From a virus: a stretch of DNA of 48,836 nt. The DNA lies in the IMG/VR virus record IMGVR_UViG_3300044630_000439, positions 1-48,836 of that record; one strand, 5' to 3'. Positions 1 to 48,836 of this stretch are shown piece by piece. The position numbers and the translations under genes are program-made. The notes below the pieces were generated by a model. That model had not been told where the DNA came from. It saw only the letters and a list, made by a program, of their open reading frames with translations, and ran no database searches. Each line of letters opens with the position of its first letter. Position 1 is the stretch's first letter.

Positions 1-218
1 TGCCCGTTACACCATTAGATAATGGTAGTGTTACTGGAATCGCATATGCGAATGATTTGTCTACTGGAGCAAACTATATAGGAGCATTAGTTTCAGGAAT
101 ATATCCATTATGGATTACATCTGCTGCTGGTAATCTTGATGGAACAATTTCTACTCGCCCAATGACCTGGGCAAATGGAGATATTCTAAGAATTCTTGCA
201 ACTTATGAGGCCGCATAA
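1..218 (+). CDS. Tail fibre-like protein, C-terminal part (5' end outside window)
   Basis: An open frame runs from the window edge (first full codon at 3) to TAA at 216-218, giving about 71 residues of the C-terminus. It ends in a short hydrophobic and aromatic stretch (TWANGDILRILATYEAA), which resembles the last strands of beta-sandwich (jelly-roll) domains at the tips of phage fibres. The stop overlaps the start of the next gene by one base (TAATG), so the two are probably translationally coupled. Its position at the head of a run of fibre genes supports a virion adhesin role. The start and the rest of the protein cannot be judged. Confidence 0.6.
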   Translation, partial: PVTPLDNGSVTGIAYANDLSTGANYIGALVSGIYPLWITSAAGNLDGTISTRPMTWANGDILRILATYEAA

Positions 219-1123
219 TGGCAATTACAATTAATGGAACTACAGGATTTTCTGTGCCCTCTATTGTTGCTACTTCTGGAATGGAAACCTATAGTTGGGA
301 TGCTGGGGGATATGGTTTAAGAGTTAGAGCAAGTGCAAGTACTGCAAAAGCAATTATTCAATATACAAATAATCCTGCCACAATAGAATGGGGAAACCTT
401 TCTATGATAAATCAAGATCTATTTGTTTTTAGAACATCTCTTGGAGATACAACACAAATTCCTTATACAAATTTTTCTTTTAATGGAGGAACTGTAGCAA
501 TTAGAGAATTTACAAATAGTGGAATTGAAATATCAGACTGGCCCGTTCCTACTCTATCAATTATTGCTAAAGATGATTACACTGGCAACACTGTTTTAAG
601 TTTTCAGTATAAGGATGACGGAAACTACACCACTGCCCAGGCTTTTTGGAATTTTAGACTTTATGGTACTGCAAATCAGACAACTAGCAGCAGCACTACA
701 GAGTTGCACTTAACTGGTCCTGGACCTCTTCAAATGAGTGCAACATCAACAGGTGGTGTAAGGCTAACTAATGGTGCTACTTCATGGGCAGCAGTTTCTG
801 ATGAAAATATGAAAGATATTATTGAGCCTATTTCTGATGCAATAAATAAGGTATCAACTCTTAGATCTGTAATTGGAAAGTATAAGAATGATCCAGAAGG
901 AACAAGAAGATCATTTCTTATTGCTCAGGATGTTCAAAATGTTTTACCAGAAGCAGTGGCTACAGGAATTCAGCGTGGTCCAGCAGATGAGGATGATATT
1001 TCAAAACCTCTTGAAGAAACAGAGGTTCTTCTTCTCTCATATTCCGACGTTATTCCACTTTTAGTGGCGGCAATTAAAGAACTTTCAGAAGAACTTGATA
1101 CAATTAAGAACGGTGCAGCATGA
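218..1123 (+). CDS. Tail fibre with C-terminal S74-type intramolecular chaperone
   Basis: 301 residues. The N-terminal two thirds are a beta-rich fibre sequence without a recognised catalytic motif. From about residue 186 it matches the S74 (endosialidase-type) chaperone family: SDENMK at 194-199 provides the Ser-Asp-Glu...Lys signature, followed by a conserved IAQDVQNVLPEAV block, LSYSDVIPLLVAAIKEL and a final helix. In this family the C-terminal domain helps the fibre trimerise and is then released by cleavage just before the Ser; S194 and K199 are the expected dyad. The start is taken at the TAATG overlap with the upstream fibre gene, and the stop overlaps the next start (ATGA). The receptor is unknown. 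Confidence 0.85.
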   Translation: MAITINGTTGFSVPSIVATSGMETYSWDAGGYGLRVRASASTAKAIIQYTNNPATIEWGNLSMINQDLFVFRTSLGDTTQIPYTNFSFNGGTVAIREFTNSGIEISDWPVPTLSIIAKDDYTGNTVLSFQYKDDGNYTTAQAFWNFRLYGTANQTTSSSTTELHLTGPGPLQMSATSTGGVRLTNGATSWAAVSDENMKDIIEPISDAINKVSTLRSVIGKYKNDPEGTRRSFLIAQDVQNVLPEAVATGIQRGPADEDDISKPLEETEVLLLSYSDVIPLLVAAIKELSEELDTIKNGAA

Positions 1124-2115
1124 GTACAGTAAAAACAGTTAATATACAACATCCTAACTCTTCTAATATTAATATGGTATTAGGAGCAGATGGGTCTGTT
1201 TCTGGAGCCCTACCTTCCCCAAATAGGAATAAGATAATTAATGGAAGCATGGCAGTTTGGCAAAGAGGAACTTTATTTACTTCATTAGATGCTTATTCAG
1301 CAGATAGGTGGAAGTTTACTCAACTTTCACCTACTGGAGCATGTACACTATCTAGACAAACTGGTCCTACTAGGTTTCAGTATTGCTTAAGAATGCAAAG
1401 AAATTCAGGACAGACAGCAACTGGTGGAATTTTTATTGGATATGGTGCAGAATCTACAGACATAATTCCTTTGCAGGGTCAAACTGCAACATTTTCATTT
1501 TATGCTCGTGCAGGAGCAAATTTTTCATCCTTATCCTCTGCTTTAGGATTTTTTGTTACACAGGGAACTGGCTCAGGAACTCAGGCATTTGCGGCAGGAA
1601 CTGGAGAAACTACTGCTATTTCAGGAACAGCAACACTAACAACTTCCTGGCAGAGATTTACTTTTACTGGATCTTTTGCTTCAAATGCATCAGAAATGAG
1701 AATAAACATGTACTATACTCCGATTGGAACTGCTGGAGCAAATGATTATTTTGAAATTACTGGGGTACAGTTAGAGCAAGGAAACTCACCAACTGAATTC
1801 GAATTCAAATCATATGCACAAGAACTTCGTGAATGTCAGAGGTATTATGAGTTAGTCGGTCTTGCCATTGCGACTAGTTCTCCAGCGGTAGCGGCAAATA
1901 TTCTAGCGTGCTCATCTTTTGCTGTAAGAAAAAGAATAACTGCTGGAATTCCTACAAGAATAACAAATGATTATTTTTATGGCGCTGCTGGAATGGCAAC
2001 TACAACATCTTCATACATAGTTACGGCAGAAGCAATTGTTGCGTATAGAACATCTAACGGAGCAGCAGGACAGACACAATTTTCAGAACTCGTTGCTGTT
2101 TCAGCAGAACTATAA
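1120..2115 (+). CDS. Tail fibre protein with carbohydrate-binding-like domain
   Basis: 331 residues. After a short N-terminus there is a conserved block starting NKIINGSMAVWQRG and continuing through a ADRWKF motif to VQLEQGNSPTEFEF, then AQELRECQRYYEL. This is a widespread phage virion domain with the look of a carbohydrate-binding beta-sandwich; the final helix before the C-terminal tip is typical. It starts inside the stop of the S74 fibre gene (ATGA overlap), so it is probably co-translated with it. The last 100 residues are unlike the rest and may form the receptor-contact tip. The family assignment is recalled from pattern; the ligand is unknown. Confidence 0.75.
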   Translation: MSTVKTVNIQHPNSSNINMVLGADGSVSGALPSPNRNKIINGSMAVWQRGTLFTSLDAYSADRWKFTQLSPTGACTLSRQTGPTRFQYCLRMQRNSGQTATGGIFIGYGAESTDIIPLQGQTATFSFYARAGANFSSLSSALGFFVTQGTGSGTQAFAAGTGETTAISGTATLTTSWQRFTFTGSFASNASEMRINMYYTPIGTAGANDYFEITGVQLEQGNSPTEFEFKSYAQELRECQRYYELVGLAIATSSPAVAANILACSSFAVRKRITAGIPTRITNDYFYGAAGMATTTSSYIVTAEAIVAYRTSNGAAGQTQFSELVAVSAEL

Positions 2116-2116
2116 A

Positions 2117-2125
2117 TGATATAAT
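2117..2125 (+). promoter_or_regulatory. Extended -10 promoter, leaderless type
   Basis: TGA-TATAAT; only 7 nt separate the hexamer from the ATG at 2133, so transcription would start at or next to the start codon. No Shine-Dalgarno sequence and no good -35 box are visible. Confidence 0.6.
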
Positions 2126-2132
2126 TTAAAGT

Positions 2133-2681
2133 ATGACAGCAATTGTTTTTCCTAGTAGCCCAGGCGTAGGAGACACATTTACTTCCTCTGGAAAGCAATG
2201 GCAGTGGGATGGAACAGCATGGCAATTGCTTAATGTTGGAACAAGTCTTCATGCGGCTACCCACGCAAGTGGGGGTACAGACAGAATAACAATCAGTCAA
2301 AGTCAAGTATTAGACCTAAATGATGACCTTGCTGATATTAATGCAGACATTGCAGATAAAGTATCTTCAGTTTCTCCTGCCTTTACGGGAGTTCCTACAG
2401 CACCTACTGCTACATCGGGAACAAATACCACTCAGTTAGCCACCACAGCGTTTGTGCAAGGGGAACTTGCATCAATTGATGCCCTACCTGATCAGTCTGG
2501 CAATAATGGAAAGTTTCTTGGAACCGATGGAACAACAGCATCTTGGGAAACAGTTGATGCACTACCAGATCAATCAGGTAATGCTGGAAAGACATTGACT
2601 ACAGATGGAACAACTGCTTCCTGGCAAGTAGCAAGCGCTGGTGCATCAAAAAGCACGATCTTCTTTCTTGGCGGCATGTAG
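2133..2681 (+). CDS. Tail fibre protein with repeated fibre motifs
   Basis: 182 residues made almost entirely of phage fibre motifs. The N-terminus has a FPSSPGVGDTF...WQWDGTAWQL module, then HAATHASGGTDRI, a coiled segment, the trimeric-fibre motif TGVPTAPTATSGTNTTQLATTAFVQ in shortened form (TQLATTAFV), and two tandem copies of a module beginning LPDQSGN and ending DGTTASW. The protein is probably a trimeric shaft or adaptor on which other adhesins sit. The gene starts 7 nt after a TATAAT hexamer with no Shine-Dalgarno sequence, so its mRNA is probably leaderless. Exact attachment in the virion is unknown. Confidence 0.75.
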   Translation: MTAIVFPSSPGVGDTFTSSGKQWQWDGTAWQLLNVGTSLHAATHASGGTDRITISQSQVLDLNDDLADINADIADKVSSVSPAFTGVPTAPTATSGTNTTQLATTAFVQGELASIDALPDQSGNNGKFLGTDGTTASWETVDALPDQSGNAGKTLTTDGTTASWQVASAGASKSTIFFLGGM

Positions 2682-2687
2682 TATAAT
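2682..2687 (+). promoter_or_regulatory. -10 promoter with short leader and SD
   Basis: TATAAT placed 15 nt before the ATG at 2703. AGGAG at 2693-2697 is a clear Shine-Dalgarno sequence, five bases before the start codon. Confidence 0.5.
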
Positions 2688-2702
2688 TAAATAGGAGTTG
2701 AC

Positions 2703-3041
2703 ATGGCAGAAGTCTATAAGAACGCACAGGTACAGGGTACTGCATCTACAGGTACATATGCAACTTTGTACAATACTGGTGCTTCAACTACCGCAGTAAT
2801 TTCATCAATTCTTGTTACCAATACTGCTGCCACCGCTGCTCTTTATCGTATTGGCATTATGCCATCTGCTGGCACACCAGCAATTGCAAACGGTGAGTGG
2901 CTTATCTATGATGCAACGGTGCAGCCAAACGATACCGTTTCTTTAACACTTGGTGTTGTTTTAGGAAACACAGAATTTATTAGGGTATCGTCTTCTGCGA
3001 ATACCGTCTGCTTTAATGCATTTGTGTCGGAGATTTCCTAA
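2703..3041 (+). CDS. Small virion-associated protein
   Basis: 112 residues, rich in Ala, Thr, Ser and Val, with no Lys- or Arg-rich region and no membrane segment. The pattern (YATLYNTGASTTAVISSILVTN, later EFIRVSSSANTVCFNAFVSEIS in part) is that of a single beta-sandwich seen in small accessory proteins of many tailed phages. Its own -10 box and Shine-Dalgarno sequence precede it, and its stop overlaps the start of the glycine-rich protein by one base (TAATG), so the two may act together in the adhesin. A similar-looking 93-residue protein lies at 46244. No specific function can be assigned. Confidence 0.65.
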   Translation: MAEVYKNAQVQGTASTGTYATLYNTGASTTAVISSILVTNTAATAALYRIGIMPSAGTPAIANGEWLIYDATVQPNDTVSLTLGVVLGNTEFIRVSSSANTVCFNAFVSEIS

Positions 3042-5353
3042 TGGCAATCGGCAGATTAAGTTCTGCTAAGAACACATACACCAATCAAAATCCTACTATA
3101 ACTGCGGTTTCAGCATCAGGTGGCACAGAAACTACATATACAGCAAATGGAAAAACATATAAAGTACATACATTCACAGGAAGTTCTTCTCTTATAGTAA
3201 ACTATCCAGGACTAGTTGATGTGCTTTGTATCGGTGGTGGGGGCGGCGGTGCAGGAGAGCGTGCTGGAGGTGGTGGTGCAGGAGGGTTCGTTTTTGCTCA
3301 ATCATATTTTGTTGAAGTTGGAAATATAACCGTTGCCATTGGCGCTGGTGGAGCGGGTGCTTATGGTGACCATGCCCAGAATGGAATTGCGTCAAGATTT
3401 GGAAGTTTGGTTTCTCCTGGTGGTGGTGGAGGTGCAGGTGATAGAACTGCTAACGGTGCTCGTCCAGGAATGAATGGCGCTTCTGGAGGTGGCGCTGGAT
3501 CAACAAGCGGATCAAGCACTGGTGGCCTCGGAGTAACTGGCATTGGTAATAATGGTGGTGGAACTACTGGCAACGGCGGAGGTGGCGGTGGTGGTGCAGG
3601 TGCTGCTGGAACTACTGGGCCAAATGGTAATGGTGGAAACGGACTAGCATCAACAATCACTGGATCTTCAGTCACCTATGCTGGTGGAGGTGCTGGATCA
3701 TTCTCTGGAACTGCTGGAACTGGAGGTGGTGGAACTTCTGGTGTTAATGGAACCGCCAATACAGGCGGCGGTGGTGGAGGATCGGGGGGTCTTGATGGTG
3801 ATGGATCTAATGGTGGCAGTGGCATTGTAATTGTTCGTTATGAAATAAACACTATTCCATCAACTACTCCAGAATCTACTCAAGTATCTGCATATACTGG
3901 AACATATTCAACATATACTTCTAATAACATTACTTATGATGTGTATAGGTATACAGGATCAGGAAGCATTACTTTTGCATACCCTGGATTTATTGATTGT
4001 GTTGTTGTAGGTGGAGGAGGGGGAGCAGCAGGAAACGCCTATGCTCGTCGCGGCTCTGGCGGTGGAGGAGGTGTTTCTTCTCAAACATCCCTTTATGTTG
4101 TTCCTGGATCGTATTCTATTACGGTTGGTAATGGAGGAACTGGAGCAACTAACTCTGGTGGAGGCGCTGGAGGATTGTCCAAGATAACTGGTAATGGAAT
4201 AAACATCGTTGCCGTTGGAGGCGGCGGTGGATGGGGTGCAGCCCCCAACCCTGTTTCTGCACCTCGTGGAGACTCTTCTGGAGGATTGCCGTTCACCACT
4301 GCTGGATTTGAGATTCTTTACGCACCAATTAATGGCTTTCTGGGTGGGCAGGCTGATGCGGATAACCGTCCTGGTGGTGGTGCAGGTGGTGTTGGTAGCG
4401 GAAGCACCGCTGGTCCTGGAATAACTTCTTCCTTTTCTGGCTCATCTGTTGAATATGGTAAAGGTGGCGGTAGTTCTGGATCTGGTGCTGCTGGTGCAGT
4501 AAATACTGGTGAGGGTGGATTTTCACCAGGGGGCGCTGGCGGTAGCGGAACGGTAGTCATCCGTGTAATTCGTTCAAATAGAAATGCTCCTTCTTCAGTA
4601 GTAGCAAGTGGCGGTACAGAAACAACATACACTGGAAATGGAACAAATGGAATTTCTGGACAGAATTATAAGGTACATTCTTTTACTGGATCTTCTACCT
4701 TCACAATGACGCAGGGTGGATTCGTTGATTGCCTTTTGGTGGGCGGAGGGGGTGGCGGTGGCTATGGCTATGGAGGTGGCGGTGGCGGTGGTGGTCACCT
4801 TTATAGAGAATCAGTTTACCTTAGTGCGGGAACTCATACAATTACTGTAGGTGCTGGTGGCGCAGGTGCTGGAGGTACTGGCAATGGTGTAAGTGGTGCT
4901 TCTAGCGCTATTGGTAATATTGGGATAGGATCAGATGCAATTCTTGCTGCTGGAGGTGGAGGTGGATGTAATGATGGAACATATAACGCTAGCGGTACTA
5001 GAGGTGGATGTGGCGGAGGAACAGGCAGAATAGGTATTTTTGGAATAGGTTATCAGGGTGGTAACGGATTTGGATTTGATGGCGCAAACAACGGTGGTGG
5101 AGGTGGAGGTGCAGGAGCATCAGCAACCAACAGAAATGGAGGTGCTGGCCTTGCTAACTCAATTACTGGATCATCAGTTACTCGTGCTGGAGGTGGAGGA
5201 GCAGGTGGTGGAACAACTAGTACTGGAGGAGTAGGTGGCGGAGGAAATAATGACGTTGCTGGAACGGTCAACACTGGAGGAGGCGGTGGTGGCGCAGCCG
5301 TAACTGCTGCTGCTGGCGGCAGCGGTATAGTAATAATCAGATACGCTACCTGA
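3041..5353 (+). CDS. Glycine-rich tail adhesin, three modules
   Basis: 770 residues. Three consecutive modules of about 250 residues each begin with a beta segment (TYKVHTFTGSSSL-like), pass through a hydrophobic VDVLCIGGGGGG-like strand into long runs of GG and GGG, and end in GSGIVIVRY-like strands near 3840, 4570 and 5353. Such sequences belong to the glycine-rich domain family of phage fibres; in T-even gp38-type adhesins the Gly runs form packed polyglycine II helices carrying variable loops that bind the receptor. Loops between Gly runs differ between modules. The start is set by the TAATG overlap with the preceding small protein. Role as receptor-binding protein is inferred. Confidence 0.75.
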   Translation: MAIGRLSSAKNTYTNQNPTITAVSASGGTETTYTANGKTYKVHTFTGSSSLIVNYPGLVDVLCIGGGGGGAGERAGGGGAGGFVFAQSYFVEVGNITVAIGAGGAGAYGDHAQNGIASRFGSLVSPGGGGGAGDRTANGARPGMNGASGGGAGSTSGSSTGGLGVTGIGNNGGGTTGNGGGGGGGAGAAGTTGPNGNGGNGLASTITGSSVTYAGGGAGSFSGTAGTGGGGTSGVNGTANTGGGGGGSGGLDGDGSNGGSGIVIVRYEINTIPSTTPESTQVSAYTGTYSTYTSNNITYDVYRYTGSGSITFAYPGFIDCVVVGGGGGAAGNAYARRGSGGGGGVSSQTSLYVVPGSYSITVGNGGTGATNSGGGAGGLSKITGNGINIVAVGGGGGWGAAPNPVSAPRGDSSGGLPFTTAGFEILYAPINGFLGGQADADNRPGGGAGGVGSGSTAGPGITSSFSGSSVEYGKGGGSSGSGAAGAVNTGEGGFSPGGAGGSGTVVIRVIRSNRNAPSSVVASGGTETTYTGNGTNGISGQNYKVHSFTGSSTFTMTQGGFVDCLLVGGGGGGGYGYGGGGGGGGHLYRESVYLSAGTHTITVGAGGAGAGGTGNGVSGASSAIGNIGIGSDAILAAGGGGGCNDGTYNASGTRGGCGGGTGRIGIFGIGYQGGNGFGFDGANNGGGGGGAGASATNRNGGAGLANSITGSSVTRAGGGGAGGGTTSTGGVGGGGNNDVAGTVNTGGGGGGAAVTAAAGGSGIVIIRYAT

Positions 5354-5359
5354 TATAAT
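5351..5359 (+). promoter_or_regulatory. Extended -10 promoter overlapping a stop codon
   Basis: TGA-TATAAT where the TGA at 5351-5353 is also the stop codon of the upstream adhesin gene. The hexamer ends 15 nt before the ATG at 5375; GAGGA at 5366-5370 serves as Shine-Dalgarno sequence. Confidence 0.5.
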
Positions 5360-5374
5360 CAGTATGAGGAAAAT

Positions 5375-8300
5375 ATGGCAATTTCTAACGTAGCGAACCC
5401 ACAAGTAGCGAACATTAATCCTACTGGTGTTATTCGTGCTACTGGTGGAACAATAACTACTTTTACTCAGGGTGGAATTTCTTATACCTGCCATACCTTC
5501 ACTTCTAGCGGTGCTTTCAATGTTTATGCTGGTGGTGGAGATGTTGAATACCTCGTTGTAGGTGGCGGTGGAGCAGGAGGCTGGAACTACGGAGGTGGCG
5601 GAGGAGCAGGTGGACTTCTTACAGGAATTATAAGCGTCTCAACTGGTTCTATTCCAATTACAGTGGGAGCAGCAGGATCTTCTAACTCTTCACAAACTAT
5701 CACTGGTGGCAGTGGTGGTCTTTCTTCATTTGGTGGAATTATTGCAGCAGGTGGAGGCGGTGGTGGTGCTCTTACTGCTGGAAACTATGATCCAATGTCT
5801 GGTGCAGGTGGTGGTTCTGGTGGAGGGTGTAGTGGTTTTGGTCGTGGATTTAATGCTCCAGCAGGATTGGGAATAGTTGGTCAAGGATTTAATGGTGGTC
5901 AAGGCAGCACAACTGCTGGTGGCGGTGGTGGAGGATCTTCTGCTATAGGAACAACTTCTAGCGGAAATAATGGTGGTGCTGGTGGAGCAGGAACAACTTC
6001 TTCTATAAATGGTACTGCAACTCTGTATTCAGCAGGTGGTGGAGGTGGAGCCGTAAGCACTGGTGGTGCTATTGGGGGTGCTGGAGCAGGTGTAGGAGGT
6101 TCTGGAGGTGGTGCAGGTGGAACTGCCACAGGATACGGATGTGGTGGAGGTGGAGCGGGAAGTGGATCTTCTGGATCAGGATTCCAGGGTATAGTAATAA
6201 TTCGTTATCCAAATGCATCAATTCCAATTCCTGCAAACTTCCAATCAGGATGGGCAAGCATTTCTTCATCAACCGCCACGGTAACCACACTTGGAGATTA
6301 TTCTGTTCATAGATTTACTAGCACAGGGTCTATCACCATTAATTCACCTGGAGTTATGGATGTTTTTCTTGTAGGTGGTGGAGGTGCTGCAAGTAATTCA
6401 TATGGTGCAGGTGGAGGCGCTGGCGGAGTTCAAACACTATACAGTTATTATGTACCCGCTGGAACATACTCAGTAACTATTGGCGCTGGTGGTGCTGCAA
6501 CATCTGGAGCATGGGGAGCAAATGGTGGATCAACTATTTTTTCTGGATTGGTAATGCCTGGAGGTGGAGGAGGTGGAATGGGAGGAACTACTGGATTCCG
6601 TGCTAGTGGAAGAAATGGTGCTTGTGGTGGAGGTGGTGGATACGATAGCAATGCCGCTGCTGGTGGACTAGGTATGCTTGGCATTGGAAATGATGGTGGT
6701 CCTGCATTTAATGCAACAGGTAATGGTGCTGCTGGTGGCGGTGGAGGCGCTGGAGCGGTTGGTGGTTCTGGAGGAAATGCCATCGGTGGTAATGGTGGAA
6801 TTGGAACTACAAACTCATTCCTAACTGGCTCTCCTCAATATTATGCAGGTGGTGGTGCAGGTGGAGCAAATAATACTGCTGGAACTGGAGGTTTAGGTGG
6901 CGGTGGAAATGGTGGAGTAGGTTCTGGTGCTGGATCTAACGCTACCGCTAACACTGGAGGTGGCGGAGGAGGAGCAGGAAATAACTCTACTTCAGGTAAC
7001 GGTGGAAGCGGAATAATAATTCTTCGTGTAAAGACTCCTGCTACTCCAATATCTACATTAGTATCTGCTACAGGAGGAACTGAAAGCACATACGTTGGAA
7101 ATGGGGCAAATGGTGTAAATGGTGTTACTTATAAAGTACATACATTTAATTCAACTGGAGTTCTTAACGTTGCTTCAAGTGGTCAAGCAGACATTCTTAT
7201 TGTTGGTGGCGGTGGAGGATCACAACAGGCTCAAAATGGATATAATAATGGTGGAGGTGGATCAGGTGGATGGATTCAATATGGTCAAACATTCATTTCT
7301 ACAGGTTCTTTGGCTATAACAGTAGGCGCTGGTGGCGCTGGAGGAAGTGGATTCACACCACCTGGTGTTACAGGTAATCCAGGAAGTCCATCTCGTGTTC
7401 GTAATTCAGTAGATATGTCAAGTTCTGGGGGTGCAGGAGGATGGTATAACCCTGGAAATGGTGCAGGGGACATTAACTTAAATAGTGGTTATGGAGGAAC
7501 CCCTGGCGCTGGATTAACATTTATGATTTCTGGAACAAGCACAACATATGCCGCTGGTGGAAGTTCAACTGCTGGATCTTCTGCTGGAACTGCAAATACT
7601 GGAAATGGTGCAAGCGGTGCTACTGGATCAACAAATGCTGCTGGATCTCAAGGAGGATCAGGAGTTGTTGTTATTCGCTACCCAATGACTCAAGTAACTA
7701 CAGGAACATTTGCGACGGTAGGATCAACAACAGGATCTCCAACAATAACTTCATATACAGGCAATGGTACTAATGGTACTAATGGAACAGTTTATGATGT
7801 TTATAGGTTTACTGGATCAGGATCTATCAACGTGGCTACCCCTGGATTAGCAGATTTGTTAGTCATCGGTGGCGGTGGTGGGGGTGGCTGGAATGCTGGC
7901 GCAGGTGGAGGAGCAGGAGGTCTTCTTTTTGCTCAATCAGCATATCTAAGTTCTGGATCTCAGTCTGTAATTGTTGGATCAGGAGGCTCTGGAGGAGGGC
8001 AAATATCAGGTGATGCCGCTAATGATGGATTAAATGGAAGTGCAAGCATTATTGGATCATTTGTTTCACCAGGCGGTGGTGGTGGTGGATCAATTAGAGT
8101 TGAAGGAGCCAACTACTGGTCTGGTCGTGGACAAAATGGTGGATCAGGTGGTGGAGCATCTGGTTTGGCTAATGGAACAACAGCAGCCGCAGGAGCGGCA
8201 ACACCCACTCTTGGCAACGCTGGAGGAACAGCATTTAATGGAACTGGCTCAACAATTGGTGCTGGAGGTGGAGGAGGTGCTGGAGCAGTTGGAAGCAACG

Positions 8301-8578
8301 GTACTTCAGCAACTGGTGGTGCTGGTGGTGCTGGATTAGCAATAACTATTACTGGTTCTTCCGTGGTCTACGGAGGAGGCGGTGGCGGTGGTGCTCAGAC
8401 AACTGGAGGCGCTGCTGGATCTGGTGGTGGAGGTGCTGGTGCTGCTACAAGTGCTGCTGTAGGATCAGGAACAGCAAACACTGGCGGCGGCGGTGGTGGT
8501 GCTCGCGGCGGAGGCGGAGTTAACAATGGCGGCGCTGGCGGTAGTGGAATCGTAATCATACGTGTAGCAAGAAACTAA
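5375..8578 (+). CDS. Glycine-rich tail adhesin, four modules
   Basis: 1067 residues with the same architecture as the preceding 770-residue protein, but four modules instead of three. Each has a beta entry segment (YTCHTFTSSGAFNV, YSVHRFTSTGSITI, YKVHTFNSTGVLNV, YDVYRFTGSGSINV), a V(D/E)xLxVGGGG strand, a long Gly-rich core and a GSGIVIIR-type exit strand near 6205, 7030, 7680 and the C-terminus. The two genes therefore carry seven related modules in a row, probably produced by duplication. The N-terminal 20 residues, not Gly-rich, may attach to the tail. Receptor binding is inferred from the family; no enzyme motif was seen. Confidence 0.75.
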   Translation: MAISNVANPQVANINPTGVIRATGGTITTFTQGGISYTCHTFTSSGAFNVYAGGGDVEYLVVGGGGAGGWNYGGGGGAGGLLTGIISVSTGSIPITVGAAGSSNSSQTITGGSGGLSSFGGIIAAGGGGGGALTAGNYDPMSGAGGGSGGGCSGFGRGFNAPAGLGIVGQGFNGGQGSTTAGGGGGGSSAIGTTSSGNNGGAGGAGTTSSINGTATLYSAGGGGGAVSTGGAIGGAGAGVGGSGGGAGGTATGYGCGGGGAGSGSSGSGFQGIVIIRYPNASIPIPANFQSGWASISSSTATVTTLGDYSVHRFTSTGSITINSPGVMDVFLVGGGGAASNSYGAGGGAGGVQTLYSYYVPAGTYSVTIGAGGAATSGAWGANGGSTIFSGLVMPGGGGGGMGGTTGFRASGRNGACGGGGGYDSNAAAGGLGMLGIGNDGGPAFNATGNGAAGGGGGAGAVGGSGGNAIGGNGGIGTTNSFLTGSPQYYAGGGAGGANNTAGTGGLGGGGNGGVGSGAGSNATANTGGGGGGAGNNSTSGNGGSGIIILRVKTPATPISTLVSATGGTESTYVGNGANGVNGVTYKVHTFNSTGVLNVASSGQADILIVGGGGGSQQAQNGYNNGGGGSGGWIQYGQTFISTGSLAITVGAGGAGGSGFTPPGVTGNPGSPSRVRNSVDMSSSGGAGGWYNPGNGAGDINLNSGYGGTPGAGLTFMISGTSTTYAAGGSSTAGSSAGTANTGNGASGATGSTNAAGSQGGSGVVVIRYPMTQVTTGTFATVGSTTGSPTITSYTGNGTNGTNGTVYDVYRFTGSGSINVATPGLADLLVIGGGGGGGWNAGAGGGAGGLLFAQSAYLSSGSQSVIVGSGGSGGGQISGDAANDGLNGSASIIGSFVSPGGGGGGSIRVEGANYWSGRGQNGGSGGGASGLANGTTAAAGAATPTLGNAGGTAFNGTGSTIGAGGGGGAGAVGSNGTSATGGAGGAGLAITITGSSVVYGGGGGGGAQTTGGAAGSGGGGAGAATSAAVGSGTANTGGGGGGARGGGGVNNGGAGGSGIVIIRVARN

Positions 8579-8583
8579 TACTA

Positions 8584-8589
8584 TATAAT
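8584..8589 (+). promoter_or_regulatory. -10 promoter with SD-containing leader
   Basis: TATAAT followed after 25 nt by the ATG at 8615. AAGGAAAGGG at 8597-8606 supplies the Shine-Dalgarno sequence. Confidence 0.45.
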
Positions 8590-8614
8590 AGTCAAAAAGG
8601 AAAGGGATAATAAA

Positions 8615-8875
8615 ATGGCACATTTTGCAAAGATTAATTCAGATGGCGTAGTTGAGCAGGTAATCGTTGTTGACAACAAGGATTGCGGAGATCTTGACTT
8701 CCCTGAATCAGAGGCTGTTGGTCAGGCTTTCATCAAGTCAATTGGACTAGATGGAACTTGGAAGCAGACAAGTTACAATTCAAACTTTAGATCCAAGTAC
8801 AGTGGAATTGGCGATAAGTATGACGCTGAACTTGATGAGTTTGTTTCTCCTGTAGTAGAACTACCTGCTGAATAA
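8615..8875 (+). CDS. Small conserved phage protein (unknown function)
   Basis: 86 residues starting MAHFAKINSDGVVEQVIVVDN and containing a W-K-Q-T-S-Y-N-x-N-F-R block followed by GIGDKYDAELDEF. Proteins of this type are common in tailed phages of aquatic bacteria, often beside fibre genes; their function is not established as far as I know. The sequence is soluble and acidic with no membrane segment. A strong Shine-Dalgarno sequence and its own -10 box precede it, and its stop overlaps the next start (TAATG). A structural or fibre-assembly role is likely from context only. Confidence 0.7.
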   Translation: MAHFAKINSDGVVEQVIVVDNKDCGDLDFPESEAVGQAFIKSIGLDGTWKQTSYNSNFRSKYSGIGDKYDAELDEFVSPVVELPAE

Positions 8876-9270
8876 TGACAAAAAGTTTTTCCAGTAATCT
8901 CAGTGGAATTACTGTCCAATACACCTGCGAAAGAAACGGGTATGGTGGGGTAGGTCAGGTAATGTCTTATGGTAACGGTTCCATAACAGGCAAGGGTCTA
9001 AGGATGCCACGCTCAGGAAGAATGTTTTATGCAACACTTTCTGGAGCATTTGTTATTGGAACAACAACATTTAAAGCATATTTAAATGGTAAAACACAAG
9101 ACGAATACTGCCTTAGCGCCAACGGCGAGGCAGATGATATAGGAGTTACCAAAGATTGGTCCGACCTACCCCTCTGCTTTAATGAAGGAGATGTTCTGGG
9201 ATGGATTCATACAGAAGCACCACATAGGGCCAATACCATGAACATATCATATTTTGTTATGTTCGATTAA
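8875..9270 (+). CDS. Hypothetical virion-type protein
   Basis: 131 residues; starts at the TAATG overlap with the upstream small gene. Alternating hydrophobic and polar residues, several Gly-Thr turns and an aromatic C-terminus (ISYFVMFD) suggest a single beta-sandwich similar in size to jelly-roll tips on phage fibres. Two Cys (CERNGYGGVG region and YCLSANGE) lack zinc-binding spacing. Position between the adhesins and the duplicated fibre cassettes supports a structural role. I do not recognise a named family. Confidence 0.6.
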   Translation: MTKSFSSNLSGITVQYTCERNGYGGVGQVMSYGNGSITGKGLRMPRSGRMFYATLSGAFVIGTTTFKAYLNGKTQDEYCLSANGEADDIGVTKDWSDLPLCFNEGDVLGWIHTEAPHRANTMNISYFVMFD

Positions 9271-9277
9271 TCTTAAA

Positions 9278-9286
9278 TGATATAAT
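9278..9286 (+). promoter_or_regulatory. Extended -10 promoter
   Basis: TGA-TATAAT, 17 nt before the TTG start at 9304. A GGTGG-type Shine-Dalgarno sequence at 9290-9296 sits near the expected transcription start. Confidence 0.5.
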
Positions 9287-9303
9287 GAAGGTGGTGAAAT
9301 ACA

Positions 9304-10170
9304 TTGACTCAATCAGTAGGTAGCGGAACATATAACGTAACAATTCCATCATTGTCTGACAATGCCTCTATTGTTGATGCCTTTAAATATTATCATCAGG
9401 GTGGACTAACTGGCTCACCCGCTACAAACAGCCTAGAGCAGTATCTTATTGATATAAACAATAGAGCACAATACATTGAGAATGCTATTGGATATACAAC
9501 TCTTAATCCATTAAGCCCATCTTCAAACATAAACTCAAGAATAACTACACTTGAATCTACAGTTGGAACAAGTCTTGCGTCAACCTATGTAAAGATGATT
9601 CCATCATCAAACTCAGTTACTGCAAACAGAAACATAATTACACCATCTACAGCGACAATTATTCCATTAACAATTCAGGGGGTAGTTGCACAGAGCGCAG
9701 ATCTTCAGCAATGGCAGACCTCAGCAGCGACGGTAGCAAAGGTAGATAGCACAGGAAAGATGTTTGCCTATGATGGAACATCTACTGCTGAAGTAGCAAC
9801 GGTATCTGGAACTCAGACATTCACCAATAAGACTTTAACAACACCAATTCAGACAATAGGAACAAATCCTAGAACATCATCCTATGTTTTGGCACTATCA
9901 GATCAGAGCAAGATTATTGAGGTTAACTCAAATTCAGCAACAACTGTAGGGGTTCCACTAGATTCTAGCGTAAACTTTCCAATAGGAACATGTATTGCTA
10001 TAATGCAGACTGGAACTGCTCAGATAACAATAGATCCAGCAGTAAGCGTTGGGGGAAGCGTTGTTGTCAATGCCACTCCAGGACTGAAGACAAGAACTCA
10101 GTGGTCAATGGTTACCCTCATCAAGAGAAGCGCTAATCTCTGGGTTGCTGTTGGAGATCTAACCGCATAG
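9304..10170 (+). CDS. Tail fibre, cassette copy 1
   Basis: 288 residues. The start is TTG at 9304: an in-frame TGA lies at 9295 and no ATG is available, while GGTGG upstream gives a ribosome site. The N-terminal part has helical, coiled segments (SLEQYLIDINNRAQYIENAI; NSRITTLESTV), the middle has the common fibre motif SGTQTFTNKTLTTP, and the last 95 residues form a beta-rich tip ending LKTRTQWSMVTLIKR...WVAVGDLTA. This tip is clearly related to the C-terminus of the fibre at 10922. The next gene encodes a small partner, and the same pair recurs at 10922-12356. Confidence 0.75.
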   Translation: MTQSVGSGTYNVTIPSLSDNASIVDAFKYYHQGGLTGSPATNSLEQYLIDINNRAQYIENAIGYTTLNPLSPSSNINSRITTLESTVGTSLASTYVKMIPSSNSVTANRNIITPSTATIIPLTIQGVVAQSADLQQWQTSAATVAKVDSTGKMFAYDGTSTAEVATVSGTQTFTNKTLTTPIQTIGTNPRTSSYVLALSDQSKIIEVNSNSATTVGVPLDSSVNFPIGTCIAIMQTGTAQITIDPAVSVGGSVVVNATPGLKTRTQWSMVTLIKRSANLWVAVGDLTA

Positions 10171-10190
10171 ATTGGTGGAGGTTGATACTT

Positions 10191-10667
10191 ATGTTTAATC
10201 CCGCTCTCACAGTTTCTCTAGCATGTGGAGGAATGGGAGTAGTTGCACCAACACCAACTCTTTCCCATGGACCATCAGCAGGAACATTTATTATTGATAA
10301 TTATGATTCTAATTTAAGATATTCAATAACGGCAGGAACAAGAAGCGGAAATACCATAACTCTTGGAACAAGTGGAACCGTTATATGTCAGGTTACTGCT
10401 TTTACTCAAAAGGGTGTAACTCCATCAGCAGCAAAGACTTGTGAGCGTAAGACGTACACGGAGTCATATGTTCAGGTTGGAACGGCTCCAGGTAGTTGTG
10501 GGTATGTTCCAGTTGGTCAGGGAGGTTGCAATACTGTATCTTTTTGTGAGGGTGGACAGTGTTACTGTATTCAATGTTTTGGCGGTGGTCCAATTTATGG
10601 TTATGTTAAGGATGCAACACCATCAGGGTATACTGATAGTTATGGAGAATGGTGGAAGATTACATGA
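10191..10667 (+). CDS. Small partner of fibre cassette, copy 1 (Cys-rich)
   Basis: 158 residues from ATG 10191, chosen over an upstream in-frame TTG at 10182 because GGAGG (10177-10181) lies nine bases before the ATG. The N-terminus is beta-rich; the C-terminal 60 residues have eight Cys clustered around GSCGYVPVGQGGCNTVSFCE and CYCIQCFGG, ending in EWWKIT. The protein at 11895 shares the KGVT-P-S...ERK-(T/S)-Y motif in the middle and the E-W-x-K-I-T C-terminus, so the two are homologous. Each follows a fibre with a related tip, which suggests a cap or a fibre-specific assembly partner. The Cys pattern could bind metal or form disulfides; neither is shown. Confidence 0.65.
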   Translation: MFNPALTVSLACGGMGVVAPTPTLSHGPSAGTFIIDNYDSNLRYSITAGTRSGNTITLGTSGTVICQVTAFTQKGVTPSAAKTCERKTYTESYVQVGTAPGSCGYVPVGQGGCNTVSFCEGGQCYCIQCFGGGPIYGYVKDATPSGYTDSYGEWWKIT

Positions 10668-10906
10668 GAATTGATGATGAGCCAACAATAAGTTTTTCTA
10701 ATGAGCATGGTATTGGAGCAACATATACCATAAAAGAACTTGTTGGACTAAGAGAAACCTGCTCAGATGATGAATATTCTGAAAGAATATCAACTTGCCG
10801 ATCATGCAGAAATTTTGTTGGAAATGAGATATGTAATAAAAATGAACAACTTGTTCGTGTTTTTTGCAGGTTGCTAGACTCAAAGTGTCCAAAAAATTTT
10901 TGGTAA
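10664..10906 (+). CDS. Small Cys-rich putative zinc-binding protein
   Basis: 80 residues from ATG 10664, which overlaps the TGA of the preceding gene (ATGA); an earlier in-frame ATG at 10649 would need a larger overlap. The C-terminal half carries C-x2-C (CRSCRNF), then three further Cys (EICNKN, VFCRLL, SKCPKNFW). This spacing, with a C-terminal CPxxxW, is seen in small zinc-ribbon-like proteins of many phages whose role is unknown. It lies between the two copies of the fibre cassette and has no counterpart after the second copy. Confidence 0.6.
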   Translation: MRIDDEPTISFSNEHGIGATYTIKELVGLRETCSDDEYSERISTCRSCRNFVGNEICNKNEQLVRVFCRLLDSKCPKNFW

Positions 10907-10915
10907 TGGTATAAT
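10907..10915 (+). promoter_or_regulatory. Extended -10 promoter, exactly leaderless spacing
   Basis: TGG-TATAAT with six bases before the ATG at 10922. If the A of ATG is +1, the hexamer occupies -12 to -7, the ideal position. No Shine-Dalgarno sequence is present. Confidence 0.65.
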
Positions 10916-10921
10916 TTTTAT

Positions 10922-11863
10922 ATGTCTAGTGGAGCAACTTCAGTATATGGATTGCCTTATCCAATTCAAACAGACCCAGTTGATGTAGCAGCAGATGTTC
11001 AGTCTTTGGCTACAAATGTTGAGACACAGTTGTTGCTCAAAGCACCACTCCTCTCTCCAACTTTCACAGGAGTCCCACTATCTACAACCCCAGCAGATTC
11101 AGATAGCAGCACTAAGATTGCTACCACTGCATTTGTCAAGAATCAGGCATACTCTACAGTTGCCTCCCCCACCTTTACAGGAACGGTAACAATACCAACA
11201 CTATCTGTTACTGGTGCTGCAACAATCACATCTACAATATCAGCATCTGGACTTGCTGGATCTCTTCTTTCTTCCACCGTTGGATCTACTCTTGGAGTTG
11301 CTGCTGCTGGAACATCAGCAGTACCAGCACGATCAGATCACGTTCATCCAACACCAATTCCTACGCAAACTGGTAATAACGGAAAGTTCCTTACTACAGA
11401 TGGTAGTGCAGTATCTTGGGGAACAGTAATTGGAAGCGTATACCAGTCATCTGCTCCATCCTCACCATCAACAGGAGCCATTTGGACAGATTCAGACAAC
11501 AATGTTTTGTATCAGTACAATGGAAGTGCCTGGGTATCTCCAATGGGTGTGGAGATTGCAACACCAACATATTCAATCAATGATTACACTCTTGTACTTG
11601 CAGATCAGTCAAGATTCTTGCTTCTTTCAAATGGAACTACTGCGGGATCAATTAGTATTCCAACTAACTCTTCAGTTGGTTTTGCAATTGGAACTCAGAT
11701 TCAGGTTGTGCAGTACGGCACTGGACAGATTACGATTACTCCAAAAAGTGGGGTAGTTATAACTGGTACACCAGGATTAAAACTTAGAACTCAGTGGTCA
11801 TCTGCAACATTAGTCAAGATAGGTACAGATACATGGGTTGCCATTGGAGATCTTTCAGCATAA
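10922..11863 (+). CDS. Tail fibre, cassette copy 2
   Basis: 313 residues. The N-terminus resembles other fibre bases (SVYGLPYPIQTDPVDVAADV), followed by SPTFTGVP...STKIATTAFVKNQ, a second SPTFTGTV, the ARSDHVHP motif, GNNGKFLTTDGSAVSW and SPSTGAIWTDSDNNVLYQY. The last 95 residues match the tip of the fibre at 9304 (L(K)xRTQWSxxTL(V/I)K...WVA(I/V)GDL(S/T)A), whereas the shafts differ. The start lies six bases after TATAAT with no Shine-Dalgarno sequence, so the message is probably leaderless. The following gene is the matching small partner. Role: receptor-binding or accessory fibre, inferred from motifs. Confidence 0.8.
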   Translation: MSSGATSVYGLPYPIQTDPVDVAADVQSLATNVETQLLLKAPLLSPTFTGVPLSTTPADSDSSTKIATTAFVKNQAYSTVASPTFTGTVTIPTLSVTGAATITSTISASGLAGSLLSSTVGSTLGVAAAGTSAVPARSDHVHPTPIPTQTGNNGKFLTTDGSAVSWGTVIGSVYQSSAPSSPSTGAIWTDSDNNVLYQYNGSAWVSPMGVEIATPTYSINDYTLVLADQSRFLLLSNGTTAGSISIPTNSSVGFAIGTQIQVVQYGTGQITITPKSGVVITGTPGLKLRTQWSSATLVKIGTDTWVAIGDLSA

Positions 11864-11865
11864 TG

Positions 11866-11871
11866 TATAAT
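11866..11871 (+). promoter_or_regulatory. -10 promoter with SD-containing leader
   Basis: TATAAT 23 nt before the ATG at 11895; AGGAGG at 11880-11885 is a near-perfect Shine-Dalgarno sequence nine bases before the start. Confidence 0.5.
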
Positions 11872-11894
11872 ATTTTTCCAGGAGGATTTGAATA

Positions 11895-12356
11895 ATGGCT
11901 TTTACCTCACTTTCAGGAACGTCTGGTTCTAGTGGAAGATACGTTAACGCTAAGCCAACAATGACTTATAATGCTTTCCCAGGAATCTTTAATATCACTA
12001 ACAATGATCGTACAGCAAACTACTCCTCATACTCAACTGTAACTGCTGGAACCCTATCCTTCGGCTCAAATAATTCAACGGTTCAGTTGTCAAATGCAGA
12101 TACTATCGCTACCGTTACTAATCGTTCTGCAAAGGGTGTAACTTCAGCACCATCTACACTTGCTGAAAGAAAGTCTTACACATATACTTATGTTGTTGCT
12201 CCACCACCACAGCAGTACGGTTGCAGCCCATACACAGGATGCAATGGAACTCGTCATGGCGGAGATTGCATGGCATTTTATGGTAGTCCATATACTTATT
12301 TGAACCCCGCACCAGGATACACTTCTGGCGGTTCAGAGTGGTACAAGATAACATAA
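11895..12356 (+). CDS. Small partner of fibre cassette, copy 2
   Basis: 153 residues. Homologous to the 158-residue protein at 10191: both have an N-terminal beta-rich half, a central KGVT...ERKxYTxxYV segment and a C-terminus ending in (A/S)GYT-x-S-x-(G/S)-E-W-(W/Y)-K-I-T. This copy has only three Cys (YGCSPYTGC; GGDCMAF) instead of the cluster in copy 1 and has a PPPQQ stretch. It follows the fibre whose tip matches the fibre before copy 1, so the pair seems to travel together. Separate -10 box and strong Shine-Dalgarno sequence. Function unknown; cap, chaperone or receptor-contact subunit are possible. Confidence 0.65.
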   Translation: MAFTSLSGTSGSSGRYVNAKPTMTYNAFPGIFNITNNDRTANYSSYSTVTAGTLSFGSNNSTVQLSNADTIATVTNRSAKGVTSAPSTLAERKSYTYTYVVAPPPQQYGCSPYTGCNGTRHGGDCMAFYGSPYTYLNPAPGYTSGGSEWYKIT

Positions 12357-12406
12357 CCTTGTAACAAAAATGTTATAAACCTCACCAAGTTTTTCCCCTA
12401 TCCGCA

Positions 12407-12435
12407 TTGCGGAAATCATAAGAAGTTGCTACAAT
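12407..12435 (+). promoter_or_regulatory. Sigma70-type promoter of nrdJ
   Basis: TTGCGG (12407-12412), 17-base spacer, TACAAT (12430-12435) with TGC just upstream of the -10. This is one of the few promoters here with a plausible -35. The short CCGC/GCGG inverted repeat at 12402-12412 overlaps the -35. The 114 bases between the upstream gene and nrdJ leave no room for a cobalamin riboswitch and none was seen. Confidence 0.55.
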
Positions 12436-12470
12436 TAGATTTCACTAAAATTCAAAAGGACGGTGTTCAA

Positions 12471-14414
12471 ATGTCATTCATTGACGACAACGGATCAATT
12501 TCAGATCCATACAGAAACTTTATTCATGTCTCCAGATATAGCCGCTGGCTAGAGGATAAGAACAGAAGGGAGACTTGGGTAGAAACTGTAGATCGTTACA
12601 TGAACTTCATGAAGGGCCATCTTGTTAAGAATTATGGCTATGATGAAAACGATATTAAGTTTGCCAAGGTAAGGGATGCAATCCTTAATCATAAGGTCAT
12701 GCCTTCTATGCGTGGACTCATGACTGCTGGACCTGCGCTAGAGCGAGATCACATCGCAGCATACAACTGCTCATTTATTGCCGTAGATAGCCTTAGATCA
12801 TTCGATGAGGCCATGTATATTCTCATGAACGGAACTGGTGTTGGATTCTCTGTTGAGCAGAAGTACGTTGCCAACCTTCCAGTAATTGCAGAAGAATTTT
12901 ACCCAACAAGCACAACCATCATGGTTGAAGATTCTAAGTTGGGTTGGGCAAAGGCATTCAAGGAACTTATTGGACTTCTAGTTACTGGTCAGATTCCAGA
13001 GTGGGATATGTCAAAGGTTCGTCCAGCAGGATCACGACTAAAGACATTTGGTGGTCGTGCATCAGGACCAGAGCCACTAAACGATCTTTTCAAGTTTACT
13101 GTTGAGCAGTTCAAGATTGCTAAGGGCCGTCGTCTAAAGCCAATTGAGGCTCATGATCTTATGTGTAAGATTGGCGAGGTAGTTGTTGTTGGTGGAGTTC
13201 GTCGTTCAGCACTAATCTCTCTTTCTAATCTAGATGACTTTGAAATGGCTAAGGCTAAGTCAGGTCAATGGTGGGAGACAGAGGGGCAGCGTGCTCTCGC
13301 TAATAACTCAGCGGTATACAATATGAAGCCAAATACCGCTCAGTTCCTTCGTGAATGGCGCAACCTATATGAATCAAAGTCAGGCGAGCGTGGTATCTAC
13401 AACATGGATTCAGTTCGCAAGCACATTGATTCATTTGGTCGTCGTGACTCATCCAAGGTAACTGGAACTAACCCATGTGGAGAGATTCTTCTTCGTGCCA
13501 ATGAGTTCTGCAATCTTACTGAGGTTGTTATTGACGCAGATGATACTGCTGAAACTCTTGCCGATAAGATTGCTCTTGCTTCAATCCTAGGCACATGGCA
13601 GTCAACAATGACCAACTTCAAGTATATTCGTAAGAACTGGAAGGATAACTGCGAGGAAGAGCGTCTACTTGGCGTTTCCCTTACAGGAATCTTTGGAAAT
13701 AAGTTAACAGGAAAGATGCACGACGGTCTTCCAAAGTTGCTCACAGATCTACGAGAGGTAGCAGTTGCTGAGAACGAGAAGGAGGCAGCACTTCTTGGCA
13801 TTAATGCATCTGTTGCTGTAACCACTGTCAAGCCTTCAGGAACTGTATCTCAGTTGACTGGTGTTTCCAGTGGAATTCACCCATGGTATTCAGAGTATTA
13901 CATTCGTTCAGTTCGTGCAGACAACAAAGATCCTTTGACAGCATTCCTCAAGGATTTTGGCGTTCCCAATGAACCAGATGTAATGAAGCCAGATGCCACC
14001 ACGGTATTCTACTTCCCAATTAAGGCTCCTGTTGGAGCAACAATTACAAGCGATCTTTCTGCCATTGATCATCTAGAGATGTGGAAGGTATATCGCCAGA
14101 ACTGGACAGAGCACAATCCTTCTGTAACAATTAACGTTGCAGAAGATGAGTGGCTAGAGGTAGGTGCTTGGGTGTACAAGAACTTTGATGCCGTTGGAGG
14201 AGTTTCATTCCTTCCTGCATCAGAGCACTCATACAAGCAGGCTCCATATCAGGAGATTACCAAGGAGGAGTATGAAGAGGCTGTTGCAAAGATGCCAAAG
14301 AATATTCCATGGCAGTCACTTCCACTTTATGAACTAGAAGATACAACAAGTGGAAGTCAGGAACTTGCCTGCACAGCAGGTGCTTGTGATGTAGTAGATC
14401 TTGTTTCTGCGTAA
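12471..14414 (+). CDS. nrdJ: Class II (adenosylcobalamin-dependent) ribonucleotide reductase
   Basis: 647 residues from ATG 12471 (AAGGA ten bases upstream; preferred over an in-frame TTG at 12426 lying inside the promoter). It makes deoxynucleotides from ribonucleotides. Cys positions fit the monomeric class II enzyme of Lactobacillus leichmannii: C100 and C347 as the redox pair, C336 in NPCGEI as the thiyl radical residue (spacing to C347 is 11, as for C408 and C419), and the C-terminal re-reducing pair C634/C639 in CTAGAC (spacing 5, as for C731/C736). VKPSGTVSQLTGVSSGIHPW is the conserved phosphate-binding block. It lies alone between tail genes, with its own promoter and terminator. No thioredoxin or glutaredoxin gene is near it. 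Confidence 0.95.
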   Translation: MSFIDDNGSISDPYRNFIHVSRYSRWLEDKNRRETWVETVDRYMNFMKGHLVKNYGYDENDIKFAKVRDAILNHKVMPSMRGLMTAGPALERDHIAAYNCSFIAVDSLRSFDEAMYILMNGTGVGFSVEQKYVANLPVIAEEFYPTSTTIMVEDSKLGWAKAFKELIGLLVTGQIPEWDMSKVRPAGSRLKTFGGRASGPEPLNDLFKFTVEQFKIAKGRRLKPIEAHDLMCKIGEVVVVGGVRRSALISLSNLDDFEMAKAKSGQWWETEGQRALANNSAVYNMKPNTAQFLREWRNLYESKSGERGIYNMDSVRKHIDSFGRRDSSKVTGTNPCGEILLRANEFCNLTEVVIDADDTAETLADKIALASILGTWQSTMTNFKYIRKNWKDNCEEERLLGVSLTGIFGNKLTGKMHDGLPKLLTDLREVAVAENEKEAALLGINASVAVTTVKPSGTVSQLTGVSSGIHPWYSEYYIRSVRADNKDPLTAFLKDFGVPNEPDVMKPDATTVFYFPIKAPVGATITSDLSAIDHLEMWKVYRQNWTEHNPSVTINVAEDEWLEVGAWVYKNFDAVGGVSFLPASEHSYKQAPYQEITKEEYEEAVAKMPKNIPWQSLPLYELEDTTSGSQELACTAGACDVVDLVSA

Positions 14415-14428
14415 TAGGTTGGTTGCGA

Positions 14429-14458
14429 GAGGGGGTAGTCGTCTGACTGCCCCCTTCT
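14429..14458 (+). terminator. Rho-independent terminator after nrdJ
   Basis: Stem GGGGGTAGTC (14431-14440), loop GTCT, GACTGCCCCC (14445-14454) with one G-T pair, then TTCTT. It ends right before the next -10 box. Confidence 0.75.
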
Positions 14459-14467
14459 TGCTATAAT
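14459..14467 (+). promoter_or_regulatory. Extended -10 promoter, leaderless type
   Basis: TGC-TATAAT followed by seven bases and the ATG at 14475. An earlier in-frame ATG at 14466 lies inside the hexamer and would be lost from the transcript. Confidence 0.6.
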
Positions 14468-14474
14468 GTATTAT

Positions 14475-17400
14475 ATGAGTATTGCTGCAAACCAGTATGC
14501 AAATAAGGTATTTGCAGAGCATCCAATAAGTCTGTGGAGCCTAGACGATCAGGCATATTACATTTCATTGATTGATGATGGTGATAGAAGATTCTCCAAC
14601 TGGACTGGATCTGGATTTACCACTACAGACTACACATCTTTGCCCTCAGGATTGCCAGAATCACCATTTCCATCAAGCAATGTTTATTCATCTTTTACCA
14701 AGAGCACAACTGCTTCGGGAACAGTAGAGATTGTTAGTCCAGCACTATTTAGTGCCACAGAGATTAATCCTGGAATAACAACTTTCTGCGTAAACTTTTT
14801 CCTTTATCAGAATCCAACATTCATAACTGCTTTTAGAGTAGGTTATAGATATAACAATGCTCTTGGAGTACAGCAGACAGTAATTTCATCAAATATATCT
14901 GCACCATTATCATCTTCATGGATTAACTTTAATAACTCATATAGCATTCCTACAAGTTGGTCAGGAAGCGTAAAGATTTTTATTCAGGTAGATTTTGCTG
15001 CAAGTTCAGGCGGAACAGATGCAAGAACCATAACAATGCACGGTCTATCAATTGGTCAATCATCAGAAACAACATGCTACACCAGTCTTGGCGTTACTCC
15101 AATCGCCCTTCCAGCAGAATTAAACATGTCTTCATTATCTGGAACACCTGCTGATCAGTATGGAGTGTTATCAGATAATGGATATTTCATAATAAGAAAT
15201 AATCTTCTTCTTGCCCACAATGATGGCTTACCAATTATCTATGGAACAGATAACTCAACAAAGATTGCCCCAGCAGGTATATCTGGAATTCCATCATTTG
15301 TGTTCCCAGGCAAGGGTATGCTTCATGAAAATGGCAGGAATAAAAGATATACCTTTGAGATGTGGATAAAGATTGATCCATCAACAACTAAGTCTCAAAG
15401 AATACTTGGACCACTTGACTCTACAGACGGGATATACGTTAAAGAGGGTTTTCTAACATTAGTAATAGATGATCAGATTGGATCTTATCCTGTATCAGAA
15501 TGGTATAGGCCAATGCTTCTTCATCTATCAATACGAGACAACAATGCAACTGTAATGATTAATGGCGAGCAGGTTATTGACATACCCTTCGCAAGAAACT
15601 CAGTAACTCTTTCAAACCTAAGAGATTGGTGGGGCATCTATTCATATTCATCAACAAATATGTTTGAGATAGATTGCCTATCAATATTCCCATACATCTT
15701 GTCAAGTTCAGTAGCAAAGCGTAGATTCGTCTACGGTCAAGGAACTCCAAGCGTTCAGTCCATTGACAATGCTTACAGGGGAACACCAACAACGATAGAG
15801 TTTGCAACAGCAGAATATGGTGCAAGCATCATTTACCCAGACATTGCTCGCTGGGATGCTGGCTACTTTAATAATCTTGATGCCACAAAGAGTTATCTTT
15901 CCGTTCCAAATTATAAACTACCAATAATAAATATTGGAGGAAGAAATCTAGAGCAGTGGTATGAGGATAATCTTATTATTAATGATCTAGAATATCCAGA
16001 CGGTACTCATCCTAACTTTATTTCTTTTAGACCAAATCTTATCGCTGGTCAGTGGAATCCAGATGGAATTCAATATCAGGAAGATTGTTACTTAAACTTT
16101 CCAACATTAAATATTCTTAATGATCAGGTTTCAGCAGTTTATGGAGTTTTCGAGGTAGAGGACGATATTGCCTCAGAAAGAATTCTAATAAGTTTTAGTA
16201 ACGTAATCAATGGTCAAACATTTGATATTGTGGTAAATGGAGATTCCATTGATTACAAGATTAATGGAACGATTATATACTCTGAGACAGCAGTTGTTGG
16301 TGTAGAGAATCTAGTTGGCATTAATTTTGAATCTCTAGGAAACACCTTTGGATATGAGGTTTCAAGATTCTTCTCATCACCAGCATCAATTCAGGTATAC
16401 GTTGGAGGAAATGGAACTTACGGATCTACCTTTGAGGGCAAAATCTATTTAATCGGATTTGCCAATCAGATAGATTATTCAAACATCTCAGAGAACTTTC
16501 GTGCAAATGGAACGGCAATAGCAACTAGATATCAGTTCTTGTTTGAGCATCTTTCTAGTTATACACTAATTCCAGAAAACGAATATGGAAAGTTATTCCT
16601 AGATATCTCAGTCTCTGGTCAATGGGAAGAATACTTTCCATTAACATATTTTGCAACATATGTAAATGACGAAAATGGAGATCCTGTATATGAATTGGAT
16701 ATGTTGCAGGTAAATCTTGGATATACAACAGTTTCTTCATCAAGCCTGTGGTCATATGGAGAATTAAAGGTTGATCCAGCATCAACAACATATGCAACCT
16801 TAAAAGCATCTGCATATGGCACAAGTTATTTATCACTTAAGAAAAAGAACAGCACTGGATCAACCATTGACATTTCTGATTCATCAATGCAGTCCTACGT
16901 TACTTTCCAATCACTGTCTAGCGGAGCGAATGCGCCACTATCAAGTTTTGCATATACAAAGAATATTCTAGAAGATGGTGTCATTTATGCAGACGATCAA
17001 AATACCATTTCTATGCCAGAAAGGGTATATGATACAAAGTTTGTATTTAAAGATAATATGATTATCTATCCTCCAAAGGCAAACGATTTTAGAGACTATG
17101 CTATGGTAGTTCATCTACAGATAAGTCAAAGATCAATATTAAAGAGTCCATTAAGAATTAAGAGTTTTGAAATTAGTGCAAAGAATCTTAACTATAACTC
17201 AGCAACACTTCCAAACAACCAAAAGAACTACATTGGAACAAAGTGGGGAAAGAAGGCATATCTCTTAACACAGTCTGTAGCAAATGGAGATGACTATAAG
17301 GTCAACAATCCAATACTTATCCACAAGTCTTCCACACCATACCTTTATAACACAAAGAAGTCAGGAATAAGGGTTATTAATGAAAGCACATCAAATACAA

Positions 17401-18104
17401 TACAAAGTAATCAGAATGAAATTTTTATTCCAATAAACGAGAACGCATCTTATGACTATAAGGTTGGTGCTCTCCAGGTTATGGTAAACCCATCATTTAT
17501 CGTGGGAACTGGAAACATTAAAATGTTTGAGGTTAAGCATAAGAATGGCACGCACATGTATGCAATATCAAAGAGTGATGATAAGGCTATCTTAAATGTT
17601 TATGAAGGTGAAAGTGGCAGCACTCTTGCTACAGGAATTAACTTTTATCAAAACGGTAGATATGTTAAGAATGCAGTATTGAAGAATAATGAGTGGACTT
17701 GCATTGGAATTATTCTTCCAAATGAACTAGACTTTAGCGAATACTCAGACGGTGGAATAAGATTGTTCGGAGGATTCACATTCAACAATATATCTTATTA
17801 CTTATCAGATGGTCTAGGAATTAAATCAGAACTACAGGTTAGAACGTGGCAGAATGTCTTTACTGCTGATGGAACGGTTCCAGGTGGCACAACGTGGGCA
17901 TATTGGAATGGAGAGACTTGGCAGTACGTGTATGTCACTGGTCAATCAACATCATATGTCACAACTCCAGCAGAGATCTATCAGTCTTATGTGGGAACAA
18001 ACAGCACAGTTATTGATGATGGTGGGGGAATGTTGGTCAAACAATCACAGGCAGAGATACTTACTAGCGTTTCTTGGCAAGATATATCCGCTAAACCCGC
18101 ATAA
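14475..18104 (+). CDS. Large minor tail protein with lectin-like domains
   Basis: 1209 residues. The N-terminus (SIAANQYANKVFAEHPISLW, then DDQAYYISLI) is typical of large minor tail proteins of actinobacteriophages as I recall them. A LamG/concanavalin-like segment around residues 280-420 has RYTFEMWIKIDPS, a repeated LxLVIDDQIG strand and WYRPMLLHLSIRDNNATVMI; a similar beta-sandwich pattern (GVFEVEDDIASERILISFSN) recurs near residue 560 and again around 1010-1130. No hydrolase motif was recognised. The start is the ATG seven bases after TATAAT. Sugar binding at the tail tip is likely. It lies just upstream of the head genes, an unusual place for a tail-tip protein. Confidence 0.75.
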   Translation: MSIAANQYANKVFAEHPISLWSLDDQAYYISLIDDGDRRFSNWTGSGFTTTDYTSLPSGLPESPFPSSNVYSSFTKSTTASGTVEIVSPALFSATEINPGITTFCVNFFLYQNPTFITAFRVGYRYNNALGVQQTVISSNISAPLSSSWINFNNSYSIPTSWSGSVKIFIQVDFAASSGGTDARTITMHGLSIGQSSETTCYTSLGVTPIALPAELNMSSLSGTPADQYGVLSDNGYFIIRNNLLLAHNDGLPIIYGTDNSTKIAPAGISGIPSFVFPGKGMLHENGRNKRYTFEMWIKIDPSTTKSQRILGPLDSTDGIYVKEGFLTLVIDDQIGSYPVSEWYRPMLLHLSIRDNNATVMINGEQVIDIPFARNSVTLSNLRDWWGIYSYSSTNMFEIDCLSIFPYILSSSVAKRRFVYGQGTPSVQSIDNAYRGTPTTIEFATAEYGASIIYPDIARWDAGYFNNLDATKSYLSVPNYKLPIINIGGRNLEQWYEDNLIINDLEYPDGTHPNFISFRPNLIAGQWNPDGIQYQEDCYLNFPTLNILNDQVSAVYGVFEVEDDIASERILISFSNVINGQTFDIVVNGDSIDYKINGTIIYSETAVVGVENLVGINFESLGNTFGYEVSRFFSSPASIQVYVGGNGTYGSTFEGKIYLIGFANQIDYSNISENFRANGTAIATRYQFLFEHLSSYTLIPENEYGKLFLDISVSGQWEEYFPLTYFATYVNDENGDPVYELDMLQVNLGYTTVSSSSLWSYGELKVDPASTTYATLKASAYGTSYLSLKKKNSTGSTIDISDSSMQSYVTFQSLSSGANAPLSSFAYTKNILEDGVIYADDQNTISMPERVYDTKFVFKDNMIIYPPKANDFRDYAMVVHLQISQRSILKSPLRIKSFEISAKNLNYNSATLPNNQKNYIGTKWGKKAYLLTQSVANGDDYKVNNPILIHKSSTPYLYNTKKSGIRVINESTSNTIQSNQNEIFIPINENASYDYKVGALQVMVNPSFIVGTGNIKMFEVKHKNGTHMYAISKSDDKAILNVYEGESGSTLATGINFYQNGRYVKNAVLKNNEWTCIGIILPNELDFSEYSDGGIRLFGGFTFNNISYYLSDGLGIKSELQVRTWQNVFTADGTVPGGTTWAYWNGETWQYVYVTGQSTSYVTTPAEIYQSYVGTNSTVIDDGGGMLVKQSQAEILTSVSWQDISAKPA

Positions 18105-18106
18105 TC

Positions 18107-18115
18107 TGGTACAAT
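18107..18115 (+). promoter_or_regulatory. Extended -10 promoter, leaderless type
   Basis: TGG-TACAAT, seven bases before the ATG at 18123. No Shine-Dalgarno sequence. A GTG at 18117 in the same frame lies upstream of the expected transcript start. Confidence 0.55.
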
Positions 18116-18122
18116 TGTGGTT

Positions 18123-18515
18123 ATGAGTAATAAGAAAAAGCCAACTATTGGTAAGACAAAGATCACCGTTATCGACAAGGCAGAAGGCCAAAGGGCCATG
18201 TTTGGTTATGCCTGGGGTTTATACTTCTGGCAATTACCAGATGGACACTTGTTTAAGGATGACGAGGGTAGGCCATTAAACATTCCTTCAGTTGAGGGTG
18301 ATATTAGTCAGATGGCTAAACTCCGTGATGCTGCTGCTGCAAATGGTCAGCCAGAAGGCAATCCATGGTTTTATGCTGGTATCGGTCGTGCGACAGACGA
18401 TGAATATGAGGAGCAGGTTCAGCGCATGGAGCAGGGTCTTATTCCAACAATGAACGACTTTGGTGCGGTTGCCGCAGCGAAGAAGACCTCTCAACTTTAT
18501 GGAGGAGCAGAATAA
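18123..18515 (+). CDS. Conserved protein preceding the portal (unknown function)
   Basis: 130 residues: a Lys-rich N-terminus (MSNKKKPTIGKTKITVIDKA), then an aromatic region (FGYAWGLYFWQLPDGHLFKD), a polar middle and a helical C-terminus with Ala and Gln. The stop overlaps the portal start by one base (TAATG), so the two are probably translated together. I do not recognise the family with certainty; position suggests a role in head assembly or packaging. It is too short and lacks motifs for a large terminase. The start is set by the TACAAT promoter. Confidence 0.6.
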   Translation: MSNKKKPTIGKTKITVIDKAEGQRAMFGYAWGLYFWQLPDGHLFKDDEGRPLNIPSVEGDISQMAKLRDAAAANGQPEGNPWFYAGIGRATDDEYEEQVQRMEQGLIPTMNDFGAVAAAKKTSQLYGGAE

Positions 18516-20188
18516 TGACACAAGAATTCTTAATTGATGCAAAGATGGCAGAGCAAATTATTGAAAACGAATTTGCCAATGCAGATCCATTCAACAAGAG
18601 TTGGGAGGATCTATCAGGATTGCGTGGCATTAATAAGAACTTTAAGCGTCGTCAGGCTCGTGTAGAGAAGGCTGTACCACCACAGGGAATGGCAGTATCT
18701 AGCACAGGTGCAAACAACCTTGTTGTTAATCAGGTTCCAAGAGATCCAGATGGTCAGATTTCTCGCAGATACCTCAGTGATTCAAGATCTATTGGTCAGA
18801 ATACAGATCATACAGTAGGATCAAAGAAGATTAATCCAGGTCAGGTATACCGTAACGGATATGGAATCTTTGATCTTATTACTCCACCATACAACCTTTA
18901 CGAACTTTCAGCATATTACGATACTTCTTTTGCCAACCATGCGGCGGTAGATGCCAAGGTTTCCAATACAGTTGGTGTTGGATACAAGTTTGATATGACT
19001 ACAGCAACTCTTATTAAGTTAGAGACTATGGAAGCCGAAAAAGCAAAGAAGGCCAAGAAGAAGGTTGAGCAGTTAAAGATCCAACTTGGCGAATGGCTAG
19101 AAAGTCTTAATGATGATGATAGTCTAACAAAGACTCTTGAGAAGGTTGTCACTGATATGCAGGCAACTGGAAACGGATACATCGAGGTTGGTCGTACCGT
19201 TGCTGGTGACATTGGTTACATTGGTCATATTCCATCAACAACAATGCGTGTTCGCAGACTTCATGATGGATACATTCAGATCATTGCAGGAACAATCGTA
19301 TACTTTAGAAATTTTGGTGCTACTAATCCAAACCCAGTTACAGAAGATCCTCGTCCAAACGAGGTAATTCATCTTAAGGAATATTCACCACTCAATACAT
19401 TCTATGGAGTTCCAGACATTATTGCCGCAATGACTTCCCTACAGGGCGATCTAATGGCTGCACGCTATAACATTGATTACTTTGAGAACAAGGCTGTTCC
19501 ACGCTACATTATTACTGTCAAGGGTGCAAAGTTAACACCAGAGGCAGAGGATAAGTTGTTCCGTTTCTTCCAGACAGGACTCAAGGGTCAGTCACATCGT
19601 ACCCTGTACATTCCACTTCCTGGAGATTCAGAAGGCAGCAAGATTGAGTTTGAAATGCATCCTGTAGAGAATGGCGTACAGGAAGCATCCTTCTCTCAGT
19701 ATCGCAAGCAGAATCGTGATGACATTCTTATGGCACATCAGGTTCCCCTCTCTAAGTTGGGAGGCATTGATTCAAGTTCTATCGCTGCTGCTATGACACA
19801 AGATCGTACATTCCGTGATCAGGTAGCCAAGCCACTACAAGAGTATGTAGAGAAGGCGATTAATAAGATTATTAAGGAAAAGACTGACATAATTAAGTTG
19901 TCATTCAATCAGGTTAGCCTTATTGATGAAATTGCTCAGTCACAGATTCATGAGCGTTATGTTAAGAATCAGATCATGGTTCCAAACGAGGTAAGAGAAG
20001 ACATTGGTTTACCACAAAGAGATGGTGGAGATAAGCCACTAGAACTCAACCCTCGTCAGGCAGCAGATGCCAAGGGAAACATGGATGGAAACAAGACAAG
20101 AGACGCTGAAAGAACTAATGCACAGTCTGATGGACCAGCCGCAGTAAGCGGAAGAAATCCAAAAGGCGAAGGTCCAAAGACTTCATAA
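18515..20188 (+). CDS. Phage portal protein
   Basis: 557 residues, the usual size for HK97/PBSX-type portals. The conserved core includes an N-terminal LITPPYNLYELSAYYD and a DxK segment, a central clip and stem region with NEVIHLKEYSPL...YGVPDIIAA, DLMAARYNIDYFENKAVPRY, the helical crown QYRKQNRDDILMAHQVPLSKL, and C-terminal KPLQEYVEKAINKII. The extreme C-terminus is polar and probably disordered. Twelve copies form the DNA entry ring at the capsid vertex. It is followed by the protease, capsid and connector genes in the standard order, but no terminase gene precedes it. Confidence 0.92.
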   Translation: MTQEFLIDAKMAEQIIENEFANADPFNKSWEDLSGLRGINKNFKRRQARVEKAVPPQGMAVSSTGANNLVVNQVPRDPDGQISRRYLSDSRSIGQNTDHTVGSKKINPGQVYRNGYGIFDLITPPYNLYELSAYYDTSFANHAAVDAKVSNTVGVGYKFDMTTATLIKLETMEAEKAKKAKKKVEQLKIQLGEWLESLNDDDSLTKTLEKVVTDMQATGNGYIEVGRTVAGDIGYIGHIPSTTMRVRRLHDGYIQIIAGTIVYFRNFGATNPNPVTEDPRPNEVIHLKEYSPLNTFYGVPDIIAAMTSLQGDLMAARYNIDYFENKAVPRYIITVKGAKLTPEAEDKLFRFFQTGLKGQSHRTLYIPLPGDSEGSKIEFEMHPVENGVQEASFSQYRKQNRDDILMAHQVPLSKLGGIDSSSIAAAMTQDRTFRDQVAKPLQEYVEKAINKIIKEKTDIIKLSFNQVSLIDEIAQSQIHERYVKNQIMVPNEVREDIGLPQRDGGDKPLELNPRQAADAKGNMDGNKTRDAERTNAQSDGPAAVSGRNPKGEGPKTS

Positions 20189-20208
20189 CAATTAAATAAA
20201 AATTAATG

Positions 20209-20214
20209 TATAAT
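20209..20214 (+). promoter_or_regulatory. -10 promoter, near-leaderless type
   Basis: TATAAT ten bases before the ATG at 20225; the expected leader is three to four bases. An in-frame ATG at 20213 overlaps the hexamer and cannot start translation from this promoter. Confidence 0.5.
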
Positions 20215-20224
20215 GGGAATAACT

Positions 20225-21781
20225 ATGGATATTAATAAAGCGCATTGGTCAACAGAGAAGGACCACATCCGTCTTTCTATGCCAATCAATAAGGTAGATA
20301 AGGAGCGCAGAATCGTCACAGGTTTTGCTACTCTTGATAATCTTGATCGCCAGGGTGACGTTGTACCCAAGGAGGCGAGCCTCAAGGCTTTTGAGTCATT
20401 CCGTGGAAACATCCGTGAGATGCATCAGCCAGTCGCTGTTGGCAAGGTAGTTTCTTTTAAGGAAGATACCTATTTTGATCCAGAGTCAAAGAAGTTTTAT
20501 AACGGAATCGTTGTATCTGCATATGTAAGCAAGGGCGCACAGGATACCTGGGAGAAGGTTCTAGACGGAACTCTCACAGGATTTTCTATTGGTGGCGAGA
20601 TTCATGATGCAGAAAAGGTATACGATGAGGATCTTGATAAGACCTATCAGGTTATCAAGGATTATTCACTCAGCGAACTTTCCCTTGTAGACAATCCAGC
20701 AAATCAGTTTGCTAACGTCTTTAGCATTGAGAAGGGTGTCGCTACAGGATACCTTTCCAAGACTTCAACAGAGAATGTCTATTGGTGCAGAAAGTGTGAC
20801 ATTGTTAAGATTTCAGAAGATTCAGCCTGCTCATGCCCACAGTGTGACAAGTCCATGACAAGTATTGGATTCGTTGAAAGCAATGATGCTGAAAAGGCTT
20901 CTGTAGTTAAGTCACTTGTTTCTGAGATTAAGGAAAATGAAGTACAGAAGGGTATTGTAGAGAATACATTTGTTAAGTTTGACGGAGGATACGGCAAGGT
21001 ATCTCAGGTAATTCTTAAGGGTGGAGCAAGACTTTCCACAGAAGAAATCGTTCATAATGCTAAGACAGATGATCCAATAACCATCATTAAGGTATATTCA
21101 CAAAAAGACGGTACAATAGTACCCACGAATCGTCGCGTTATAAAAAATATTTCTTCATTAGAAAAGGTTAATGCGATTAGTAAATCAGAGGTAAAGGAGG
21201 TAAGCAAGATGGACTCAGACATTGTTGTTGTAGATGAGATTGAGAAGGGCATGGACTTTGATGGTTCAGGCGATGACCAGATCAATCCAGAGCCAACCGC
21301 ACTCCCAGTTGAAGAAGTAACAGTTGAAGCAGCAGAGGAAACCGCAAAGGCTGATATGCCAGAGGTAGAGAAGGCTATTGAAGTTGAAGTTACTGAAGAT
21401 GAAGAGAGCGAAGAAGGCGAAGAAGATGAAGATGAGGCTATGAAGGCAGAAGAGCCAGAGGTTACCAAGGCTGACGACTCAGAGGAAGTCGCTAAGTCAA
21501 TTGGTGATATTAGCGCAACATTAACATCTGCTTTAACCACTCTTGCTGAAACAGTAAAGGCTCTTGATGCCAAGATTGAAGGCATTAACAAGTCAGTTGC
21601 TGGACTAAGTAACGAGGTAAATGAAGTAAAGGATAGTTTTGGTAAGCGTGTCGATGCTGTAGAGAAGGACACCGCTTTCCGTAAGTCTGCTGATCTTGGC
21701 GAGATCTTGCAGGAAGAACCAGTACAAATCATGGAGAAATCCATGTGGGGCGGTCGTTTCCTCACAAATGCCGACCTATAA
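20225..21781 (+). CDS. Prohead protease (XkdF-like) fused to acidic scaffold
   Basis: 518 residues from ATG 20225. Residues 15-165 are an XkdF/S78-type maturation protease: ERRIVTGFATLDNLDRQGDV, a likely catalytic His at 67 (REMHQPVAVGKV) and Ser at 121 (TGFSIGGEI), then LSELSLVDNPAN. A zinc-ribbon-like segment follows (C188-x2-C191, C204-x2-C207), then a beta-rich segment near 245-320. The C-terminal 190 residues are very acidic (EEGEEDEDE) with a predicted coiled coil (LDAKIEGINKSVAGLSNEV), typical of a scaffold. In this class the protease cleaves scaffold and capsid subunits during head maturation. A strong internal start at 21209 could make the scaffold alone. Confidence 0.85.
   Translation: MDINKAHWSTEKDHIRLSMPINKVDKERRIVTGFATLDNLDRQGDVVPKEASLKAFESFRGNIREMHQPVAVGKVVSFKEDTYFDPESKKFYNGIVVSAYVSKGAQDTWEKVLDGTLTGFSIGGEIHDAEKVYDEDLDKTYQVIKDYSLSELSLVDNPANQFANVFSIEKGVATGYLSKTSTENVYWCRKCDIVKISEDSACSCPQCDKSMTSIGFVESNDAEKASVVKSLVSEIKENEVQKGIVENTFVKFDGGYGKVSQVILKGGARLSTEEIVHNAKTDDPITIIKVYSQKDGTIVPTNRRVIKNISSLEKVNAISKSEVKEVSKMDSDIVVVDEIEKGMDFDGSGDDQINPEPTALPVEEVTVEAAEETAKADMPEVEKAIEVEVTEDEESEEGEEDEDEAMKAEEPEVTKADDSEEVAKSIGDISATLTSALTTLAETVKALDAKIEGINKSVAGLSNEVNEVKDSFGKRVDAVEKDTAFRKSADLGEILQEEPVQIMEKSMWGGRFLTNADL
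21209..21781 (+). CDS. Nested in-frame scaffold protein (putative)
   Basis: Inside the protease-scaffold gene, AAAGGAGG at 21193-21200 is followed eight bases later by an in-frame ATG (residue 329 of the long protein). This would give a 190-residue protein equal to the acidic and coiled-coil part, ending in GGRFLTNADL. Lambda produces its Nu3 scaffold from the same kind of internal start within the protease gene C. The signal is stronger than that of the full-length gene, which is near-leaderless, so scaffold would be made in excess over protease. This is inferred from sequence only. Confidence 0.6.
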   Translation: MDSDIVVVDEIEKGMDFDGSGDDQINPEPTALPVEEVTVEAAEETAKADMPEVEKAIEVEVTEDEESEEGEEDEDEAMKAEEPEVTKADDSEEVAKSIGDISATLTSALTTLAETVKALDAKIEGINKSVAGLSNEVNEVKDSFGKRVDAVEKDTAFRKSADLGEILQEEPVQIMEKSMWGGRFLTNADL

Positions 21782-21819
21782 CAAAAAACAAAGAAAGAAA
21801 TTTATGGAGGTGAAAGTCA

Positions 21820-22983
21820 ATGGCAGAAGAAATTAATCTAGATACAACTCTAGAGAAGAACCAGCCAGGTACAACAGGTACAGGGCATGTTGGTGGAACT
21901 CAGCCAGGTCTATACCAGGGCCAGGGTGCAGTTGCTAACCTTGGAATCGGTGGCACAACCGCAGCAAGCGGTGCTGACACTTGGGGTTCAGCAGGCAACA
22001 TCCCAGCGGCTAACTTTGGTTCAACATCAGGCCCAAACGCAGTTAACCCAACTGGAACCCCTGGTGGTATTCTAAATCCCGAGCAGGCTCGTCGTTTTAT
22101 CGACTATGTTTGGGACGCAACAGTTCTCGCCCAGGATGGTCGTAGAGTTACAATGCGTGCAAACACGATTGAACTTGAGAAGGTCAACGTTGGAGAGCGT
22201 GTTATTCGCGCTGCTTCACAGGCTCTTGGTGAGTACACAAACGCTGGTGCAACATTCACAAAGGTTGAACTTACAACTAAGAAGATCCGTTTGGATTGGG
22301 AAGTTTCAACTGAAGCCCTTGAGGACAACATCGAAGGTGCAGCACTAGAGGATCACTTGGTCCGTCTAATGACAAATGCTTTCGGTAACGATCTTGAGGA
22401 TCTTGCTATTAACGGTAATGGTGGAGTTGATCCATTCCTAGGAATCATGACTGGTTTCGTAAAGCAGGTTGCTACAACTGGCGATGCACACGAGGCTGTA
22501 GTTTCTACAACCTCAGGTTGGACCCCAGAGGTCATGCAGGAGATCATCTATGCTCTCCCACGCAAGTACCGTGCAATCAAGTCTGGTCTAAAGTTCTACG
22601 CTGGCACAGATGTTTTCGCAAACATCGTCAAGCACAACGGAACACTTGCTGACGCAATTGCTTCAGCACTTGATCCAAGAGTTGCTGGCACACCAAATCG
22701 TCGTGAGGATTACCTTGGTGGTAATGGTCAGACATTCGGTGGCGCTCGCACAACTCGTGTTCTTGGTGTAGATGTTCAGGAAGTTCCTTACTACCCTGCG
22801 GATTATGTAGATCTTACATTCCCACAGAACCGTGTATGGGGTTTCCAGCGTGACATTACAGTCAACCGTGAGTACAAGCCAAAGAAGGACACAATTGAGT
22901 ACACAGTATTCGTCCGTTTCGGCCTTACTTGGGAAGAACTCGATGCAGTCGCATTCGCAAACCCAACCAACTCAGTTTCATAA
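21820..22983 (+). CDS. Major capsid protein (HK97 fold)
   Basis: 387 residues. The first 80 or so residues are Gly, Thr and Ala-rich; the core begins around ILNPEQARRFIDYVWDATVL and includes the E-loop and A-domain pattern of HK97-type subunits: NVGERVIRAASQALGEY, a KIRLDWEVSTEALEDNIEG motif typical of capsid families, LEDLAINGNG, and the C-terminal VWGFQRDITVNREY...TVFVRFGLTW. GGAGGTG ten bases before the ATG is a very strong Shine-Dalgarno sequence, and codons are more G/C-ended than in neighbouring genes, as expected for the most abundant virion protein. A strong terminator follows. Confidence 0.92.
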   Translation: MAEEINLDTTLEKNQPGTTGTGHVGGTQPGLYQGQGAVANLGIGGTTAASGADTWGSAGNIPAANFGSTSGPNAVNPTGTPGGILNPEQARRFIDYVWDATVLAQDGRRVTMRANTIELEKVNVGERVIRAASQALGEYTNAGATFTKVELTTKKIRLDWEVSTEALEDNIEGAALEDHLVRLMTNAFGNDLEDLAINGNGGVDPFLGIMTGFVKQVATTGDAHEAVVSTTSGWTPEVMQEIIYALPRKYRAIKSGLKFYAGTDVFANIVKHNGTLADAIASALDPRVAGTPNRREDYLGGNGQTFGGARTTRVLGVDVQEVPYYPADYVDLTFPQNRVWGFQRDITVNREYKPKKDTIEYTVFVRFGLTWEELDAVAFANPTNSVS

Positions 22984-23005
22984 TTGTAACTAAGTTGTTG
23001 TTTGA

Positions 23006-23033
23006 GGGGGGTAGCCTTATGGTTGCCCCCCTT
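23006..23033 (+). terminator. Terminator after the major capsid gene
   Basis: Stem GGGGGGTAGCC (23006-23016), loop TTAT, GGTTGCCCCCC (23021-23031) with two G-T pairs, then TT. It resembles the terminator after nrdJ. The T-tract is short. Confidence 0.7.
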
Positions 23034-23043
23034 AAGCATATTC

Positions 23044-23052
23044 TGATATAAT
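23044..23052 (+). promoter_or_regulatory. Extended -10 promoter with SD-containing leader
   Basis: TGA-TATAAT just after the capsid terminator, 24 bases before the ATG at 23077. GAAAGG near 23064-23069 acts as Shine-Dalgarno sequence. Confidence 0.55.
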
Positions 23053-23076
23053 TGCAATAAGAAGAAAGGTATCTAT

Positions 23077-23523
23077 ATGTCCGAAACAGTTGAAATTCCA
23101 AAGCCAGCCAGAAAGCCAAGGGCTACATCTAAGGTTGCTAAGACAGCACCAGAGGCAGTCGTTTCTGTGGGTATTGAAGAGGTTTCTGCACCAGCAGAAG
23201 ATAATAACGTTATCAACCCAAATCCAGTTCAGAAGACAAAGAGAACTCCAAGATCAAATAATCGTTCAGACGAAAATGGCGTTATTGGTTCAGCAGCAGC
23301 AGACATTGCTTTAATCAAGGATGATCAGCCATCAGCCGCCCCAGCCGCTGCTACAGAAGACGGTAAGGTTGCGCTTTGGTCACAGAAGAATGTGAGATGG
23401 GATGGATTAACAGTTTCAAAGGGGTACAATATTGTAACTAAGGAGGCTGCCGATAAGTGGCTCACGCTTGATGGTATTCGTATTGCGACACCAGAAGAGA
23501 TTGTTACTTATTACGGCAAATAA
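23077..23523 (+). CDS. Small head-associated protein (unknown function)
   Basis: 148 residues. The first 95 residues are low-complexity: Pro, Ala, Lys and Arg-rich (PKPARKPRATSKVAKTA), Asn-rich and probably disordered. The last 50 form a compact domain (VALWSQKNVRWDGLTVSKG, then DKWLTLDGIRIATPEEIVTYY). A similar small gene often lies between capsid and adaptor genes in actinobacteriophages, but I cannot give a function. A basic disordered tail plus a folded domain would fit a capsid-bound or DNA-contacting protein; that is speculation. Confidence 0.6.
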   Translation: MSETVEIPKPARKPRATSKVAKTAPEAVVSVGIEEVSAPAEDNNVINPNPVQKTKRTPRSNNRSDENGVIGSAAADIALIKDDQPSAAPAAATEDGKVALWSQKNVRWDGLTVSKGYNIVTKEAADKWLTLDGIRIATPEEIVTYYGK

Positions 23524-23526
23524 TAT

Positions 23527-24540
23527 ATGGAAATTACCAGGCTACAGCCATTCCCACTAGTCTTTTCTCAATCAGGGTTTAGCGCAAACACGAACTATGT
23601 TCTTGCAATTCTTGACGACCATGCATCAGATCTTGCAGAGGTCTTTGCAACATCTAATTCTAGTGGGGTAATAACGGTAAATCTACCAGATTACTTTGCA
23701 AGATATGATGATGAATATCGTGGAGAGATCTACCTAAAGACTGGAGTTAATTCAGATGGCACAGCCATTCGTGGGGATCTAGTTTGGATTGACACCATTA
23801 CTATTATGCGTCCTTATGTAGACCCAGATATTCTTGCAGATACCCCAGAAGATACCGCTGACGCAATTATGTATGAGGCAGTTGCGCGAGCAATCATCAA
23901 CTCAATTACAGGTGGCTTTATGTATAAGCGTGAAGTAGTTGAGACAACTGGACTTGGTGCTGACTATCTAGCCCTTCCATTTAGACTAAATAAGATCGTT
24001 CAGGTATATGAGAACGGTGTTCTTGTTTATGACGCAGAGCCAGTAGATTCAGACTGGACAAATGTTAGAGAATATTACATCTCTCCAGACAAGGCTGCTA
24101 TTACAGTATCAATGCCAAGCGTCGGGGGTATAAATCGTCATCAGTCAAAGCCAGTAGGGACTCCAAAGGGATCATCAGACTCCTTTACTCTATATAATAC
24201 AAATGATTCACCAAACTTCTCTGACTCTATCTACGACACAAAGACTTATGTAGATATGGCTGCAAGCGCATCAATGTTCCCCAATGGATGGGACTATACT
24301 GTAGTCGTAGAGGCTGGTTGGCCCATTATTCCACAGGACATAAAGCAAGCAACCATGCTCATTGTTAATGACCTTAAGTGCAATAACATTCCTTATATTA
24401 ATTCTTATATCAAGGATTACAAGAGCGACCAGTTCACATTATCATTCGATCCAGGAGTATTTACAGATACTGGCAACCGTATTGCAGACAAGATTCTCTC
24501 TGCATATGTACGTCCAATCTACAGGCTTGGAGTGCTTTAA
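23527..24540 (+). CDS. Head-tail adaptor protein
   Basis: 337 residues. The N-terminal 110 residues are a beta domain unlike classical small adaptors; the rest has the helical connector pattern (DTADAIMYEAVARAIINSIT early, IPQDIKQATMLIVNDLKC late, then a C-terminal RIADKILSAYVRPIYR) of HK97 gp6-like proteins that bind below the portal ring. It follows the capsid module and is directly followed by stopper, neck and terminator genes, the usual connector order. The start is three bases after the upstream stop, with no clear Shine-Dalgarno sequence, so it depends on coupling. At 337 residues it is about three times longer than HK97 gp6. Confidence 0.7.
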   Translation: MEITRLQPFPLVFSQSGFSANTNYVLAILDDHASDLAEVFATSNSSGVITVNLPDYFARYDDEYRGEIYLKTGVNSDGTAIRGDLVWIDTITIMRPYVDPDILADTPEDTADAIMYEAVARAIINSITGGFMYKREVVETTGLGADYLALPFRLNKIVQVYENGVLVYDAEPVDSDWTNVREYYISPDKAAITVSMPSVGGINRHQSKPVGTPKGSSDSFTLYNTNDSPNFSDSIYDTKTYVDMAASASMFPNGWDYTVVVEAGWPIIPQDIKQATMLIVNDLKCNNIPYINSYIKDYKSDQFTLSFDPGVFTDTGNRIADKILSAYVRPIYRLGVL

Positions 24541-25029
24541 TTGGCTGGTCTTTTTGGAACTAATGTCTGCAACAGCCTTTTCTTTCAAATGCAATGCGAT
24601 ATTTATTATGCCACAGAGACTCAGGATAATTACGGAAAGATAGACAAGAGATGGGCTTTCGATATGATTGAGCCATGCTCCTTCTACACCCTTGGAGATA
24701 AGAGTAACAACGATAACTTTAGTTTTGATGATGAGAAGTTTTTCAAGTTAGAGACAATGCTTTACGGTAGATTTCCTACCGATCCTCGTCAAGACTCAAT
24801 GGGGCAGTATCATCCATTGTCACACATCCTTGTATCAAATATTCGCGGCACAGGATGTAATGAGGAAACATTCTTTATCGAAACCAATGGGGATTACGTA
24901 GGAAAGCCAACGGTTTTTGAAATCAAGACCTGTCAACCATTTGTTGGTCCATTCAACACCATTGAATATTGGAAGATTCAATTAGAGCGCTCTGATACAC
25001 AGGAGTTGAACAACAATGCTATCTGTTAA
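24541..25029 (+). CDS. Head-tail stopper-like protein
   Basis: 162 residues from TTG 24541, which follows the upstream stop without a gap; no better start exists before the conserved region. The N-terminal CDIYYATETQDNYGKIDKRW segment and EPCSFYTLG fit the beta-barrel of stopper proteins that close the connector below the adaptor (SPP1 gp16-like). A loop with several acidic residues follows, then a C-terminal EYWKIQLERSD strand. The next gene overlaps it by 14 bases. The family is inferred mainly from order and short motifs. Confidence 0.55.
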   Translation: MAGLFGTNVCNSLFFQMQCDIYYATETQDNYGKIDKRWAFDMIEPCSFYTLGDKSNNDNFSFDDEKFFKLETMLYGRFPTDPRQDSMGQYHPLSHILVSNIRGTGCNEETFFIETNGDYVGKPTVFEIKTCQPFVGPFNTIEYWKIQLERSDTQELNNNAIC

Positions 25030-25693
25030 GGTAGACTCTCGTAAGGTAAATAAGATTTTAGAGAATGCTACTTCATATTCATATGGATTTATTGACGGAG
25101 TAGAGGCTAGCGGAGTAAACTTTAACGATAGACTTGGAGAGTTTACTGTACAGGCATTGTATAAGTATATTGATTCCAAAGCACGAGTAAGCCCAGAAAG
25201 ATTGCATCATGTCTATGAGTGGGACATGGTGGGTAAGCCTTCTGGAAGACTTTTTGATTTTACCTATAGGCCATACAAGAAGTCAATCAGGTTTACTGGT
25301 AACTTTCTACAGTCATCAAGCATAAGCGAAAACTCAACAGAGCCATTTGCAAATAAGGCAAAAGTCATGGAAGATCAGATTCAGATCGTCGTTACCCCAA
25401 GAGATTCAGAGTACCTTGCCTTTGAATTAGATGGAGAAATGGTTTTTACTACCAACACGATATATATTGATCATCCAGGTGGAGATGCTGTTGCAGGAAG
25501 TTTTGGTAAGACTGTAGGAGATTTCTTTGATAATTATTTTAAGTTAGCATTATTAAAGCCATTCCTAAATGACTTGAAGACAGCAGAAGAGTTTTCTCAA
25601 ATGTTTGCTAGCGGTGCTCGCGGCGGAGGAAGAAGCGCAGGAAATCGTGCAGGCAAGAAGTATATGACAAAGACGGGTATGATAGTAGAATGA
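25016..25693 (+). CDS. Neck or minor tail protein (HK97 gp10-like, tentative)
   Basis: 225 residues starting in the end of the stopper gene, preceded by AGGAG. The N-terminal helix and beta pattern (VDSRKVNKILENATSYSYGF, DRLGEFTVQALYKYID) and the C-terminal helical region are compatible with the HK97 gp10-like tail-completion family found at this point in connector modules. The C-terminus has a Gly/Arg-rich tail (GARGGGRSAGNRAGKK) that may touch DNA or the tail tube. Its stop overlaps the next start (ATGA). Confidence 0.5.
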   Translation: MLSVKVDSRKVNKILENATSYSYGFIDGVEASGVNFNDRLGEFTVQALYKYIDSKARVSPERLHHVYEWDMVGKPSGRLFDFTYRPYKKSIRFTGNFLQSSSISENSTEPFANKAKVMEDQIQIVVTPRDSEYLAFELDGEMVFTTNTIYIDHPGGDAVAGSFGKTVGDFFDNYFKLALLKPFLNDLKTAEEFSQMFASGARGGGRSAGNRAGKKYMTKTGMIVE

Positions 25694-26196
25694 CATTCGC
25701 AAACTTTACTCTACCAGTAATCACAGTAAATAACTACCTCTGGTCTGTTATGAAGCAGATTGAGCCAACATTCCAGAAGCAGTACGGTACTAAAATACCA
25801 TTCTTTCCCATGAGCGATTCAGCCACGGGAACAAAATCCTGGGAAAATAAGACATACGTTATCTATGACAGAATGCTAAGAGCAACATCAAGCCCATTTT
25901 ATCCAATTAAGAAGGAGCATATTCTCTATGCCGTAAAGGGCAAGGAGGAGGAAACTCTTGAGTGGGGCATGGCTATTCAATACATCCTTGATAGAATGGA
26001 CGATGCTGCTCAGGATATCAATAAATGGAATAGGTCACAAACCAACCCCTCAAATGTTTATTTTCATTCTCTCAGAGTTTTTCAGGCAGATACCTCCAAG
26101 GCCAGGGATTTCAGCAATAGACCATTCTATATAACTGAATTTGTCATAGAAGCGGAATACCACTTAACAGATTCTATTGAGTCCTTTTTATCATAA
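25690..26196 (+). CDS. Tail terminator protein (tentative)
   Basis: 168 residues; the start overlaps the upstream stop (ATGA). Located between the neck protein and the tail tube gene, where siphoviruses encode the tail terminator that ends tube growth and joins the tail to the head. The sequence has an N-terminal helix (NNYLWSVMKQIEPTF), a central strand with WENKTYVIYDRML and ILYAVKG, and a C-terminal EFVIEAEYHL strand, which fits the alpha/beta terminator fold. No invariant motif exists for the family, so the call rests on size, order and strand pattern. Confidence 0.55.
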   Translation: MTFANFTLPVITVNNYLWSVMKQIEPTFQKQYGTKIPFFPMSDSATGTKSWENKTYVIYDRMLRATSSPFYPIKKEHILYAVKGKEEETLEWGMAIQYILDRMDDAAQDINKWNRSQTNPSNVYFHSLRVFQADTSKARDFSNRPFYITEFVIEAEYHLTDSIESFLS

Positions 26197-26204
26197 ACGT
26201 CTAG

Positions 26205-26210
26205 TATAAT
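26205..26210 (+). promoter_or_regulatory. -10 promoter of the major tail gene
   Basis: TATAAT flanked by GTCTA (26199-26203) and TAGAC (26211-26215), a 5-base inverted repeat around the hexamer. The leader of about 50 bases ends with AGAGGTG, a strong Shine-Dalgarno sequence before the ATG at 26266. Confidence 0.5.
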
Positions 26211-26265
26211 TAGACTTGAGGAAACACCCGCCAACATATTAAAAAGAAAACAGAGGTGAATAAAT

Positions 26266-26940
26266 ATGGCTTATACCCGTGGTGATTCAAAGCAGATCAT
26301 TGTTGGTGCAGCAGCACTGTTCGTATCAAAGACTGCTGAGTTCGATCCAACCAATGCTAGCCCAGTACTACCAGATTTCGTAGCAGGTACATCATACCGC
26401 GAAACACTTACAAGCGCCTCAACAGTCGTTCGTAATGTTGGCTACACATCAAATGGTCTAGAAATTCAGTTCCAGCCAGACTTTGGTGAGGTTCAGGTAG
26501 ATCAGTTGCTTGACGTTGCAAAGTTGTACAAGCAGGGAATGACAGTTAGCCTTAACACTGCATTTGCAGAGGCAACACTAGAGAACCTTCTTGTCGCTAT
26601 TGCTGGACCAGTAAGTTCCTTGTCTTCAAATGTTCGTATGGACAACCCAATTGAGTCAGGAACAATCAACTATGCAGATGTTCTTGATATGAAGTCAGGC
26701 GAACTTGGCGAGTGCCCAGTTGAGCGTGGACTTATCGCAGTTGGACCAGGCACAGGTGACTGTGCAGCAGGTTCTACAATCGAAAGAATTTACGTTGCTT
26801 ACCGTGCGCTCTCAATCGAGAACGTTACAGTATCCGCAAAGCGTGACGAGGCTTCAATGTTTGAAGTTTCCTTCCGCTTGCTACCAGCAAACAACGGTTC
26901 TTACGGAAAGATTGTTGACCGTCTAGTCCCAACATCCTGA
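26266..26940 (+). CDS. Major tail tube protein
   Basis: 224 residues with the beta-rich composition of siphoviral tube subunits: QIIVGAAALFVSK start, VRNVGYTSNGLEIQFQPDFG strand-loop, EVQVDQLLDVAKLYKQG helix, and a C-terminal ENVTVSAKRDEASMFEVSFR strand before LPANNGSYGKIVD. The E-V-x-V-D-Q-L-L pattern is common in this family. It has its own promoter, a strong Shine-Dalgarno sequence and a following terminator, and G/C-ended codons as in the capsid gene, all fitting high expression. It is followed by the frameshifted chaperones and the tape measure. Confidence 0.85.
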   Translation: MAYTRGDSKQIIVGAAALFVSKTAEFDPTNASPVLPDFVAGTSYRETLTSASTVVRNVGYTSNGLEIQFQPDFGEVQVDQLLDVAKLYKQGMTVSLNTAFAEATLENLLVAIAGPVSSLSSNVRMDNPIESGTINYADVLDMKSGELGECPVERGLIAVGPGTGDCAAGSTIERIYVAYRALSIENVTVSAKRDEASMFEVSFRLLPANNGSYGKIVDRLVPTS

Positions 26941-26968
26941 TAACAATATAATAATTTAATAGGCAATT

Positions 26969-26998
26969 GCCCTCCTGCTTCTTGCAGGGGGGCTTTTG
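26969..26998 (+). terminator. Terminator after the major tail gene
   Basis: Stem GCCCTCCTGC (26969-26978), loop of five bases, GCAGGGGGGC (26984-26993) with one mismatch or G-T pair, then TTTTGT. Confidence 0.8.
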
Positions 26999-27001
26999 TC
27001 A

Positions 27002-27010
27002 TGATATACT
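27002..27010 (+). promoter_or_regulatory. Extended -10 promoter of the tail chaperone genes
   Basis: TGA-TATACT right after the tail-tube terminator, 33 bases before the ATG at 27044, with GAAAGGA at 27030-27036 as Shine-Dalgarno sequence. Confidence 0.5.
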
Positions 27011-27043
27011 TTACTCACTAAATGCCAACGAAAGGAAAAAATA

Positions 27044-27379
27044 ATGGCAACCCAGGTTTATGAAGTAACAGAGATCGAATTGCTTGACGGCACTAAGATC
27101 AAGATGCGTCCACTAAAGATCTCTCTCCTTCGTGAGTTCATGAAGAAGTTTGAAGGTCTTCAGAAGGTAGCAGAAGACAATAACAAGTCCATGGATGTTC
27201 TAATGGATTGTGTTCAGATTGCTATGAAGCAGTATGCTCCAGATCTATCTGTAGATCGTGCAAAGTTAGAAGACAACATTGATCTTCCTAGCGTTTACAA
27301 GGTCGTTGAGGCCGCTTCTGGCGTTAAGTTTGATGATTCGGGAAACAGTCTAGCGGCGGGGATTCCTGGTCTGAACTAG
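27044..27379 (+). CDS. Tail assembly chaperone, short form
   Basis: 111 residues. A basic N-terminal beta part (VYEVTEIELLDGTKIKMRPL) and helices (LREFMKKFEGLQKVAED, DVLMDCVQIAMKQYAPD) fit the G-type tail chaperone that coats the tape measure before tube assembly. Gene order (tube, chaperone pair, tape measure) is the conserved siphoviral arrangement. A -1 slippery heptamer near the end lets a fraction of ribosomes continue into the overlapping frame, producing the long form. Confidence 0.8.
   Translation: MATQVYEVTEIELLDGTKIKMRPLKISLLREFMKKFEGLQKVAEDNNKSMDVLMDCVQIAMKQYAPDLSVDRAKLEDNIDLPSVYKVVEAASGVKFDDSGNSLAAGIPGLN
27340..27346 (+). promoter_or_regulatory. -1 ribosomal frameshift site
   Basis: GGGAAAC, read G-GGA-AAC in the first frame, a canonical X-XXY-YYZ slippery heptamer. 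A perfect GTCTAG/CTAGAC stem (27348-27353 with 27376-27381) begins one base after it, and a CCTCTG-GAAT-CAGAGG hairpin lies at 27388-27403; either may be a stimulator. Confidence 0.8.
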
Positions 27380-27738
27380 ACCTAATTCCTCTGGAATCAG
27401 AGGTTTTCCTTTTGGGAAACTGGAAGGACTATGAAGAGTTAGAAAATAGTCTTTCGATGCCAGAACTTACAGCAATTCTTGCCGCTAAGCGTAAAGACGA
27501 TCATGAGCACAGAAAGTTTCTTGCTGCCATACAAGGCGTAGATCTTGATGAAGGTACTAAGGATACTTCTACTCCGTCATTTCAGGATATTAAGGCTAGA
27601 GTTTTTAGTGGTGGTCAGGCTAAAGATTCAAATGATATTATATCTATGCAAGGCATTAATGCACAGCAGGCAGGGTTCGGAATTGGTATGGGGCTAGACT
27701 ATACTGATGCAAAAAGTCTAGAAAACCCAACGTGGTAA
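27346..27738 (+). CDS. Tail assembly chaperone, C-terminal extension made by frameshift
   Basis: This frame has no credible start of its own: it opens at 27337 after a TGA, and a TTG at 27412 is preceded by continuous coding sequence (WSELDLIPLESEVFLLGNW). Slippage at GGGAAAC joins the first 101 codons of the upstream gene to 130 codons here, giving a 231-residue long chaperone (G-GT type). The extension has helices NWKDYEELENSLSMPELTAI and KRKDDHEHRKFLAAI and ends shortly before the tape measure gene. In lambda the long form recruits the tape measure and tube subunits. Confidence 0.8.
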   Translation, partial: QSSGGDSWSELDLIPLESEVFLLGNWKDYEELENSLSMPELTAILAAKRKDDHEHRKFLAAIQGVDLDEGTKDTSTPSFQDIKARVFSGGQAKDSNDIISMQGINAQQAGFGIGMGLDYTDAKSLENPTW

Positions 27739-27753
27739 AAGACTCCTCTAGTG

Positions 27754-27759
27754 TATAAT
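27754..27759 (+). promoter_or_regulatory. -10 promoter of the tape measure gene
   Basis: TATAAT 19 bases before the ATG at 27779. AAGGAGAGGTG at 27761-27771 is a strong Shine-Dalgarno sequence. Confidence 0.5.
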
Positions 27760-27778
27760 AAAGGAGAGGTGTTGACTA

Positions 27779-30700
27779 ATGGCTGACGTAAATGCAAATA
27801 TTAATATAGACATTAACACCAGTCCTGCCCTTGCAAATCTTAGAAAGATGCAGGCGCAGATTACTGCATTTAATGAGTCAGTAATTTCATCAAACGTAGC
27901 AGCCGCAGCATCACAAAAGCAACTTAATTCCGCATTGATTCAGCAGGTATCTGCAATCAAGGGGTTCTCAACTTCAATAGGTAACGTTGAGACAAGCATG
28001 AGCCGACTAGGGACGGCAATTGAAAAGAATAAGTTATCCCTAGGAGAGTACTTTAAGTACGGAGTAGCCTCATCACAGACTTTTGGAAGAGTATTCTCCA
28101 AAGAACACAATCAGGTAATGGACCTGGCTACTGATAGAGTAAAGAGACTACAGACTCAGTATGTTGCTCTTGGCGAGAGCCAGCACGGTATGACTAGGGC
28201 ACTTGCTGCCAGACCTTTAAGCCTATTTAATGCTGATGCAGCAATTGCTACACAGCGTTCACAGATCTTTAACAAGTTATTAAGAGATGGAAGCACTAGC
28301 CTAGTAAACTTCGGAAAGAATACTCAGTGGGCGGGTCGCCAGTTGATGGTCGGATTTACCTTGCCAATTACTATGTTCGGTACAGTGGCAGCCCAGGTAT
28401 TCTCAGATCTTGAAAAGCAGATTATTAACTTCAAGCGTGTCTATGGAGATCTTGGAACTACTGTTTCAGAGACAGAAGCCATGGTTGTTCAGATCAAGGC
28501 TTTGGGCAAGGAATACACTAAGTATGGTATTGCCGTATCAGATACTATTGGGCTCGCTGCCAAGGCTGCTGCCATGGGTGCTCAGGGTGCGGATCTCATG
28601 GCTGCAACAGAAGAGGCAACAAGACTTGCAACATTGGGTCAGATTGAGCAGAACCAGGCATTAGATGCAACAATTTCTTTGCAGACTGCATTTAAAATTA
28701 GTAGCGAGGAATTGGCTTCATCTATTGACTTCTTGAATGCCGTTGAAAACCAAACTGTAACCTCTCTTGATGATATTACTGTAGCCATTCCAAAGGTTGC
28801 ACCAGTAATCAAAGGTCTTGGTGGAGACGTAAAGGATCTTGCACTCTTCATGACCGCCATGCGCGAGGGTGGAGTAAACGCAGCAGAAGGCGCAAACGCT
28901 TTAAAGTCAGGCTTAGCATCTCTTATTAATCCAACAAAGGCTGCTCGTGAGCAACTTGCAGCAGTAGGCATTAACATTGATACTATCCTTAGCAAGAACA
29001 AGGGTGATCTAAGAGGTCTAGTAACAGAGTTTGGAGCAGCACTTGGAACAGTTAACAAGTTTGAGCGTCAGCAGACTCTAGCCAAGGTATTCGGTAAGTA
29101 TCAGTTTGCTCGTATGGGTGCTCTATTTGAGAATATAAATAGAGATGGATCTCAGGCACAGAGAGTTCTTGATCTCACTGGCGCAAGCATGGAGGATCTA
29201 GCAAAACTATCTGAGAAGGAACTTGGTAATATTGAGCAGGCAGTAAGCGTTAAGTTTACCGCAGCGGTAGAAAAACTAAAGTTGGCAATCGCTCCAATTG
29301 GAGAAATGTTCTTGAAGGTTGCCACCCCAATTGTCAATATTCTTGCAAATGTAGCAGATAAGTTTAATGAACTTCCAGACGTTATCAAAACTGTAATTAC
29401 CTATGGTCTAGGTATTGGTGCAGTGCTAGTTCCATCAATCATCATGTTGGTTGGTTTGCTAGGTAACTTTATCGGTAATATTATGAAGATTGCTGTAGGA
29501 TTTAGATCTCTTATGGCAAAGGCTACAGGAAATGCAGAGGCTTTCCAATGGTTTGCTAATTCAGAACTTGATGCAATGGCAGCAGCAACATCTCTAGAAG
29601 GAGCCACAATGTCTCTTACTGGAGCCCTCTCTGTTCAAAGAGAAACGGTCCAGTCTTTGGCTACTGCATACTCAAGAATGGCTGCTGCTGCACAGAATGC
29701 TGCCGCCAATATGCCACAAGCGATGCGTAGTCCAATCGCTAGCGGAGCAAATCCAAGAAAGATGGCAACAGGTGGATTTGTAGCAGGAAGAGGGAATAAG
29801 GATAATCAGCCAGCATTGCTTACTCCAGGAGAGTTTGTTGTAAATAAGAAATCAGCCAAAGAAAATAAAGATGTTCTTATTGCAATTAATAATGGATCAA
29901 TGAGAAAGTACTCACTTGGTGGAGATACGGATGAGGCACACGTTGGAGGAGGAATATCCGCAGTTCCTGGATCTAGTGGTGCTCCATCAATGATGTTTGC
30001 AAGCCAAAGAACTAGAGCGCCACTTGCAATGATGGATGTAGCAAAGCAACTTGCATCTCCACTTCAATTTTTAAGAAATCTTACCTTTAAAATGTCTTCA
30101 ACCATTAATAGAGCATTATCAAATGGGCAGCAAAATCTTATAGAATTTGAAACAGCATGGAAAGATTTTGGTCCAGAAAAATGGTCAAAGTCTATATCAA
30201 GAACAGGTCTTGATTTTCAGGAATATGGTCAGGAAATTTCTAAATTTGATGATTTTCTTTTAGATGAAGCAAGAAGAATAGCCGCTATAGATCAACCAGA
30301 TTTAGCAAATACACCAGAAAAAATGGTTATTTCCGATAAGAATATGGAGCAAGCATATCCAGGCGCAATTAAAAGACTTAAGGAAGATAATTCATTAGAT
30401 GAAAAGCGCAGGGCTAAACTTTCTGATGTACTTGACGAACAATATAATACCTTCACTGGAGTTCAAAAAACTTGGACTCAAAATGAAAAAATTGCTATGG
30501 TTCTTAATGACAACATAAAGGTTTATGCAGATGGTGTTGAAATTACCGCAAAAACTGAAGAAGAAGCAAGAAGAAAGTTAATGGCGGTACAAGATAAAAG
30601 ACTTAAGATAATTGATAGTCAGAATAGATCTTTTAGCACTACACCCTTTAGAGGAAGTTCTGCACAAAGTGAAAGATACACCGCCTCAGTATTTTCTGGA

Positions 30701-33700
30701 AATCAGATTGTTCACCCATATACTACCGCAAAACCAGCACAGACCCTTAGTGAAGCACAAATTTCTCAAATGAGAGAAAGATTTGGAATCGCCAGTGCAT
30801 CAAAAGAAGCAAAGAAGATGGAAGATTACGTTGCTCAAGGAATGCTTGTTGGAGCACAGAAAAATCAAGGAGTTGCCGCAGAATCTGGAAGAATTCTTGC
30901 TAATGCTCAGATGGAAACCATGAAGGACACCCCTCCATTTTCAACCGCTGGAAGGGTTGCTGGAAGAGGTAGAAGAGGTGCTACTCGTCCACAGGGTCCA
31001 GCCAATATGTACAATGCTCAGGGAAGGCAGGTTCAGTTCCTTGGTATGCCAGAAATGCCCTCTGTCGCTGGGGGTGCAAAGGGTGGATTCATGTCTAAAA
31101 TATCTACAGCAGGAACAAAATTTGCTGGGGCTTTAACAAAGGGAAGCGCAAAGTTGCAGGGAGGAATGTTCGCTCTTGACGGGTTGGTGGTAGGTCTTTC
31201 AATGATGAATAATGGCGTTGGAGAATTTGCTCAAAAGATAATGCCAGTAGTATTTGGTCTACAAGGATTAACAATGATGCTTCCACTCTTGATGGGTCCA
31301 ATGGGAATTGTTGCAGCATTAGGTGCTGTCGGTGTTGGGTTGTGGATGCTTGATAATGCAAGAAAAGAGGCTCAGCAGGCAACCATTGATTATTCAATTG
31401 CCGCTGATGGTTCAGCAAGAGCATTCAAGGATTTTGCCAAGGAACTTGGAAGCGTATCTCCTCTTGACAAGTTTAATCAAATGTTCTCTGGAGTTGCAAC
31501 AGAAAAGCAGCAGGAGAAGTTGACAGCAGGACAGGAGTTCTTAAAGACAGAAGGGGGCCAGGCTCTAGCAAAGAGAGCAGAATCACTTTCTGGAGCAGGT
31601 AGAGTAGAAGGAGTTCTTACAGAACTAACTCAATCAATCGGATTAGGGATTATGAACTCAAACCAGGCAGAGGGTATTGCTCAGGCTCTCGCCACTAAGT
31701 TTAAAGATCCAATCTTTGGAAAGACACTTGTTGATGGAATTGCCAAGTATGTAATTTCAAACGGTGACGATGTTTCTAATTCAGTATCAACTCTTCTCAA
31801 GAGTGTTACTGGAGATATTGATAGTGCTCTAATAAAGGGTAAGGCTGCTGCTACTCAAAAGGTTCCAACGATTGGCGGAAGGGGAGTAGTCCTTCCTCCA
31901 CCAAGAGCAATAGCGGGGGCAGCAGTAACAGCATCTCTTGGACCACTAATGAATGCTACTACAAAACTTGCTCAGGCACAAGCGCAGGTTAATCTTGCAT
32001 ACAGAGACGGCGCTCTTGATGCAAAAGAATATGCAAATCAATCACAAAGAATTCAGGCTCAGGTAACAAGAGTTTCTTCAGCAATTGCTGATCTACAACT
32101 TAACTCAACCGATGCCAAGTTCTCAGAAAATCTAAAGATGACCGCCCTGTCCCTTGGCATGACAGAAGATGCTTTTGCTCAAATGGAAACGCAGGCTAGA
32201 AACCTTGAGTCAATTCTTTCTTCACAAATGGGTAAATCAGAGGAATATGCAAAGAGAGCATCAAATGCTCTTCAGGTTGCTATGGTTTCTGGAAATCTTG
32301 ATGCAGCCACGGCAGGATCTTTGCCAACACTTCTTCAGGATAAGAAGTACGAAAGCGTAATTAATCTTGCCGTAGAAGGCAACCCACAACTGCTTCCTGA
32401 TATTGTTAAGCAACTTAACTCCATTGAGATGATGCCAGAGCCAATGAAGTCAACCCTGCTACTTGAGTGGGGCAAGGGTGGATTCAAGACACCACAGGAA
32501 TTCCTGGCATGGGTTAATAAGACAATGACACAAATGTCATTCTTTGCTGGAAATCCAATGCTTAGTGGTCAGGCATTTGAGGCTTTCAATAAGTCTGTTG
32601 ATGCCATTCCAATGAGGCAAATGACAAGACTTGAAGAAATGTTTAATACTCTCAAGGATTCAAAAATTGCTCCAAAGATTGATTTTAGCATTGTTAACCT
32701 TGACGATCTTCTTGCGGTAGATCAGGCTTGGAATAGTCTAGGTAAGAAGAAGAATATTTCCAAGATTATTAAGGCAAATGACGGATATAGCGATGCTATG
32801 AATGGATTTAAATATTCATATGAACAACTTGATAGCCTTCCAGATATTACTAAGAAAGCAGTGCTTCTTAATCTTGAGGTTCAGGCTCAAATTAATACAA
32901 GTATGGATGCTAACTTAAATAGCGGAAACTTCTTTAGTTCAGGCGCTGCCACAGGATATGGAATGCAATTGGATAAGCAAAAAGATCAACTAAAGTCCAT
33001 GCTTCAGGAGGCATTTGCTACACCAGACGGAACAGGCGGCCCAGTCGATAAAAGCGGTGGAGGAGATGCAACAAAGTCCTGGCTAGAACAACTTATTGCT
33101 GATACTAACGCTAATCTTGATCTATTCCCAGGAATGATTAACAAGTTGAAGGGTAAGCAGATCCCAGATCAGATCATTGAGATGATTGGTGTTGGAGAAG
33201 AGGGAAGAAAGAGGGCCAAGGAAATCCTGGCACTTAATGGTAAGAAACTAAATGATTTAATTGCAAAGTTTACTAAGGGAACTGTCAATCAAGCAATTAA
33301 GGCAGCAGAATCAAGAGCAACAGAAGCAAAGAGAAAGAAGAAGGCAGAGGGAATTCTACTAGATGCTGGATTTACTCAAGAAGAGGCTTCTCAAGTTTCA
33401 TCAAATTCAGAAGATGTTTTTGCAATCATTGCTGCTTCATCAGAAAAATCAGGTAAGTCTCTTAGAAGCCTTATCTCTGCATATAGAACTCTAATCAACA
33501 CGACAAAGGAAGCAAAGACAGAAGAGGAAAAGTACTCTGATGCATTAGACAAGTTTAACAAGTTGCGTGACATGATGAGCGCAGGTTTCGATGCTGCTGA
33601 AGAAGCAAAGCGTGTAGAACTTGCAGGGCAGTTTGCAAATAAGAACGGTATGACTGTAGAAAAAATGCAGGAGCAGGTTAGCCTCAATCAAAGGCTTATT

Positions 33701-35008
33701 GATGCTCAGCAAAAAATTGTTGATGGCAAGCAAGAAGAGATCAGTGATTATCAGCATACAAATGATCTTATTCAGCAAGGAATTGACGATCTACAGAGGC
33801 AGGATGAATTAAGAAATAGAACAGCAGATGCTCTATCTCATGAACTTGAGTTAATGAGTGCTGCTGAAGAAAAGATAAAGTCTGCCTACGATAAGAGAAT
33901 TGCAGCGCTTGATGAGATTCAGAAGATTAATGAAGACATTGCAAATCAGCAGAGACAGCAACTCAATCTTGCTCAAGCACTATCTACTGGAGATGTGTAT
34001 GCTGCCGCAGCAGCCGCACAAGAGATGCAGGCATCACAAGCACAGAATGCTTCAGATAGACTTAGAACAGATCTTCAGCAAGGTATGCAGAATCAGATTG
34101 ATGGTCTAAGAACAGCAGAGGGTCTTACTAGAGCACAGGCAGAACAAAATATTGCTGACATTAAGGAACAGTCTTATCAGACAAGCCTGCTAATTAGAGC
34201 AGAAGAAGATAAGATCTACCAGAATAATCTTGAGGTTAGAAGACTTACAAACGAAATTTACAACATCAATGAAAGCAAGATTGAGCCACTACAGAAGCAG
34301 AATGATGCATACTCACAGATGCTTTCCTACCATCAGGAAGATGTTGAAACTGCCATTAAGGGTCTTACTCTTGCAGGACTAACTAGAGAGCAATACGAGA
34401 AGCAGTCATCAGCATTAGCAGATGCTATTAAGAATGCCCACGATCTAACTCCAGAACTAGTAGCCCTCGCTGGAAACTACACTAAAATCTATGAGGAAGC
34501 AAAGAAGGCAGCAAACGAGGCATCAAGATTTGGTACAAAGATTGCAAATCCAGCAGGAGTATCAAAAACCAATGCGGTAGCGTTAGATGTGTTGGCTGCT
34601 GCCAGACAAACTGGCGGAGGAATGGGCCTGACATTTAGCACAGGTGGGCTAGTTCCAAGAAAGTTTGCCAGAGGTGGAAGCGTAGGAATGGACTCTATTC
34701 CAGCAATGCTCACACCTGGAGAATTTGTAATGCGTAAGGCGGCAGTAGATCAGTATGGAAAGCCACTTCTATCAAAGATGAATATGGGTGCAGTATCCAC
34801 TCCAAGATATAACCTAGGCAAGAATGACATGGGATCAATCAAGTCATCAGGAAATGGTGTAAATACTATCGCTCCAGTGTATAATACATATAGCATCAAC
34901 GTTCCTGTAACTCAGCCTGGAGCATCTGCCGATGAGATTGCAAACAAGGTTATGACAAAGATCAGAAGCGTAGAGAGTAGTTCAATTAGGAGAATAAATG
35001 GATATTAA
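27779..35008 (+). CDS. Tape measure protein
   Basis: 2409 residues. The N-terminal part has coiled helices, then the conserved tape-measure core (residues about 240-430) with GIAVSDTIGLAAKAAAMG, ATRLATLGQIEQNQALDATI, LFMTAMREGGVNAAEGANAL and FGKYQFARMGALFENI. Two hydrophobic segments, near 541-570 and 1154-1190, are probable membrane-crossing helices for DNA ejection. Long helices with Gln and Lys fill 1850-2250. A TPGEFV motif occurs at T682 and again at T2312 (PAMLTPGEFVMRK). No peptidoglycan hydrolase motif was recognised. At about 0.15 nm per residue the tail would be about 360 nm long. A lower-GC segment around 29940-31000 differs in codon use. Confidence 0.93.
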   Translation: MADVNANINIDINTSPALANLRKMQAQITAFNESVISSNVAAAASQKQLNSALIQQVSAIKGFSTSIGNVETSMSRLGTAIEKNKLSLGEYFKYGVASSQTFGRVFSKEHNQVMDLATDRVKRLQTQYVALGESQHGMTRALAARPLSLFNADAAIATQRSQIFNKLLRDGSTSLVNFGKNTQWAGRQLMVGFTLPITMFGTVAAQVFSDLEKQIINFKRVYGDLGTTVSETEAMVVQIKALGKEYTKYGIAVSDTIGLAAKAAAMGAQGADLMAATEEATRLATLGQIEQNQALDATISLQTAFKISSEELASSIDFLNAVENQTVTSLDDITVAIPKVAPVIKGLGGDVKDLALFMTAMREGGVNAAEGANALKSGLASLINPTKAAREQLAAVGINIDTILSKNKGDLRGLVTEFGAALGTVNKFERQQTLAKVFGKYQFARMGALFENINRDGSQAQRVLDLTGASMEDLAKLSEKELGNIEQAVSVKFTAAVEKLKLAIAPIGEMFLKVATPIVNILANVADKFNELPDVIKTVITYGLGIGAVLVPSIIMLVGLLGNFIGNIMKIAVGFRSLMAKATGNAEAFQWFANSELDAMAAATSLEGATMSLTGALSVQRETVQSLATAYSRMAAAAQNAAANMPQAMRSPIASGANPRKMATGGFVAGRGNKDNQPALLTPGEFVVNKKSAKENKDVLIAINNGSMRKYSLGGDTDEAHVGGGISAVPGSSGAPSMMFASQRTRAPLAMMDVAKQLASPLQFLRNLTFKMSSTINRALSNGQQNLIEFETAWKDFGPEKWSKSISRTGLDFQEYGQEISKFDDFLLDEARRIAAIDQPDLANTPEKMVISDKNMEQAYPGAIKRLKEDNSLDEKRRAKLSDVLDEQYNTFTGVQKTWTQNEKIAMVLNDNIKVYADGVEITAKTEEEARRKLMAVQDKRLKIIDSQNRSFSTTPFRGSSAQSERYTASVFSGNQIVHPYTTAKPAQTLSEAQISQMRERFGIASASKEAKKMEDYVAQGMLVGAQKNQGVAAESGRILANAQMETMKDTPPFSTAGRVAGRGRRGATRPQGPANMYNAQGRQVQFLGMPEMPSVAGGAKGGFMSKISTAGTKFAGALTKGSAKLQGGMFALDGLVVGLSMMNNGVGEFAQKIMPVVFGLQGLTMMLPLLMGPMGIVAALGAVGVGLWMLDNARKEAQQATIDYSIAADGSARAFKDFAKELGSVSPLDKFNQMFSGVATEKQQEKLTAGQEFLKTEGGQALAKRAESLSGAGRVEGVLTELTQSIGLGIMNSNQAEGIAQALATKFKDPIFGKTLVDGIAKYVISNGDDVSNSVSTLLKSVTGDIDSALIKGKAAATQKVPTIGGRGVVLPPPRAIAGAAVTASLGPLMNATTKLAQAQAQVNLAYRDGALDAKEYANQSQRIQAQVTRVSSAIADLQLNSTDAKFSENLKMTALSLGMTEDAFAQMETQARNLESILSSQMGKSEEYAKRASNALQVAMVSGNLDAATAGSLPTLLQDKKYESVINLAVEGNPQLLPDIVKQLNSIEMMPEPMKSTLLLEWGKGGFKTPQEFLAWVNKTMTQMSFFAGNPMLSGQAFEAFNKSVDAIPMRQMTRLEEMFNTLKDSKIAPKIDFSIVNLDDLLAVDQAWNSLGKKKNISKIIKANDGYSDAMNGFKYSYEQLDSLPDITKKAVLLNLEVQAQINTSMDANLNSGNFFSSGAATGYGMQLDKQKDQLKSMLQEAFATPDGTGGPVDKSGGGDATKSWLEQLIADTNANLDLFPGMINKLKGKQIPDQIIEMIGVGEEGRKRAKEILALNGKKLNDLIAKFTKGTVNQAIKAAESRATEAKRKKKAEGILLDAGFTQEEASQVSSNSEDVFAIIAASSEKSGKSLRSLISAYRTLINTTKEAKTEEEKYSDALDKFNKLRDMMSAGFDAAEEAKRVELAGQFANKNGMTVEKMQEQVSLNQRLIDAQQKIVDGKQEEISDYQHTNDLIQQGIDDLQRQDELRNRTADALSHELELMSAAEEKIKSAYDKRIAALDEIQKINEDIANQQRQQLNLAQALSTGDVYAAAAAAQEMQASQAQNASDRLRTDLQQGMQNQIDGLRTAEGLTRAQAEQNIADIKEQSYQTSLLIRAEEDKIYQNNLEVRRLTNEIYNINESKIEPLQKQNDAYSQMLSYHQEDVETAIKGLTLAGLTREQYEKQSSALADAIKNAHDLTPELVALAGNYTKIYEEAKKAANEASRFGTKIANPAGVSKTNAVALDVLAAARQTGGGMGLTFSTGGLVPRKFARGGSVGMDSIPAMLTPGEFVMRKAAVDQYGKPLLSKMNMGAVSTPRYNLGKNDMGSIKSSGNGVNTIAPVYNTYSINVPVTQPGASADEIANKVMTKIRSVESSSIRRINGY

Positions 35009-35636
35009 TCCAAACAACCCAACTAGCACCTCTACATATATATCTGGAAGAAAGAAGTATTCTCGTCCACAGGCCATGCTATGGTCAGAAAATTCTGGAA
35101 CCATATCTAATGGAGTAAGAATTCCTTCAGGACTTGAGAAAGAAGACTTTATTATCTGCTCTGATCATAATCGTGGAGATATCAGCATAGGAAATCAAAG
35201 AATTGAAACTCGTCAAAGAATGGTTAATGGAACAATGCGTTCATACCATATTGCTGACAAGATTTCAGTAAGCCTATCTTGGCAGAGACTTCCATCAAGA
35301 TCATTCTCTAGAAACGTAGTTTTTGATGCCAATGGAAAGCCAACTATGCTCGCCTCTGATCTAGAGCACACTGTTGATGGCGGGGCAGGAGGAGTGGAAC
35401 TTCTAGACTGGTACGAGAACCACCCTGGCCCATTCTATGTATATCTTGGTTATGACAAGTACAACAACGATTCCTTCAAGGTTGCTGGAAAGATAGAGGA
35501 TGAGTCCTTTAACTATCTTGGAATATACAATGATGTTAGACTCATGTACTTTTCCAGTTTTGAATACACAATAGAAAAAAGAGGCGGAACAAACTTTGAC
35601 TTTTGGAACATATCTGTTTCACTGGAAGAGGTCTAA
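34998..35636 (+). CDS. Distal tail protein-like (Dit-like)
   Basis: 212 residues; starts within the last codons of the tape measure gene, preceded by AGGAGA. It follows the tape measure, where siphoviruses encode the distal tail protein that links the tube to the tip. The sequence is mainly beta (FIICSDHNRGDISIGNQRIE, KISVSLSWQRLPSRSF) with VELLDWYENHPGPFYVYLGY in the middle and a VSLEEV C-terminus, comparable with the Dit N-terminal barrel. The stop overlaps the next start (TAATG). Identification rests on order and pattern. Confidence 0.6.
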   Translation: MDINPNNPTSTSTYISGRKKYSRPQAMLWSENSGTISNGVRIPSGLEKEDFIICSDHNRGDISIGNQRIETRQRMVNGTMRSYHIADKISVSLSWQRLPSRSFSRNVVFDANGKPTMLASDLEHTVDGGAGGVELLDWYENHPGPFYVYLGYDKYNNDSFKVAGKIEDESFNYLGIYNDVRLMYFSSFEYTIEKRGGTNFDFWNISVSLEEV

Positions 35637-38600
35637 TGTTTGAGTCACAAGACCTTGAGAATGCTCTAAAGTATCAACATACCATTGAAAGCCAGCAAGC
35701 GGTTTTTATAGAATGGAACATGAATCAGTCTTATAATATTCGTAAGGTTGGAAATTATCGCTACCGTCCAGGAACAAGCGATCCAAAATATGGATTGATT
35801 AGATCTATCTATGAATCATCAGACTCTGGCGGATACTACACAGGAGCAACAGATTCAGATACAGTCATCAATGCTGGATTTAACGATGATAACACCCCTA
35901 CAACCTTTACTACTGCAAAGCAAAAGATAAAGTTAATTTATTCACTCGATGATTGCTTTAAGCAGAATAGACCAAGATCTGGCATCAACAAATTACTTTA
36001 TCTAGGGGTTTCTGGTGCTGCCTATGGCTCTGGTCAATATATTGATGGACTAACCTCTGGGCAAAATGGAACTATCAATTACGCTCGTCGTCCAAGATAT
36101 TACATGTCGTCAAGATACGATGACTTTAAGTATTGGACTTCATATAGAACAGAGGTTGTTGACGGCGCAACAAGTGAGTTTGGAATTTCTGTAAGCCAAA
36201 ATACAGGAACCTCAAACCCTTCATATTACATTTATGACGCTGCTCCCTTTGTGGTTTACGAAAATCCAGTTCCAGCAAATAGAATTGCAGTAAAGATGCA
36301 AACAAATGTTGGAGAAGTTAATAATGGACCATACAGAATTGGAAACAATAACAATGTTCCAGATCCTCTATACGGATTGTCAAATAGAACAGTTCCAAGA
36401 ATTTGGAGAATCCAGGGGCTCGATAGCAATAATAACTGGGTAGAGTTAATTTCATTCTCAGAGTCACAGACACGATCTGACGGATCTCCAATTATTGGGT
36501 CAGATGGTCAAGTTGAGATTGAGTATGGACTATCCATTCCAAGTCTCTATCAGAATAATTACACATTTGCTGGTGAACTTTCATCACTATCAATGCTGCC
36601 AGATCTAGCACCTTACGGATATGCGTACCTATACAAGACCTCAGATACAGATAAGGGAGTCTTGTACATTAGCGACGGATCAAACTGGCAAACGTATGAT
36701 CCAGAATATTCCTGGTCAGTATCTTCAACAAACATAACGAAGAACACTAAGGTTGTTACAAAGTTAGCCAATCCAGATTACTACCTAGATGGATCAACAA
36801 AGGTGTTTAGGCAGTTTGAATTTCTTTATGGACTAAGAGTTGTTGTAGACACAATGAATAAGGCTAACTGCACATTCGATCTTATTGAGTTATCCCCAAG
36901 ACTAATTGGAGATATTACAGAAAAGGTTGAGTCATTTTCAATTACTAAGACTCTATCAGATCTTGGAACACACTCATTGCCAACAGGAGCCTTGCTAGCG
37001 TCAACTGGAAACATCTCTCTTTTTGATGATGACTTATCGTTTAACGAAAACAATACTTTCAATATGACAACAGCACAGGGAAGTATCGTTAGTCAATATT
37101 CAAATAGTAGAATGAAATTCTTATTCTATGATGTTGTTAAGAATATTAATAATTATGATTACTATATTCCTATTAAAACAATGTATTCAGAAAGAGTTCC
37201 ACAGGCAAGCGACGGATCTGTATCCTTATCAACGGAACTCAGAGATTTATTCTTCCTACTGGAATCAAAGAAGTCTCCAGAAATTCTTCTTACCAACGTC
37301 TCACTAAGTTATGCTATAACAGTACTTTTAGATAGCATTGGATTTAGCAACTATGTTTTTAAGAGAACGGTAGACGATGAAGAACTAATAATCCCATTCT
37401 TCTTTGTAGGACCAGATCAGAATATTGCAGAAACCTTGCAGCAGTTAGCCATATCATCACAGACAGCAATATTCTTTGATGAATACAACAATCTTGTAGT
37501 CATGTCAAAGAACTACTTACTACCATCACTGAGCGCAAGAGATACAGACCTAACACTCTACGGTCAGGAGACAGTTGTTGGTGGCAACACAGTTCTTCCA
37601 AACATAGTTAGCATATCTTCACAAGAAAAGAAAACCTTTAATGGTGGAGAGATAAATTATACAACTAGGTATATTCAGAAATCAATTGGATCAATTGCTC
37701 AGGCTCCTTATACCGCTGAATATCAGACATATATCTACAAGCCAGTTCTTCTTTGGGAGGTTGCTGGTCAAGAAATGGCAAGGACGATTAATGAAGATGC
37801 TCAGCAATCTTCTGGGTATTCCTTAGCAGCCATGCCATTAAAGACCACTCTACCAGCAACGCTACCAACATATTCAGGTGGCAACATCTTAAACAACATT
37901 ATAGACTTCGGAGAGAATGTATATTGGCTAGGAAACTACGCTGGTTACTTCTATGCTAATGGAGAGATTATTAGATATGACGCTGTTGAGTACTCTGTCG
38001 CTGGCGTGGGTAATGTGTGGATTGAGAACAATCAGCAGTACCAGGATTACTTTAGTAAGTTAGTGTTTAATGGAAAGATGTATCCAACTGGAAATGTTAG
38101 AATTTACACAAATGTCCAGGGCGGTGCTGTTCAGGAGCATGGTCGTGGACAGTTCGGCACTCCTGTTGTTGAGCATAAGTCTGGACTAGGAACATCTTCA
38201 TCTTGGATTAACGACACCAATGTTCGTGGATCAATACAAAATGCCAAGGATTATTTATTCAACACAAGCGTAAACCTATCATACCCAAGTAACACGGGCG
38301 TAGATGAAGCAGGCACAACAAAGATTATTGGATCAAACACATACAGTTCACAATCTTATGCTGTTAAGTCTACAAGAAATAGCGTAATAAAAAACTTTAT
38401 GGCAAACACCAACCTTACTGAAAATTCAGTAAACTACTACAAGAGTGCCCTATCAGGCTCTGTTCAAACCTCAGCCCTAGTATTTAATGGTCCCACCGTT
38501 CCATCAGAAATTGATCCAGCAGACTTTGTATCCTATGTCTATCAGCCACTAGATAAGCCATACAAGCATTTTGGAACCAGAATGAGAATCGTTGGAAAGA

Positions 38601-40510
38601 TTGAATCTGGAACAAACGTAGACCAGACCCCAGTAGGATCATTTGACATTTACTCTCCAAGTGGGCTAATATCCACAGATCCAGAAAAGCAGGTTTCAAT
38701 TACTGGCGGCAGTGGAGGTATCGCCTTTGGATTAAACAAGGACACAAATGTCGGATACTATTTTGAGATTGCAGCACTCTCTCAGAACTCTGTTTCTTCA
38801 TACAAAGATAACTCAAATATATCTTCATACAAGATATTAAATAATCCAGCAACTACATGCACTAGCGGAGTTGTTACCGTAACGCTTTCAACACAGCATG
38901 ACTTTGAGGTAGGATCTTCCGTCACCATATCAGGTCTTATTGATGACAATAACAAGACAGCAGCCTCAACCCCACTAAATGGAGAATACCTAGTTACTGA
39001 AATATCTTCCGATAGAAAGGTGTTTAAGTATAATATCGGAACGTCTCTCACCACCACCGCATCAACTGGCGGTACGGTTAGCCAGGTTCTTGATTCAAAC
39101 ACTTTGATCTCAGATGTATTCTTCTACAAGATTGTTTCTGGACCAAATACCGCAGACATTATTAAGAAGAAGAAGGACTCTGGAACGGTAACCCTTACAA
39201 CACTAAGGCCACACTCCCTTGTTGTAGGAGAAAGCATTGTTGTCAATATTGGGGATGGTGCATTCGATGGCACATATCAGATAACCGCAATAGACACAAA
39301 GAGCATCAGTTATCTTAAGTCAGGATCAAATGTTACTGAGGTAGATCTAAGCACCGTAGGCTTAGTTACTGGAGTAAACAAACTTGCTATTCCAGAGGTT
39401 TTGTGGAGAGGTTTTACGGAAATTCTTGTAGATGATGGAAAGTTTACTTCACAAGCAAGACTTACAACTTCTGAAAAGACAACGGTATACGACTTATCAG
39501 CAGAATATCTTGATGTTGGAACAACTAGAACATTCTATCTCTATCTCAATGATAAGCAGATTGCTGTAGTTAATGATACATCTCCTCTACCACTTTACAA
39601 TAACCTAGCACTCTTTGTTCGTGGATCATCTCGCGTAATGTTTGAGAATCTTTACGCACTCTCAGATAACTTTGCTGAAAATACTGCAAGAGCATTGCAG
39701 TTGCCAGTATCAAAAATCTTTGGAGATGAAAATGTAACAGAAAAGGATGCCCTACAGAAATATGCAATTAGTGGAATTGTTCAGAACACATACCTAACTG
39801 GTATCAGTTCCCAGGGAGAACCCCTATACGATCTATACTATGAAGAGTTCGGAACTATTATGAGAGAAGCAGCATACTTTAACATTAAGTACGACAGAGC
39901 CTTCCCAGCACTATATGCTCAACTTGCCAAGACAATCAATCGTGCAAAGGGATACACTGTTTCTGGATTCTATGCAGGGGCATATGGAGCAGAATTCCTT
40001 ATCTTCAATGCCATTGATAAGAACCTAAACCTAGATGACACTACTGGAAACTACCTTAGAATACTTGGAATTTCATTTACTCAGAACACTACACACTCAC
40101 TAAACGTTGATGACTTCTTCAAGAAGAATAGCAATTTCACAACCTCGCTATATTCTGGATCAAGTGATTCAGAGTCATACCAAAGATTGTATACAGATAT
40201 TCTTAATAGCAGAAACAAGTACGGTAGGAATGATTTTAGTATTGATGCACAGTATGTTCAGACAACGGCAGCAGCAGAGTCAATAATGGACTGGACAATA
40301 AAGAGAGTGCTCTACCCAAGAAGGGCTGTTGGCGTATCAACATTTGCTACACCACACCTACAACTTGGAGATATTGTACAGATCGTACACAAGGATGATG
40401 CAGGGGTTTCATATGTCGCACCAGATAATACAAGGTTTGTAGTCTATAATATTGAATATCAAAAGGGCGGTGGATCAGCATCTACAACGGTCCACTTAGC
40501 GGAGGTATAA
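35636..40510 (+). CDS. Large tail tip protein (tail-associated, Tal-like)
   Basis: 1624 residues from ATG 35636 (TAATG overlap with the upstream gene; an earlier in-frame ATG at 35603 lies inside that gene). Early residues have a beta-sandwich with FEFLYGLRVVVDTMNKANC and a tip-hub-like region (ITEKVESFSITKTLSDLGTH, RDLFFLLESKKSPEILLTNV). Two related beta modules occur near residues 1070-1150 and 1173-1245, each with a (T/V)-H-(D/S)-F-or-L...G-x-x-V and G-x-Y-x-(V/I)-T pattern. The C-terminus is a hub-type domain with RVLYPRRAVGVSTFATPHLQLGDIVQI. Probably forms the tail tip with the Dit-like protein. No hydrolase motif seen. Confidence 0.75.
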   Translation: MFESQDLENALKYQHTIESQQAVFIEWNMNQSYNIRKVGNYRYRPGTSDPKYGLIRSIYESSDSGGYYTGATDSDTVINAGFNDDNTPTTFTTAKQKIKLIYSLDDCFKQNRPRSGINKLLYLGVSGAAYGSGQYIDGLTSGQNGTINYARRPRYYMSSRYDDFKYWTSYRTEVVDGATSEFGISVSQNTGTSNPSYYIYDAAPFVVYENPVPANRIAVKMQTNVGEVNNGPYRIGNNNNVPDPLYGLSNRTVPRIWRIQGLDSNNNWVELISFSESQTRSDGSPIIGSDGQVEIEYGLSIPSLYQNNYTFAGELSSLSMLPDLAPYGYAYLYKTSDTDKGVLYISDGSNWQTYDPEYSWSVSSTNITKNTKVVTKLANPDYYLDGSTKVFRQFEFLYGLRVVVDTMNKANCTFDLIELSPRLIGDITEKVESFSITKTLSDLGTHSLPTGALLASTGNISLFDDDLSFNENNTFNMTTAQGSIVSQYSNSRMKFLFYDVVKNINNYDYYIPIKTMYSERVPQASDGSVSLSTELRDLFFLLESKKSPEILLTNVSLSYAITVLLDSIGFSNYVFKRTVDDEELIIPFFFVGPDQNIAETLQQLAISSQTAIFFDEYNNLVVMSKNYLLPSLSARDTDLTLYGQETVVGGNTVLPNIVSISSQEKKTFNGGEINYTTRYIQKSIGSIAQAPYTAEYQTYIYKPVLLWEVAGQEMARTINEDAQQSSGYSLAAMPLKTTLPATLPTYSGGNILNNIIDFGENVYWLGNYAGYFYANGEIIRYDAVEYSVAGVGNVWIENNQQYQDYFSKLVFNGKMYPTGNVRIYTNVQGGAVQEHGRGQFGTPVVEHKSGLGTSSSWINDTNVRGSIQNAKDYLFNTSVNLSYPSNTGVDEAGTTKIIGSNTYSSQSYAVKSTRNSVIKNFMANTNLTENSVNYYKSALSGSVQTSALVFNGPTVPSEIDPADFVSYVYQPLDKPYKHFGTRMRIVGKIESGTNVDQTPVGSFDIYSPSGLISTDPEKQVSITGGSGGIAFGLNKDTNVGYYFEIAALSQNSVSSYKDNSNISSYKILNNPATTCTSGVVTVTLSTQHDFEVGSSVTISGLIDDNNKTAASTPLNGEYLVTEISSDRKVFKYNIGTSLTTTASTGGTVSQVLDSNTLISDVFFYKIVSGPNTADIIKKKKDSGTVTLTTLRPHSLVVGESIVVNIGDGAFDGTYQITAIDTKSISYLKSGSNVTEVDLSTVGLVTGVNKLAIPEVLWRGFTEILVDDGKFTSQARLTTSEKTTVYDLSAEYLDVGTTRTFYLYLNDKQIAVVNDTSPLPLYNNLALFVRGSSRVMFENLYALSDNFAENTARALQLPVSKIFGDENVTEKDALQKYAISGIVQNTYLTGISSQGEPLYDLYYEEFGTIMREAAYFNIKYDRAFPALYAQLAKTINRAKGYTVSGFYAGAYGAEFLIFNAIDKNLNLDDTTGNYLRILGISFTQNTTHSLNVDDFFKKNSNFTTSLYSGSSDSESYQRLYTDILNSRNKYGRNDFSIDAQYVQTTAAAESIMDWTIKRVLYPRRAVGVSTFATPHLQLGDIVQIVHKDDAGVSYVAPDNTRFVVYNIEYQKGGGSASTTVHLAEV

Positions 40511-40511
40511 A

Positions 40512-41102
40512 ATGTCAGATATTCGTGCAGGACTAGAGCCCTGGCAACCATCTGGAAACGATGCTGTAGATAGACAAAGGGGTAAGGGTATATATTATGT
40601 GCCGTCGCCCCCACCAACACCAAGTCCAGTTGCAGCACCTTCACCCCCTCCACCACCCCCAGTTCCAGCACTTCCAGTATTCGTTCCACTATCTAACGTT
40701 AACAAAAACTTTAAGGTAGCACCAAGCGATATTATTCAGTTCAATGATGATGCCATATCTGTTACACAAATACAGCAGTTATTATTTGAAGATATCGGAG
40801 CCATTGAATTGGCAAATATTTCTAGGTCAGACTTGATTGACGGTCAGCCAGCAGTGTATACTCCAGTTGCAAATCTATCAACACTCAATAGAGAATTTAA
40901 TCCAAACAATATTGTTGCAACAGCCAACTCCCTGGATTATTTTTCAAGATTTGGTCTAGATATTTCTTCCAGAGGGGTTCAACTTCCCTATTTTAATGAC
41001 AATGGCGACTTAGTGATAGAGATAGAAACGGTAAATGAAGGCGAAGAAATTCAGGTAGAAATCCTCACAAATGGTACAATTAACTTGGTAGGCGACGTAT
41101 GA
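40512..41102 (+). CDS. Tail protein with proline-rich linker
   Basis: 196 residues. A short N-terminal segment is followed by a Pro-rich linker at about residues 32-55 (PSPPPTPSPVAAP, then PPPPPPVPALP) and a C-terminal domain with FSRFGLDISSRGVQLPYFND and NGDLVIEIETV. The domain resembles small tail proteins of actinobacteriophages placed after the tip protein. GGAGGT six bases before the ATG gives a good ribosome site, and the end overlaps the next start (ATGA). The linker probably holds the C-terminal domain away from the tip. Confidence 0.65.
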   Translation: MSDIRAGLEPWQPSGNDAVDRQRGKGIYYVPSPPPTPSPVAAPSPPPPPPVPALPVFVPLSNVNKNFKVAPSDIIQFNDDAISVTQIQQLLFEDIGAIELANISRSDLIDGQPAVYTPVANLSTLNREFNPNNIVATANSLDYFSRFGLDISSRGVQLPYFNDNGDLVIEIETVNEGEEIQVEILTNGTINLVGDV

Positions 41103-42559
41103 TAACTAATGATGGCAAAGAGATTATCTCAAAATATCTTTTGGGACAAGTACCCTCTTTTGCGACCCATTTATCTATTGGGTGTGGGGCAAAGCCATTA
41201 GGCGCTGGAGACGCAATCCCCAACACAATCTATGGCAAGCAGCGCATGGATTTCGAGATGACAAGAGTTCCTATTTCTTCCAAGGGATTCGTTGATGATT
41301 CAGCAACCTATGTCATTACAAATAAGCAGTTGAGCACAAACGTAGCCACATTGACAACATCTGTGGATCACGATATTGTTGTGGGAGAAACAGTAATTAT
41401 TTCTGGGGTTGATTCAACATTCAACGGTCAGTATCGTGTAACAGGTGTCACTGGAACAACCTTTAGTTATGACCTCGTTGCATCCAACGTTACCTCTGCT
41501 GCGGTAAGCCCAAATGGATCTGTAATCGTTTCTAGAACAAAGGTTTCCTTAACGGCAGAACTGCCAACTGGAAACAAGTATGAGATTACTGAGGTAGGAA
41601 TTTGGTCAACAGGAAGCAACAGTCTTGCAACTCAATATGACAGTAGAATGATCTTCAACTTCACACAGTCCTGGCAGTACCATGGAAATAATACCACTCC
41701 AGGGTCATCAACAGTGTCCATCGGAGATCCACCAATAAAGACGCTTGGATCTTCAACCGTAACTGATATTAGCGTTCCAGAAGTTACATTCTATACAGCA
41801 ACAACAGATCCGCTATTCCAACTTAGCACTAGAAAGTTGAGAAAGGAAGGACCACGCCACCTCAATACAACGCTGTTGGTTCGTGGCGATATGTCAACCA
41901 TTAGTCCAGCAAGTGGAACATCTTGGACAACATCAAACATCGTGGGAAACTGGACAGCAACAGGAACACACATTCACTTAAACAATATTAGTTTTGATAT
42001 TTCTGGAAACAATTCAGCAGACCTTCTTAAACTAGCCTTCTCTGTAATTGATAAGACAGCAGTTGGGGCATCAATCAATGACGTTAAGATATTAATGGAA
42101 TTTTATAAGAATGAGTCAAACACAACAAATGCCTATGCCAAGGCACAGATATATGTTCCAGGGGCGGCATACAATGGAAACCAGTATCTAAATGACAATA
42201 AGTATTATGTAGCCGCATGGCAGTTGTCTCAGGACATTGACTACTCTAACTACTCAGGCTCATCAGCAGCAACCTTATCTAAGCCATATGTTAGATTCTT
42301 CTCATCAACAGACTTTAGTTCATCAGAAGTAAGAGTGTGCAGAATCTGGGTAATGGTGAATAAGGGTAATGCAACAACTCCAGTTGCCTCTACAGACAAC
42401 TACATCTCATTTGATGGATTTAGAATTGATAACACTCTTGAGAATCCTACATACAAAATGTCAGGGTACTCGTTAATTAAGGGAACGGGAACACCAATTT
42501 CAAAGTTAGCAAACACCAACAACTACATTGACTTTAGATTCTCCCTTGGAGTTTCATAA
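41099..42559 (+). CDS. Tail fibre or baseplate-associated protein
   Basis: 486 residues. The N-terminus (KEIISKYLLGQVPSFATHLS, IGCGAKPL) and later VSLTAELPTGNKYEITEVGIW are typical of fibre-base proteins that attach to the tail tip. Residues 71-143 contain a beta module (HDIVVGETVIISGV, FNGQYRVTGV, TFSYDL) that also occurs twice in the preceding 1624-residue tail protein. The C-terminal half is a jelly-roll-like domain with aromatic strands. It overlaps its upstream neighbour by ATGA and its downstream one by TAATG, forming a coupled tail-tip operon. Confidence 0.65.
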   Translation: MITNDGKEIISKYLLGQVPSFATHLSIGCGAKPLGAGDAIPNTIYGKQRMDFEMTRVPISSKGFVDDSATYVITNKQLSTNVATLTTSVDHDIVVGETVIISGVDSTFNGQYRVTGVTGTTFSYDLVASNVTSAAVSPNGSVIVSRTKVSLTAELPTGNKYEITEVGIWSTGSNSLATQYDSRMIFNFTQSWQYHGNNTTPGSSTVSIGDPPIKTLGSSTVTDISVPEVTFYTATTDPLFQLSTRKLRKEGPRHLNTTLLVRGDMSTISPASGTSWTTSNIVGNWTATGTHIHLNNISFDISGNNSADLLKLAFSVIDKTAVGASINDVKILMEFYKNESNTTNAYAKAQIYVPGAAYNGNQYLNDNKYYVAAWQLSQDIDYSNYSGSSAATLSKPYVRFFSSTDFSSSEVRVCRIWVMVNKGNATTPVASTDNYISFDGFRIDNTLENPTYKMSGYSLIKGTGTPISKLANTNNYIDFRFSLGVS

Positions 42560-43083
42560 TGTCAAAAAGGGTAATTATTCCTAAAGAAAATTTTGTAGAG
42601 ACAAGCATTTATAATCCTGATCAACAGATTAGATTTAGACTAGTATCTGAGGATAGAAATAGATTCTCTGCTTGGTCACCAATTTTTTCAGTAAATCAGA
42701 ACCTAACTTTTGTGGCAGGAACAATAGCCATACCAGGATCACTTAAATTAAGTAAGGGCAATAACTATGTTACAGCGGTATGGGATCATGTTTCTGCATA
42801 TAAAACTATAAATGGTCAGCAAGTACAAATATATACATTGCCATATTACGATGTGTGGACTCAATTATTGGGAAACGGCGGCTCAAATCCAAGCAATTGG
42901 ACCTATGAGGGAAGGCTCGCTTCATCATCATTAAATATAAATTATCCAACAACATATCCATATACTGGAGGAACTGAAACAACCAGGCAAATGAAGGTAG
43001 AAATATATAGACCTGGAAGGCCAGTTGTTCAAAATAGTTCCAGCAGTTTTCTTGCATATAGTGGAATAATAACTACTCTGTGA
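42559..43083 (+). CDS. Hypothetical tail protein
   Basis: 174 residues; start at the TAATG overlap. The sequence shows a fibronectin-III-like beta pattern (RFRLVSEDRNRFSAWSPIFS) and a further sandwich (YVTAVWDHVSAY; YYDVWTQLLG), and ends in a Ser-rich strand. Proteins of this size and pattern follow the baseplate-associated protein in related actinobacteriophages as I recall. Its TGA stop lies just before a -10 box for the next gene. Confidence 0.6.
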   Translation: MSKRVIIPKENFVETSIYNPDQQIRFRLVSEDRNRFSAWSPIFSVNQNLTFVAGTIAIPGSLKLSKGNNYVTAVWDHVSAYKTINGQQVQIYTLPYYDVWTQLLGNGGSNPSNWTYEGRLASSSLNINYPTTYPYTGGTETTRQMKVEIYRPGRPVVQNSSSSFLAYSGIITTL

Positions 43084-43092
43084 TGGTATAAT
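43084..43092 (+). promoter_or_regulatory. Extended -10 promoter, exactly leaderless spacing
   Basis: TGG-TATAAT and then six bases to the ATG at 43099; the hexamer is at -12 to -7 if A of ATG is +1. It begins right after the upstream TGA stop. No Shine-Dalgarno sequence. Confidence 0.65.
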
Positions 43093-43098
43093 TTCCCT

Positions 43099-43542
43099 AT
43101 GGCTAAAATCCCCTTACCTGACCGTGGTCAGCCCCTTGATGTTACTTATATCTATCAGATTGCAGATGCTATTAATCAGGTATCAAATGAAATATCCTCA
43201 GCAACCTATAACTACACAACTGTATCCACAAGAGACGCAGGCGATCAGGTAATTCAGACAAGAGCGGCAAAGATTCTAGCAGGATATGTCGATATTGCCA
43301 CTAACGAATCTGTTACCGCAGGAACAACAAAGCCATTTACTTTCTCATATAGCGCAGACTTCAAGTACCCACCAATTGCTACCGCAACGGTAGTAAATCG
43401 TGGTACATCAGATATCGGTGACGACGTTACGGTAGTCATTCGTTCAATTACTACATCAAGAATTGAAGGAATTGTAAAGTTTAACTCTGCTGGTCAGGTT
43501 ACAACTACTGTTAATATCACAGCCATTGGTATCCCTACATGA
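43099..43542 (+). CDS. Hypothetical tail protein
   Basis: 147 residues. An N-terminal coiled part (VTYIYQIADAINQVSNEISS) is followed by a beta domain (KPFTFSYSADFKYPPIATATV; DVTVVIRSITTSRIEGIVKF), a trimeric stalk-plus-head layout common in small virion proteins. It closes the tail gene run. The ATG lies six bases after TATAAT with no Shine-Dalgarno sequence, so the mRNA should be leaderless. A specific function cannot be given. Confidence 0.6.
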   Translation: MAKIPLPDRGQPLDVTYIYQIADAINQVSNEISSATYNYTTVSTRDAGDQVIQTRAAKILAGYVDIATNESVTAGTTKPFTFSYSADFKYPPIATATVVNRGTSDIGDDVTVVIRSITTSRIEGIVKFNSAGQVTTTVNITAIGIPT

Positions 43543-43548
43543 TATAAT
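43540..43548 (+). promoter_or_regulatory. Extended -10 promoter overlapping a stop codon
   Basis: TGA-TATAAT in which the TGA (43540-43542) is the stop of the upstream gene. The ATG at 43558 follows after nine bases, giving a leader of about three bases and no Shine-Dalgarno sequence. Confidence 0.55.
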
Positions 43549-43557
43549 TCCTGCATT

Positions 43558-43749
43558 ATGATAAAATGCCCCAAATGCAAAGGACGAATGTTCCTTGATC
43601 GTGCATTTTCAGAACACAATCATATGGAAACCTTTTGCATTCGTTGCGGCAATAGAAAGTTTTATCACGACTTTAGCAAAACCGATGGAGAATCCGCATG
43701 GCTGTGGCAAATGGAAAAGATGAGAATGAAAGCCTCAATCTGCCAGTAA
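43558..43749 (+). CDS. Zinc-ribbon protein
   Basis: 63 residues. Two Cys knuckles, CPKC at 4-7 and CIRC near 27-30, form a C-x2-C...C-x2-C zinc ribbon; the rest has aromatic and basic residues. Such ribbons act in nucleic acid binding or in protein contacts; the partner here is unknown. The C-terminal 17 codons overlap the start of the MerR-like gene in another frame. Near-leaderless start. Confidence 0.65.
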   Translation: MIKCPKCKGRMFLDRAFSEHNHMETFCIRCGNRKFYHDFSKTDGESAWLWQMEKMRMKASICQ

Positions 43750-44240
43750 TTCAAAGACCAAGACGCAGGACTTGGTTTCTTGATGACGACCTTGTAAGAA
43801 TTACTCACATAAGTCGTGCCTCTGGGATTGTTGTTCTTTTTAACTGCACCAAGGATTGCAATATGACGACAACCATGGTAGAATTTAAAAGGAAGCGCAA
43901 GCGTGCTTACACGGTATCTGAAGCCGCTCAACTTCTAAATTACCATAGGAAGAGCATACCAAGATTAGTAAAACAAGGTTTTCTCCCCTCACCCGTAGGC
44001 GAACTCCCTGGTGGAGAAACCGCCTTTCATCACCTAAGTTATTACAGCGAGGACCATATATGGGAGGCAAGAAACCTGATGGCTCAGACACATATGGGCA
44101 GGGCACGCAAGGACGGTCTAGTAACAAATAACAAAACACCCACAGAGCAAGAACTAAGATATGCCATGGGTGACGGCATGATTTATTACGTCAAGGATGA
44201 AAACGGAAGGTTCATTCCGACATTCGGTGAAACGATGTAA
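43698..44240 (+). CDS. MerR-like helix-turn-helix regulator
   Basis: 180 residues. The HTH region at about 70-125 (YTVSEAAQLLNYHRKSIPRL, then VKQGFLPSP and a YYSEDHIWEAR wing) has the MerR/excisionase-type winged-helix layout. The N-terminal 55 residues (FLDDDLVRITHISRASGI, VVLFNCTKDC) precede a basic KRKRKR stretch; related actinobacteriophage proteins also carry this N-terminal part, so I keep the long start at 43698, supported by GGAG at 43687-43690 seven bases upstream. It overlaps the zinc-ribbon gene by 52 bases. A perfect palindrome lies in the promoter directly downstream, a possible binding site. An early/late switch role is inferred. Confidence 0.7.
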   Translation: MAVANGKDENESLNLPVIQRPRRRTWFLDDDLVRITHISRASGIVVLFNCTKDCNMTTTMVEFKRKRKRAYTVSEAAQLLNYHRKSIPRLVKQGFLPSPVGELPGGETAFHHLSYYSEDHIWEARNLMAQTHMGRARKDGLVTNNKTPTEQELRYAMGDGMIYYVKDENGRFIPTFGETM

Positions 44241-44243
44241 GTC

Positions 44244-44273
44244 TTGACAATACCGTACCGATACTGGTACGCT
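44244..44273 (+). promoter_or_regulatory. TTGACA-type promoter with palindromic operator
   Basis: TTGACA (44244-44249), 18-base spacer, TACGCT (44268-44273). The perfect inverted repeat CGTACC-GATACT-GGTACG (44254-44271) fills the spacer and overlaps the -10. Spacers longer than 17 bases with a palindrome inside are typical of MerR-controlled promoters. It drives the replication genes. Confidence 0.6.
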
Positions 44274-44302
44274 TGTGACAACGACTAGAGAAAGGACTCC
44301 TG

Positions 44303-44500
44303 ATGGAGCCAACAAAGATTCAGTGGTCATTGGGTTATACCCTAAATACTGGTAACTTCCAGTCACTACGTTTGGACTGCCAGATCAGCGATTATGTTCG
44401 TGAAGGTGAAACCACACGACAGGCATCAGATCGTGTGTACGCTCTGGTGGAGAATGAACTAACAATGAAACTACAGGAAGCAAAGGATGAATTAGGATGA
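44303..44500 (+). CDS. Small conserved phage protein (unknown function)
   Basis: 65 residues: a beta hairpin-like start (IQWSLGYTLNTGNFQSLRLD), then C-x-I-x-D-Y-V-R-E-G-E and a helix (ASDRVYALVENELTMKLQEA). Small proteins with this SLGYTxNxGNF(Q/E)SLR-type segment occur in the early regions of many actinobacteriophages and related phages as I recall; function unknown. First gene behind the TTGACA promoter, with AAAGGA upstream. The stop overlaps the next start (ATGA). Confidence 0.6.
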   Translation: MEPTKIQWSLGYTLNTGNFQSLRLDCQISDYVREGETTRQASDRVYALVENELTMKLQEAKDELG

Positions 44501-44682
44501 GAACAGCATATGAGGCAGTAAATGAAAACTGCCGTGTATTTATTGCCTATGGTGAGACACCAGCAAAGGCACTTAAGAATGCAGCACGACTGCTAAAGAG
44601 GAACAAGATTAACTGGTGGTCAGCATCAACAGTTAATTACATTGATGATGAGAATATTTTCTACATCACTATTTACGTTTAA
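44497..44682 (+). CDS. Hypothetical protein
   Basis: 61 residues; ATGA overlap with the upstream gene. Short, basic in the middle (KALKNAARLLKRNKINWW) and ending in an aromatic beta strand (IFYITIYV). No motif recognised. Coupled translation and position suggest it belongs to the early or replication operon. Confidence 0.55.
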   Translation: MRTAYEAVNENCRVFIAYGETPAKALKNAARLLKRNKINWWSASTVNYIDDENIFYITIYV

Positions 44683-44690
44683 GGATTGTT

Positions 44691-44999
44691 GTGGCAGATC
44701 GCAAGGAAAGGTTCGCACTTGTTAGTTTGTTTGAGAAGCATTGCAAGATGAACGATGTAGCAAAGCCAATCTTGAACAAGAACAAGGAACAATGGGCAGC
44801 AGATGCTCTTCTTGAGTCCTTTACATTTGACGAACTAAGCGATGCTATGAGATACTACTTCAAGGTGAACCAGAGGCCAACATGGTCCTGGTATTCTAAC
44901 AACGTAGAAAAGATTATTGCTGCTGAAGAAGCAGATAGGCAAGATAAGGAATTTAGAGCAGAGATGCGTGAGAAGGCAAAGGAATGGATGAATGGCTAA
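44691..44999 (+). CDS. Hypothetical protein upstream of helicase (possible loader)
   Basis: 102 residues from GTG 44691 (AAGGA six bases upstream). All-helical: FALVSLFEKHCKMNDVAKPI, NKEQWAADALLESFT, DELSDAMRYYFKVNQ, then PTWSWYSNNVEKII and a charged C-terminal helix. Size, helical content and a start overlap with the DnaB-like gene (8 bases) suggest a helicase loader or regulator such as SPP1 G39P, but no sequence match is claimed. Could equally be a helicase-associated regulatory subunit. Confidence 0.55.
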   Translation: MADRKERFALVSLFEKHCKMNDVAKPILNKNKEQWAADALLESFTFDELSDAMRYYFKVNQRPTWSWYSNNVEKIIAAEEADRQDKEFRAEMREKAKEWMNG

Positions 45000-46206
45000 C
45001 CTAGAGGCAAAGACTCTTTCGGCGGTACTTAATGATAAGCAGATCCATATTCTATTGCAGGCAAATGCTGGTCAGATGCTACGCACTCATGAGGATATCT
45101 GGGACTTCATTCGTAACTACTATGAGCAGAACCAGACTGTTCCTCCTATCAATATTGTTCAGCAGAACTTCCCAGACTTTGATTACACAAAGGATACTGG
45201 GGCAACTAAACATCATCTAGATGAATTGCGTACAGACTTTCTTAATGATAATGTTAAGGTGATGCTACGCTCTGCCGCAAGTCAGGTGCAAGATGGAGAT
45301 TCCAACGCTGCCCTTGAAGTTCTTATGACAGAGACAGCACGACTCAAGCACATCACATCTACAGCACGAGATCTAGATGTATCCAATGTAGATGATGCAC
45401 TTGCTTATTTTGAGAATGTTAAGAGGATGCAGGAAAGTGGAACACATGGAATCTACACAGGGCTCGCAGGGTTTGACAACTATCTCCCAGCAGGAATCAC
45501 TCCTGGACAGTTGGGTGTCCTTTTGGCTTATCCTGCTATTGGTAAGTCTTGGATGGCCCTCTACTTGGCTGTCCAAGCATGGAAGAACGGTAAATCACCG
45601 CTTATTGTCTCGCTGGAAATGACAGAGACTGAGGTTCGCAATCGTGTCTTTGCCATTATTGGGCAGGGCATGTGGAGTCATCGTAAGTTGTCTCGTGGTG
45701 ACGTAGAGATGGATATGATGAAGAAGTGGATGCAGAAGACGTTTGAGGGTAAGCCAAGCATTCACATCATCTCTAATGATGGTATTGGAGAGGTTTCTCC
45801 TAGCGTTCTGCGAGGCAAGATCGACCAGTACAAGCCTGACATTGTGTTCGTTGATTACCTCAACCTAATGACCAGCAATCAGCGCACAGACAACGAGGTA
45901 GTTAAGATGAAGAATCTTTCTCGTGAACTCAAGTTGCTTGCCATATCTGAGCAGATTCCAATCGTGGCTATCTCATCTGCCACACCTGATGACGTTACAG
46001 ATATGAATAGCGTACCTACACTTGGTCAGACTTCGTGGTCACGACAGATTGCATATGACGCTGACTGGCTCCTAGCCCTTGGTCGTGCTGCCAATAGCGA
46101 CGTTCTTGAGGCGGTATTTAGAAAGAATCGTAATGGCTTCCTAGGAGAATTTGTAGTTCAGGTAGACTTTGACTCAGGTCGATTTGTCTACAAGGATTTC
46201 GAGTAA
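44992..46206 (+). CDS. DnaB-like replicative helicase
   Basis: 404 residues. The RecA-like motor of the replicative DNA helicase family: H1/Walker A in LLAYPAIGKSW (K185), where the A-x-P-x-x-G-K-S layout fits DnaB (ARPSMGKT) rather than the generic G-x4-GK; H1a SLEMTETEVRNR; Walker B FVDYLNLM (D288); H3-like ELKLLAISEQIPIVAISSAT; H4 region SWSRQIAYDADWLLAL. The N-terminal 135 residues are helical and may form the collar. It unwinds DNA at the fork and probably acts with the DnaG-like primase at 47298. Start overlaps the upstream gene by 8 bases. Confidence 0.9.
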   Translation: MANLEAKTLSAVLNDKQIHILLQANAGQMLRTHEDIWDFIRNYYEQNQTVPPINIVQQNFPDFDYTKDTGATKHHLDELRTDFLNDNVKVMLRSAASQVQDGDSNAALEVLMTETARLKHITSTARDLDVSNVDDALAYFENVKRMQESGTHGIYTGLAGFDNYLPAGITPGQLGVLLAYPAIGKSWMALYLAVQAWKNGKSPLIVSLEMTETEVRNRVFAIIGQGMWSHRKLSRGDVEMDMMKKWMQKTFEGKPSIHIISNDGIGEVSPSVLRGKIDQYKPDIVFVDYLNLMTSNQRTDNEVVKMKNLSRELKLLAISEQIPIVAISSATPDDVTDMNSVPTLGQTSWSRQIAYDADWLLALGRAANSDVLEAVFRKNRNGFLGEFVVQVDFDSGRFVYKDFE

Positions 46207-46207
46207 C

Positions 46208-46216
46208 TGATATACT
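46208..46216 (+). promoter_or_regulatory. Extended -10 promoter
   Basis: TGA-TATACT right after the helicase stop, 27 bases before the ATG at 46244. GGGGG at 46231-46235 may be the ribosome site. Confidence 0.45.
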
Positions 46217-46243
46217 AATAAAAAAGAAACGGGGGTACAGATT

Positions 46244-46525
46244 ATGGCAACAGTACACAATCTATACACAGTAGGACAGACAGCAATTCCAGTAACACCA
46301 ACAATGAGTCATTCAGGAATGGACATTACTATTCAGAACACCAATGTCTCTGGATACCTTTATGTTGGAAATGAATCTGTAACTTCTAGTAACTATGGAT
46401 ACAGAATACTTCCAAATCATGCAATCTCATTTGAGTTGCCTGCAAACACTCACCTATCTGTTGTTGCATCTGCCGCAGATATGAAGGCAGCAGTTATCTA
46501 TATGGGATTGGAGTCTAATTCCTAA
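46244..46525 (+). CDS. Small virion-type protein inserted in replication genes
   Basis: 93 residues, beta-rich (MDITIQNTNVSGYLYVGNES), with an N-terminal VGQTAIPVTP-like segment and a C-terminal AVIYMGLESNS strand. It resembles small accessory proteins of phage tails, such as the 112-residue protein at 2703. It lies between helicase and primase genes, an unexpected place, with its own promoter, and its stop overlaps the next gene (TAATG). No function can be assigned. Confidence 0.6.
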   Translation: MATVHNLYTVGQTAIPVTPTMSHSGMDITIQNTNVSGYLYVGNESVTSSNYGYRILPNHAISFELPANTHLSVVASAADMKAAVIYMGLESNS

Positions 46526-47043
46526 TGGCACGTTTTACTCACCCAGCAAACGATGGAAGCGGAATTTCTGCTGTTCTTCCATTTCATGGAGCATTTTATA
46601 GCAGCCTAGATCAGTCTCTTGCAGTAGATACTGCTGGAGCAATGAAGTTTGAGCATACCCAGTTATCACAGGGAGTATCAATAACCAATAACTCATTAGG
46701 TAATCCAACAAGAATCACCATGGAAAATTTTGGAGTCTACAATATCCAATTCTCTGCACAGTTCTACCACACTGGTGGTGGAGGGCAGGGTCAGACAGTC
46801 AATATTTGGCTAAAGCATAATAACGTTACTGAGCCAGATACAAATACCAAACTAATTGTTCCATCAAACGCTCCATATGTCGTGGCAGCCTGGAATTTCT
46901 TTGTAGAGGTAGACACTCTTCCACAGTGGTTTGAGATCTTTTGGCAGACTGATAACGCAAACGTAAGAATTGAGCAGATCGCCGCTTCTGGAAATATGCC
47001 AGCAACACCATCAGTCATTCTTACAGTTAATCAAATTGCATAA
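46525..47043 (+). CDS. Jelly-roll (C1q/TNF-like) virion protein
   Basis: 172 residues. The layout (GVYNIQFSAQFYHTGGGGQG, then VNIWLKHNNV, PYVVAAWNFFVEVD, WFEIFWQT) fits the beta jelly roll of C1q/TNF-like domains found in phage fibres, where NIQFSAQ is the typical central strand. Probably a trimeric receptor- or surface-binding protein. Coupled with the 93-residue gene upstream. Presence in the replication region suggests that this two-gene cassette was inserted as a unit. Confidence 0.65.
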   Translation: MARFTHPANDGSGISAVLPFHGAFYSSLDQSLAVDTAGAMKFEHTQLSQGVSITNNSLGNPTRITMENFGVYNIQFSAQFYHTGGGGQGQTVNIWLKHNNVTEPDTNTKLIVPSNAPYVVAAWNFFVEVDTLPQWFEIFWQTDNANVRIEQIAASGNMPATPSVILTVNQIA

Positions 47044-47048
47044 TCCTG

Positions 47049-47054
47049 TATAAT
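47049..47054 (+). promoter_or_regulatory. -10 promoter, leaderless type
   Basis: TATAAT seven bases before the ATG at 47062; no Shine-Dalgarno sequence. Confidence 0.55.
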
Positions 47055-47061
47055 TTGTCTT

Positions 47062-47397
47062 ATGACATACATGCATAAAAGAATAAAGAGATTTTGTTTA
47101 GATGGTCAGATCCATGATGATCGCTTTATTCCCCGCATGAAGGAAGAGTACGTTAGACTGCTGGCTGATTCTATGAAGGATGATGGATACGTCATTCGTA
47201 TTGACATAGAGCCAGATTGGTCGCTATCATATACAGGAAACTATTACGAATTTATATTAAGTGTATACGGATCATATATAGGAAAGAAGAGTGCCGCATG
47301 TATAGACGGTTTAGACAAGAACAGGCCGATATATACTCGCCAGAGCAAGTCAGGAGAGTCATATCAGGGTCTGGAATCACCATTGAATCAGAAGTAG
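47062..47397 (+). CDS. Hypothetical protein overlapping the primase gene
   Basis: 111 residues. The first 78 residues have a plausible protein composition (FCLDGQIHDDRFIPRMKEEY, a helix, then a YVIRIDIEPDWSLSY strand), while the last 33 are read from DNA that also encodes the primase N-terminus. The overlap of 100 bases is longer than the other overlaps here. Leaderless start after TATAAT. The function is unknown; as the only gene between virion-type genes and primase it may belong to the replication group. Confidence 0.55.
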   Translation: MTYMHKRIKRFCLDGQIHDDRFIPRMKEEYVRLLADSMKDDGYVIRIDIEPDWSLSYTGNYYEFILSVYGSYIGKKSAACIDGLDKNRPIYTRQSKSGESYQGLESPLNQK

Positions 47398-48242
47398 ACT
47401 CAGACTACCTGATTTTCTGTCCTTACCACAACAACTACCGCACCCCTGCTGGCGAGGTAAGTAAGGACAAGGGGACATTCTTTTGCTTCTCCTGCCACGA
47501 ATCTCGTTCACTAATAGAACTAGTAATGCACACAACACAGAAGTCATACTTTGAGGCAAGCAGGTTTATTGAATCTGCCAAGGTAGAAACTAGTATCGTA
47601 GATAGCCTTGAGACAATGCTTGAGGAAAAAGAAGAGTACACTCCTTTCGATGAGTTGATGATTAAGAGACTTAATGTTCAGGCATTAGAGAGTCCAAGAG
47701 CAGTTCGTTATTACGAAGGTCGCAGAATTACTGTAGACTCTATAAATAAGTTTTCACTAGGATATAGTGAGAAAAGGGACATGGTTACTATTCCAGTAGC
47801 CAGTCCTGACGGCAGCATGTATGTAGGCTTCATTGGTCGTAGCGTGGAGGGTAAGAACTTTATCCATACCCCAGGTCTACCCAAGTCAAAGGTTCTATTC
47901 AACCTTCATCGTGTGAAGAGATTTGATTCAGTTTATATTGTTGAGTCTTCATTCGATGCTATCAGGCTTGACCAGTGTGGTGTTCCAGCAATTGCAACTC
48001 TTGGGGTATATATCTCAAAAGTTCAATTAGATCTATTGACAAAGTACTTCAATAATGTTATAGTTATCCCAGACAACGACGATGCTGGTAAGACTATGAC
48101 AGATAAGATTGTCAAAAGAATGAAGGACCGTGCTACAGTCATTGGACTGCCACAACGTTTTAAGGATATTGGCGATATGACCGATGAAGATATCTTTAAA
48201 CTAACAGAAAAGATGCAAGACCCACTACTAGCAATGTATTAA
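47298..48242 (+). CDS. DnaG-like primase
   Basis: 314 residues from ATG 47298. An N-terminal zinc-binding domain has C41-x2-H44 and C63-x2-C66 (CPYHNNYRTP; FFCFSCHES), and the catalytic TOPRIM core has E216 in VESSFDAI and DNDDAG at 259-264. The family's C-terminal helicase-binding domain seems short or absent. I reject the longer frame from 47217, whose first 27 residues are basic and unlike primases. It makes RNA primers for the lagging strand and is probably the partner of the DnaB-like helicase. Confidence 0.85.
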   Translation: MYRRFRQEQADIYSPEQVRRVISGSGITIESEVDSDYLIFCPYHNNYRTPAGEVSKDKGTFFCFSCHESRSLIELVMHTTQKSYFEASRFIESAKVETSIVDSLETMLEEKEEYTPFDELMIKRLNVQALESPRAVRYYEGRRITVDSINKFSLGYSEKRDMVTIPVASPDGSMYVGFIGRSVEGKNFIHTPGLPKSKVLFNLHRVKRFDSVYIVESSFDAIRLDQCGVPAIATLGVYISKVQLDLLTKYFNNVIVIPDNDDAGKTMTDKIVKRMKDRATVIGLPQRFKDIGDMTDEDIFKLTEKMQDPLLAMY

Positions 48243-48256
48243 GGAGATGTATTTAT

Positions 48257-48836
48257 ATGGGTATTATGAAGGGTTTGAAGGCAATGGAGTCACTTGATCG
48301 TCCATCAGCATCCTCAGGCGAGGGAACCAAGGTTCGCTGGCTTAAGTTGGAAGATGGTCAGAGTGCAAAGGTTCGTTTCGTTAACGAACTTGATGAGGAT
48401 TCACCAAACTTTGATTCAACACGAGATCTAGCAATCGTTGTTTCAGAGCATACCAATCCAAAGGATTATAAGCGCAAGGCAGTATGCACTAATGACTCAG
48501 AGGGTCGTTGCTTTGGCTGCGAGATGGCTCGTAAGGAGCCTAAGAGTGGCTGGCGTGCTCGCTACCGTTTCTACACCAACCTTCTTGTAGACGATGGTCT
48601 AGAAGATCCCTATGTTGCCGTTTGGTCACAGGGTGTAGGAAAGCAGTCTGCATTTAATACTCTCAAGGAGTATGCAATCGAGACTGGATCAATCAGCAAC
48701 CGTGTCTGGCGCATGAAGCGTCAGGGTAGCGGTACTGACACAACCTACATCCTTCTTCCTGGAGATCCAGACAAGGATAAGTTTGATTGGACTGGCACTG
48801 AGCCTTACAATCTTGAGAAGGTTGTTCGTGAAGTAA
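48257..48836 (+). CDS. gp32-like ssDNA-binding protein (3' end outside window)
   Basis: The first 193 codons of a gene cut off by the window edge. AAGGAGA nine bases or so before the ATG is a strong ribosome site. The central part has H65-x11-C77-x7-C85-x2-C88, nearly the same zinc site as T4 gp32 (H64, C77, C87, C90), followed by aromatic and basic segments (GWRARYRFYTNLLVDDG; RVWRMKRQG) suited to binding single-stranded DNA. It follows the primase in a replication module, which supports coating of single strands at the fork. The family is inferred from the Cys/His spacing and context. Confidence 0.65.
   Translation, partial: MGIMKGLKAMESLDRPSASSGEGTKVRWLKLEDGQSAKVRFVNELDEDSPNFDSTRDLAIVVSEHTNPKDYKRKAVCTNDSEGRCFGCEMARKEPKSGWRARYRFYTNLLVDDGLEDPYVAVWSQGVGKQSAFNTLKEYAIETGSISNRVWRMKRQGSGTDTTYILLPGDPDKDKFDWTGTEPYNLEKVVREV

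Follow-up and report, generated by a model that had tools for sequence, protein, structure and literature searches.

The window analysed here, a 48,836-nucleotide stretch of DNA taken from an IMG/VR virus record, belongs to an aquatic phage. Over its full length, the portal protein shows 44% identity to those of Streptomyces phages of the Stanwilliamsviridae, and the order of RNR and portal genes, with structural genes behind, is common to the window and these phages; this identity and gene order suggest that the host is likely an actinobacterium. The Stanwilliamsviridae Streptomyces phages have no fibre array before RNR, whereas the window has one, in which two fibre genes are each followed by a gene for a small protein (partner 1 and partner 2). 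The original prediction had placed these four open reading frames correctly, and had missed a further gene, Z, which starts inside the last stretch of the partner 1 gene and stands before fibre 2. In what follows, T denotes the tip shared by the fibres, P the domain shared by the partners, and A, B and C the fibre lineages seen in related contigs (L003 and others).

9304..10170, + strand: fibre 1 (B-lineage), 288 aa with a TTG start; shaft 66% identical to that of the L003 B fibre
9859..10167, + strand: T tip of fibre 1, putative C-terminal docking domain, all-beta (alignment, model and fold match)
10191..10667, + strand: partner 1 (P domain, Cys-rich), 158 aa from ATG
10191..10244, + strand: N-terminal peptide of partner 1, MFNPALTVSLACGGMGVV, proposed plug into T (alignment and follower-motif profile)
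10473..10613, + strand: hypervariable Cys-rich loop of partner 1 (P alignment)
10649..10906, + strand: Z, an 85-aa Cys4 protein (phrog_13558; relatives match DUF6171)
10922..11863, + strand: fibre 2 (C-lineage), 313 aa; shaft 43% identical to that of the L003 C fibre
11564..11860, + strand: T tip of fibre 2 (alignment)
11895..12356, + strand: partner 2 (P domain, Cys-poor), 153 aa
11895..11945, + strand: N-terminal peptide of partner 2, MAFTSLSGTSGSSGRYV, proposed plug into T (alignment and profile; disordered in the model)
12201..12284, + strand: hypervariable loop of partner 2, residues 103-130 (alignment and model)

The two tips are identical at 47 of 96 residues (49%; E 3e-25 for a single comparison), making them divergent relatives and not near-copies, and outside the tips the two fibres gave no significant match, their shafts being unrelated. 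Partner 1 and partner 2 are identical at 56 of 153 residues (37%; E 7e-15) over almost their full length. Both similarities lie well above chance, so that the fibres do share a C-terminal tip without sharing shafts and the partners are homologous, as predicted. The motifs described for the partners (ERKTY or ERKSY, and EWWKIT or EWYKIT) are also present, as is the cysteine cluster that distinguishes the first copy, with nine cysteines, from the second, with three.

The origin proposed for the two pairs, a joint duplication of tip and partner, did not hold up. In L003 and L006 three T-tipped fibres stand in series (A, B and C) with the sole partner behind C, and L004, in which at least the last three T-tipped fibres are present, likewise has its sole partner behind C. 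The B fibre directly precedes C also in L009, L026, L030, L034 and L036, and altogether eight related contigs have B and C together without an intervening partner. In the relatives B and C are 13-25 nt apart, versus 751 nt in the window, where the space holds partner 1 and the Cys4 gene. Relatives of partner 2, with 64-71% identity, were found in five contigs, each time immediately ahead of RNR. In a tree of P domains partner 2 clusters with those of L003 and L004, and partner 1 is placed elsewhere, so the two are not sisters. Joint duplication is rejected on the orthology of the shafts, fibre 1 being a B and fibre 2 a C orthologue, together with the P and T trees. Given the B orthologues that lack a partner, the 751-nt gap and the P tree, the fibre-1 pair would most likely have arisen by insertion of a cassette of P and Z behind a fibre of a type that otherwise has no partner. 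The tip of the L004 C fibre is strongly diverged, yet the L004 partner is still 70% identical to that of the window, which counts against tip and partner surfaces having co-evolved tightly, one to one.

A search of IMG/VR with the tip identified at least 280 viral contigs, the best 80 of which were kept, and T is present in 233 INPHARED records, 223 of them Gordonia phages. It is borne on very different shafts, always 0-2 residues from the C-terminus. Only four of the 89 tip genes with sufficient downstream sequence, on three contigs, are followed by P at a distance of up to 1 kb, which rules out an exclusive pairing of tip and partner. The original prediction had named tip homologues usually lacking the partner as the observation that would tell against it, and taken literally this is what we found, in 85 of 89 cases. 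Several A- and B-fibre T tips in the relatives have no partner gene, suggesting that T may fold or act alone, or that a single partner may serve several tips. Counted from the partner, a T tip immediately precedes 16 of the 21 P genes, and four more follow a second type of tip, described below as W.

The gene after T is usually -4 to +33 nt away. The four Gordonia records inspected each have a small overlapping gene there, annotated as hypothetical or as a minor tail protein; the C-termini of the Gordonia minor tail proteins of phrog_8780 and phrog_21978 are the same T domain, and the bodies of their followers are unrelated to P. Behind T as a whole we found unrelated follower bodies, namely fn3 (L094), PASTA (L083), Gly_rich_2 (L037) and P, with N-termini that are alike, for example MPIIGVLNASAGGRW (P), MPIVGIVASSDGKYPGTP (Gly-rich) and MPVNSGSQASAGRQPGTP. 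In a leave-one-body-cluster-out test, in which a profile built from the other clusters scored the N-termini of the cluster held out, the median rank of the follower N-termini relative to 456 control genes was at percentile 0.86 (21 clusters; Wilcoxon p 5e-4). It is a loosely defined motif, matched to varying degrees by Gordonia followers (percentiles 0.39, 0.59 and 0.94).

In some phage contigs the tip followers brought to light what looks like a +1 frameshift at CGG-A throughout the genome; in the window, none of 116 CGGA sites joins frames.

Tips of the W type end in ..GD.W.KY, and their followers start with V.xGxW repeats. In L008, L012, L015/L016 and L023 these repeats lead into a P body behind a W tip, and other W-tip followers combine PASTA, FPP repeats and a Cys-rich end. 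The repeats occur in all four P proteins behind a W tip versus none of the 16 behind T. On the P tree the tip and N-terminus type switches about three times, with supported branches forcing at least two switches, so that the association rests on two to three independent events, too few for a formal test; the P proteins of L010 (behind T) and L012 (behind W) are sisters with support of 100/98. These switches would put the point of exchange within the partner gene, where the N-terminus gives way to the body, which is what one would expect of an N-terminus that has to match the tip.

Tip and partner might also be adjacent through linkage of cargo genes alone, with no functional contact. The rarity of P behind tip genes fits such an explanation, as does the apparent insertion of partner 1 and Z between fibres, but we regard it as very improbable, because P directly follows a fibre tip in 20 of 21 cases and its N-terminus tracks the type of tip. 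That the partner works on the tip, as originally proposed, thus has to be given up as a statement about an exclusive pair, and probably stands in a wider form, as judged from the position of most P genes behind T, the motif common to T followers and an N-terminus that changes with tip type.

An AlphaFold2 model of T, based on 69 tip sequences, is a confident all-beta domain (pLDDT 95.6). Foldseek searches of the PDB with this model returned the Pa223 capsid spike (E 1.7e-6, TM 0.79), a Klebsiella phage baseplate cup (E 7e-4), the N-terminus of CBA120 TSP4 (E 2e-3, TM 0.6) and 6O38, 4DNY and, as a weak match, T4 gp9. The listed relatives of the TSP4 XD1 domain are T4 gp9 (1QEX), 6O38 and 4DNY (PMC8825819), and as these three are common to T and XD1, the model identifies T as XD1/gp9-like, with the XD/gp9-type beta fold of connector domains. 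Comparisons of T with Pfam and PDB profiles gave no sequence-level membership in the T4gp10-like or XD docking domains. A predicted fold nearest to XD1/gp9 is a counterpoint to docking by T: in TSP4 and gp10 it is XD2 and XD3 that dock partners, and XD1 is thought by the TSP4 authors to be a spacer, with linkers exiting from opposite faces (PMC8825819). T has no C-terminal linker, and so its distal face may be free.

The partners themselves gave no significant match in Pfam, NCBIfam or PHROGs, no match among PDB sequences and no credible match in INPHARED (best E about 1); a single-sequence scan with partner 1 returned no relatives, and the partner alignment matched nothing in bacterial genomes. 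This fits the claim that the pair is undescribed, as far as the partners go, but the principle of tip-docked adhesins is known (gp37-gp38 and T4gp10-like domains). The model of partner 2, from 22 sequences, has a pLDDT of 78 overall; a beta core (about residues 20-100) and the last strand (about 133-153) are confident, with pLDDT of about 90 or higher, and the loop at 103-130 and residues 1-17 are of low confidence. Searches of PDB and BFVD folds with this model gave no confident match, just a weak resemblance to Ig/BIG2. In the P alignment, hypervariability is concentrated in one loop, flanked by the ERK strand on one side and the EWWKIT strand on the other.

An Ig-like core, with decoration-like fn3 and Gly-rich domains in neighbouring slots of the relatives, would suit a protein that merely caps or decorates the tip, for protection or low-affinity sticking to surfaces, and is not a receptor-specific adhesin. 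We consider this quite unlikely, as variability in a single loop with conserved flanks is the pattern expected for receptor contact. The same loop bears on the proposal that the partner helps its own fibre to fold, as a chaperone needed for trimerising the tip and absent from the virion. T4 gp38 and Tfa proteins are fibre-specific folding chaperones, and a small gene immediately after a fibre gene, or one partner for several T fibres as in L003, L026 and L030, would be in keeping with such a role. A long hypervariable loop in a conserved scaffold is unusual for chaperones, however, the same P body is found behind unrelated fibre tips when its N-terminus differs, and P is missing from most T fibres, all of which makes a chaperone an unlikely explanation.

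We favour instead, with a probability of roughly 0.6, a reading in which P, held by an N-terminal plug in the docking tip T, is the receptor-contacting cap (an adhesin) of the fibre. T would be the socket, a C-terminal docking domain of putatively trimeric fibres, and the downstream gene would encode the distal protein, the first ~18 residues of which would plug into T and the remainder of which would be an exchangeable distal body. In P the plug would be followed by the Ig-like beta core, the hypervariable loop and a conserved C-terminal strand, GYT..EWWKIT, that returns into the core, and the loop, Cys-rich in partner 1, would be the likely point of receptor contact. Many exchangeable receptor-binding caps would exist for such tips, the small protein after each fibre probably being one of them.

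Known systems offer likenesses to both halves of this arrangement. In T2-type gp38 the N-terminus contacts gp37, a mismatched N-terminus failed, and the loops are hypervariable (PMC12892980). Like the gp38 of T-even phages (T2/S16/PP01-type), P is a small protein encoded right after a fibre-tip gene, with an N-terminus matched to the tip and a hypervariable segment between conserved flanks. The two differ in architecture, as gp38 is a poly-glycine II sandwich on the gp37 tip, whereas P would combine an Ig-like beta core and a single loop, often Cys-rich, and sit on a gp9/XD1-like tip domain; the sequence of P is not glycine-lattice like and does not suggest a poly-glycine II sandwich, and no sequence relation between P and T-even gp38 was detected. 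In the T4gp10-like and XD systems (G7C, K1-5, Klebsiella KP32 and CBA120 TSP4) a beta domain docks another protein (PMC6872550, PMC8825819), often via a short N-terminal peptide, and conserved N-terminal peptides have been modelled docking on T4gp10-like domains (PMC6872550); the followers of T share an N-terminal motif. T differs from these docking domains in standing at the distal C-terminus, whereas they lie near the N-terminus, in being nearest to XD1/gp9, whereas docking there is by XD2/XD3, and in being followed by small Ig, fn3, PASTA or Gly-rich proteins, whereas they dock depolymerase spikes.

The cysteines of P vary together with the presence of Z. All 15 P proteins with at least five cysteines have a Cys4 protein within 1.8 kb downstream versus none of the six with three or fewer (Mann-Whitney p 2e-4), an association with only one or two independent changes behind it, so that we take it as a lead only. 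Both states occur in the window, partner 1 with the Cys4 gene and partner 2 without. The window Z matches phrog_13558 (E 7e-6) and falls below the curated cut-off of Pfam PF19668 (DUF6171), which is exceeded by the Z-type proteins of L009 (2600-2803), L014 and L048; the Cys4 proteins that follow Cys-rich partners fall within this family and phrog_13558 or close to them. In the literature searched we found no tie between DUF6171 and Cys-rich fibre-tip proteins. Our guess is that Z acts in thiol or metal maturation of the Cys-rich loop; as part of the favoured cap mechanism, it would probably aid that maturation or the folding of the loop.

More tentatively, as a possibility that we do not yet hold to be probable, T could be a general plug-and-play distal socket, open to any protein with a short N-terminal plug, whose bodies are swapped as whole genes, the Cys-rich ones together with a DUF6171 protein that matures their cysteines. 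Such a socket would be in use across hundreds of environmental phages, with bodies that include Ig domains with a Cys loop, fn3, PASTA and Gly-rich proteins. If the cap reading is right, the receptor-binding cap could be found in many unannotated phages simply as the gene downstream of T, which would supply candidate determinants of host range in actinobacterial phages from freshwater and soil. It would also imply a docking code, in which the type of tip specifies the type of N-terminus, and would offer an initial hint at what the orphan family DUF6171 does.

Directly upstream of the fibres, the window encodes two large proteins that both contain repeated GGGGG-containing domains and are possibly further distal or decoration proteins:

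window 3041-5353, glycine-rich protein
window 5375-8578, glycine-rich protein

Among viral contigs, a second fibre-tip type, distinct from the proposed C-terminal docking domain common to both window fibres, was found together with its follower, the protein encoded right behind the tip:

L009 1-2803, second tip type and follower
L034 1-2530, second tip type and follower
L035 2562-6173, second tip type and follower

In all three, the tip ends ..STTDPGTGSEGDIWLKY, and the follower carries V.K..GTW repeats together with a PASTA-like part and FPPFFPP repeats, and is Cys-rich at its end. The next gene is of the DUF6171 type, after which come genes judged by eye to be oxygenase-like. Two other tip followers have ends that look Hint-like:

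L083 4288-5136, tip follower
L094 4319-5638, tip follower

Their C-termini, ..LLVHNK or ..LLIHNK, look like the final residues of a putative Hint-type self-processing domain, which would be preceded by PASTA or fn3 parts.

An apparent genome-wide +1 frameshift at CGG-A was noted in L140-L153 (phage contigs of L080, L063 and L084), and also in L072, L079-L082, L086-L089, L092, L093, L097 and L103. In the phage contigs of L080, L063 and L084, CGG is very rare (24 in ~81,000 codons), and all 24 in-frame CGG codons lie at ORF ends, 20 of them ≤22 codons from the end and four ≤10 codons from the start, compared with ~6-11% near ORF ends for CGA, CGC and AGG. CGGA ranks first among 4-mers at +1 ORF joins in all three contigs, where 11/280, 7/305 and 4/185 CGGA sites join ORFs in +1, against 0.1-0.2%; terminase is among the genes so joined. 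At three of the well-aligned joins the in-frame homologues carry Gly, as if the C were skipped and GGA read. The CGGA enrichment is absent from a related contig, L105. We found no description of a +1 frameshift at CGG-A in the literature; a precedent exists in a ciliate, Euplotes (PMC10235951).

The window phage (1-48836) avoids CGG too, with 2 in 15,452 codons, both in the 5' part, probably non-coding, of ORF 47217-48242, and has no CGGA joins. Between its fibre array and structural genes lies one further feature:

window 12426-23000 region, class II-like RNR

The portal (44% identity) and gene order match those of Stanwilliamsviridae Streptomyces phages, which points to an actinobacterial host.
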